From Bacteroidia bacterium (GTDB lineage Bacteria; Bacteroidota; Bacteroidia; UKL13-3): a stretch of DNA of 43,229 nucleotides. Numbering within the stretch: position 1 is the stretch's first letter; the number at the start of each line of letters is the position of its first letter. The notes under the pieces were generated by a model. The model saw only the letters and a list, made by a program, of their open reading frames with translations. It ran no database searches and was not told where the DNA came from. Positions 1-43,229 of this stretch are shown here, one piece after another. Position numbers and translations under genes: made by a program. The DNA is taken from assembly GCA_014376805.1 (NCBI GenBank), contig JACMQU010000173.1:1-43229 (forward strand), read 5' to 3'.

Positions 1-1
1 A

Positions 2-1123
2 AGCAACCTTGTATTGTTCAATGAAAACAAAGTTATAGGTTTGTTTAGGCAAGCGATAGAGAATGACTGGTTGCTTCAGAAGAATGAATTTGATCAACCT
101 AATTATGAACAGGAATCAGAACCTATGCCTGCTCATTATTATATTTATGCTATGGAGGCTGAAGGAAAACGTAAAATTGTTTTCCGTTTTGAACCAATAG
201 AAGGAATTGCTGTAATGGAGACTTTGGTAATATTTGAAGCATTAACTTTTTTTGCCCGAACCTATCTGGCGGAATATCAGTTTCAACTAAAAAAACAGGT
301 AATTACCGGCAAATATCAACAGGCCCTTAAACGGCAACAGAGTTTATTACATGGGGCACAAACAAGAATGCATTATTTACAAACTCAAGTACCGCCAGAT
401 GAGATTGCTAATATAATAATGGCTAATTTACATGTATTAAAAAAGGAAGAAACCGAAGTAAATTTATTTGATTTTTATAGGGATCAGAACATTACTATTA
501 AATTAAAAAAGGAATGGTCGCCGCAGAAAAATGCCGAACTATATTATAAGAAAGCTAAAAATAAAAAACTGGAGTGGGAGCAGGCTGAACAACAAATTGA
601 AAAATCAACATTACTGATCCGGCAAATTAGCGAGCAATTGGCGCAAGCATTAAATATAACACAAACCAAAGAGTTTAAAAAGTTTGATCAGGAAACTTCT
701 TTCATAAATTCCGGTTCAAAAAATAACATGAATAATGAACATGGCCAGCCTCATGAAATGTTCAAGTTGTTTACCTGTAATGGTTATTCTATTTATGTAG
801 GTAAAAACGCTGCTAATAATGATCAGCTTACTTTAAAGTTTGCAAAAAAGGAAGACCTTTGGTTACATGCCAGAGGTGTAAGTGGAAGTCATGTAGTAAT
901 TAAACATAAAAACAAAGATACTCCTTTTCCGGCATCGGTAATTGAGTTTGCAGCTCAACTGGCTGCCTATTATTCAAAAGCAAAAAGTAGTAGTCTGGTG
1001 CCTGTAATATATACCTGTAAAAAATTTGTTCGTAAACCTAAAGGTGCTTTGCCGGGGCAGGTAAAAGTAGAAAAAGAAGAGGTATTATTGGTTGAACCTA
1101 AATTACCAATAAAGGATGCCTGA
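2..1123 (+). CDS. NFACT/RqcH-like RNA-binding protein, 5'-truncated by window edge
   Basis: The reading frame is open from the first base, so the true start lies outside the window; a TTG at 14 is internal. The visible 374 codons hold a charged coiled-coil middle (about residues 90-220) and a C-terminal NFACT-R (DUF814) domain. That domain shows the hallmark DLWLHARGVSGSHVVIK and a late RKPKGALPGQV motif. Known family role: RqcH/NEMF-type proteins bind 50S subunits carrying stalled peptidyl-tRNA and recruit tRNA-Ala for alanine tailing. The family is also called fibronectin-binding protein A. The N-terminal NFACT-N domain is mostly missing here only because of the window boundary. It converges on the next, minus-strand gene with a 51-bp gap. 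Family assignment is firm; the precise quality-control role in Bacteroidota is inferred. Confidence 0.9.
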   Translation, partial: SNLVLFNENKVIGLFRQAIENDWLLQKNEFDQPNYEQESEPMPAHYYIYAMEAEGKRKIVFRFEPIEGIAVMETLVIFEALTFFARTYLAEYQFQLKKQVITGKYQQALKRQQSLLHGAQTRMHYLQTQVPPDEIANIIMANLHVLKKEETEVNLFDFYRDQNITIKLKKEWSPQKNAELYYKKAKNKKLEWEQAEQQIEKSTLLIRQISEQLAQALNITQTKEFKKFDQETSFINSGSKNNMNNEHGQPHEMFKLFTCNGYSIYVGKNAANNDQLTLKFAKKEDLWLHARGVSGSHVVIKHKNKDTPFPASVIEFAAQLAAYYSKAKSSSLVPVIYTCKKFVRKPKGALPGQVKVEKEEVLLVEPKLPIKDA

Positions 1124-1174
1124 AAATAATTCAGGATAATTATTGCTTTACTGGATAAGCCGTTAAAACCTCCG

Positions 1175-1630
1175 CTACTTTTTAAATTTTTTTTCGTAAA
1201 TACTAATCCACTCCTGTGGGGTTACTTTAGAAACCAGTTCTCCAATAAGTTTATAAGGAATCTGATCCGGCTTCTTAAAACGCAAACAAGACTTACCCAT
1301 ATCGGGTTTATTGTTCATGTGCTTAGGGTATTCCTGTTTGAACCAATCCAATAAATCAGGATTGGCATACAACCCCATGTGGTAAATGGCAATAAAATTT
1401 TTTTGCGAACCAATGTTGATAAATGGCAATGCCTGTTTAGGATCGCAGTGGTAACCATCCGGATATAAACTATGTGGCACGCAATATCCTATCATTCCAT
1501 AACTCATGTTTTCGCTAAATCCTGTTGGAAGATTTGATGAAATAACTTTTCTCAGTTCCATCATTGCGGCTTTCCGGTCATCAGGAAGTGATTGAAGATA
1601 TTCTTTAGCGGTTTCTGCTTTTGATTGCAT
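1175..1630 (-). CDS. DUF1801 domain protein
   Basis: A 151-residue soluble protein of the DUF1801 (YdhG-like) family. It has an N-terminal helix with YLQSLPDDRKAAMMELRKVI and then the typical core around PTGFSENMSYGMIGY, with FINIGSQKNFIAIYHMGLY following. The family is small, cytosolic and without an established activity. I chose ATG at 1630, two bases after the stop of the upstream gene; a TTG at 1639 would give three more residues and a 7-nt overlap. It is the second gene of a pair with an SRPBCC protein, a common partnership in Bacteroidota, so co-transcription is very likely. Confidence 0.85.
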   Translation of the reverse strand: MQSKAETAKEYLQSLPDDRKAAMMELRKVISSNLPTGFSENMSYGMIGYCVPHSLYPDGYHCDPKQALPFINIGSQKNFIAIYHMGLYANPDLLDWFKQEYPKHMNNKPDMGKSCLRFKKPDQIPYKLIGELVSKVTPQEWISIYEKKFKK

Positions 1631-1632
1631 AA

Positions 1633-2091
1633 TTACCAATTTTTTTCTACCAGTTTTTTTATTTCAATAAGAATGGGATTCCAGCCTTCGCCACCATTAA
1701 AAGCCTCCTTATATCTGCGTTCACCGTCACCCACTTTTAAATAGTCTCCCTGCGTTACAGTTAAAAGAGTTTGCCCATCCTGAGATGCGAGGGTGTAGGT
1801 AACGGTGAGGTAATTTTCCGGAAGATCCTCCAACGCTGAGTTCGGATCTATCGTGGTATAGGCTAAGAACCTGGCGGGTTCAATACTGGCAATACTACCT
1901 TTTACAAACACCATTTCCTGTCCTTCATGTGTACCCTTCCAGAGTAACGAACTTCCTTGCTGCCAGTCTGATACAGTTTCACATCCAAACATGTATTTTT
2001 TTGTTTTTTCAGGGTTTGTTAAGGCATCCCATACTACCGAAACAGGAGCGTTAATACTGATACTATTACTAATAATTAACTCTTTTTCCAT
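1633..2091 (-). CDS. SRPBCC / AHSA1-family protein
   Basis: A 152-residue START-like protein. The N-terminus has the family signature ISINAPVSVVWDALTNPEKTKKYMF, followed by a GSSLLWKG strand, a central beta region and a C-terminal amphipathic helix after GGEGWNPILIEIKKLV. Members (activator of Hsp90 ATPase homologue 1-like) form a helix-grip fold with a hydrophobic cavity and usually bind small hydrophobic ligands; the bacterial ligand is generally unknown. It is followed directly by the DUF1801 gene. A second, decayed member of the family lies at 22648-22974. Confidence 0.88.
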   Translation of the reverse strand: MEKELIISNSISINAPVSVVWDALTNPEKTKKYMFGCETVSDWQQGSSLLWKGTHEGQEMVFVKGSIASIEPARFLAYTTIDPNSALEDLPENYLTVTYTLASQDGQTLLTVTQGDYLKVGDGERRYKEAFNGGEGWNPILIEIKKLVEKNW

Positions 2092-2132
2092 ATTTGCAAA
2101 ATTTTGTGATGGTTTTTTAATGCCTGTTTAAA

Positions 2133-4580
2133 TTATTCTATGATCAGTTTTCTTAAAATCATTTTTTCCATAATAATAACGTGTAAATAATATTCGCCTG
2201 TTGCTACTTTTGGTACGTTTAACTCCATTAAATCGGTAAAAGTTGATTCTTTTTTCAAAATCAGTCTTCCGGCTTTGTCATATAAGCGAAGCTTTGCCAT
2301 CTGATTAGGCGCACATTGCATATTACATTCAATACTCAGCGTATTACCGCCTTTTAGCGGATTGGGATAAACGTTTAAAGTGATAGAACTATTCATATCA
2401 TTAACTGAAGTTACAGGATTTACAATAACATGCGTAGAATCTGATAAGCTCCAGCAAATTCCTCCTGTATTTATTTTAAGTTTGTATATACCTGCATTGG
2501 CAAGTATTGCATGAGGAATAACCGGATTGCGCAGCGAGGAGGTAAAAGGGTATGGTCCTATCCAATCAAATAATGTAGCACTGCTGCCTGTTCTTAAACG
2601 AATGGTATCACCTACAATATATGGACCTGTATTGCTTACTGTAGGTGTAGCAGGTAGCGGGTGTACTGTAACAGATACGGATGAAGTATCGCTTGTACAA
2701 GCTAAATTAAAAGCATAAACTGTATAAATTCCGCTGTTGGTTAAATTAATAGGATCAATTACTGGATTTTGTAAGTTACTAACAAAACCGGCAGGGCCAA
2801 CCCAATGGTACCCTGTTGCTCCATTAACGGCTATAGTTTCCAGGAAGATTTTTTCTCCCGCACAATTATTGGTTCCGTATAATTCGCCTGTGTGGTTAGT
2901 AGCAAGCGGCCTGCCAAAATTACTGCAACAATTTCTGATCACAAATGGCCGCGTTATAAATGTGTCTGCCGGATTTGAACTAATGATGCGAAGCCGGTAT
3001 TGATTTGCAGAAACGGTTGATCCGGGAATGGTTACACTCACCTGGCCGGTAAAGTGTCCACTTCCTGAAACAATAAAAGTATCTAAATCAGGCAAACCCG
3101 TGAAGTTGCCATTGCTATTGCTTAATTTTACGAAAAATTTATTGTTACTGTTAAAAGTACCCGCTATATCATAATTTAAAAAAGCAGTGGAACCCATACA
3201 TAAGGTGTCTGTATTTAAAGAAAGGCGTATGGTATTATTCAGAAGTTTTAGGATCCAGAAATCAAGACCACCTCTGCCGGCTTGTGATTTATCTGCTGAA
3301 ATGCCACTATTGGATTGCCCACCCAATACCAATCCATAATCTTTACTTTGTATCATTGAAAATAAATAGTCGTCACCTGATCCTCCATAACGACTATCCC
3401 AAATCTTTTTGCCAACACTGTCTATCCTTAGTACCCAATAATCAAAGTTTCCCATTTTATCCTGGGATTTATCTCCCACTATATTTGAACTTGACGAGGT
3501 TGCATAAATATATCCACCATCCAGATTTTGAATTATAGATTCCACATATTCCTGTCCGTCACCTCCAAAGGTTGAATTCCACTGTAAACGCCCGATAGAG
3601 TCAACTTTTACCAGCCAACTATCTTCAAAACCCCTGCAGGTGTCCGTTTTTTCGCCACTAATACCAGAGCGAGATCCTCCACCAAGCAGATATCCTCCAT
3701 CTTTGGTTTGGATAGCACATTTGAATACTTCAAGCTGATTACCTCCAAATGTGGCATCCCATTGTTTAACGCCAGACTGATTAATTTTAACAATCCAGTA
3801 ATCAGATACTCCTCTTGAATAAGATGATTTTTCAAATCCCTGATCTGAGTATGTTTCTCCAGCCAATAAATACCCACCATCTGTAGATTTTACAATATCT
3901 TGTAACAGATCATGATTAGTCCCTCCGTAAGTACCATCCCATTGTTTTTGTCCGATTGAGTCAATACTTACTATCCAGAAATCTGTTCTTAAAGTATTAA
4001 GGTCCCGGTTTTCCTGGGTTTTATCGCCGGTAATTCTCGAGTCAGAATAACCTCCGAGTAAATAGCCACCACCGGTTTTTTGTACAAGTGCAGTTAAATT
4101 TTCATCGCGCGAACCTCCAAAAGTTGCATCCCATTGTTTAACGCCATTGGCGGTAATTTTTATTACCCAGTAATCTTTACCGCCTTTGCTCAGTTGTGAT
4201 TTATCGCCGGAGGTATCCGATTCTGAATAGCCCCCAACCAAATAACCACCATCTTTGGTTAGTATAATAGATGTTGCATAATCAGAATATCTGCCTCCAT
4301 AGGTTTTGTCCCAGATTTTATTTCCCATACTATCCGTTTTTACTACCCAGAAATCTGTAAAGCCAGATACCCCTTTTCTATCCTGGGTTTTATCCCCTGA
4401 GATGGGCGAACTACTATTGCCACAAAGGATAAAACCTTTGTCGGCAGTTTGTTTTATTTCAGAAAAAGTTTCATAATCGCTTCCACCAAAAGTAGCATCC
4501 CATAATTTTGAGGGACGGTGTTGTGCATAAGAAAATTTACACAACAGTAAGGTAATAATTAAGAATAATTTTTTAGACAT
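2133..4580 (-). CDS. Secreted T9SS protein with seven WDxTFGG repeats and Ig-like domains
   Basis: An 815-residue exported protein. Residues 1-19 form a signal peptide (MSKKLFLIITLLLCKFSYA). Residues of about 25-440 hold seven units of roughly 60 residues, each opening with W(D/N)x(T/R)(F/Y)GG, then a KDGGYLLGG-type strand, a GDKS/T turn and a DYWVVKID strand. About residues 450-550 look like a beta-sandwich. Two Ig/PKD-like segments follow, each with GPxxFxSxLxNPVI and an NxGIY strand. The C-terminus (about 735-815) is a type A T9SS sorting domain: VYPNP, LRLYDKAGRLI, GEYYLHV. Known family behaviour: the tail sends the protein across the outer membrane, where it is removed during surface attachment or release. 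Substrate or ligand is unknown. Seven equal repeats suggest a beta-propeller (inference). No strong promoter box was found upstream. Confidence 0.9.
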   Translation of the reverse strand: MSKKLFLIITLLLCKFSYAQHRPSKLWDATFGGSDYETFSEIKQTADKGFILCGNSSSPISGDKTQDRKGVSGFTDFWVVKTDSMGNKIWDKTYGGRYSDYATSIILTKDGGYLVGGYSESDTSGDKSQLSKGGKDYWVIKITANGVKQWDATFGGSRDENLTALVQKTGGGYLLGGYSDSRITGDKTQENRDLNTLRTDFWIVSIDSIGQKQWDGTYGGTNHDLLQDIVKSTDGGYLLAGETYSDQGFEKSSYSRGVSDYWIVKINQSGVKQWDATFGGNQLEVFKCAIQTKDGGYLLGGGSRSGISGEKTDTCRGFEDSWLVKVDSIGRLQWNSTFGGDGQEYVESIIQNLDGGYIYATSSSSNIVGDKSQDKMGNFDYWVLRIDSVGKKIWDSRYGGSGDDYLFSMIQSKDYGLVLGGQSNSGISADKSQAGRGGLDFWILKLLNNTIRLSLNTDTLCMGSTAFLNYDIAGTFNSNNKFFVKLSNSNGNFTGLPDLDTFIVSGSGHFTGQVSVTIPGSTVSANQYRLRIISSNPADTFITRPFVIRNCCSNFGRPLATNHTGELYGTNNCAGEKIFLETIAVNGATGYHWVGPAGFVSNLQNPVIDPINLTNSGIYTVYAFNLACTSDTSSVSVTVHPLPATPTVSNTGPYIVGDTIRLRTGSSATLFDWIGPYPFTSSLRNPVIPHAILANAGIYKLKINTGGICWSLSDSTHVIVNPVTSVNDMNSSITLNVYPNPLKGGNTLSIECNMQCAPNQMAKLRLYDKAGRLILKKESTFTDLMELNVPKVATGEYYLHVIIMEKMILRKLIIE

Positions 4581-4736
4581 GGGTATTTATTTATAGATTA
4601 TAATAATTTATGGAAAGCAATTATACTACTATACCTTGTTAAATTTCAACGATATAAAATAAAGTTTGTTATTTCTGAACCATCGTCTGTTAGAAAATTG
4701 TTATTTAACAAACTGCAAATAAATTTTGAAGTATAA

Positions 4737-5672
4737 CTATCTGGTAAAGTCATCAAACTGAATATGTACGTCAATTTTGTTTTTCGAAATCCTTTCCTGA
4801 TCAGGGAAAACTACCTCTGTTATTATGTATTCAGGCTGTAGTCCTTTATTTTCAAGATACTTTTTAATAACAAGTGCCCTGTTATTAGATAGGATGGTGT
4901 TCTTCGTTATATCTGGTAAATTTTCAGGGAAGACAATAATTTTTAACCTGAAATGAGGATTATCATTCATAACTTTTACTAGTTGATCAAATAAAAGGAA
5001 AGATTTTTTTTTCAAAGTTGCTTTTCTATTCTCAAACTCAATACCTTTAGAAGCCCGCAAGAGCAACTGTTGAACAATAGCTTTAATTTCAGGACAACCA
5101 TTATTGGCCGCAACACCTGCCAAACCCGGACATTTATCTAAATTTTCCTGTATTCCATCTCCATCGGTATCCGGGCAACCTTCAAACTTAGCCAGTCCTT
5201 TAACCATGAGGCATTGATCAATTGCATCTTCCACGCCATCGCCATCGGTATCAGGGCATCCTTCAAATGCAGCTATTCCGGCTTTTGATGGACATTTATC
5301 CCGGCTATCTTCAATTCCATCGCCGTCAGAATCCGGACAACCTTCTAGTTTAACAGAACCCAATACGTTCGGACACCTGTCTAAACGATCTTCCACACCA
5401 TCTTTGTCACTATCAGGGCAACCACTAAAGCGAGCCAACCCAAAAACTGCAGGACAAGCATCTAAGTTATCAGCAATCTCATCCTTATCGGCATCAATGA
5501 TACATCCGTGTTTATCTACTAAAGCACTTTTGGGAGTGTTGGTACATTTATCGCGTTTATTGGCAATCCCATCCCCATCGGCATCATTTTTTTTGTTAAC
5601 TAGGGAGCTACAGTTTATCGAAGTTAAAAGAGACCCTGTAAGGAGGGCATATGTGATCATTAATTTTTTCAT
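4737..5672 (-). CDS. TSP3-repeat protein with degenerate OmpA-like C-terminus
   Basis: A 311-residue exported protein. The N-terminus is a signal sequence ending near SINCSS, which could be a loose lipobox with Cys as acceptor. Residues about 30-195 contain six thrombospondin type 3 units of the form DxDGDGIxDxxDxCP followed by GCPD, acidic and expected to bind Ca2+. Residues about 200-311 resemble an OmpA-like domain: LSNNRALVIKKYLENKG matches the LSxxRAxxVxxYL helix. The usual GHTD strand that carries the peptidoglycan-binding Asp reads IIVFPENLPD instead. In Bacteroidota such proteins link outer membrane and cell wall. Here wall binding may be weakened or lost. It is transcribed alone, divergently from the DUF2520 gene. 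Confidence 0.85.
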   Translation of the reverse strand: MKKLMITYALLTGSLLTSINCSSLVNKKNDADGDGIANKRDKCTNTPKSALVDKHGCIIDADKDEIADNLDACPAVFGLARFSGCPDSDKDGVEDRLDRCPNVLGSVKLEGCPDSDGDGIEDSRDKCPSKAGIAAFEGCPDTDGDGVEDAIDQCLMVKGLAKFEGCPDTDGDGIQENLDKCPGLAGVAANNGCPEIKAIVQQLLLRASKGIEFENRKATLKKKSFLLFDQLVKVMNDNPHFRLKIIVFPENLPDITKNTILSNNRALVIKKYLENKGLQPEYIITEVVFPDQERISKNKIDVHIQFDDFTR

Positions 5673-5790
5673 ATAATAAATTTTGAATAAAAATGCTGAG
5701 GAATTTATATTTTTAAATTAAGAGTAAAGTAGTTATCCTTAATTAAATTGAAATTCTTAACATAATGTTCTGTTTTTAACTTATTTAATT

Positions 5791-6579
5791 ATGTTTGGTG
5801 TTCAAAAAACAACATTGTTAAATATCTTTTTTATAGGTAGTGGCAAACTTGCTCATAATCTTGCTATGGCATTTTTACAAACAGGCGATATTCATATTGC
5901 CGGTGTTTATTCCAGAACCCCTGCACATGCCAAAGCATTTGCTGTTAAATTTAAAACTATTGTATTTAACGAGATTAAAGATATTCCGGCTAATTGTGAT
6001 GTTTATTTTCTTGCTGTATCAGACACTGCCATTCAAAGTATTTCCGATCAATTATTAGTAACTGGTATTGTAGTGCATTGTTCGGGTTTAATGCCACTGA
6101 GTGCCTTATCTGCGCAATTGCATAAAGGTGTTTTCTGGCCAGTTCAAACCTTTAGCGGGGCATATGAATTAGAATTCAAAAACATTCCTGTTTGTATTGA
6201 AGGCAATGAGGAAGAGGATTTAAAAATTATAGAGGCTGTGGCACACAGAATCTCTAAAAACGTATTGCGTGTAAAGGAAAAAGAAAGGCAACAATTGCAT
6301 TTAGCTGCTGTAGTTGTAAATAATTTTACTAATCACCTTTTTGTGGTGGCCGCAAAATGGTTACAAGAAAATAATCTTAATTTTGATTTATTGAAACCTC
6401 TTATAACTGAAACTGCCAATAAAATCCTGAAGGTACCACCTTATTTGGCTCAAACCGGACCTGCCAGCAGAAAAGATTTAGTTACTATAGCAAAACAGGA
6501 AGAATTATTAACCTCCAACCCATCTTTACTCAAAATTTACCGATTAATAAGTTCAGGTATTATGGATAACATAGAATAG
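5791..6579 (+). CDS. Rossmann-like / DUF2520 domain protein
   Basis: A 262-residue cytosolic protein with two domains. The N-terminal Rossmann-like domain (about 8-125) opens with NIFFIGSGKLAHNLAMAF, a GxGxxA-type dinucleotide loop, and has AVSDTAIQSIS and HCSGLMPLSAL as in short dehydrogenases of the NADP oxidoreductase F420-like fold. The C-terminal helical DUF2520 domain (about 130-255) carries HLAAVVVNNFTNHLF and TGPASRKD, which fit the family. Relatives look like ketopantoate/pyrroline-carboxylate reductase-type enzymes, but no substrate is established. The ATG at 5791 leaves a short leader before the first beta strand. A secreted protein gene follows 21 bp downstream. Confidence 0.88.
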   Translation: MFGVQKTTLLNIFFIGSGKLAHNLAMAFLQTGDIHIAGVYSRTPAHAKAFAVKFKTIVFNEIKDIPANCDVYFLAVSDTAIQSISDQLLVTGIVVHCSGLMPLSALSAQLHKGVFWPVQTFSGAYELEFKNIPVCIEGNEEEDLKIIEAVAHRISKNVLRVKEKERQQLHLAAVVVNNFTNHLFVVAAKWLQENNLNFDLLKPLITETANKILKVPPYLAQTGPASRKDLVTIAKQEELLTSNPSLLKIYRLISSGIMDNIE

Positions 6580-6600
6580 CTTATATTCGTTTTATAAATT

Positions 6601-7860
6601 ATGACCAGAATTATTATTGCTTTTTGCTTTTTTATCTTGTGTGCTAATGCTTTTGCAACACGCATTTTAATTCCAATGGATGATGAACAACGTAACCATC
6701 TTAAAGCTTATGGCATAGCCTACTGGGTATTGGCTAAAGACCTTGAAGTTAACTGGCTTCTAAATTATAGAGGAGGCAGTTTTATGATGTCTTACACAGA
6801 TGTATTTGAAAAAGAATGCCGAATAAGAGGAGTTAGTTATGAAGTGGTTAGTGAAGGGCAAGTAACAAGTATTTTGTTGCAAATTGCTAAGGCCGACGTT
6901 AATATGGAATTGGTAAAATTACTGAAGGCCCCAAAAATTGCTGTTTACTCGCCTAAAACTAAACAGCCCTGGGATGATGCTGTAACCCTGGTTTTAAGTT
7001 ATGCAGAAATTCCTTATGAAATTGTTTTTGATGATGAAGTATTAGATGGAAAGTTAAGTAAATATGACTGGTTACATCTGCATCATGAGGATTTTACAGG
7101 GCAGTATGGAAAGTTTTATTCAACCTTTGCAAATGCCGCCTGGTATCAGGCGGAAGTGAGAGAAAATGAATCGATGGCGGCTAAACATGGTTTCCACAAA
7201 GTATCTGAATTAAAATTGGCTGTTGCCAAAAAAATACGCGATTATGTAGTAGGTGGAGGCTTTATGTTTGCAATGTGCAGTGCTACCGATACATATGATA
7301 TTGCGTTAGCCGCAGACGGTATTGATATTGTGGAAGTTCCTTTTGATGGAGATCCGGCAGATTGGAGCGCAGATAAAAAACTTGATTTTAGTAAATGTTT
7401 TGCATTTAAAGATTACCGGTTATATTTTGATCCAATGACGTACGAGCATAGTTTTATTGATGCTATGCAGGGAACGAGACCGGTAACTGAAGAAAATGAT
7501 GTATTCAGTTTATTTGAATTCAGTGCAAAATGGGATATGGTACCTGCTATGTTAAATCAGAACCATACTTCCACAGTAAAAGGTTTTTGGGGTCAGACTA
7601 CAGCTTTCAGAAAACTATTTATTAAAAGCGATGTAATCATACTTGGAGATAATAAATCTTTAAATGAAGCCCGTTATATTCATGGTACATTCGGTAAGGG
7701 CACCTGGACCTTTTACGGGGGCCACGATCCTGAAGATTATCAGCACCAGGTAGGTGAGCCGCCCACAGACCTGGCACTTCATCCAAACTCTCCGGGATAC
7801 CGCTTAATACTTAATAATGTTTTATTTCCATCAGCACAAAAGAAAAAGCTTAAAACTTAA
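6601..7860 (+). CDS. Secreted Bacteroidota protein of the type named 'asparagine synthetase B' (function unknown)
   Basis: A 419-residue protein with a signal peptide (MTRIIIAFCFFILCANAFA) and a mature start at TRILIPMDDEQRNHLKAYGIAYW. From memory, this conserved Bacteroidota family is often labelled asparagine synthetase B. The sequence shows neither an N-terminal nucleophile Cys nor an SGGxDS pyrophosphate loop, so the name is not supported. Features that stand out are the DWLHLHHEDFTGQYGKFY segment, GGGFMFAMCSATDTYD, and a C-terminal GTFGKGTWTFYGGHDPEDYQH. The GGG-FMFA-C-AT stretch recalls ThuA/class I glutamine amidotransferase-like folds, which is only an impression. It is probably co-transcribed with the DUF2520 gene, acting in the periplasm or on the surface. 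Confidence 0.75.
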   Translation: MTRIIIAFCFFILCANAFATRILIPMDDEQRNHLKAYGIAYWVLAKDLEVNWLLNYRGGSFMMSYTDVFEKECRIRGVSYEVVSEGQVTSILLQIAKADVNMELVKLLKAPKIAVYSPKTKQPWDDAVTLVLSYAEIPYEIVFDDEVLDGKLSKYDWLHLHHEDFTGQYGKFYSTFANAAWYQAEVRENESMAAKHGFHKVSELKLAVAKKIRDYVVGGGFMFAMCSATDTYDIALAADGIDIVEVPFDGDPADWSADKKLDFSKCFAFKDYRLYFDPMTYEHSFIDAMQGTRPVTEENDVFSLFEFSAKWDMVPAMLNQNHTSTVKGFWGQTTAFRKLFIKSDVIILGDNKSLNEARYIHGTFGKGTWTFYGGHDPEDYQHQVGEPPTDLALHPNSPGYRLILNNVLFPSAQKKKLKT

Positions 7861-8249
7861 TAAAATTTATGTCCTCATTAAGCACCAAATTGTTAGAGCC
7901 GAACGCCACACAGGCAATAAAAAGTCCAAAAGAATCTAATAATAATTGTGCTTATTACAAGTTTGTTAAATAATTTTTCGCTTTTTTATTAAACATTTTT
8001 ATTTTATCCAGGAGTCTGTTTTATCCATTCAGGCAGATAAAATAAACCTTAATCCACCAGTCAGATAGGTTTTACGTAAAAATTAAGAAAAATTTTACAA
8101 TTGTCTAAAATAAATTATATATTATTTAATATCAATTGATTATCGTTATAAAAGTAGAGCAATAGAAATAATAATTAGTTAAAATATACCATTTTTAACG
8201 CTATAAAACCAATATATTAGCATATTATTGTTATTTAGATTATAATTTT
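7861..8249. other. Intergenic region without a gene; AT-rich inverted repeat
   Basis: No open frame of note was found on either strand. The only structure seen is an 11-bp inverted repeat, TTTATTTTATC at 7998-8008 and GATAAAATAAA at 8036-8046, with a 27-nt spacer that repeats TTTTATCCA. It could act as a weak 3' end for the upstream gene, but there is no T-run after it. Confidence 0.4.
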
Positions 8250-8257
8250 TACATTTG
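8227..8257 (+). promoter_or_regulatory. Bacteroidota-type promoter for the 81-aa membrane protein
   Basis: The -7 box TACATTTG at 8250-8257 fits TAnnTTTG exactly. ATTG at 8227-8230, exactly 19 nt upstream, differs by one base from the -33 TTTG. The start codon lies 25 nt downstream. Confidence 0.65.
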
Positions 8258-8282
8258 TATTGTAAAAACAACAGCATACAAT

Positions 8283-8528
8283 ATGAAAACAACTAAAAAC
8301 CCACAATCCAAAGGCATTCTAATTACATTAACTTTTATAGCTTTATTTTTTGTTTCATTAATAATATTACTTGTAGCAGATGTTGATGCAGGATTATTTT
8401 TTGAAGAACAGGTAACGGGAGCCATAAATTCTCAGATAGATGCCAGGGTAAGTGAAATTAGTACTGCCGGTAATATCGCCTCAACTACTTCCAGTAATGA
8501 ATTGTTTTACGAGTTAGGTAAAAAATAA
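8283..8528 (+). CDS. 81-aa single-pass membrane protein, unknown function
   Basis: I do not recognise this protein. It starts with a short basic segment (MKTTKNPQSKG), then one clear membrane helix of about 21 residues (ILITLTFIALFFVSLIILLV, residues 12-31). A soluble, mildly acidic tail of 50 residues follows, with VTGAINSQIDARVSEISTAG, likely helical. The tail would face the periplasm or cytosol; orientation by the positive-inside rule puts the N-terminus in the cytosol. It stands alone, with a near-consensus promoter 25 bp upstream and a rho-independent-like terminator 53 bp downstream. That makes it a real single-gene transcript rather than a chance frame. Confidence 0.72.
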   Translation: MKTTKNPQSKGILITLTFIALFFVSLIILLVADVDAGLFFEEQVTGAINSQIDARVSEISTAGNIASTTSSNELFYELGKK

Positions 8529-8580
8529 ATATATTCTACATAAGTCGGCTTTCAACCATAAATACCAATTATATTCGAGT

Positions 8581-8610
8581 AAGGGAAATTATTTAACAAT
8601 TTCCTTTTTT
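8581..8610 (+). terminator. Rho-independent-like terminator
   Basis: Stem GGAAATT (8584-8590), loop of 7 nt, and AATTTCC (8598-8604), followed at once by six T (8605-8610). Three outer A-T/G-T pairs can extend the stem. It lies 53 bp after the 81-aa gene. Confidence 0.65.
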
Positions 8611-8736
8611 GCTTTATAGTGGGGCAGAATTATTTTATAATTTAATTAGAAATATTTTCAACAATAAAAAAGAAGCTCGATAACCTTAGGCTTATCATTT
8701 AAATGAGAAGCAGAGTAGTAAGAAATATCATAATCA

Positions 8737-9741
8737 CTATAAAAAACTTTTAAAGCCAATCACTTCTCTACATTCCTTTAAGGTATTAGCTGCACTTTCT
8801 TGTGCTTTTTCTCTACCTTGTTTTACAACCTTAGCAAGCAGCTTATTGTCTGCTTGAAGCAGGGTTATTTTTTCGCGTATCGGAGATAGAAAATTAATCA
8901 AATCTTCGGCAATGTCTTTTTTTAAGTCGCCATAGCGGATACTACAATTTGCGTATGCTTTTGTGTAGTGCGACAACTTTTCATCTGTGGAAACAATCTT
9001 CATCAGGTTAAATAAATTCTGAACCGCTTCAGATGGAATTGAATCCACCATTAGAGGGCCGGTTTCTGTAACAGCTTTACTCATTTTTTTTCGAATTTGT
9101 TCAGGTGTATTTATCAGGCTTATAACATTTGCATCACCATCGCTTTTACTCATTTTACTACCACCCTGCAAACCTGGAATTTTAATAAGGTTATTGCCAT
9201 AATTAAATGCATAGGGTTCAGGAAAAATTTCTTTCTCATAAATCCGGTTAAATCGATTTCCAAATGTACGTGCCATTTCCAGGTGTTGCTCCTGATCTTT
9301 GCCTACAGGCACTTTACCCGCTTTGTGTATGAGAATATCTGCTGCCATTAAAACAGGGTAAGTTAATAGGCCTGCATTCAAATTATCAGGCTGCGTGCGC
9401 GCTTTTTCTTTAAAAGAGGCTACCCGTTCCAACTCTCCCTTATAAGCATGCATATTTAGCATCATATATAATTCCGGTATCTGTGGCAAATCACTTTGTA
9501 TATAAAGCGTGCACGCATCGGGGTTCAGGCCACAAGCTAAATATTCAATGAGTACTTGCCGTACATTGTTGTGCAAATCTGCAGGATTGGGATGTGTGGT
9601 TAGACTATGGTAATCGGCTATAAAAAAATAGCAGGTATAATCATATTGCATTTTCACAAAATTTGTTACTGCTCCCATATAATTGCCTAGGTGCAGGTTT
9701 CCGGTTGGTCTAATACCACTAACTACAATTTCTTTAGCCAT
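8737..9741 (-). CDS. trpS: Tryptophanyl-tRNA synthetase
   Basis: A 334-residue class Ic aminoacyl-tRNA synthetase that charges tRNA-Trp with tryptophan using ATP. The HIGH-like motif is HLGN at residues 17-20 (after GIRPTGNL), and the KMSKS loop is intact at residues 196-200 (GGSKMSKSDGD). The segment DYHSLTT and the MAADIL helix fit the tryptophan pocket region, and the length matches bacterial TrpRS (about 330). It is cytosolic and monocistronic here: 208 bp separate it from the converging 81-aa gene and 164 bp from ndh. No regulatory leader or T-box-like structure was seen upstream. Confidence 0.97.
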   Translation of the reverse strand: MAKEIVVSGIRPTGNLHLGNYMGAVTNFVKMQYDYTCYFFIADYHSLTTHPNPADLHNNVRQVLIEYLACGLNPDACTLYIQSDLPQIPELYMMLNMHAYKGELERVASFKEKARTQPDNLNAGLLTYPVLMAADILIHKAGKVPVGKDQEQHLEMARTFGNRFNRIYEKEIFPEPYAFNYGNNLIKIPGLQGGSKMSKSDGDANVISLINTPEQIRKKMSKAVTETGPLMVDSIPSEAVQNLFNLMKIVSTDEKLSHYTKAYANCSIRYGDLKKDIAEDLINFLSPIREKITLLQADNKLLAKVVKQGREKAQESAANTLKECREVIGFKSFL

Positions 9742-9905
9742 AAGAATAATAATAATTGCCTGTATAAATTACCTGCAACTGCTACAAAGAAAGTTAAGTA
9801 ACAGTGAATTTCAATAAAATATTACTGCTTCAAACATGCCTTATAAAAACAAATTTTAAAATTGTTAAGCATATTGGCTGGCCGCTGTATTTATGCACAA
9901 GTACA

Positions 9906-11150
9906 TTACTTTACTTTAGGATTTTTAAATATAAGTCGTAAAGAGTTATCGTTGGTTAAATAATTCCAACCCCAGTTAATAAAAATCATTAATTTATTAC
10001 GTACACTCAGAATCAGCATCAGGTGTAAAAACATCCAAACAAACCAGGCAAGGTACCCACTAAATTTTATAAAGGGGAGTTCAACCACCGCTTTGTGTTT
10101 ACCAACAGTTGCCATTACGCCTAAATCTGTGTATTCGTATTCTTTCATGGGTTTTTGTTGAACCATGGCTATAAGATTTTTAGCAAGCCGATTTCCTTGG
10201 TTGATGGCAACATTGGCTAATTGAGGATGGCCGCCAGGATACTTCTCTGTTTTCATAAGGGCAATGTCGCCAATGGCAAAAATATTTATTTCGTCATTTA
10301 CTTTATTATACCTGTTAACAGTATATCGGTTACTTTTTGTAATAGCATCCGTGTTGATCCCATTTAATAAATTGCCCGTTACACCTGCTGCCCATATAAG
10401 GTTTTGGCAGGCAAGTAATTCGCCCGAACTTAATAAAACAGTTGCGCCGTCATAACTTTTTACAGTAGTATTGGTAATAAGTTGTACACCCAGCTCTTCC
10501 AAATATTTTCTGGATGCTTGCTGTGATTCTACAGCCATCTGGTTAAGAATATTAGGACTACCTTCTATAAGTATAATTTTTAGTTTTGAAAAGTTATGAT
10601 GGGGATAGTCTTTGGGTAAAATGTTTTTTTTCATTTCAGCAAAGGCTCCGGCCAGTTCTACACCGGTAGGCCCGCCTCCAACTAGTACAATGTTAAAAAA
10701 CGAATCTTCTTTTTTTGTAACGGCGTTTTCTAAATTTAAGAGAATCTGATTTCGAATTGTAATAGCCTCAAAAGTCGATTTCATTGTTAGGGAATGGGTT
10801 TCCAGTTCTTTGTTCCCATAAAAATTTGTTTTGCATCCGGTGGCAATTACCAGATGATCATACGTATAATTTCCGTTATCAGTAATAACACTATTCATTT
10901 TAGGATCAACGGACAATACATTACCCAGCACAAAATTAATATGCTTTAGTTTTTGCAATATTTTACGGAAAGGGAACGAAATATTTGAGGGTTCGAGCCT
11001 GGAACTGGCAACCTGATAAAATAGAGGTTGAAATTGGTGATGATTAACTTTGTCGATAAGAATTACTTCAAACAAATTAGCAGGAAGCCCCTTAGACAAG
11101 TGCAAACCGGCAAAACCTCCACCTATTATAATCACTTTTTTTTTGTTCAT
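9906..11150 (-). CDS. ndh: Type II NADH dehydrogenase (NAD(P)/FAD-dependent oxidoreductase)
   Basis: A 414-residue flavoprotein. An N-terminal FAD-binding Rossmann motif (IIGGGFAGLHLSKGL, residues 5-20) is followed by HHQFQPLFYQVASSRLEP, the family's quinone-site helix region. The second Rossmann motif for NADH is VLVGGGPTGVELAGAFAEM, and a late FAD contact FAIGDIALM is present. The C-terminal helices contain hydrophobic LAWFVWMFLHLMLIL, which anchors the protein to the inner membrane. Known reaction: NADH oxidation with quinone reduction, without proton pumping. It is transcribed alone, in the same direction as the lipid-like cluster upstream but 263 bp apart. Confidence 0.92.
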   Translation of the reverse strand: MNKKKVIIIGGGFAGLHLSKGLPANLFEVILIDKVNHHQFQPLFYQVASSRLEPSNISFPFRKILQKLKHINFVLGNVLSVDPKMNSVITDNGNYTYDHLVIATGCKTNFYGNKELETHSLTMKSTFEAITIRNQILLNLENAVTKKEDSFFNIVLVGGGPTGVELAGAFAEMKKNILPKDYPHHNFSKLKIILIEGSPNILNQMAVESQQASRKYLEELGVQLITNTTVKSYDGATVLLSSGELLACQNLIWAAGVTGNLLNGINTDAITKSNRYTVNRYNKVNDEINIFAIGDIALMKTEKYPGGHPQLANVAINQGNRLAKNLIAMVQQKPMKEYEYTDLGVMATVGKHKAVVELPFIKFSGYLAWFVWMFLHLMLILSVRNKLMIFINWGWNYLTNDNSLRLIFKNPKVK

Positions 11151-11414
11151 AAGTAGGAATTTACAAAAGTTACTGGCATTAAATTATTAGATACAATTTT
11201 AAATTATTATTGTGTTACTAAATTCGAAGATATTGTTTATTGGTTTTAACTTCTGTTTTTTTTTAGTAAGAATTATTTTATGACTTGCTTTCTGCCATAC
11301 CATGCATAATTAGCCGGTTGTTTGCTGCAAGCGAAATGTGGCAGTGGTAGAATGGGTGCGTGTAAAAATTGTAAAAGTGTACGAACCTGTATCTTTTAAA
11401 TAGGGCAATTTTTT

Positions 11415-12935
11415 TTATTTAAGCATAGTATATAATTTATCGTAATCAATTTTTGAACCATGTCTCGGATCCTTTGGAATTTTATTGATGTAATTAATTT
11501 TGGCTGTTGCAATAACAGGAATTACACTTTGTAAATAAGCACGGTATAATAATTCATTAAAGTTCTTTTTCACTTCGAGTATGATATAACATTTGGTTTT
11601 TAAAAAAAAAGCCGCCTCCACAACGCCTTCAAATTGTTTTAAAAGGTGCTCCATTATATAAGTATACAGGGCCTGATTTTTCAATACAAAACTCCATTTA
11701 CAACGGCCCAGTAAAAGCAATTCACCGGTTTCCATTAACATGCCCGTATCGCCGGTGCGGTGCCAGATTTGGTCATCAACTTTTATTTTATTGCGTAATA
11801 CTGCAGCCTGGTCAAATAAATAATGTTTCAATACATGGTGGCCACTCACACAAATTTCGCCAGCGTTAGCTAAAGGCAATGCTTTATTTCTCCACTCTTC
11901 TGTGGTTTGAACCGAAATGCAATCATCCACATATTTAATAACCTGTATTTTAATTTCAGGGACCGGAGTACCAATATAAATTCCATTAAAATGTGGGTTA
12001 TTTTCATGGTAATTCAGGTATTCATTTAAATTGCAGGCAGCTATAGGTTCTGCTTCTGTAGAACCATATAAAATTACCATATCTGCTTTGGGTAATACTT
12101 GTTTTAACAACAATGCTTCTTGTGGATACAAGGCTGCGCCGCCAGTTACGTATGAGTTAACCAGAAGGTTAGTGGAGTTATTCTGTTTTATATTTAAAGC
12201 CAGTTTTAGCAGGAAAGAAGGTGAAGCAGTAACCGAACCCACCTTGTTTTTTTGAAGCATGGTAATCAGTTTGCCTGCTTCAAAAAGAGTGGGCTTACGC
12301 ATCTTTTTTGCAGGGATCACATTTGTTTTGCCCAGCCCTAAGTTTAGTAACATAACTATAGGTAGGGTAGTAAGGCTGATTTGTTCTTTTACCGGTACAT
12401 ATTTTTGTAATGCATTAAACTGTGCCTGCAAAAAACCATGTGTACGATCGGCTGCTTTTGGAATGGAAGTACTACCAGTAGTAAAAGTTACTAAAGCACT
12501 GTCATTTAATTCCATTTTTTCAACCTCTGTATAAGCCATTGTAGCTTGTTCTGCTGCTTTTAACTTAACAGGAATACTCCTGATTTCTTTAATAAAAAGT
12601 CCGGCTAATCGTAAATAGAAGGGGGCTATAAATCCTTTACATTGTGCATGCCTGCAACAATCACGAAGTCTTTTTCTTCCAGCCCATTCATCCATAAAAA
12701 CGGCTATTGCCCCAATCTGGAATAAGGCCAGCACAACTCTATATAAGTCTGTACTTACGGGTACAAATACCATTACCCTGTCGCCTTTTTTTATTCCCTT
12801 ACTTTTAAAATAAGCTGCTGTTTTTTGTATTGATAAATTGAACTGAGCATAGGTTACCTGCTTTGCATTTTCAATTATAGCAACAGTGTTTGGCTTGGCA
12901 TTTACCGCTTCAAGAAAATAATGGATAATGTTCAT
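11415..12935 (-). CDS. Acyl-AMP ligase / AMP-dependent synthetase, OleC-like
   Basis: A 506-residue ANL-superfamily enzyme that should activate a carboxylate as acyl-adenylate. The P-loop-like A3 motif is FTTGSTSIPK (151-160), A5 is YGSTEAEPIA, A7 is HRTGDTGML, and the A10 lysine is K495 in DPRHGSKIDY. The YGSTEAEP and IPKDPRHGSK signatures look closer to the OleC/beta-lactone synthetase branch and fatty acyl ligases than to acetyl-CoA synthetase. There is no carrier domain. It lies 163 bp downstream of the six-gene operon on the same strand, so it may belong to it or have its own promoter. In that setting it could supply activated fatty acid for the acyltransferase. Substrate is unknown. Confidence 0.82.
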   Translation of the reverse strand: MNIIHYFLEAVNAKPNTVAIIENAKQVTYAQFNLSIQKTAAYFKSKGIKKGDRVMVFVPVSTDLYRVVLALFQIGAIAVFMDEWAGRKRLRDCCRHAQCKGFIAPFYLRLAGLFIKEIRSIPVKLKAAEQATMAYTEVEKMELNDSALVTFTTGSTSIPKAADRTHGFLQAQFNALQKYVPVKEQISLTTLPIVMLLNLGLGKTNVIPAKKMRKPTLFEAGKLITMLQKNKVGSVTASPSFLLKLALNIKQNNSTNLLVNSYVTGGAALYPQEALLLKQVLPKADMVILYGSTEAEPIAACNLNEYLNYHENNPHFNGIYIGTPVPEIKIQVIKYVDDCISVQTTEEWRNKALPLANAGEICVSGHHVLKHYLFDQAAVLRNKIKVDDQIWHRTGDTGMLMETGELLLLGRCKWSFVLKNQALYTYIMEHLLKQFEGVVEAAFFLKTKCYIILEVKKNFNELLYRAYLQSVIPVIATAKINYINKIPKDPRHGSKIDYDKLYTMLK

Positions 12936-13098
12936 TAATTAATATTAGGCTTTGCAAAATAATACCAATTGTTAGTATAAAATAGCTTAACAGTTTTTTA
13001 TGTTTAACCCGATAAAATTACTTAAGATTGTTATGACCATTCTCTAACTATCAATAGAATCCATATACATCTATTTAATTATTATAACCTGCATGATA

Positions 13099-14139
13099 TT
13101 AATTTTCAATAAGGGGTTGTTTAACCATTCTATTGTAAAGTGCGTATTCCCTTAGTTTTTCTCCGCTAAAAAATCCTGATAGATTTACAGATTTGTTATC
13201 CTGGTGCATAAAGGCATGGATAATGCGGTTGAATCCAAGACTGTTGGCAGCATCAGAAATATTTGCACACAAAACTTGTGCTATGCCATTATATTTTTTA
13301 TCGGGGTTACGGGCAACTGTCTTAACTATTAAAGTTTTATTTGTTTGATTAAAATAATCAGGGTAACCAACAACCAGCCCTATCAGTTCCTTTTCTTCGT
13401 TTTCAGCGAAATAAACAAAGCGTGTGTCCAGCCATTTTTTTTGTGCTCTGTATTTATCTCTAAAGTCTTCAAATTGGATAGGAGAGTATAAAAAATTATG
13501 AGCAAATGCACTTGTAATAAAGGGATATAATTTAACTATTTCCTGCTCAAAATTCGTCAGATCCATGTTGCGGATCGTCACTCCATTTTGTTTGAGCCGG
13601 GTTCTTAAAGGTTGTATTTTATCGGCCGCATAAGAAATGTTTGATTGCAGGTGCGTACTGTATTTTGCCAGAGTTTGAAAACCGGCGTCAATTAATAACT
13701 GTGCGTAGTATGGAGGCTGGTAAACTTCGGAAAAAAAAGTGGGATAATCCCAGTTTAATGCAATCCGATAATTTTCCCAGGTACTTCCATTCATCGGACC
13801 AATTATATTTTTTATGCATTTTGCAGCAGCAGCATTTATTACGGTATCGAATAAATGCCTGCATAACTCCGAATCATTTATACTCTCAAAAGCACCAAAG
13901 CACCACACACTTGTCTCTTCAGTAAAGTTTGGTTCATACACTACTAATCTTGCCAGAGGCTTGTTATCTCTGAATGCAATAAAGGCTGAAATTATTTTTT
14001 TTTCCGGAATGTTTAAGGCTCCCGATAAAGGCATTTTTGAAGAGTCGTAAATAGCATCAGTAACGGCTAAAAACGAAGACCAAAGGTCATTGTGGGGCAT
14101 GCAATGTTTTATGGTTATATTATTTAAGGTAGAGTTCAT
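13099..14139 (-). CDS. GNAT-like acyltransferase (YghO-like)
   Basis: A 346-residue cytosolic protein with a GNAT-type fold. The N-terminal half carries IIGPMNGSTWENYRIAL, a motif seen in YghO-like N-acyltransferases, followed by FSEVYQPPYYAQLLIDAGFQ. The C-terminal half holds the acyltransferase core: FVYFAENEEKELIGLVVGYPDYF, then KTLIVKTVARNPDKKYNGIAQVLCANI where the acyl-CoA pyrophosphate loop is expected, then the GFNRIIHAFMHQDN strand-helix. It is the last gene of the coupled operon; its ATG shares one base with the stop of the kinase gene (TAATG). In this setting it may acylate an amino group of a lipid headgroup. That role is inferred; substrate is unknown. Confidence 0.75.
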   Translation of the reverse strand: MNSTLNNITIKHCMPHNDLWSSFLAVTDAIYDSSKMPLSGALNIPEKKIISAFIAFRDNKPLARLVVYEPNFTEETSVWCFGAFESINDSELCRHLFDTVINAAAAKCIKNIIGPMNGSTWENYRIALNWDYPTFFSEVYQPPYYAQLLIDAGFQTLAKYSTHLQSNISYAADKIQPLRTRLKQNGVTIRNMDLTNFEQEIVKLYPFITSAFAHNFLYSPIQFEDFRDKYRAQKKWLDTRFVYFAENEEKELIGLVVGYPDYFNQTNKTLIVKTVARNPDKKYNGIAQVLCANISDAANSLGFNRIIHAFMHQDNKSVNLSGFFSGEKLREYALYNRMVKQPLIEN

Positions 14140-14807
14140 TAAAGAATATAAATATACAAAAGGAGAACCGCACTTAAAGGAATGAACAAGTTATCGAGTC
14201 CGAGCATGCTGAAGGCCTCACTTAATGTTGTTATGATGGCCAGGGAGATTACGAGTCCCATTTTTCTTAATTCTACAGGTAGTATAAAATAGCTAATTAG
14301 TAACGCTGTTACAAAAAAAGCGCTGCTTCCTCCGCATGATTTAGATCCCGGTTTCTGTGTGAATTTCTTTAGTGGAAATCTTTTTCCAATAATTGCTGCT
14401 GCCGGATCAGATAAAGTGAGAATAAGTAAGGGTATATAAAACAGAAAATAAGGTGGCGTAACAAATCGATTAATATTGAGGCTGTAAAAAAAAAAACTCA
14501 GAAATACCCCTAACGGATACACCATACTTCCATATGTTTTGCGATCAACCCCATTAATACCTTTTAAAAAATTAAAACGCATACTTAATTTAAGCAGCAC
14601 AAAAAATGAAATACAAATGGCCAGTACCCACCAGTAATTTGAAAAATAAACAGGAAACAAACACGCAAGCAAACCAGATAAAATATGTACTGTTTTACGG
14701 CTGTATTCAGGTGCTATTTTAACATAATAATAAAGAAAATCGCCTATAGCAAATATAAACAGGAAGCTAACAGAAAGAATCAGATACGCCATGATATCAG
14801 CATTCAT
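14139..14807 (-). CDS. Phytol/dolichol kinase-like CTP-dependent lipid kinase
   Basis: A 222-residue polytopic membrane protein with about six or seven helices, matching the SEC59/VTE5/DGK1-type kinase family. Visible signatures: SRKTVHI (R37, K38, H41), DRKTYGSMVYPLG (89-100), LSDPAAAIIGKRF (D134), PGSKSCGGSSAFF (K156-S161) and LSEAFSMLGLDNLFIPL (E197, D205). Known members use CTP to phosphorylate phytol, dolichol or diacylglycerol. The gene overlaps the upstream BtaA-like gene by 4 nt (ATGA) and the downstream acyltransferase by 1 nt, so translation is coupled. Together with UbiA in the same operon it points to a prenyl alcohol or lipid alcohol substrate. It might be labelled phosphatidate cytidylyltransferase by automatic tools. 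Confidence 0.8.
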   Translation of the reverse strand: MNADIMAYLILSVSFLFIFAIGDFLYYYVKIAPEYSRKTVHILSGLLACLFPVYFSNYWWVLAICISFFVLLKLSMRFNFLKGINGVDRKTYGSMVYPLGVFLSFFFYSLNINRFVTPPYFLFYIPLLILTLSDPAAAIIGKRFPLKKFTQKPGSKSCGGSSAFFVTALLISYFILPVELRKMGLVISLAIITTLSEAFSMLGLDNLFIPLSAVLLLYIYIL

Positions 14808-15865
14808 ATTTTTGTCTCCGTTATAAATTCTTTATAAAAAAATCCTTTGTCGATAAGTGCCGGGGGTGTTTGTTTAACAAAGTTTTGAGGGAACAAATCA
14901 GATAGCTTTCTCGTAACCATCAGATTCCAGTAGGCAAATTGGCTCTGCGGCCTGGTATGGGCTACCAGCATGTTGCCAAACTCCTTAAATGTTTTTAGGG
15001 GCATGTATTCAAAGATATTAGAAAAATTGAAATGAGAATAATTTCCGTTTAATTTAAGAGCCACCTCCGCATATCCTTCTTTCATTTCAAGCGCATCAAT
15101 ATTAAATTTAATTTTAAAAAAATTTTCTTCTCTCAAATAAAAAGGCAATCCATATGTAAATGATCCTAGTAACATATAGGCTAAAAAATAATTTGACTGA
15201 ACTTCTTTAGAAGATAAATGCAGCGCAGATCGATCATTTAAAAAAGAAGATACTTTTAAATCTACTTGTTCCAGAAATTCCGGATCGCGACCAAATGCTC
15301 CCAGCACATATCGGTTAAAGAAAATGCGGAACAACCATTTCCAGCGGTAATTATTCCAGGTATGATTATAAAATATTTTCTGTTGTAAGGCAGATTTAGG
15401 TTCAAACAATCTTCTGGTAATTTTTTTTGAATGGATAAGAGGCAGAATTATTTTTCCAAAACTTAACAGGTATTTTTCAAATTTACCTGCATAAATAATT
15501 CCATTTTCAATTGATACTGTTTGTTGATCCCAGTATATGCGCGCGTTTACAGTTAATTCATTCCGCAATAATTTATATATCTTCAGGTTCTTATTTGAAT
15601 TGGTTGTTAAAAATTTAAAGAATTCTTCATAAGTTAATTTTTTAATACAAAGTGCTTTTAATTCAGTCAGAAATAATTGTACAGGGTTAACATCTACCAC
15701 TGTTAATCGTTCAGGTGCAGCAGAGAGCATGGCTAATGAATTATCTCCTGCCGAAGCTACTGATAAGATCCGACAACCTGCAGGAAGTTGTAAGGCGGAT
15801 AGCAGCATATCTGCATCCTCCCAGCAGTTTGCATATCTTATAAAGTCAAACTTTGCTTTCAGCAT
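14804..15865 (-). CDS. DUF3419 / BtaA-like S-adenosylmethionine 3-amino-3-carboxypropyl transferase
   Basis: A 353-residue protein of the DUF3419 family. The N-terminus reads FIRYANCWEDADMLLSAL (residues 8-25), followed by the SAM-binding strand ILSVASAGDNSLAML (33-47) and the acidic VDVNPVQLFLTELKAL (57-72). Known family reaction: BtaA moves the 3-amino-3-carboxypropyl group of S-adenosylmethionine to the free hydroxyl of diacylglycerol, giving diacylglyceryl-homoserine. No BtaB-type N-methyltransferase is next to it, so a trimethylated betaine lipid is not directly implied. It overlaps the upstream dikinase-like gene by 7 nt and the kinase by 4 nt. The acceptor here may be another lipid alcohol (inference). 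Confidence 0.82.
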   Translation of the reverse strand: MLKAKFDFIRYANCWEDADMLLSALQLPAGCRILSVASAGDNSLAMLSAAPERLTVVDVNPVQLFLTELKALCIKKLTYEEFFKFLTTNSNKNLKIYKLLRNELTVNARIYWDQQTVSIENGIIYAGKFEKYLLSFGKIILPLIHSKKITRRLFEPKSALQQKIFYNHTWNNYRWKWLFRIFFNRYVLGAFGRDPEFLEQVDLKVSSFLNDRSALHLSSKEVQSNYFLAYMLLGSFTYGLPFYLREENFFKIKFNIDALEMKEGYAEVALKLNGNYSHFNFSNIFEYMPLKTFKEFGNMLVAHTRPQSQFAYWNLMVTRKLSDLFPQNFVKQTPPALIDKGFFYKEFITETKI

Positions 15866-18465
15866 CTTTCAATAATAATGATTTCTCCGGTAGCTCCGTT
15901 CATTTCAACAAGATCGCCTGACTTTAGCTGTTGCATTAATCCTGTTATGCCAACAATACAGGGCAGTCCCATTTCGCGAGATACAATGGCGGAGTGGCTT
16001 AGCATACTTCCTCTTTCTACCAGTATCCCTGCGGCCGAAACGAACAAAGGTACCCATCCGGGATCGGTACTTGAGGTAACCAGAATATGTCCATTCATGT
16101 GGGTTGCTTCATCTGCATGGTGTAATACTTTTACCTTTGCACGCACTATACCACTGCAGCAAGGAAGACCTTTTAAAACCTGTAGTTTATTTACAGGGGT
16201 ATTGTTTGATCCTAAAATTATATTTAAGTAAACTACCCCTTTGGCAACTATCCTTTCAGGCAACAAAATGTGTTCATACCCGGTATATGCTTTCTTTCGC
16301 AAGGCAGCAATCTCCATTAGTGCGGGGTGAACCGATTTGCCGTTGGCATAGTCTTCCAGCTCCTCAAAAGTGAGGTAAAATATATCATCTGCTAATTCTA
16401 ATACTTTTTGATGATACAGCTTTTTGCCGGCAGCATTACAAATTTTCCTCACCACACTATATGCTCTTGTTCGCTCATAACGCAAATTTTCGCGGTTACT
16501 TACAAAATATCTTGTTTGTTTTAATACATAGTTGAACAGCAATTTTTTAAATGGATTTCCTGCATTTTTTTTTGTTACAAACAGTTCTGCATCTATCCGC
16601 ATACGCAAACCGATATTATTAAATGCTGGTTGAAGATCTGCCAGTGTATTTCTTATCATAGCAATTAATTTTTCAGGAGCTTCTATGTACGTTTTAGTCT
16701 CTAGTTTTAGTTCGCCTACACAACGGGCTCCCCATTTTTCAAGGTATTGCTGAATGAGATTATTTGTTTGTGGATAGATACCTGTTTCCAGTAATTTTAA
16801 GATTTGTTCAGAACTATTATTTGTAAATAAATCTGAAGCGTTTTCGCTTTTTATGCTTTTAATAATAGCACTTAATAAAACAGCAGGGCCAGTAGAAATA
16901 ATATCATTTGAACCAATCAATAAAGCATTTTGTAAATTCTTAAACTCACCATATTTTTTATGATTGCACATTTTATTGAACATGCCATAAAAGACCATCG
17001 CAAAAAAATCATTTACCAACGGTGGCTTCCATTTTTTTAGCAGGTTTTGTTCATAAGTACGGTAATGAATTAATAGTTCAGTTAAACTTACAGAATCAAA
17101 ATTTAATGCCTGGTATTTGTCATAAATCAATTGAAAACCAGCCTGAAATTTTGTAGATTTTTCTTTAATTGTAAAAAGATTCCAAAGAATCCGAAGCACG
17201 GCATATATGATATCAAACCACTCCTGTGAATTTGATTTTTTTGGAATCTGGTGGTGGGTAAATTTCTCCTTAACACCCATCATTTTTTCCATAAAGGCAA
17301 CATTTAGTGAGTAACCGGGTAGTAATGCCAGCGCTCCATACCAACTGTTAAGGTTATAATAAACCCGGCCGTAAATGATGCCCAGCATGTTTGCATATTG
17401 AGGTGCATTTGCATTAATTACCTGTTGCCTGATTCCCATTACTGCAGAAAGTTGTTTATATACCGATTCGTACATTTTTGTAATAAAGGAGAAGGTAAGC
17501 GGCAGCGTTAATCCGGGATAAGATTCAATTATATTGCTATTGTCCCATACTGTTATTTTTTGGTCTGTTAAGGAAGGCTTATTAGCTTTAACCGCAGTTA
17601 CAGGCCTGGTCTGTAATAGGTATAATACCTCCTTTTCATAAGCAAATTCTATGTCTTGCGGGGCATTGTATTTGAGTGAAAGTCTATCTAACATATCACA
17701 GATTTTATACAGTTGCTGATCTGATAAACCTGGTTGCAGTTGTAGTGATAATGGCACTTTTATTTTTATCAGACCAAAACCTTTTTTTTCATCCAGCACA
17801 AATTTTTCTGATTTAACTGCCATATGTTTTTCTATGGCATTTTGTTCAGTTATTAAGTTTGTATGATTCACAATAAACTGATCAGCACTTAGGTAACCCG
17901 ATACAAGTCCTTCACCCAGGCCATATACTGCATTAATTATTTTTTCATCTTTACTGCCGGATACAGGGTTGATGCCAAAAGCCACGCCTGATACAGTTGC
18001 GTTAATCATTTGCTGAACTATAACTGCCATTTGAACGGGTTGTTCATCATTATAAACAGTTACCCTTTCGTTAAATCCAGAGAGCCATACTTCGCGGATA
18101 GCTTCATCTATATGCTCAAGCTGCACATATAACTTTGTTTGATACATACCGGCATAAGACTTTTCATCTCCATCTTCATTTGTAGCTGAAGAACGCACAG
18201 CAAATAAAGTATCCGGTTCAAACCGGCTTTTTAAAAAAGTAAGGAGGGATACCGGAAAATTAAAGTGCTTTATCAGAGAAATAGTTTTCTCCTGATTACC
18301 GGTAAATTCCTCACTAATAAAACCAGCTAACACATCTGCCGGGATCAATATAAAATGCGGTATATTAAATCCCTGATCCGATAGCTCTAACAGTCTTTTG
18401 GCCTTACCTCCAAAAAATTTCGGTTCCGCATAAACTTTATAGTTGTCCTCCGTAACCAGGTTCAT
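15859..18465 (-). CDS. PEP-synthase/rifampin-phosphotransferase-like dikinase
   Basis: An 868-residue three-part enzyme. Residues about 10-300 are a PPDK/PEP-synthase ATP-binding domain: GGKAKRLLELSDQGFNIP, FAVRSSATNEDGDEKSYAGM, and the end signature PQDIEFAYEKEVLYLLQTRP. Residues about 310-760 form a substrate domain starting DNSNIIESYPGLTLPLTFSF, unlike the TIM barrel of PEP synthase. Residues about 770-868 are the swivelling phosphohistidine domain, with GSMLSHSAIVSREMGLPCIVG and its His. Length and order match rifampin phosphotransferase, which uses ATP to give AMP, Pi and a phosphorylated alcohol. The lipid-type operon makes rifampin an unlikely natural substrate; a prenyl or lipid alcohol is my guess. 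Its ATG overlaps the ubiA-like stop by one base (TAATG). Confidence 0.82.
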   Translation of the reverse strand: MNLVTEDNYKVYAEPKFFGGKAKRLLELSDQGFNIPHFILIPADVLAGFISEEFTGNQEKTISLIKHFNFPVSLLTFLKSRFEPDTLFAVRSSATNEDGDEKSYAGMYQTKLYVQLEHIDEAIREVWLSGFNERVTVYNDEQPVQMAVIVQQMINATVSGVAFGINPVSGSKDEKIINAVYGLGEGLVSGYLSADQFIVNHTNLITEQNAIEKHMAVKSEKFVLDEKKGFGLIKIKVPLSLQLQPGLSDQQLYKICDMLDRLSLKYNAPQDIEFAYEKEVLYLLQTRPVTAVKANKPSLTDQKITVWDNSNIIESYPGLTLPLTFSFITKMYESVYKQLSAVMGIRQQVINANAPQYANMLGIIYGRVYYNLNSWYGALALLPGYSLNVAFMEKMMGVKEKFTHHQIPKKSNSQEWFDIIYAVLRILWNLFTIKEKSTKFQAGFQLIYDKYQALNFDSVSLTELLIHYRTYEQNLLKKWKPPLVNDFFAMVFYGMFNKMCNHKKYGEFKNLQNALLIGSNDIISTGPAVLLSAIIKSIKSENASDLFTNNSSEQILKLLETGIYPQTNNLIQQYLEKWGARCVGELKLETKTYIEAPEKLIAMIRNTLADLQPAFNNIGLRMRIDAELFVTKKNAGNPFKKLLFNYVLKQTRYFVSNRENLRYERTRAYSVVRKICNAAGKKLYHQKVLELADDIFYLTFEELEDYANGKSVHPALMEIAALRKKAYTGYEHILLPERIVAKGVVYLNIILGSNNTPVNKLQVLKGLPCCSGIVRAKVKVLHHADEATHMNGHILVTSSTDPGWVPLFVSAAGILVERGSMLSHSAIVSREMGLPCIVGITGLMQQLKSGDLVEMNGATGEIIIIERC

Positions 18466-19394
18466 TATTTTATCAGGTTTAGCATCATAGGTAAACCACC
18501 TAACAACAGGTACATTAACAAAGACCAGATGCCGGAAACTAACTCAATCCATTTAGCTTTTTTTGTAGTCTGTATTTTAAAAAATAAAATGGCCGGTAAA
18601 ATGGCAATGGCTAAAAGCAGAATCAGAATTACAAACATTAACTGCCCAAAACCGGCATACCAGGCTGCGGTAACAGCCGTAATAAAATTAGCCAACAACA
18701 AAGCACACCATAAAAAAATTGCCTTAGGTATTCCTAATAAATCTGTATAAGAAATTACACCATCTTTTTCATCTTCCGGGGCTTTTATTTTACGGCCTAC
18801 CTCAAGCAATACTCCATTGAAAAAAGAAACGATAAAAAAGAAAATTAGTCCTTGTGGTGCAGGTACTTCCTCCAGATACCAATCGAAAGAGGAAGTTATG
18901 AAATCAACTAACGGAATAATAAGCATATGTGAAATAACATACCAGAACTGATGCTTACGCAACCAATCTGCAATAAAAAACTCTTTAGACATGAGTAATA
19001 GATAAGCCATTACAGGAACATAAAAAAACAATAGAGATGATTCAAAAAACAACAAGAAACTTAGTTGTAAGCCTGCAGCCACAAAGCCGGTAAGGTTTAA
19101 TTCTCTTAGGGTAATTAATCCACGTGGCACCGGTAATTCTTTTCTGTATTTGGCGTCATCTTCCTTATCTTTAAACTCATCAAATACCCTTACCAGATAA
19201 AAGAAGAGAATTGCATTTAAGACCGCTATTAAATATGTTTTCGGTTCAACAAAACCATTAGCACCTCTGCAGATTCTTGAATAAGATATAACTGAAAAGG
19301 AGAAAGCTGCAATTAATAAAATATGTGTAAACGGAAATCTTTCTGAAAGATATTGTTTGAACCTCTTGTAAAAAGGTTGTTTAGTTGCCTGCAT
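18465..19394 (-). CDS. UbiA-family prenyltransferase
   Basis: A 309-residue polytopic membrane protein with about nine helices. The first aspartate-rich motif is RVFDEFKDKEDD, with Asp at a DxxxDxxxD spacing (about residues 72-80). The second is PEDEKDGVISYTDLLG (about 206-221), matching UbiA enzymes that bind Mg2+-prenyl diphosphate. I chose the ATG at 19394, one base after the HMG-CoA reductase stop; a TTG at 19409 would give five more residues and a 14-nt overlap. Known family chemistry: transfer of a prenyl chain to an aromatic ring, to glycerol phosphate ethers (DGGGP synthase) or to other acceptors. The acceptor here is not evident from sequence. It is second in the operon. Confidence 0.86.
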   Translation of the reverse strand: MQATKQPFYKRFKQYLSERFPFTHILLIAAFSFSVISYSRICRGANGFVEPKTYLIAVLNAILFFYLVRVFDEFKDKEDDAKYRKELPVPRGLITLRELNLTGFVAAGLQLSFLLFFESSLLFFYVPVMAYLLLMSKEFFIADWLRKHQFWYVISHMLIIPLVDFITSSFDWYLEEVPAPQGLIFFFIVSFFNGVLLEVGRKIKAPEDEKDGVISYTDLLGIPKAIFLWCALLLANFITAVTAAWYAGFGQLMFVILILLLAIAILPAILFFKIQTTKKAKWIELVSGIWSLLMYLLLGGLPMMLNLIK

Positions 19395-19395
19395 T

Positions 19396-20673
19396 TTACT
19401 TACGGCCAAAAATGCGGTGTGCTTTAGAAAACTGGCCTGAAGCCAATGCGGCAGCTATAGAAAGTTCCCCTGCCAATACAGTTGCACCGCAGATCTCAGC
19501 AAATTTTCTTGCTGTGCCAGGTCCGGTACACTCCAGTAAATCCAAACATTCATGTTGGGTAGTTAAACCTGTTCCACCTCCAACAGTGCCTACCATTAAA
19601 CTTGGCAGTGTAACTGCAACATAAAGATCCCCATCCTCATTTTTTTCCATTCGGGTTATGCCTACATACGCTTCGGCAACACAGGCAACATCTTGTCCGC
19701 AAGCTAAAAATATAGCAGTTAATCCATTGGCAAAATGCCCCTGAATTCCAATAGAACCACTCTGTACAGCAGCTACAGAAGAACTTTGCCAGTATTGCAC
19801 AATACCCGGCACATCAGAGCTCAGAACCTCTTTTACATATTGTTTTTTGATGACCGCTTCGGCAGTAACTTTTTTGCCACGTACACTGCTAAATGAAACT
19901 GCTGTTGCTTTTTTATCGCCTGAATAATTACTTTCTATAAACCAATGGGTAGGTTGTATGGGTGTATGTTCTATAATGTAAGTACAAATAGCTTCTGTAC
20001 AAATGGTAACCATGTTCTGCCCGGCAGCATCACCGGTAGTATATTCAAATATAATCACTACCTGATTACCTTCCATATTAAGCCTGAGATCGATTAATTT
20101 AGCAAAACGGCTTTTTCCTAATGTAATGGATTTAAATATATCAAGTTTATCAAGAATCCAGTACATAAAGGCACCAACCTCAGCAAGCCGGTGAAATCTG
20201 AAAAGCGGCGCTCTTTGAACTGTTTCGGTAAGGCACACAGAGGTAATACCACCGCTTAACCTGCAAGCTTTTGCGCCTCTGTTATAGGAGGCTATTAAGG
20301 CACCTTCTGTAGTTGCCATCGGAACATAAAAATCTCCATAAGCAGCTGTGCCTCGTATATACACAGGTCCAACTATACCGGTTGGCACCTGGGTCATTCC
20401 AATAAAAGATTCTATATTTCCTTTATATGTTTCAGGATCAGGCATAGGACTTTTACCAGAAAGCGAAGCTAAAGATTTATGCGTGCGGGATTCTAAAAAA
20501 TCCTGCCTCTTAGCTGCAGCTTCGGCCGACCATGAATTTTTTCCTGGAACATCTGGAATTACAGGGATTTCTATCTTCGAGTCTTCTGATAAAGACTTTA
20601 AGATTTCTTCAAAAGGCCGGGTTCTGTTATATAAACTGATAAGTTCTTTTGCTTTTTCACTAGAGGTTGTCAT
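19396..20673 (-). CDS. Hydroxymethylglutaryl-CoA reductase, class I-like
   Basis: A 425-residue cytosolic reductase without a membrane anchor. All four class I catalytic residues can be placed: E123 in MATTEGALIAS, K254 in SGDKKATAVSF, D328 in LACGQDVA and H419 in SGQFSKAHRIFG. Also present are TGDAAGQNM, near the nucleotide site, and VGGGTGLTTQHECL. Known reaction: HMG-CoA + 2 NADPH to mevalonate + CoA, the committed step of the mevalonate pathway. No other mevalonate gene (HMG-CoA synthase, mevalonate kinases, decarboxylase) is in the window. It is first in the operon. A hairpin-forming dyad lies 54 bp upstream of its ATG. Either it feeds isoprenoid supply or it reduces a related CoA thioester; the second is speculative. 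Confidence 0.92.
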   Translation of the reverse strand: MTTSSEKAKELISLYNRTRPFEEILKSLSEDSKIEIPVIPDVPGKNSWSAEAAAKRQDFLESRTHKSLASLSGKSPMPDPETYKGNIESFIGMTQVPTGIVGPVYIRGTAAYGDFYVPMATTEGALIASYNRGAKACRLSGGITSVCLTETVQRAPLFRFHRLAEVGAFMYWILDKLDIFKSITLGKSRFAKLIDLRLNMEGNQVVIIFEYTTGDAAGQNMVTICTEAICTYIIEHTPIQPTHWFIESNYSGDKKATAVSFSSVRGKKVTAEAVIKKQYVKEVLSSDVPGIVQYWQSSSVAAVQSGSIGIQGHFANGLTAIFLACGQDVACVAEAYVGITRMEKNEDGDLYVAVTLPSLMVGTVGGGTGLTTQHECLDLLECTGPGTARKFAEICGATVLAGELSIAAALASGQFSKAHRIFGRK

Positions 20674-20726
20674 AAATAATTGTTTAATTATTAAATGTGC
20701 ACAGGTTGGTGGGAAACAGTATATGC

Positions 20727-20760
20727 AACTTAATCTTATGCTAACATAAGATTTTAAGTT
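20727..20760. promoter_or_regulatory. Inverted repeat (operator or leader hairpin) upstream of the hmgR operon
   Basis: The left arm AACTTAATCTTATG (20727-20740) and the right arm CATAAGATTTTAAGTT (20745-20760) pair over 14 positions with a 2-nt bulge and a CTAA loop. The inner nine base pairs are perfect. It begins 54 bp upstream of the HMG-CoA reductase ATG, so it is either a dyad operator or a 5' leader hairpin. Confidence 0.5.
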
Positions 20761-21018
20761 TTAAATTCCCAGTTATTTCAACTATTTTATTGTGATAAGT
20801 TTAAAGTTTAAAAATAATTTTATGTTTTTTACAAAAAGGAGCAATAATATATAATCGTAAATAAGCTAATATTAATTTTAGTGAACAAATTTAAATAAAA
20901 ATGGATAGATGGGGTTATTGTAAAAGGGATTTGCTATTGGGGAATTTTTATAAATTTTATTAAAATATAAGAGCCAAAAAAAATACCCATGATGTAAAAA
21001 AAAACATTTTTATATTTA

Positions 21019-21054
21019 TTTGAGTCATATATGGGTAAATTTATTCTATATTTG
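21019..21054 (+). promoter_or_regulatory. Bacteroidota-type promoter for the 39-aa protein
   Basis: The -7 box TATATTTG at 21047-21054 fits TAnnTTTG exactly. A TTTG at 21019-21022 is the nearest -33 candidate, with a 24-nt spacer that is longer than usual. The ATG is 44 nt downstream of the -7 box. Confidence 0.5.
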
Positions 21055-21098
21055 GTTTGGACTTATTTCTGAGAGATAAAATCCAAATATAACAAACT

Positions 21099-21218
21099 AT
21101 GAATAATATATTTAGAGGCCTATTAGCAGGCTATGGTGCGAAAAAACTGGGTGGAGGATGCTTCTCTACCATACTTATTTTTATTGTGCTTTGGATAGCA
21201 TTAGGACACTGTAATTAA
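21099..21218 (+). CDS. 39-aa small membrane protein with GYGAKKLGGGCF motif
   Basis: A short frame of 39 codons with ATG and TAA. The first half reads MNNIFRGLLAGYGAKKLGGG, and the second half is one hydrophobic helix (FSTILIFIVLWIALGH) preceded by Cys and ending HCN. From memory, Bacteroidota carry tiny proteins with the same GYGAKKLGGGC...LGHC layout, which makes this more than a chance frame. It has an exact -7 promoter box 44 bp upstream. Function is unknown. The glycine/lysine-rich turn before a membrane helix suggests an inner-membrane peptide with a cytosolic head. Confidence 0.7.
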   Translation: MNNIFRGLLAGYGAKKLGGGCFSTILIFIVLWIALGHCN

Positions 21219-21789
21219 ATCTTTTTACAAACGTTGTATTGTTTAGGGGTGACAAAAAAAATCAGTACATTAAATTTATTGATTTTTTTATCTGAAAAGG
21301 TGATAAGAAGTTAAGCTTTTGGTTTTTTTTATTCTATTAAACCTCTTTATTAAATCAATATCGCCTGATCTAAAACTCCATTATATATTCCTTCTGATTT
21401 CAATGAATTTATAGTTTAACTTCTCATCATTTTACATTACATATCTGCAAAGCACTACCAGGCTACTGTAAATCTGTAACAATCTATCCGTATTTTTTCC
21501 GCCTGCTATGGTAAGTGTTTTCCAGACATTGAGTGGGCCACGGCGAGCAAAATTAAGTAACTAAAAATTATCTGCCATAAACAAATGTTTTGGGGTGGCT
21601 ATGGCTTGCAAATTTGAAATTTCAGATAAAGGAATATTTATACGCTTCAAGAGAAGCCGTTAAATAATTACTTAAACTTTGACGCAAATACCCCCTTTGA
21701 TGTCATATTCGCGCACCGCAAATTTATAAAAGATGTTGCATCTTTGTATGGTTAATTCAAATCAGGATTAATATAAAAAATTAAATAAA
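21219..21789. other. Intergenic region without a supported gene
   Basis: A minus-strand frame open for 42 codons (21432-21560, stop to stop) lacks an ATG and is not recognised; it may be a gene remnant. Near the end, AAAGATG (21729-21735) and CATCTTT (21739-21745) form a 7-bp inverted repeat 45 bp before the next gene and could belong to its promoter. Otherwise nothing is seen. Confidence 0.4.
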
Positions 21790-22197
21790 ATGGCGAAGAA
21801 AATTTTTATCAATCTGCCTGTTGCTGATTTACAAAAAGCAATGACATTTTACACTGCAATTGGGTTTACAAATAATCCTCAATTCACAGATGAAACTGCT
21901 GGTTGTATGATTTTAACGGAAGAAATCTATGTGATGTTATTAACCCATTCAAAATTCAGTGAGTTCACTAAAAAAGAAATTAGTAATACTAAACTAACAG
22001 CTTCCGTTATCAATTGCATTTCGGTTGATAGTAAGGAGGAAGTAAATGCCATGTTGGAAAATTGTTTAAAAGCCGGTGGTCAAGAACCTTTTGAACCAAA
22101 AGACTATGGATTTATGCAACAACGTAGTTTTGAAGATTTAGATGGACACCTTTGGGAAGTAGTATATATGGATATAGCTAAATTTCCTAAGCAATAA
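21790..22197 (+). CDS. VOC-family (glyoxalase/bleomycin-resistance-like) protein
   Basis: A 135-residue single-domain VOC protein with paired beta-alpha-beta-beta-beta units. The first opens with IFINLPVADLQKAMTFYTAIGF and the second ends with KDYGFMQQRSFEDLDGHLWEVVYMD, the usual last strand with the Glu metal ligand position (W-E). Known relatives include glyoxalase I, extradiol dioxygenases and antibiotic-binding proteins, so the substrate cannot be told. It heads a small run of soluble genes: a second VOC protein follows after 24 bp, then a decayed SRPBCC gene. Confidence 0.88.
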   Translation: MAKKIFINLPVADLQKAMTFYTAIGFTNNPQFTDETAGCMILTEEIYVMLLTHSKFSEFTKKEISNTKLTASVINCISVDSKEEVNAMLENCLKAGGQEPFEPKDYGFMQQRSFEDLDGHLWEVVYMDIAKFPKQ

Positions 22198-22221
22198 AAG
22201 TAATTTTAAAAAAATAATAAA

Positions 22222-22647
22222 ATGACAAATCAAATTTATCCTTGCTTATGGTTTGACGGACAAGCCAAAGAAGCAGCAGAATTTTACTGTTCCATTTTCA
22301 ACAATTCTAAAATTACAGAAGAAAACCAAATGGTTGTAAGATGGGAATTGAACGGCAAGCAATTTATGGGCTTAAATGGTGGTCCCAATTTTAAATTTAA
22401 CGAAGCTGTTTCATTTACAATTGAATGTGAAACACAAGAAGAAATTGATTATTACTGGAACAACCTTATTTTAAATGGTGGTACCGAAGGCCAATGTGGG
22501 TGGTGTAAAGACCAGTTTGGAGTATCATGGCAAGTGGTACCAAAAGTATTAGGTAAATTAATGGCTCACCCCCAAAAAGGTGCCAGAGTTTTGGCAGCAT
22601 TTATGAAAATGAAAAAATTTAATATTCAAACTTTATTAAACGCTTAA
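22222..22647 (+). CDS. VOC-family PhnB-like protein
   Basis: A 141-residue protein of the PhnB / 3-demethylubiquinone-9 methyltransferase-like VOC subfamily. The start is typical: IYPCLWFDGQAKEAAEFYCSIF, then FMGLNGGPNFKFNEAVSFTIEC. The central WNNLILNGGTEGQCGWCKDQFG and SWQVVPKVL match the family, and it ends in an alpha-helical FMKMKKFNI tail. No enzyme activity is proved for this group. It is probably co-transcribed with the upstream VOC gene. Its TAA is followed immediately by the ATA that starts the broken SRPBCC frame. Confidence 0.88.
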   Translation: MTNQIYPCLWFDGQAKEAAEFYCSIFNNSKITEENQMVVRWELNGKQFMGLNGGPNFKFNEAVSFTIECETQEEIDYYWNNLILNGGTEGQCGWCKDQFGVSWQVVPKVLGKLMAHPQKGARVLAAFMKMKKFNIQTLLNA

Positions 22648-22974
22648 ATAACAACAAATAATTTTGAAATTTAAATCAATACAGCCCTAGAAAAAGTATG
22701 GTATGCCCTAACAAATTCTGCTGAGTTGAATAAGTAGATGAAGAGGGTTAATGTACAAACCAATTGGAAGCAAGAATCTGAAATTACCTATACTTGTTAT
22801 GATAAAAATGGCAAGGAGATGCAATGGGAATGGATGAATATGATTGGGCATGGTAACAGCCTAAGAATTGACAAAAATTATCAATCGTTAGTACCTGTTT
22901 TTATTAATGCGGAACAGGCTCGCCGAAAAAAAAGCTTCTTAAATAATTGCATATTAAGATTGTGCATGATTTGA
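22648..22974 (+). pseudogene. Decayed SRPBCC/AHSA1-family gene
   Basis: Read in frame from 22648, the translation begins ITTNNFEI*INTALEKVWYA, then LTNSAELNK*MKRVNVQTNW and later SEITYTCYDKNGKEMQWEW. This is the N-terminal half of an AHSA1 protein. The expected ATG is ATA, directly after the stop of the PhnB-like gene. There is a TAA after eight codons and a TAG where a Trp would be expected (NK-W). Homology fades after about codon 70, so the 3' part is probably shifted or replaced. The intact ATG at 22738 opens only the tail and would not make a folded protein. The intact relative lies at 1633-2091. Confidence 0.8.
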
Positions 22975-23046
22975 AATGGAGCATCTACGCTAAGTATTGT
23001 TTCAGCGGGAGTGCAAGTAATAAATCATTAAAATTATTTTTAAATG

Positions 23047-23060
23047 AATGAATATTCATT
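23047..23060. promoter_or_regulatory. Palindromic operator of the TetR regulator
   Basis: AATGAATATTCATT is a perfect 14-bp palindrome of the kind bound by many TetR/AcrR proteins. It ends 16 bp before the preferred ATG (23077) of the adjacent TetR gene, so autorepression is likely. Confidence 0.6.
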
Positions 23061-23076
23061 TATTATTGCACCGGAA

Positions 23077-23661
23077 ATGAGAATAAGGGACGAAAATAAA
23101 GAAGCAGCTATCAGAGAGAAAGCCATGGAGATGATAGTTAAAGAAGGCTTTAGTGGAATGAGTATGCAGAATTTGGCTAAAGCCGCTAATGTTTCACCGG
23201 CAACCATTTATATTTATTTTAAGAACAGAGAAGATTTACTGAACCGGCTTTATAATGAAGTTCAGCAAACTTTTACAGATGTGGCACTTAATGGTTTTGA
23301 TCCGGAACTTTCTTTTACAGAGGGATTGTGGATTCAATGGAAAAACCGACTGTGCTTTGTTATAAAGTTTCCTGTTCATTATGCCTTTTATGAGCAATTC
23401 CGCAATTCACCGCTGGTTAATCACAGCGATATACAAATGCCTGCTTTCAAAGAAAATATGAAACAGTTTTTGACAAATGCAGTAAAGAGGGGGGAGATAA
23501 GAAAAATGGATCCGGAAATTTTCTGGTCAATTGCTTATGGTCCATTTTATTCATTAATTAAATTTCATTTGGAAGAAAAATCATTTATGAACAGGAATTT
23601 TAAATTTACAGAATCCAAAATGAAAGAAGCATTTCAGTTAGTGATAAAGGCATTCCGATAA
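23077..23661 (+). CDS. TetR/AcrR-family transcriptional regulator
   Basis: A 194-residue regulator. The N-terminal helix-turn-helix is clear: AAIREKAMEMIVKEGFSGMS, MQNLAKAANVSPATIYIYFK and NREDLLNRLYNEV. The C-terminal ligand domain (about 75-194) is all-helical. An ATG at 23044 would add 11 residues (MNEYSFIIAPE), but those codons are the palindromic operator AATGAATATTCATT. I therefore prefer the ATG at 23077 (MRIRDENK), which leaves the operator upstream. The MFS gene starts 39 bp downstream in the same direction, the usual arrangement of a drug- or metabolite-responsive repressor with its pump. Ligand is unknown. Confidence 0.9.
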   Translation: MRIRDENKEAAIREKAMEMIVKEGFSGMSMQNLAKAANVSPATIYIYFKNREDLLNRLYNEVQQTFTDVALNGFDPELSFTEGLWIQWKNRLCFVIKFPVHYAFYEQFRNSPLVNHSDIQMPAFKENMKQFLTNAVKRGEIRKMDPEIFWSIAYGPFYSLIKFHLEEKSFMNRNFKFTESKMKEAFQLVIKAFR

Positions 23662-23700
23662 TAAAATTAACAAAACTACATGTACTTCAATTAATAAAAA

Positions 23701-24957
23701 ATGAAAACGAATACACTCCCCGAAAAACACGTGTTTACACAATATCAGATCTTTCTAATTGCTATTATTGCTATTATTCAATTCAGCGTTATTCTCGACT
23801 TTATGGTACTTTCTCCATTAGGTGTTATTCTCTTAAAAGACCTTCAGATTAAGACGACCCAATTTGGATGGGTAGTTTCTGTTTATGCGTTTAGCGCAGG
23901 AATAGCCGGATTGCTGGCTGCTGGATTTGCAGATAAGTATGACCGTAAAATACTTTTACTGTTCTTTTATTGCGGCTTTATTACAGGAACTTTATTATGT
24001 GCAATAGCCTCTACTTATGAATTTTTATTAGTTGCCAGAATTATTACAGGTTTGTTTGGTGGTGTTATCGGATCAATAAGTATGGCTATAATTACCGACC
24101 TGTTTAAAATGGAAATACGCGGAAGAGTTATGGGCTTTGTACAAATGGCTTTTGCTGCCAGCCAGGTACTAGGTATACCGGTTGGCTTGTGGTTGGCAAA
24201 CCGCTATGGCTGGCATTCTCCCTTTTGGATGATTGCAGCTTTTTCTGCTATTGTTTGTATAATTATTTTCATTTATTTAAAACCGGTTAAAGAACATCTT
24301 AACTATAAAACGGATCTAAATCCAATTGATCATCTTATTGCAACTATCTCCAATAAGAATTATTTGAAGGGTTTTTTGGCCACATCTCTGTTAGCTACCG
24401 GCGGTTTTATGCTGATGCCTTTTGGAAGTGCTTTTAGTATTAATAATTTAAAAATTCCTATGGAATACCTTCCTTTATTATATGGTGTAACTGGCGTTTT
24501 TACAATTATTTTCGGTCCGTTATTAGGTAAGTTAAGTGATAAAACCGGTAAATACAGACTCTTCGTAATTGGTTCTGTTTTAAGTATCTTAATGGTGGCG
24601 GTTTATACCAATTTAGGCCCAACACCTTTATGGATGGTAATGGTATTAAATGTAATTCTGTTTGTTGGAATCACTTCCAGAATGATTTCTGCTTCTGCAT
24701 TAATGACAGCTATTCCCACTCAGCAATACAGGGGCGCTTTTATGAGCATAAATTCATCTATACAACAGATTTCAGGTGGCATTGCAGCTGCAGGTGCAGG
24801 AATGATAGTTGTTCAATCAAACTCCGGTGAATTATTACATTATCCCGCATTAGGACTTGTGGTGATTGTTTCTATGTTAATCACTATCGTACTTATGTAT
24901 ATTCTGAATGAACAGGTGCAGAAAAACAAAAATGTATCATCCATTAGCAAGATATAA
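23701..24957 (+). CDS. MFS transporter, DHA1-like drug/metabolite efflux
   Basis: A 418-residue inner-membrane transporter with 12 predicted helices. The loop between helices 2 and 3 has the MFS signature GFADKYDRKILLL, and a second, weaker copy GKLSDKTGKYRLF lies between helices 8 and 9. SVILDFMVLSPLGVIL in helix 1 and RIITGLFGGVIG in helix 4 fit the drug:H+ antiporter branch. It is the second gene of the TetR pair and is probably induced when the repressor releases the operator at 23047-23060. Likely role: proton-driven export of a hydrophobic compound. Substrate is unknown. Confidence 0.9.
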   Translation: MKTNTLPEKHVFTQYQIFLIAIIAIIQFSVILDFMVLSPLGVILLKDLQIKTTQFGWVVSVYAFSAGIAGLLAAGFADKYDRKILLLFFYCGFITGTLLCAIASTYEFLLVARIITGLFGGVIGSISMAIITDLFKMEIRGRVMGFVQMAFAASQVLGIPVGLWLANRYGWHSPFWMIAAFSAIVCIIIFIYLKPVKEHLNYKTDLNPIDHLIATISNKNYLKGFLATSLLATGGFMLMPFGSAFSINNLKIPMEYLPLLYGVTGVFTIIFGPLLGKLSDKTGKYRLFVIGSVLSILMVAVYTNLGPTPLWMVMVLNVILFVGITSRMISASALMTAIPTQQYRGAFMSINSSIQQISGGIAAAGAGMIVVQSNSGELLHYPALGLVVIVSMLITIVLMYILNEQVQKNKNVSSISKI

Positions 24958-24958
24958 A

Positions 24959-25174
24959 ATGGTGTGGGTATTAAAAACTTAAGTTAAAAATAAGGCACAG
25001 GTAAAGTTGCTGATTCTACTGTTGAACAATTTTGTTGCCACTAACGATAAATGGAATTTTGATTTGGACGACACGGATAAAATACTTCGAATTGAATGAT
25101 ACAACCTGGTAATAGAAGAATTAATAATTAATTTACAAAATGCAGGCTATACCTGCGAAGAACTAACAGGATAG
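24959..25174 (+). pseudogene. Decayed HMA-like (heavy-metal-associated fold) small protein gene
   Basis: The frame from ATG 24959 spans 71 codons and keeps its register to a final TAG, but contains an early TAA (codon 8) and a TGA (codon 48). The translation reads MVWVLKT*VKNKAQVKLL, then NDKWNFDLDDTDKILRIE*Y, then NLVIEELIINLQNAGYTCEE. This matches small Bacteroidota copper-chaperone-like proteins, with DLDDTDKILRIE and the C-terminal NAGYTCEEL. It starts 2 bp after the MFS stop. Point mutations without frameshifts suggest recent loss. Confidence 0.75.
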
Positions 25175-25352
25175 AACAAATTCTGATTTGGATGGCAGTT
25201 AAAAATGTAGCAAATGATGTTGTTACCCATTATACCTTTTAAATGTTTTTCATTATTTAAATAAGGATGGTTAATAAATGTTATCCTAATTATTTCTTAA
25301 TTAAAAAATGTTTTTTGAAAGAACATTGATAAAGTTTACCTTGCTTATAAAT

Positions 25353-26066
25353 ATGAAAAACGTACTCCTTTTACTTAACCTTATTATGTTAAGTTCTACC
25401 CTCTTTTCACAAACAGAATATCAGTCTCATGTGGCAAATAAATTAAGTTTTCAGGCCGGTATCAATGCTACAGATTTTATAAAACAGTTTATTGTTCTAA
25501 ATAATAATAACCTCAATCTTCCACTTTCCCCTTACCTGATAAACTTTAAAGTATTTCAGAATGTTTTTTTTAAAAGGGAGGACCTGAAGTTAGGTTTGAG
25601 AGCAGGCACGGGGTATAACTTTAAAGAGTCATCGGCAACAAACAATAATTCTTCCAGCGATTTTATAACACGGATTGAAAAATTCGATTTTCGTATTGGG
25701 ATTGAATTACAGCAGGCAATTTCTAAAAGACTTGTTGTTTTTTATGGTGCTGATTATTTTGTTCACGATGAAAAAAATCATACAGAAAGCCGCATCCTCA
25801 ACACGCCTAGTCCTCCTCAAAATTCGGATCCAACCATAACTGAAGATAAACTGACTTATAAAGGCATAAGTGGTGTTATGGGATTGCAGTTTAATTTTAA
25901 TAAGCATTTGAATATAAATACAGAAATGCTGCTGGGTTACAGAACCGGTCAGGGAAATACAACCTTATCCGGACCTAATTTTCCTAAGGGCAGAAGAGAT
26001 GCAAACGGAATCAGGGAATTCTTTCTGATCCCACCATCTTTTATTAACCTGAATTTTATGTTCTGA
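25353..26066 (+). CDS. Secreted beta-barrel-type protein, unknown function
   Basis: A 237-residue exported protein. I use the ATG at 25353, which gives a clean signal peptide (MKNVLLLLNLIMLSSTLFSQ); an ATG at 25308 would add 15 residues before it. The mature part alternates hydrophobic and polar residues in strands such as LKLGLRAGTGYNF, KFDFRIGIELQQAIS, RLVVFYGADYFV and ISGVMGLQFNFNKHLNIN. It ends with PPSFINLNFMF, a terminal-Phe pattern typical of outer-membrane beta-barrels. It is probably a porin-like or structural outer-membrane protein. The cytochrome c peroxidase gene follows 73 bp later. Confidence 0.75.
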   Translation: MKNVLLLLNLIMLSSTLFSQTEYQSHVANKLSFQAGINATDFIKQFIVLNNNNLNLPLSPYLINFKVFQNVFFKREDLKLGLRAGTGYNFKESSATNNNSSSDFITRIEKFDFRIGIELQQAISKRLVVFYGADYFVHDEKNHTESRILNTPSPPQNSDPTITEDKLTYKGISGVMGLQFNFNKHLNINTEMLLGYRTGQGNTTLSGPNFPKGRRDANGIREFFLIPPSFINLNFMF

Positions 26067-26139
26067 TGAGTTTCTATATTTTATTAGCATCTGCGCCAAA
26101 ACTTAAGCATGAATAGATAAACATTTAAAAATAAAAATT

Positions 26140-27315
26140 ATGAAAACTAATTTAATTCATTGGAACAAATTTTTGGTATTATTAGTGTTAGCCGTTTTTG
26201 TAGGGGCTTTAGGTTGTAAAAAGCAAAATAACAAAGAAAATTTAACTGCATACCTCGCACCACAACTTCCAGATCAGCCTTATGATTATAGTGTAAATAC
26301 TAACAGAAATACGAAGCATTTGCAGACCTTTAATAGTATTACTGCTCAAATAATACCCATTAATAATAATATTGCTACACTGGGAAGGGTTATATTTTAT
26401 GATAAGATGCTTTCCATTAATAATGCCATAGCATGCGCAAGTTGCCATAAGCAGGAAATGGCCTTTGCAGATGGAGAAAAATTTAGTATGGGCTTTGCAA
26501 ATATGCTCACTAAAAGAAATTCGATGGCCATAATTAATCCAATCTTTTCCCAGGCAATGCATAGCGGTTTCTTTTGGGATATAAGAGAAACTGAATTGAA
26601 TATGATGGTGATTAAACCCGTTCAAAACCATATTGAAATGGGGTTCGATACTATCGCAAATGTTATTGCAAAAATGAAAAGCGTGCCTTATTACGCAAAT
26701 CTGTTTCAGAAAGCTTATGCATCAAACGAAATTACAGTTGACAAAATAAGAGAAAGCCTTACACAATTTCTGTTAAGCATGGTTACCATTAATTCGCCCT
26801 ATGATCTGGCAGCAGAAAATAATTTTGCTACCTTTACACCACAGGAGTTCAGAGGCTGGGAAATTTTCTCAAAAGAAGGAAAGTGTTTGAATTGTCATGG
26901 TGGTGATATCTCTAATGGATGGGTCGAAACAATTGCAAATATAGGCCTTGACGATAAATATACAGATAAAGGAATACCTAATGTAAATAGAATAATTAAA
27001 AATGCTAATGAAAGCCCTTCAGAAGGGTATTTTAAGATTCCATCTTTAAGAAATATAGCGCTAACAGGTCCATATATGCATGATGGCCGGTTTAGCACTT
27101 TAGATCAGGTGGTGGAGCATTATAACTCAGGAATTAAAAACCATCCCGATTTGCACTGGAACTTAAGAAGAAATGGAACTTCTTTACCAATTAAATTAAA
27201 TTTAACACAAGCAAATAAAGCCGCTTTGGTAGCATTTTTGAAGACACTAACCGATAAAAATTTCATTACGGATCCAAAATTTTCAGATCCCTTTGTGGGC
27301 ATGGCTTTGAATTAA
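26140..27315 (+). CDS. Dihaem cytochrome c peroxidase/MauG-family lipoprotein
   Basis: A 391-residue periplasmic lipoprotein. The signal peptide ends in a good lipobox, VGALGC, with C26 as the lipid acceptor. Two haem-c sites are present: C99-A-S-C-H103 and C249-L-N-C-H253. The family helix LTGPYMHDGRFSTLDQVVEHY sits near the C-terminus. ATLGRVIFYDKMLS and the first haem segment MAFADGEKFS are typical of the CCP/MauG group. Known reaction: peroxide reduction using electrons from small cytochromes or, in MauG-like members, oxidation of a protein substrate. Electron donor unknown. The gene sits between an outer-membrane-type protein and an MFS transporter. Confidence 0.93.
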   Translation: MKTNLIHWNKFLVLLVLAVFVGALGCKKQNNKENLTAYLAPQLPDQPYDYSVNTNRNTKHLQTFNSITAQIIPINNNIATLGRVIFYDKMLSINNAIACASCHKQEMAFADGEKFSMGFANMLTKRNSMAIINPIFSQAMHSGFFWDIRETELNMMVIKPVQNHIEMGFDTIANVIAKMKSVPYYANLFQKAYASNEITVDKIRESLTQFLLSMVTINSPYDLAAENNFATFTPQEFRGWEIFSKEGKCLNCHGGDISNGWVETIANIGLDDKYTDKGIPNVNRIIKNANESPSEGYFKIPSLRNIALTGPYMHDGRFSTLDQVVEHYNSGIKNHPDLHWNLRRNGTSLPIKLNLTQANKAALVAFLKTLTDKNFITDPKFSDPFVGMALN

Positions 27316-27407
27316 TAAAATCAGTCCTTTATAGGTATTTTATAATAAAAGATATTAGGTTATTTTTGTTTTAGGCAAATCTATTGTCTGATCCAACATA
27401 ATTAATA

Positions 27408-28580
27408 TTGAAGTATATAACAAGAACAGTCTGGATTCTTTCGTTGGTAAGTTTATTCACCGATTTAGCCAGCGAAATGCTTTATCCTATAATGCCGGTG
27501 TATTTAAAAAGTATAGGTTTTTCTATTGTATTGATAGGGATTCTGGAAGGTTTTGCCGAAGCTACTGCCGGATTAAGTAAAGGATATTTTGGAAAATTGT
27601 CTGATGTAACTGCAAAACGGGTTCCTTTTGTGCAGTTCGGTTATGCAATGAGCGCCATCTCCAAACCTATGATGGCAATTTTCATTCATCCATTGTGGAT
27701 CTTTCTGGCAAGGTCGGTTGATCGTTTTGGTAAAGGCATCAGAACAGGGGCGAGGGATGCAATTTTATCTGATGAAGCAACACCCCAAACAAAAGGTAAA
27801 GTGTTCGGGTTTCATCGTTCAATGGATACTTTTGGTGCAGTATTAGGTCCATGTCTGGCATTACTCTATCTGTATTATTATCCTGCCCAATACAAAACAT
27901 TATTTTTCATAGCTTTTATACCCGGTATTTTAGCATTAATCGCTTCCCTCTATTTAAAGGAAAAACCACGCGTTAGCATATTTGCAAAAAAAGTAGTCAG
28001 GCCATTTTCTTTTCTGAGCTATTGGAAAGAAAGTCCTGCGCAATATCGCAAACTTGTAAGTGGGCTCTTAGGTTTTACTTTATTTAACAGTTCAGATGTC
28101 TTTCTTTTACTGAAAGTAAAGGAATCCGGCTTAAGTGATCAATGGGTGATTGGCGTTTATATTTTTTATAACCTGATATATGCATTATTTGCTATGCCGG
28201 TTGGCATTATTGCGGATAGAATTGGATTGAAAAAAACTTATATTGCTGGCCTGATTTTGTTTACTATTGTATATGCCGGAATGGCATTTAATACAAACAA
28301 CTATATTTTCTTTGTCTTGTTTTTTCTCTATGGTTTGTATGCAGCTGCAACAGAAGGGATATCAAAAGCCTGGATCAGCAATATAATAGATAAGAAGGAT
28401 ACAGCAACTGCTATAGGCACCTATTCAGCATTTCAAAGCATTTGCACGTTGGTGGCAAGTTCGCTGGCAGGGCTTATCTGGTATAGGTATGGAATGGCTG
28501 CGACTTTTATAGTTACTAGTTTTGCTACCCTGTTTGTTATACTGTATTTTGTATTTGTTGGTAACAAGAAATATTCATAA
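27408..28580 (+). CDS. MFS transporter
   Basis: A 390-residue inner-membrane transporter with 11-12 helices. It shows an N-terminal SLFTDLASEMLYPIMPVYL helix, the loop signature GYFGKLSDVTAKRVPFV, and RSVDRFGKGIRTGARDAIL, which mark a distinct MFS group widespread in Bacteroidota. A second-half loop, GIIADRIGLKKTY, is the mirrored motif. The start used is TTG at 27408; no convincing upstream ATG in frame was seen. Substrate is unknown. The gene is 92 bp after the cytochrome peroxidase and could be transcribed with it. Confidence 0.88.
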   Translation: MKYITRTVWILSLVSLFTDLASEMLYPIMPVYLKSIGFSIVLIGILEGFAEATAGLSKGYFGKLSDVTAKRVPFVQFGYAMSAISKPMMAIFIHPLWIFLARSVDRFGKGIRTGARDAILSDEATPQTKGKVFGFHRSMDTFGAVLGPCLALLYLYYYPAQYKTLFFIAFIPGILALIASLYLKEKPRVSIFAKKVVRPFSFLSYWKESPAQYRKLVSGLLGFTLFNSSDVFLLLKVKESGLSDQWVIGVYIFYNLIYALFAMPVGIIADRIGLKKTYIAGLILFTIVYAGMAFNTNNYIFFVLFFLYGLYAAATEGISKAWISNIIDKKDTATAIGTYSAFQSICTLVASSLAGLIWYRYGMAATFIVTSFATLFVILYFVFVGNKKYS

Positions 28581-28796
28581 TGTTAAATTTATTTGAATTG
28601 AGTCAGCAATAAAGTGAGGTCTTATTAATTGCCGTGTTAATAAGAAAAATGAAATGAACGGCTGAACCAAATGAATAAGTGTTTAAAAAACAATGAATTA
28701 ATTTAACTCATAGTAAAAATTTTATAGTGTTTCATTTTAAAAGTTATTGTAAGTTCTTAAATTTTCTGCTTACTATGCAATGGTAGAATGTCATTC

Positions 28797-28814
28797 ATAT
28801 AATTGCAATTATAT
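28797..28814. promoter_or_regulatory. Perfect 18-bp palindrome upstream of a glycosyltransferase gene
   Basis: ATATAATTGCAATTATAT is a perfect palindrome centred 52 bp upstream of the ATG at 28857. It is AT-rich, which lowers the weight, but its position fits an operator. Confidence 0.4.
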
Positions 28815-28856
28815 CTTTCATAAAAATACACCTTCCAGTTTTCTTATTATAGTTTG

Positions 28857-30449
28857 ATGAAATTAAATTTTAAGTCGGGTACTATTCTATTTTATACAAT
28901 GCTGTTAATAGTGCTTATGCATGTTTATCTGGCAAAACAGAAAGTTATGTACGGAGGCGATGAAATAATTTCTTACTTATGTGCTACTGTAAACCAGGAT
29001 AATTACTCAGTCGTGCTTCATCAACAACCCCCATACGGGAAACTTGTACCGGCAGGTGAATGGAAGAAATTCTTTGAGATTAATGAACCGTATGCTTATA
29101 ACAGAATTGCAATCGACCTGAGTAAAACGGATCTGCATCCTCCACTTTATTTCTGGATCCTTCACACTTTTACTGTATGGTTTGGTATGCATAATTTTAA
29201 TGGAATTATATTAAATTTCCTCTTTCAGTTGCTCACTTTATGGCCACTGTTTAAACTAGCCTCCCTTTTATTAAAAAACCGGGTTAAAGCAGCTTATGTG
29301 GTATTTTTCTGGAGTTTTACACCTGCACTAATTAGTGGGGTATTATATTTTGCCAGGCCTTATATGCTGCTCTCACTTATTCATATTTGCTATGCATTAA
29401 CCTTTTTTAGTTATTTTATGAAACAGGAAAATCTACTCCATAGAATAATGCTGCTTCTTATAACTACCATGGGTTTACTTGTACATTACAGTTTTTTCAT
29501 TACCGGTTTGTGTTATCTGTTAATAGCCGTATTGTATTTTCGCAAAACTGCATACCGCAAATTATTATTTATAGTTTTGGTATGGATTATATCTGTAATT
29601 ATTCTTTGGTTAATTCACCCGCATTTTTCAAACTCTTTTATACTGCAACAAGAGCGTACAACCTCATTTAGTTTTCATCAACTAATAGCAAGAATAGGAA
29701 AAACAGGGATTGGGTTCATGCAGTTTCTGATACCCGTAATGATGATGAAGCATTCCTTAATGATGTTATCAGAAACTTTTTTATGGATATTTTTCTTAGG
29801 GGGAACAATCATTTTAATAACGTTAATTCTTGTTTATAAAAATACGTTGAAGCACTTATCTTTAAAGGTGATAACCCATCTGCGACATGACTTTTTTTTA
29901 CCCACTGTTATACTTATTTCGCTTGCCGCAATTGCTCCTTATCTACTTTTTATTTTTCCTTTCCATGCCATGGGTGGTCAGTATCTCATTTCAGTTTACC
30001 CTTACCTGGCTATGCTTTTGGTGCTGCTATTTTATCGCAGCAACTACGCGGTTAAAACTGGTCTGATCACCATTTTTTGCCTGGGATCAATTGTAACTTT
30101 GTTTGACTTTTATAATCTGCAAAATAATAAATACGGGGTATTGATCAACCGGCTCCAACAACAAAAATTGATAATAGCAGATAATACGGACAGGCGCTCA
30201 TTTCCGAGGTTAATTCCATACCTGAAACCTGAACAACTTATATTACTGATAAATAAAGATGATAGAAAGTTCGACTCAACCCTTCAGGCCATAAACAATT
30301 TGTATCCGAACTACACCTTGATCAGTTCTGTGCAAACAGGTTATGAAAAACAAAAATTTGTTTCGGCTGATCCTTCAAAACAATTTGATTTGGAAGATGG
30401 AATTTTATGGGTTATAACGGAACATCACCCTAAAAAACAGTATTACTAA
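28857..30449 (+). CDS. GT-C family membrane glycosyltransferase (PMT/GT39-like)
   Basis: A 530-residue polytopic membrane protein with about 10 helices. The first periplasmic loop starts MYGGDEIISYL, with the Asp-Glu pair (D35-E36) typical of GT-C enzymes. DLHPPLYFWILHTFTVWFG follows, the HPPLYF motif of GT39/ArnT-like transferases. The C-terminal 130 residues form a soluble periplasmic domain. Known family chemistry: transfer of a sugar from a polyprenyl-phosphate donor to a lipid, glycan or protein on the periplasmic side. I start at ATG 28857; a TTG at 28854 would add one residue. Acceptor is unknown; no glycan cluster is nearby. Confidence 0.8.
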   Translation: MKLNFKSGTILFYTMLLIVLMHVYLAKQKVMYGGDEIISYLCATVNQDNYSVVLHQQPPYGKLVPAGEWKKFFEINEPYAYNRIAIDLSKTDLHPPLYFWILHTFTVWFGMHNFNGIILNFLFQLLTLWPLFKLASLLLKNRVKAAYVVFFWSFTPALISGVLYFARPYMLLSLIHICYALTFFSYFMKQENLLHRIMLLLITTMGLLVHYSFFITGLCYLLIAVLYFRKTAYRKLLFIVLVWIISVIILWLIHPHFSNSFILQQERTTSFSFHQLIARIGKTGIGFMQFLIPVMMMKHSLMMLSETFLWIFFLGGTIILITLILVYKNTLKHLSLKVITHLRHDFFLPTVILISLAAIAPYLLFIFPFHAMGGQYLISVYPYLAMLLVLLFYRSNYAVKTGLITIFCLGSIVTLFDFYNLQNNKYGVLINRLQQQKLIIADNTDRRSFPRLIPYLKPEQLILLINKDDRKFDSTLQAINNLYPNYTLISSVQTGYEKQKFVSADPSKQFDLEDGILWVITEHHPKKQYY

Positions 30450-30596
30450 TTTATCCGGAAAGATAAAACATACGGTGTACGCACTTGCAACTAAAAAAAC
30501 GAGAAAAATACTAATTTTATTCATGGATGAATACGTGAATTCATAGCGGACAATCAATTTATATCCGAACAATAAAAAACGATTTAAAAGAAAAGT

Positions 30597-31241
30597 ATGA
30601 AAACAGGGTTTGTAGTATTCAGTATGGTAATTTGCTTAAGTTGTACTTTTAATTATACTGCCGAAAGCCCATTGCTGGAAGCTAATGACACGGCACAACA
30701 AAAAAAAATACAGCTCAAAAATTTCTATGATACTTTACGCTACCCGGGTTTACCTGAGGTACAAACGCAACTCAGAGAATTTGATTTTTATACGGGCCCA
30801 AATTCAGGTTTTCATACACAAATAAATATGCAACAAGCATGCAGCGAATGTTGTAAAGCTTATAAAAGAGTAACAGATAGCCTTGCGGGGTTTACGGTTT
30901 ATTTTGTTAAAAAGGATTGTGGGAATAAAGGTTTTTTAAATGCCCAGTACCTTTTTAGCAATGGCCGCCTTGCTTTAACGCGCAATTTTAGTGTGGTTAG
31001 TGAACATCCAGCCGATAGTGTTCCTTCAAGTATGCTTGTTGAGGAACGGATTTATAACTTTGGATCAGAAAAAGTGATTATGAAAAGCCGCAAAAAAACA
31101 ATAAGAAGACTTACTGATCTCACCTTTACTGAACCGTTTAAAAGTATAGAAATGCAAGAGAAGAAAACCAGAATTCTTATCATGAAGATTAAAGAGTTTA
31201 AGGATAACCTTAATCTCAGTGAGCAAAACGGGATTGAATAA
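30597..31241 (+). CDS. Putative lipoprotein, unknown function
   Basis: I do not recognise this 214-residue protein. It starts with a short signal sequence (MKTGFVVFSMVICLSCTFNY), where CLSC could be a loose lipobox with the second Cys as acceptor. A helical region follows, then a cysteine cluster ACSECCKAYKRVTDS, and FVKKDCGNKG in a beta-rich middle. The C-terminal 70 residues are rich in Lys/Arg/Glu and end with a long helix. It has 147 bp upstream and a strong hairpin 150 bp downstream. Probably a periplasmic or outer-membrane-anchored protein; the Cys cluster could form disulfides or bind metal. Confidence 0.6.
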   Translation: MKTGFVVFSMVICLSCTFNYTAESPLLEANDTAQQKKIQLKNFYDTLRYPGLPEVQTQLREFDFYTGPNSGFHTQINMQQACSECCKAYKRVTDSLAGFTVYFVKKDCGNKGFLNAQYLFSNGRLALTRNFSVVSEHPADSVPSSMLVEERIYNFGSEKVIMKSRKKTIRRLTDLTFTEPFKSIEMQEKKTRILIMKIKEFKDNLNLSEQNGIE

Positions 31242-31819
31242 AACAATACAGAACGAGCTGTTGAGTTACGGTAGTGATTAATAATCTGGAAAGTCCTTGT
31301 TAAATTTCTACATTTATTTAAAGCAAAATGATTTATTTATACTGCAAATTGTAAGATGAATTTTAAAATTACGGATCAATCATAAACGGCTTTACATAAG
31401 AATAGCAACCCGGGAGTTGCTTTTCTTATGTAATCAAATCAAATTTTTTTTATCACCCCACATTGTCAACAATTATTGTGTATGTTGCTCTTAAATGCAA
31501 AGCAGCAGGCAAAATCTGAATAAGTTCTTTATGAATTATATAGTATAGTTTTTCTTCAGCTCACATATATTTTTTATGGCATTGTTAATGTTATTTATTT
31601 TGATAAAAAGGTCCATTATTAATATTCTATCAAACAAATCTTTTCATTTTAAAGTATCTTATATAGCTGATGGGCTAATCCGTTGGCAGGCAGTCTTTGA
31701 GTAGTTAGTTTAAATTTAAGCACATTTTTTTAGCTCCCATCACAATTCCTATGCGGGTAAGCAATACTGATCCGGATTTAGCATCAAAAGAATTCATGTA
31801 TTAAAAGAGAACTGAGACT
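31242..31819. other. Convergent intergenic region holding a strong hairpin
   Basis: No gene is supported on either strand. Apart from the hairpin at 31392-31433, which lies between two converging transcripts, the DNA is AT-rich without clear repeats or a promoter of the TAnnTTTG type. Confidence 0.5.
31392..31433. terminator. Strong bidirectional terminator hairpin
   Basis: TTACATAAGAATAGCAAC (31392-31409) pairs with the complement at 31416-31433 over 17 of 18 positions, around a CCGGGA loop. It sits between converging genes. AT-rich sequence follows on both sides, including a T-run at 31444-31451 on the plus strand. Confidence 0.65.
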
Positions 31820-32536
31820 TTAGTAATCTAAAGTACGACTGTGGTCCATTACGTATTTCCAGATTTCGAGCACTTGTTCAATGTGTATTTCATAGGGCTT
31901 ATAAACAGGATTATTGGAAACCAGAATGAGTCTTTTATTTTTAGCGATTTCGTTGTAAACACGTTTAAAAACAATGCCATCTTCTTTGGTTAGTACAACA
32001 TAACATTCCCCATCGCGAAGGCTCATCCAATCTTCAACATATTCGCAGGTTACATAGGTTTTATCCTGCACAGGCAACATAGAATCTCCACTTAACTGAA
32101 AGCTGCGGTATTTCTTGCGGTTATCTAAAAAGGGTAAACTAAACTGAGGCAGCTCGCTTATATAACTGCTGTCTGTATAACCCGCAGTGTAACCTGCCCT
32201 TGCTTTTTCAGAAACCATTTCAATATTATCAATATTGTGCCGGTTGGTGGTGGTGGCAATAATGCGTAAGTATTTGCCCTTTATGTAATCTTCCAGTCCG
32301 CGCTCTAATTCACCTACTTTAGATTCGGGAAGGGTATTGAGGTCTATACGAAGTAAAGTATCGAGGCTGATGCGGAAATAATCGGAAATCCGCATGGCCA
32401 TATCAATGGGCGGCGAGGCAATATTATTCTCGTAACTGTTAAGTACTGAGCGTTTGGATTCTAAGGCTAATGCCATTTCTTCCTGGCTGAAATTTTTACG
32501 TTTACGCAAAAACTTTATGTTGGCTGACAGATACAT
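31820..32536 (-). CDS. XRE-family / S24 LexA-like repressor
   Basis: A 238-residue regulator. Residues 1-60 form an XRE helix-turn-helix: IKFLRKRKNFSQEEMALAL and RSVLNSYENNIASPPIDMA. The C-terminal half is an S24 peptidase domain with the Ser nucleophile S152 in GDSMLP and the Lys partner K191 in GIVFKRV. Candidate self-cleavage bonds are A114-G115 and A118-G119 (RAGYTAGY). Known behaviour: LexA/cI-type repressors are cleaved on DNA damage, but many Bacteroidota members are general regulators and not the SOS LexA. Its promoter carries several TTAACAA boxes, which suggests self-control. It is divergent from ligA. Confidence 0.9.
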   Translation of the reverse strand: MYLSANIKFLRKRKNFSQEEMALALESKRSVLNSYENNIASPPIDMAMRISDYFRISLDTLLRIDLNTLPESKVGELERGLEDYIKGKYLRIIATTTNRHNIDNIEMVSEKARAGYTAGYTDSSYISELPQFSLPFLDNRKKYRSFQLSGDSMLPVQDKTYVTCEYVEDWMSLRDGECYVVLTKEDGIVFKRVYNEIAKNKRLILVSNNPVYKPYEIHIEQVLEIWKYVMDHSRTLDY

Positions 32537-34928
<2,392 letters not shown>

Positions 34929-35117
34929 ATGCGCACTGTTTTTTGCTATTGTTAAAACGCTGAATCATTTTAAACACCTGTTTTTTGATCCTATCAATGC
35001 CTATTAAAATCTCTACTGTTTTTTTAGAGAAGACATGCGTGATGTTATCAATATTTTTTATATTTTACGGCCTTATAAAACTAAAAAGATCTCAATTTAA
35101 TTACCTTTAACTACTTT

Positions 35118-38100
35118 ATGATGCACCTGAAATTTAGTCATACCTTTCTTTATTCTGTTATGCTGCTTTTTTATATTACCCCGGCAAGAGCACAAAAGAG
35201 TCCGGTTCTGATTGATGCAAAGGAAATAGTCAGAGAAGGAGTGATTCTTTATGATGAAGAAAATTATGATGCTGCAATTAAGAAATTTATCCAGGTTCAT
35301 CCGGCTGATTCATCTTATTTTCTGGCACAGTATGAATTAAGTTTAACTTATTTGATGACAGAAGAATATCTAAAAGTTATTGCAATTTCTGAACAGGTAA
35401 CTGCAGCGGGATGTAATGACCCTTCTCAATACAATTTATGGGGCGCATCACTAAAAAAACTAAAAAGGTATGAAGAGGCTCTGGCAGTATATAACAAGGC
35501 CATAGTTTGTTTCCCTTATAATGAAATGCTGCATGTGAATAAGGGCTTCCTGTATGAAGGAATGGGAGAGCCGGCCAAAGCATTAGAAGTTTATAAAAAC
35601 ACCTTAAAATTCGCTCCTCAGCATTCTTCTACACACCTTCGTTTGGCGCAGATGAATGTAAATGAAGGAAATTTAACGCAGGCCATTATGAGTTATACTA
35701 TTTATCTTATGTTGGAACCGGCAACTAAAAGGAGTTTAAATGTTTTAGGTGAGTTTAATAAATTATGTGATGGCAGTGCTACTAATCTGGATTCAGCTAA
35801 AATTAAAGTTATTGATAGAGAATTTAACGACATTAATTTTTTAGTAAGTAACCAGGTGGCTTTAAATGATAAATATAAGGTACCAGGTAAATTTAGTTTT
35901 CCTGTTATCAAACAAGTTCATTTAATTATGGAAAAACTTTCGGAATTAAAAAATCCTGAACCTGGTTATTACGCTGATTTTTACCTGCCATTTTTTGTAG
36001 CTGTTAATAAGACGAAATCGTTTGAAACCTTTGCCTTGTTGCTGCTTGCGGCTAGCGACAATGAAAATATAAGCAAACAGGTAGGCAAAAAGGTAAAAGA
36101 AATTAAGGCGGTAAGAGAAGAATGTTTAGCGATCTGGACTAAGCATCATTCCGACTATGAACTTACATTAGGCGGGAAAAAACAAATCTTAAAAAAGTGG
36201 TATTACAATGATTTTTCTATTCTTGCATTTGGGAATGAAAACACAAGCGGACAAAATACAGGCGATTGGTTATTTCTTTCTAAAGAAGGTTCAACAGATG
36301 CGATAGGACAATTTAATGAGAAGGGTGAAAAAACAGGATCATGGCATTTTTTCCATACTTCCGGCGATACTTCAAAAATGATTACCTATAAAGCTGGTAA
36401 GTCTGAAGGACCTTATAAAATATACCGAAACAGCTTTTTGAAAGAAACCGGCAACTATATAAACGGAAATTTAGATGGTGAAATTCTTGACTATTATTCT
36501 GACGGAACAATAGCCAGTAAAGACCAGTTTTTAAACAACAAACGAAATGGTGCAGGCATTGCCTATTATATTATGGGTAACACCAGATATCAGTATATCT
36601 ATGAAAATAATTTACTGAAAGGTGCTTTTACAGAAAATTATCCGAACAATAAACTGGCAGAAATCTCAACGTTTGAAGCGGGTAAACATATAGGTAATTA
36701 TAAATTATTTTATATAGATGGGCAACTGAAAAAAGAATTTAATTACACTGCCGGAATAATTGAAGGTCCATATAAAACCTATTGGAGAAATGGTACAGTA
36801 GAGAGTGAGGGGAACGCCGTAAAAGGTTCTGTTTCGGGTAAGTGGAAATATTATTATTCTGATTCTTCTATAAAAGAATTGAGCACTTATGATGAAAGCG
36901 GGAAAGTGAACGGTGAAGAAGAGTCATTTGACCATTCAGGGAAAAAATTTAAACAAGCCAGTTACCTGAAAGGAGATCTTAAAAAAGTACAATACTATAA
37001 TCCGGATGGTAAGGTTTTTTATGAAAGTAAAATAGCCCGCAGTGGAACGTTAACAAGTTATTTTAATTATAAGCGTGACAAAATTTCTGATGGGAAATTA
37101 TTAAATGGAGAAAGAGATGGTGAGTGGAGGTTTTATTATATATCCGGACAGCTTTCAGGCACCGAACAATATATTAAAAAAAATCAGTCAGGCCCTTCAG
37201 TTGAATATTTTAAAAGCGGTAAATTATCTATAGAGGAAACCTATAAGAATAATTACAGGGATGGATTTTATAAAAGTTTTTTTTCAGACGGCAAATTGCA
37301 TGTGGAGGGCAACTATAGAGAGGGCGATAAGTGGGGCTCCTGGTTTGAATATTATCAGGATGGCCAACTAAAAAAAGAATCTTATTATATAGCAGGCGAC
37401 CTTAGAGGAATAGTATATGAATATGGGGTATCGGGGAAGTTATATAAAAAATACACGTATAATAATTATGGTTCGCTGATAGGAATTTACAATTGCGATA
37501 CCAATGGAATAGTTATAGATAGTTTACTATTTAAATCGGGCACGGCACGCGTATTCCTTAAAGGCGTATCAGGTAAACAATATTTTGAGGGCCATTTCAT
37601 TTCAGGCTCATCTCATGGCAAACACCAATGGCTATATCCCAATGGCAAGCTTTTAACTACCGGTAATTATTTTAATGGTTACCGTGATGGTTCCTGGATC
37701 TGGTACAATGCAAATGAAAAACCTGCCAGCAGTGGCTTATATTTTTATGGTGAAAAAACAGGTGTGTGGGAGTACTTTGATTTTTTTGGAAATTTAGTTA
37801 GAAGAACTGAAAATAAATTTGGGGAAACTCATGGTAAATACACCTGGTATTATAAAAATGGGAAAATAGAATCGGAGAGTAATTTTTATGAAAATGAAAG
37901 ACATGGAGGATCTTATTATTATGCCGGCAATGGTGATTTGCGCTTAGTTAGATTTTATGATCATGGCAAATACCTGGGTTATAGTTATCATGATAAAAAC
38001 AAAAAACTTGTGGATACCGTCGTTGCCGTGAATGGTGAAGGAAGTATTAAATCACTTTATCCCAGTGGCATCATTTCTTCACAATTTAGTTTAAAATGCG

Positions 38101-38414
38101 GTGAGTACCATGGCGTATATAAACTCTACTTTCCTGATGGAAAATTACAGGAAGAACGCCTGTATGAATTTGGTGTTGAAACCGGACCTACTAAAGAGTA
38201 TTTTAATGATGGAAAGTTAAGCCGTATAGAAAATTACAACAATGGTTCTCTGCATGGTCAGGTTTTAGAATACAACCTGAATGGAAGTTTGCATTTAAAA
38301 GAAAGTTACAGGAATGATGTGAAAGAAGGATTGTGTGAATATTTTGATAATAATGGCAAAAGAACCAATGCGATTATTTACAGTAATGATGAAGCCGTGG
38401 CTATTATACAATAA
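35118..38414 (+). CDS. Secreted TPR and MORN-repeat protein
   Basis: A 1098-residue exported protein. The signal peptide is at residues 1-25 (MMHLKFSHTFLYSVMLLFYITPARA). About residues 35-200 hold TPR units (LWGASLKKLKRYEEALAVYN, KGFLYEGMGEPAKALEVYKN). From about residue 385 to the end there are some 30 MORN_2/YwqK-like units of about 23 residues with the pattern (Y/F)xxGxxxGxWxxYYxDGxLxxExxY. No T9SS sorting domain is present. MORN_2 repeats form elongated beta structures, and the function in Bacteroidota is not established; automatic tools may call it a YwqK antitoxin, which the context does not support. It is followed after 10 bp by two DUF3857 genes. Confidence 0.85.
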   Translation: MMHLKFSHTFLYSVMLLFYITPARAQKSPVLIDAKEIVREGVILYDEENYDAAIKKFIQVHPADSSYFLAQYELSLTYLMTEEYLKVIAISEQVTAAGCNDPSQYNLWGASLKKLKRYEEALAVYNKAIVCFPYNEMLHVNKGFLYEGMGEPAKALEVYKNTLKFAPQHSSTHLRLAQMNVNEGNLTQAIMSYTIYLMLEPATKRSLNVLGEFNKLCDGSATNLDSAKIKVIDREFNDINFLVSNQVALNDKYKVPGKFSFPVIKQVHLIMEKLSELKNPEPGYYADFYLPFFVAVNKTKSFETFALLLLAASDNENISKQVGKKVKEIKAVREECLAIWTKHHSDYELTLGGKKQILKKWYYNDFSILAFGNENTSGQNTGDWLFLSKEGSTDAIGQFNEKGEKTGSWHFFHTSGDTSKMITYKAGKSEGPYKIYRNSFLKETGNYINGNLDGEILDYYSDGTIASKDQFLNNKRNGAGIAYYIMGNTRYQYIYENNLLKGAFTENYPNNKLAEISTFEAGKHIGNYKLFYIDGQLKKEFNYTAGIIEGPYKTYWRNGTVESEGNAVKGSVSGKWKYYYSDSSIKELSTYDESGKVNGEEESFDHSGKKFKQASYLKGDLKKVQYYNPDGKVFYESKIARSGTLTSYFNYKRDKISDGKLLNGERDGEWRFYYISGQLSGTEQYIKKNQSGPSVEYFKSGKLSIEETYKNNYRDGFYKSFFSDGKLHVEGNYREGDKWGSWFEYYQDGQLKKESYYIAGDLRGIVYEYGVSGKLYKKYTYNNYGSLIGIYNCDTNGIVIDSLLFKSGTARVFLKGVSGKQYFEGHFISGSSHGKHQWLYPNGKLLTTGNYFNGYRDGSWIWYNANEKPASSGLYFYGEKTGVWEYFDFFGNLVRRTENKFGETHGKYTWYYKNGKIESESNFYENERHGGSYYYAGNGDLRLVRFYDHGKYLGYSYHDKNKKLVDTVVAVNGEGSIKSLYPSGIISSQFSLKCGEYHGVYKLYFPDGKLQEERLYEFGVETGPTKEYFNDGKLSRIENYNNGSLHGQVLEYNLNGSLHLKESYRNDVKEGLCEYFDNNGKRTNAIIYSNDEAVAIIQ

Positions 38415-38424
38415 GTTATTATTA

Positions 38425-40347
38425 ATGAAATATATTAAAATGTTTTTATTGCTGTTTATAGCTTCGTCGGCAATAGGCCAGCCCATAGCAGATTACAAGA
38501 AATATAAGCAGTTGACTCCAAATGCAGAAGCCATTGTGAGCAGTTATAATGCAGATCTGAAAATTACTTTGGTAAATGATAAAATAGCAGTCGCTTATCA
38601 TACACGGGAAGAGTTTTTTTACCTGGGCAAAAATGTTAACGGATATTCCGATAGAAGTATTGATTATTCAAAATTTTATGTCTTAAAAGATTATCAGGCC
38701 TATACACTTGTGCCATCAGGAAACAGGTATAAAAAAATAATGGTAGATAAATTTAAGAAGAATGATTTTGTAGAAAATGGTATTTTTCTGGATGATCAGC
38801 GGGAACTCAAATTTATATTGCCAAACATTGAACAAGAAGCTAAATCAGTTATTGAAACAAATTACGAATTGACAGATCCGCATATGCTACCTAAGTTTAG
38901 CCTGTCTCCATACCTTGATTACTACAATGTGGTTTTTACAATTACCCACGATGAAGGCATTGATATTTCTATAGATACGCTAAACCTGGGCACAATTGTT
39001 AATAAACATATAATAACAAAAAAAGGCAAAACGGTAAAACATGAATGGCGTATAGATGCGCCAAAAAAATTCAATTATGAGAGTTCAGGTCCGGATGCAC
39101 ATTATATTTCTCCACAAATTCTTTTCAGGTTAAAGTCTTATCAGGTTAAAGGAGAAAAAATAAATGTACTTAATGATCTGAACGATTTGCATAAGTGGTA
39201 TTGTAATTTCATATCTCAATCTGAGGAAGGCTTTGATGGTTTTAAAATGCTTTCTGATTCTATAGCAGGCAACGCAACAAATGAAATGGAAAAAGCTTCA
39301 AGAATTTATGACTGGGTTCAAAAAAACGTACGTTATATTGCATTTGAAGAAGGCTATGCCGGCCTAATACCTGCTAAGGCAAGTTTGGTTTGTAAAGAGC
39401 GCTATGGCGATTGTAAAGGCATGGCTAATTTGCTTTATCATTTATTAAGAGCCCAAAATATTGATGCACATCTGTGCTGGATTGGTACGCGGAGTCTTCC
39501 TTACAGATATTCGAAAATACCCAGTCCGGCTGTAGACAACCATATGATTACAGCTATTAAAGTTAATACAGGATATTTATTTCTGGATGCCACCCATGCC
39601 AACCTCCCTTTTGGGATGCCTTCTCCTTTTATACAGGGAAAAGAAACCCTGATAAGTGATGTTGATTGCAAAGGCTTTATTTTAGCTGAGGTACCAGAAA
39701 CAAGTGCAGAAGCAAATAATTTTTATGACTCATGTGCAATACAGATAAAAGGTAAAGATGTAACTGGTAGTGGACTTGCCGTATTAACAGGATATACAAG
39801 AATGAATTTTACGGATGAGCTGGAAGATAAAAGTTATAAATTTCTGATAAAGCAATGCCGGTATTTTTTGCTGAAGGGCAATAACAAGTTTGTTTTAGAT
39901 ACGGTATGGCTGGAAAATGCGCTGGATAAAAATAAGCCGTTACGGATACATTATAAATTCCGGATTCCGGATTATGTTATTTTAATTGATGGTGAATATT
40001 ATATAAACCTCAACCTCGATAAAGTGTCGATCCCCGGTAAGCTTGCTGTTGAAAGAAATGTAGCAGTAAATTACAGATATAAAAACAGCGATGAAAGTGT
40101 GGTTAATCTTATGATGGATCAGGTAAATAAAGACCAGTTGCTGCCGCCTGATACCAGTATGCGCGAACCTTTTTATTATTTTGAAAACTCATTTAAGAAA
40201 AGTAAAAATAATATCATCAGAAGGCAAAAATGGATCAAAAATCAACTAATGCTACAACCTGCAGACTTTAAACAATACAATAATATAATCGATGCCATGC
40301 AAAAAAATTATCAGGAACAAATAACTATTAATATTAAATTGAAATGA
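38425..40347 (+). CDS. DUF3857/transglutaminase-like envelope protein with intact catalytic triad
   Basis: A 640-residue exported protein. The start used is ATG 38425, which gives the signal peptide MKYIKMFLLLFIASSAIGQ; an ATG at 38335 lies inside the MORN gene. About residues 35-260 are a beta-rich DUF3857 domain, and about 270-400 a transglutaminase-like domain. The triad is visible: C330 in YGDCKGMANLLYHLL, H373 in DNHMI and D388 in LDATH. The C-terminal part (to 640) is a beta-rich DUF2569/3858-type tail. Known relatives are periplasmic; whether they cross-link or cleave peptides is unclear. It overlaps the next gene by 4 nt. Confidence 0.86.
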   Translation: MKYIKMFLLLFIASSAIGQPIADYKKYKQLTPNAEAIVSSYNADLKITLVNDKIAVAYHTREEFFYLGKNVNGYSDRSIDYSKFYVLKDYQAYTLVPSGNRYKKIMVDKFKKNDFVENGIFLDDQRELKFILPNIEQEAKSVIETNYELTDPHMLPKFSLSPYLDYYNVVFTITHDEGIDISIDTLNLGTIVNKHIITKKGKTVKHEWRIDAPKKFNYESSGPDAHYISPQILFRLKSYQVKGEKINVLNDLNDLHKWYCNFISQSEEGFDGFKMLSDSIAGNATNEMEKASRIYDWVQKNVRYIAFEEGYAGLIPAKASLVCKERYGDCKGMANLLYHLLRAQNIDAHLCWIGTRSLPYRYSKIPSPAVDNHMITAIKVNTGYLFLDATHANLPFGMPSPFIQGKETLISDVDCKGFILAEVPETSAEANNFYDSCAIQIKGKDVTGSGLAVLTGYTRMNFTDELEDKSYKFLIKQCRYFLLKGNNKFVLDTVWLENALDKNKPLRIHYKFRIPDYVILIDGEYYINLNLDKVSIPGKLAVERNVAVNYRYKNSDESVVNLMMDQVNKDQLLPPDTSMREPFYYFENSFKKSKNNIIRRQKWIKNQLMLQPADFKQYNNIIDAMQKNYQEQITINIKLK

Positions 40348-42311
40348 GAAAAATAATTCTGCTACTCCTTTTTTCCTACTTCATTATTAGCGCAAGAGCG
40401 GGTGAATTTTCATTGCCTTATCTGCTTGCGGATAACCCCGACTTTAGTGTTTTGACTAAGAATTACGACCTTAAAACGATTGATGAATTAGAGGTGCTGG
40501 ATGAAAGGGTGATTGAATATTCTTATGATAAGGACGGTGCATTATTTGAATATTTTTATTTGCATATAGTGAAGTATGTGAATAGTGAGGAGGCAATAGA
40601 CAGAAATAATAAAATCTACGTATCTTTTAACAGGGTGATGGAACTGGTAGCCTATAATGCGCGTGTTATTTCGGATGGAAAAGGTATTAAGTTATTAGGT
40701 AAAGATGCTTTAAAAGAAGGCACTAATAGTGAAGGCCAGAAGGTTCAGTTTTTTGCAGTATCTGGAGCTGAAAAAGGTAGCTTTATTGAATATTTTTATC
40801 TGGTAAAACGTTCTGCAACCGTTTCCGGAAGTTACCTCACTTTCCAGGCAAAAATGCCAACGTTAAAATCTGTTTTTAAAATAATTTCACCTGAAAATCT
40901 TGTTTTCGTTACCCGGTCACTAAATGGTTATGCTAACATGATAAATGATACCACATTATCTGAAAGAAACTATCTGAAAGCAGAAACTATGAATATACCA
41001 AAATTGGATAACGAAAGTTTTGGGAATGAAGGCGGTAACAAAATGAAAGTGATTTATCAACTGTATCTGAACAAAAGTAAAGGTAAGAAAAACCCCTATA
41101 ATTATGGAATTGTAAGCCAGAATATCTTTGAATCGATACATACAACGCTTAACAAAACTGAAACTAAAGAAATTGAAAAAATATTGAAGAACAGCGAGAT
41201 GAAACTTGCACGCGATGAAGAAAATAAAATATTTAAAATTGAGGATTATGTAAAAACGCATTTTGAATATGTGCAAAATTCTGATGAACGCTTTGAAAAG
41301 CTTGAGGATATATTTAAACTTAAATCCTATAACAGTCTGGGTGCGATAAAATTAATGTATCTGTTATATGAAGCAGCTGGAATAGAAAAAGAAATTGTGG
41401 TAACATCCAGCAGGTATGAGATTAGGTTTGATGCTGATTTTGATTCGTGGGCATACCTGGATGAATACCTCTTGTATTTTCCCTCTATTAAAAAAATAAT
41501 GATGCCCGGAGCAACTACTTACAGGCTTGGTGTAATTCCATATGGTTATATTGAAAACAACGGATTGTTTATTAAAAAGATTTCAGTAGGAAATATAAAT
41601 ACAGGTGCAGGCAAGGTTAATTTTATTCCTGCCTATCCGGCGGAACATACGCAACATAACATGTATATTACATCTAAATTAAATGCCATGATGGATAGCC
41701 TTGATGTTAGTTACAGACAGGTTTATACAGGATACTACGCGCAAGCTATTCAGCCTGATTTTGATTTCCTGGCAAAAGATAAATTAAAAGAATTTGAAGA
41801 AAGAATTGTGAAAACGCTGAGTGATAATATAAATATTAAAAGCATACAGATTGAAAATAAAGGTGTTAGTAACCTGATGATTAATCCACTTATTTTGAAT
41901 AGTACATTTAGTTCCAGTCATTTTATTAACAAAGCCGGTACTAAAGTATTGCTCAAATTCGGCGATCTAATAGGACCACAGTCTGAACTTTATCAGGAAA
42001 AAGACAGGGTATTACCTGTTGAAAATGATTATAACAGAATTTATAACCGCGAAATTATTTTCATGGTTCCTGATGGATACAAAATAAAAAATTCTGCTGA
42101 ACTAAAGATGCAAATTCAACCTTTTTTAGCTAACGGCGATGGGGCAGGATTTGTCTCTACTTATACTTTGCAGGATAATAAACTGGAAGTTAAGATTAAA
42201 GAATATTATAATCAGCTAAACTTTCCTAAAAGTGAATATGAGAAATACCGAAGTGTGATTAATGCTGCCGCCAATTTTAATAAAATTGTACTGGTTTTGG
42301 AGAAGTTGTGA
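40344..42311 (+). CDS. DUF3857 protein with degenerate transglutaminase-like domain
   Basis: A 655-residue exported protein and paralogue of its neighbour. The signal peptide is MRKIILLLLFSYFIISARA. The N-terminal DUF3857 region is kept (YFYLHIVKYVNSEEAI; GSFIEYFYLVKRSATVSG). The transglutaminase-like region reads LKSYNSLGAIKLMYLLYEAAGIEKE at about 326-350, where the usual GDCK is replaced by YNSLG, putting S331 at the Cys position. The His and Asp positions are also not evident (DSWAYLDEYLLYFP). It is therefore predicted to be catalytically inactive. Its ATGA overlaps the stop of the active-looking gene, so the two are co-translated and may pair as enzyme and partner. Confidence 0.85.
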   Translation: MRKIILLLLFSYFIISARAGEFSLPYLLADNPDFSVLTKNYDLKTIDELEVLDERVIEYSYDKDGALFEYFYLHIVKYVNSEEAIDRNNKIYVSFNRVMELVAYNARVISDGKGIKLLGKDALKEGTNSEGQKVQFFAVSGAEKGSFIEYFYLVKRSATVSGSYLTFQAKMPTLKSVFKIISPENLVFVTRSLNGYANMINDTTLSERNYLKAETMNIPKLDNESFGNEGGNKMKVIYQLYLNKSKGKKNPYNYGIVSQNIFESIHTTLNKTETKEIEKILKNSEMKLARDEENKIFKIEDYVKTHFEYVQNSDERFEKLEDIFKLKSYNSLGAIKLMYLLYEAAGIEKEIVVTSSRYEIRFDADFDSWAYLDEYLLYFPSIKKIMMPGATTYRLGVIPYGYIENNGLFIKKISVGNINTGAGKVNFIPAYPAEHTQHNMYITSKLNAMMDSLDVSYRQVYTGYYAQAIQPDFDFLAKDKLKEFEERIVKTLSDNINIKSIQIENKGVSNLMINPLILNSTFSSSHFINKAGTKVLLKFGDLIGPQSELYQEKDRVLPVENDYNRIYNREIIFMVPDGYKIKNSAELKMQIQPFLANGDGAGFVSTYTLQDNKLEVKIKEYYNQLNFPKSEYEKYRSVINAAANFNKIVLVLEKL

Positions 42312-42432
42312 TTCTTTTGAGCATAAACTAAAATCTGATGGATTGGATGCTGTAACTTTTATTATGCATTATTGCATCAACACTTGCTTATCATTGTTAT
42401 AAACTGCAGATTTGTAATTCTTAAAAATAATA

Positions 42433-43086
42433 TTGAGACCACAAATTCTTACATTAATCCGAAAAGAATTAACTACAGAGTGGCGACAACGGTATGCGCT
42501 TAATGGAATTCTATTGCAGGTTATATCTTCCGTGTTTGTAGTTTATCTGTCTGTTAAAACGCTTAATGCATCCACATGGAATGGCGTGTTCTGGATAGTT
42601 ATGTTGTTTGTTTCTGTGAATGCAATTGCTAAAAGTTTTATAGGAGAAACCAAAGGTCGCAATCTATATTACCATAGTATTGTAAAGCCACAAAATTTAT
42701 TACTGGCAAAATTCTTTTACAATACCCTGCTTAATATTTTGCTGGCTACATTATGCCTTGGTGTTTACAGCACATTATTAGGTAATCCGGTTCAAAACAT
42801 TTTTTTATATGTAATGGCAACTTTATTGGGATGCATTGGTTTTGCCGCAACCTTTACCCTGTTATCAGGCATTGCAGCTAAGGCAGGAAACAGTAATTTA
42901 CTAATGCCGGTATTAAGTCTGCCTGTAATTATTCCTTTATTACTGATTCTTACTAAAGCCTGTAAGCGAGCTATGGATGATGTAGATGCAAGTCTCATCT
43001 ATACAGATCTGGGCGTACTTCTTTTCTTAAATATTCTCCTTGTTGCTCTTGCCTATCTGTTGTTTCCCGCAGTGTGGAAGGAGTGA
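42433..43086 (+). CDS. ccmB: CcmB, haem exporter protein B of cytochrome c maturation
   Basis: A 217-residue inner-membrane protein with six helices, matching CcmB of the CcmABCD system. The N-terminus carries the family's IRKELTTEWRQRYALNGILLQV, and TKGRNLYYHSIVKPQNLLLAKFFYN and GIAAKAGNSNLLMPVLSLPVIIPLLL follow, including the AGNSNLLMPVLSLP signature. Known role: with the CcmA ATPase it acts in haem delivery or release for c-type cytochromes, such as the peroxidase at 26140-27315. The start is TTG (42433), since no in-frame ATG is seen nearby. The partner ccm genes would be expected beyond the window; a repeat array follows the stop. Confidence 0.92.
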   Translation: MRPQILTLIRKELTTEWRQRYALNGILLQVISSVFVVYLSVKTLNASTWNGVFWIVMLFVSVNAIAKSFIGETKGRNLYYHSIVKPQNLLLAKFFYNTLLNILLATLCLGVYSTLLGNPVQNIFLYVMATLLGCIGFAATFTLLSGIAAKAGNSNLLMPVLSLPVIIPLLLILTKACKRAMDDVDASLIYTDLGVLLFLNILLVALAYLLFPAVWKE

Positions 43087-43102
43087 GGGAGGGAAGGGGG
43101 GA

Positions 43103-43229
43103 GATGAGCGATGGGCGATGAGGGATGAGGGATGGGAGATGAGCGATGAGAGATGGGTGTTGGGAGATGAGGGATGAGGGATGGGCGATGGGAGATGAGC
43201 GATGAGAGATGGGAGATGAGAGATGAGAG
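43103..43229 (+). repeat. Heptanucleotide tandem repeat (GATGRGN), runs off window end
   Basis: Eighteen tandem units of 7 bp, mostly GATGAGN or GATGGGN, where the last base is C, G, A or T. One unit (GTTGGGA at 43159-43165) deviates at the second base. A higher-order pattern is seen: the order AGG-AGG-GGA/GGC-..-AGC-AGA recurs at units 3-7 and 10-15. It starts 16 bp after the ccmB stop and is strikingly G-rich on this strand in otherwise AT-rich DNA. Confidence 0.9.

Follow-up and report, generated by a model that had tools for sequence, protein, structure and literature searches.

A recurrent seven-gene operon with HMGR-like, UbiA and BtaA-like enzymes, predicted to build an apparently undescribed bacterial lipid

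Seven genes occupy positions 11415-20673 of a 43,229-nt stretch of DNA from a member of the Bacteroidia (contig JACMQU010000173.1, assembly GCA_014376805.1), which is called the window here. They form a packed block on the minus strand (Table 1), with coordinates and spacing that match those given by an earlier sequence-only reading. The HMGR-like and UbiA genes are separated by a 1-nt gap, with the UbiA ATG at 19394; a TTG at 19409 is a possible alternative start. Further along, the UbiA gene overlaps the RPH/PEPS-like gene by 1 nt, the latter overlaps the BtaA-like gene by 7 nt, and overlaps of 4 nt and 1 nt join the CTP-kinase-like gene to its BtaA-like and GNAT neighbours, while a 163-bp gap lies between GNAT and the AMP-ligase. 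Pfam families were confirmed above their cut-offs for six of the seven genes, the exception being the CTP-kinase-like protein. Upstream of the HMGR-like gene there was no match to a Bacteroidetes-type promoter pattern (3 matches overall against 2.8 expected), and an Rfam search gave no match.

Table 1. Genes of the seven-gene block, listed from the first gene onwards
Gene product	Position	Strand	Basis of assignment
HMGR-like reductase (first gene)	19396-20673	-	PF00368 389 bits, above cut-off
UbiA-family transferase	18465-19394	-	PF01040 46 bits, above cut-off
PEP-synthase/RPH/PigC-like dikinase-fold enzyme	15859-18465	-	PF01326 187 bits and PF00391 82 bits, above cut-offs
DUF3419/BtaA-like protein, predicted SAM:3-amino-3-carboxypropyl transferase	14804-15865	-	PF11899 187 bits, above cut-off
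Small multi-TM protein with CTP-kinase-like motifs	14139-14807	-	Motifs; no convincing profile match
GNAT-family acyltransferase	13099-14139	-	PF00583 27 bits, above cut-off
ANL-superfamily AMP-ligase	11415-12935	-	PF00501 133 bits, above cut-off

Including the window, 22 loci carry all seven genes together on one strand. The window's order is found in 18 of them, and in the other four, which belong to one genus, the GNAT-ligase pair is placed in front. Gene order in relatives had been chosen beforehand as the refutation test of the operon proposal, and it proved to be conserved; one-strand loci in this number, most of them in one order, put the association of the seven genes beyond chance. 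The order recurs in many distantly related bacteria, and mean pairwise protein identity across operon copies is 31-53%. BtaA relatives were present in 44 genomes besides that of the window, 13-20 kb being read around 13 of them, and a 4-kb stretch was scanned in genomes with both a BtaA relative and a locus. Scanning genome contigs with one sequence returned one locus, and a scan of viral contigs returned no relatives.

Among 395 genomes of the window's class, the BtaA type was detected in 24 at E 1e-60 and the UbiA profile in 24 at E 1e-30; 21 of the UbiA-positive genomes fell below 1e-70, and all 21 are within the BtaA-positive set. HMGR matches below 1e-120 were obtained in 22 genomes of the class, 20 of them BtaA-positive, and HMGR is less tightly bound to the operon than UbiA. 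In the window's family, the operon is present in 2 of 16 listed genomes (window included), and one copy lies on an alphaproteobacterial plasmid of Roseinatronobacter. Given this patchy presence and the plasmid copy, the operon is best read as travelling between lineages as a unit.

The sequence-only reading had assumed that the HMGR-like enzyme provides mevalonate, a view that neither its residues nor its hosts support. The catalytic Glu559, Lys691, Asp767 and His866 are kept in all 23 operon HMGRs aligned, with Glu scored in the 22 that cover its site (one member, L045, is a C-terminal part only). Lys735 (human numbering), the lysine for the HMG carboxylate, is absent from 23/23, and Ser684 is replaced by Glu in 22/22; the binding roles of both residues follow PMC9500038. 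Operon copies L088 and L089 show the same pattern as the others. Lys735 is also missing from 3/3 plasmid HMGR homologues and from 10/10 other non-operon homologues checked, so its loss marks a wider group. Judged by sequence, the operon HMGR lacks the features of mevalonate-pathway HMGR, and we infer that it no longer recognises HMG.

The hosts were counted in 25 genomes with an operon HMGR, drawn from 31 searched; G140, G356, G132 and G567 (no HMGR found), G601 (operon without HMGR) and G672 (BtaA and ligase only) were left out. With the lower mevalonate pathway judged from mevalonate-diphosphate decarboxylase alone, 20 of the 25 encode Dxr, which belongs to the MEP route, and show no clear decarboxylase. 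Four carry a decarboxylase, in each case below the family cut-off yet clear, and two of these four have a second HMGR; the remaining genome, 78% complete, has neither Dxr nor the decarboxylase. Absence of HMG-CoA synthase was dropped as evidence, since none of 11 genomes matched and mevalonate users were among them, which makes that search uninformative. The HMGR-like enzyme seems to have a new job outside mevalonate synthesis.

The first Asp-rich motif of UbiA, RxxDExKDxxxD, is invariant in all ten aligned members, variants included, and in the second region RK and a Glu are kept in 10/10 while the aspartates vary. A search with its profile gave matches to digeranylgeranylglyceryl phosphate synthase and to chlorophyll synthase. 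The RPH-like enzyme has an N-terminal ATP-grasp domain and a C-terminal swivelling His domain (SHSAIV), and the PigC/RedH natural-product ligases are among its relatives. Against NCBIfam, it stayed under the cut-off for each of the 25 models listed of 27 matched; for the rifampin phosphotransferase equivalog it reached 283.9 bits against a cut-off of 999.

The small membrane protein, likened to SEC59/VTE5 in the sequence-only reading, carries the motifs RKxVH, DxxAxxxG, Kx3G and DN. Nine members gave no convincing Pfam or NCBIfam match (scattered single-member matches, best E 0.013), and a PDB search with their profile gave none. The profile matched CdsA weakly and in register (E 0.014) and did not match CarS-like proteins (E 0.39), the latter being a low-power test in which CarS-like proteins themselves reached CdsA at only 0.072. 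An AlphaFold model from a two-row alignment had a mean pLDDT of 50. Dgk1 requires R76 and D177, according to PMC3486869, and these were paired by eye with R37 and D134 of the membrane protein. Its motifs and the weak CdsA match give a weak assignment as a putative CTP kinase.

No BtaB-type methyltransferase gene is present in the window's operon. A methyltransferase, BtaB-type by position, adjoins BtaA in L042 and L043, and the annotated inserted genes of relatives include one methyltransferase (L057). DUF3419 without a neighbouring methyltransferase makes a homoserine-type headgroup plausible, and GNAT together with the AMP-ligase makes its N-acylation plausible. The nearest NCBIfam model to the AMP-ligase is PRK09274 (294.9 bits, cut-off 478); the OleC model gave 149.3 bits against 900.

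In two relatives the HMGR slot is taken by a fatty-acyl-reductase-type (FAR) protein (NAD_binding_4), and FAR-type and PSD-type (PS-decarboxylase family) genes occur in L038 and L039. L038 has a DAGK-type kinase where other copies have the membrane protein, and genes for a polyprenyl synthetase and an FMN_dh-type protein lie in its neighbourhood; elsewhere the kinase slot is filled by APH- or DAGK-type kinases. In the PEPS tree, L039 nests among operon members, in a tree where other long branches leave parts unsure. In related clusters HMGR-APH fusions adjoin CarS-like, PEPS, PlsC and desaturase genes, and the G601 operon is without HMGR and CTP-kinase-like genes while an HMGR-APH fusion lies elsewhere in that genome. 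L073 holds CdsA and a CDP-alcohol transferase within one operon, and L081 reads HMGR, CTP-kinase-like protein, desaturase, CDP-alcohol transferase and CdsA, with no UbiA, PEPS, ligase or GNAT gene nearby. The variants carry CdsA, CarS-like proteins, CDP-alcohol transferases, PlsC-type acyltransferases, desaturases and PS-decarboxylase family members, and together with the conserved order they support a lipid-type operon as proposed. Its mevalonate step finds no support, and the CTP kinase and the isoprenoid character of the product are tentative.

The reading we favour, at a probability of about one half, is a transferable lipid-biosynthesis operon in which an acyl thioester becomes a lipid alcohol that is phosphorylated, extended by UbiA, given a homoserine headgroup and probably N-acylated. 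The HMGR-like enzyme would reduce an acyl thioester lacking a distal carboxylate, most simply 3-hydroxyacyl-CoA/ACP, and the CTP-kinase-like membrane protein would phosphorylate the resulting alcohol. UbiA would then add a second chain, probably prenyl, in ether linkage, and the RPH-like enzyme would contribute a further ATP-driven phosphorylation (the least certain step). BtaA would move 3-amino-3-carboxypropyl from SAM to form a homoserine-type headgroup without N-methylation, and the AMP-ligase would activate an acid for GNAT to load onto the headgroup amine. The product would probably be an envelope lipid or aminolipid. Against this scheme, if the 1-hydroxyl is phosphorylated, the attachment point of BtaA's homoserine is hard to place.

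Part of the same evidence bears on other products. In the isoprenoid ether lipid originally envisaged, mevalonate from HMGR would feed prenyl chains that UbiA attaches beneath a homoserine headgroup; the intact first Asp-rich motif, the UbiA profile matches, the polyprenyl synthetase and FMN_dh-type gene near L038 and the CarS-like enzymes of related clusters speak for it, but the loss of the HMG-carboxylate residues and the 20 Dxr hosts make it very unlikely. A search of 34 genomes for GGGP synthase (PF01884) gave scores above the cut-off in 26, the window's among them, and no match in seven that carry the operon (one of these incomplete), which suggests that the enzyme is dispensable and counts against that route. 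Fungal fusarinine siderophores contain a mevalonate-type unit that is activated by a ligase and then transferred. Mevalonate, or an analogue, could similarly be built directly into the product, with the AMP-ligase activating it and GNAT carrying out the transfer. This would account for HMGR in Dxr hosts and for the ligase-GNAT pair; it is equally hard to credit, given the missing carboxylate-binding residues, the fatty-acyl-reductase-type protein in the HMGR slot of two relatives, and L081, where HMGR sits among lipid genes with neither ligase nor GNAT nearby.

Somewhat less improbable is a mimic of prenyl diphosphate, in which a 2-enoyl thioester would yield an allylic alcohol, phosphorylated twice by the CTP-kinase-like and RPH-like enzymes, and UbiA would transfer the alkenyl chain to a BtaA-decorated acceptor. 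For phytol, VTE5, VTE6 and UbiA make up such a two-kinase chain. The mimic would explain two kinase-type enzymes beside UbiA and the HMGR/fatty-acyl-reductase swap, but in L081 HMGR and the kinase are kept and no UbiA or PEPS gene lies close by. That the product is not a membrane lipid but a small natural product for secretion, resembling a lipoamino acid or a siderophore, is improbable to a like degree: the patchy, transferable distribution, the PigC/RedH relatives of the PEPS-like enzyme and the proximity of the ligase to PRK09274 fit it, but no carrier-protein, NRPS or PKS gene is among the annotated neighbours (part of the flanking genes), and the variants carry lipid enzymes.

Several known systems share parts of the operon. 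The betaine-lipid pathway (BtaA/BtaB, DGTS) has in common the DUF3419/BtaA enzyme with its predicted 3-amino-3-carboxypropyl transfer from SAM, whereas the operon is without a BtaB-type methyltransferase and places BtaA among HMGR, UbiA, RPH-like, kinase-like, GNAT and ligase genes. Tocopherol phytol salvage uses VTE5, VTE6 and the UbiA-type VTE2, and a CTP-kinase-like membrane protein and UbiA are common to both; however, the operon adds HMGR, BtaA and the RPH-like enzyme, its seven-gene unit holds no aromatic pathway genes, and its kinase-like protein gives no convincing profile match to a named kinase family. With the archaeal ether-lipid pathway (HMGR, UbiA/DGGGPS, CarS, CDP-alcohol transferases), proposed for FCB bacteria also (PMC7852524), the operon shares the Class I HMGR fold and UbiA, and its sister clusters share CarS-like proteins and CDP-alcohol transferases. 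It departs from that pathway in its HMG-carboxylate residues, its apparently dispensable GGGP synthase, the fatty-acyl enzymes of its variants and its mostly Dxr-bearing hosts without clear decarboxylase. RPH, PigC and PEP synthase have the same ATP-grasp and swivelling His domains, but the operon's context resembles none of theirs. The ebo cluster (UbiA-297), as PMC9235831 describes it, was rejected since its partner genes differ. The consulted sections of the lipocone paper (PMC12419801) present other HMGR and UbiA contexts and not that of the operon.

No description of such an operon was found in the open-access literature searched, DUF3419 included (subscription journals lie mostly outside it), in agreement with the original impression that no described pathway has this combination, and the lipid made is apparently undescribed. 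What the operon suggests is a bacterial lipid of unknown class, together with a new role, outside mevalonate synthesis, for the HMG-CoA reductase fold, which is much studied as a drug target. With a compact operon and a host Roseinatronobacter that is sequenced and cultured (PMC10508151), the product could be reached experimentally.

In a broader and more tentative view, unlikely on present evidence, the clusters would define a lipid family that does without glycerol. The HMGR, neofunctionalised, would turn 3-hydroxyacyl thioesters into alkane-1,3-diols, and a kinase would give a lysophosphatidate-like 3-hydroxyalkyl phosphate; the second hydroxyl would be etherified by UbiA or esterified by a PlsC-type enzyme, and the headgroup added via BtaA (homoserine, N-acylated) or via CarS/CdsA and a CDP-alcohol transferase. 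A backbone other than glycerol, if true, would bear on the evolution of lipid backbones. In such a substrate an alkyl chain would replace the HMG carboxylate, and the lysine for that carboxylate is the one lost.

The operon comprises seven minus-strand genes, encoding an HMG-CoA reductase-like protein (HMGR), UbiA, an RPH/PEP-synthase-like enzyme (PEPS), BtaA (DUF3419), a small membrane protein with CTP-kinase-like motifs (CTPkin), a GNAT protein and an AMP-ligase. The genes, strand, gaps and overlaps described in the sequence-only reading are exact to the base, and Pfam backs its family calls for HMGR, UbiA, PEP-synthase-like, DUF3419, GNAT and AMP-binding proteins. In a phylum-wide sample of 395 genomes, 45 had a BtaA relative (E 0.001); with 13-20 kb around BtaA examined for 13 of the 44 besides the window, the seven-gene operon was found in 8 of the 45, window counted, and a variant in two (loci L038, L039). 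Among 395 genomes of the window's class, operon-type BtaA (E 1e-60) occurred in 24, from 19 genera, and 20 further neighbourhoods were examined. Altogether, 22 loci, counting the window and a plasmid copy, hold all seven genes on one strand; the expected conservation was borne out, since 18 share the window's order HMGR-UbiA-PEPS-BtaA-CTPkin-GNAT-ligase, and GNAT-ligase comes first in the other four (L034-L037, a single genus). Six more loci (L044, L058, L062, L065, L067, L070) follow the same order as far as the contig end, and in genomes G585 and G467 a second contig end holds the operon's first genes (L088, L089); five of the seven genes are present in L071, and only BtaA and the ligase in L076. 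Neighbours mostly overlap or nearly touch, with distances measured from the first possible start codon, and inserts of 0.4-3.6 kb interrupt the operons of L031, L057, L069 and L073. Mean protein identity between operons is 31-53%, so the order has survived deep divergence. The distances of the seven proteins show correlations of 0.71-0.94, high values that shared ancestry alone likewise gives. SRPBCC genes accompany the operon in 10 of 28 relatives.

Co-occurrence in the class genomes follows the same lines. The UbiA profile matched 24/395 at 1e-30; all 21 genomes with matches below 1e-70 were BtaA-positive, while variant clusters, that is, related gene sets with swapped members, are found in the remaining three (G427, G478, G517). 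HMGR matched 43/395 at 1e-30, and 20 of the 22 genomes below 1e-120 were BtaA-positive, the exceptions being a variant cluster (L081) and a locus where no operon partner was recognised (L080). Its distribution points to mobility: among 16 genomes listed for the window's family, window counted, two have the operon, and none of four others from its genus does. The plasmid copy (NZ_CP121116.1) belongs to Roseinatronobacter sp. S2, an alphaproteobacterium whose source is an alkaline spring (PMC10508151); its HMGR extends past the record start, leaving the C-terminal 174 residues visible.

The earlier statement that HMGR gives mevalonate is not supported. Four of the 25 genomes with operon HMGR do have a mevalonate-diphosphate decarboxylase, at 156-164 bits, below the family cut-off of 171, but 20 have the MEP-pathway enzyme Dxr and no clear decarboxylase (one, G641, has an 18-bit match), and one incomplete genome has neither. 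G158 and G064 have the decarboxylase, lack Dxr and carry a second HMGR too divergent for alignment at the sites below. When 23 operon HMGRs were aligned with one archaeal and one plant HMGR (human numbering), Lys691, Asp767 and His866 were retained in all, and Glu559 in 22/22 covering the site. Lys735, which according to PMC9500038 forms a salt bridge with the HMG carboxylate, is missing in 23/23, and Ser684 is replaced by Glu in 22/22; L088 and L089 have the same pattern. Judged by these residues, the operon HMGR is unlike the mevalonate-pathway enzyme. The lysine is also missing in 10/10 non-operon homologues of class genomes (L077, L078, L080-L087) and 3/3 plasmid homologues outside the operon, so its loss belongs to a wider HMGR group. 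These plasmid homologues are from Vibrio, Alteromonas and Sinorhizobium (L047, L048, L049), the last lying between acyl-CoA carboxylase subunit genes.

Variant clusters link this reductase to lipids. L038 and L039 lack HMGR, as do their whole genomes, and carry a NAD_binding_4 protein of the fatty-acyl-reductase type together with a member of the PS-decarboxylase family; in L038 a DAGK gene is present and no CTPkin was found. L039 is nested among operon members in the PEPS tree, beside L034-L037 (support 100/96; several long branches make other parts unsure), so the reductase was likely swapped within the operon family. In L077 and L078, UbiA and PEPS occur alongside an HMGR-APH protein (split into pieces in L077), a protein resembling CarS (under the Pfam cut-off in L078) and a CDP-alcohol transferase. 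L085 and L086 have HMGR-APH, CarS-like, PEPS, methyltransferase, acyltransferase and desaturase genes, and a 204/246-aa membrane protein resembling, by eye, a degenerate UbiA. L081 reads HMGR-CTPkin-desaturase-CDP-alcohol transferase-CdsA, L079 has ligase-BtaA-APH facing UbiA-PEPS-GNAT, and the L073 insert contains CdsA and a CDP-alcohol transferase. The G601 operon (genome contamination 5%) lacks HMGR and CTPkin, and the genome carries an HMGR-APH fusion at a separate locus (L085). Together the swaps mark out slots for a reductase, an alcohol kinase, a chain transferase and a headgroup, and they connect the product of HMGR with lipids.

The kinase assignment of CTPkin is weakly suggested by motifs. 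The window's protein had no Pfam match at 0.01, and nine members searched at E 10 gave scattered matches only, each in a single member. The CTPkin profile matched CdsA weakly (E 0.014, probability 3%), the negative control UbiA at E 0.12, and CarS-like proteins, the expected match if the assignment is right, at E 0.39; this test has little power because the CarS-like profile itself reached only 0.072 against CdsA. CTPkin of L033-L037 and L045 has a C-terminal membrane extension of ~220 residues, with no Pfam match at E 0.1 in the two scanned.

From the slots, a reaction series can be proposed in which an acyl thioester would be reduced to a lipid alcohol and phosphorylated, UbiA would add a second chain, homoserine would come from SAM and N-acylation would be last; of all parts, what the RPH-like enzyme does is least certain. 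The boldest form, of rather low probability, would have an alkane-1,3-diol backbone; in its favour, the HMG carboxylate sits where such a substrate would have an alkyl chain, and the lysine lost is the one that binds this carboxylate. As to the archaeal ether-lipid pathway, GGGP synthase is widespread among the genomes searched but is not a requirement. The set lacks defining features of both the mevalonate and betaine-lipid pathways, and no publication on it was found in searches of open-access papers, within which the view that no pathway with this combination has been described stands. We file the operon as a putative new pathway type whose parts come from known families.

Positions of the operon and of side features
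Record	Positions	Feature
Window	11415-20673	Seven-gene operon, minus strand
Window	20674-21789	~1.1 kb between operon and next plus-strand gene; no ORF of at least 90 aa bar one antisense overlapping HMGR; Bacteroidetes-type promoter pattern looked for, not found
Window	26140-27315	Di-haem cytochrome c peroxidase (MauG-type) gene
Window	38335-42311	Transglutaminase-core gene, then DUF3857 gene
L041 (G194)	7249-10161	BtaA homologue after long-chain fatty aldehyde decarbonylase-family protein (52 bits) and protein with Shikimate_DH match just below cut-off
L084 (G712)	2628-7851	PEP-synthase-like gene near nucleotidyltransferase-type and thymidylate-kinase-type genes

BtaA and PEP-synthase-like genes also occur in other contexts. 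The decarbonylase and Shikimate_DH-type pair of L041 is reminiscent of the cyanobacterial alkane pair. The arrangement in L084 recurs in L050 (Streptomyces durmitorensis plasmid), an unrelated record. On a Rhizobium plasmid (L052, CP041205.1), a DUF3419 gene is lined up with genes for ketoacyl synthase III, an oxidoreductase, an MBL-fold protein and a CoF-synthetase, possibly another DUF3419 pathway.
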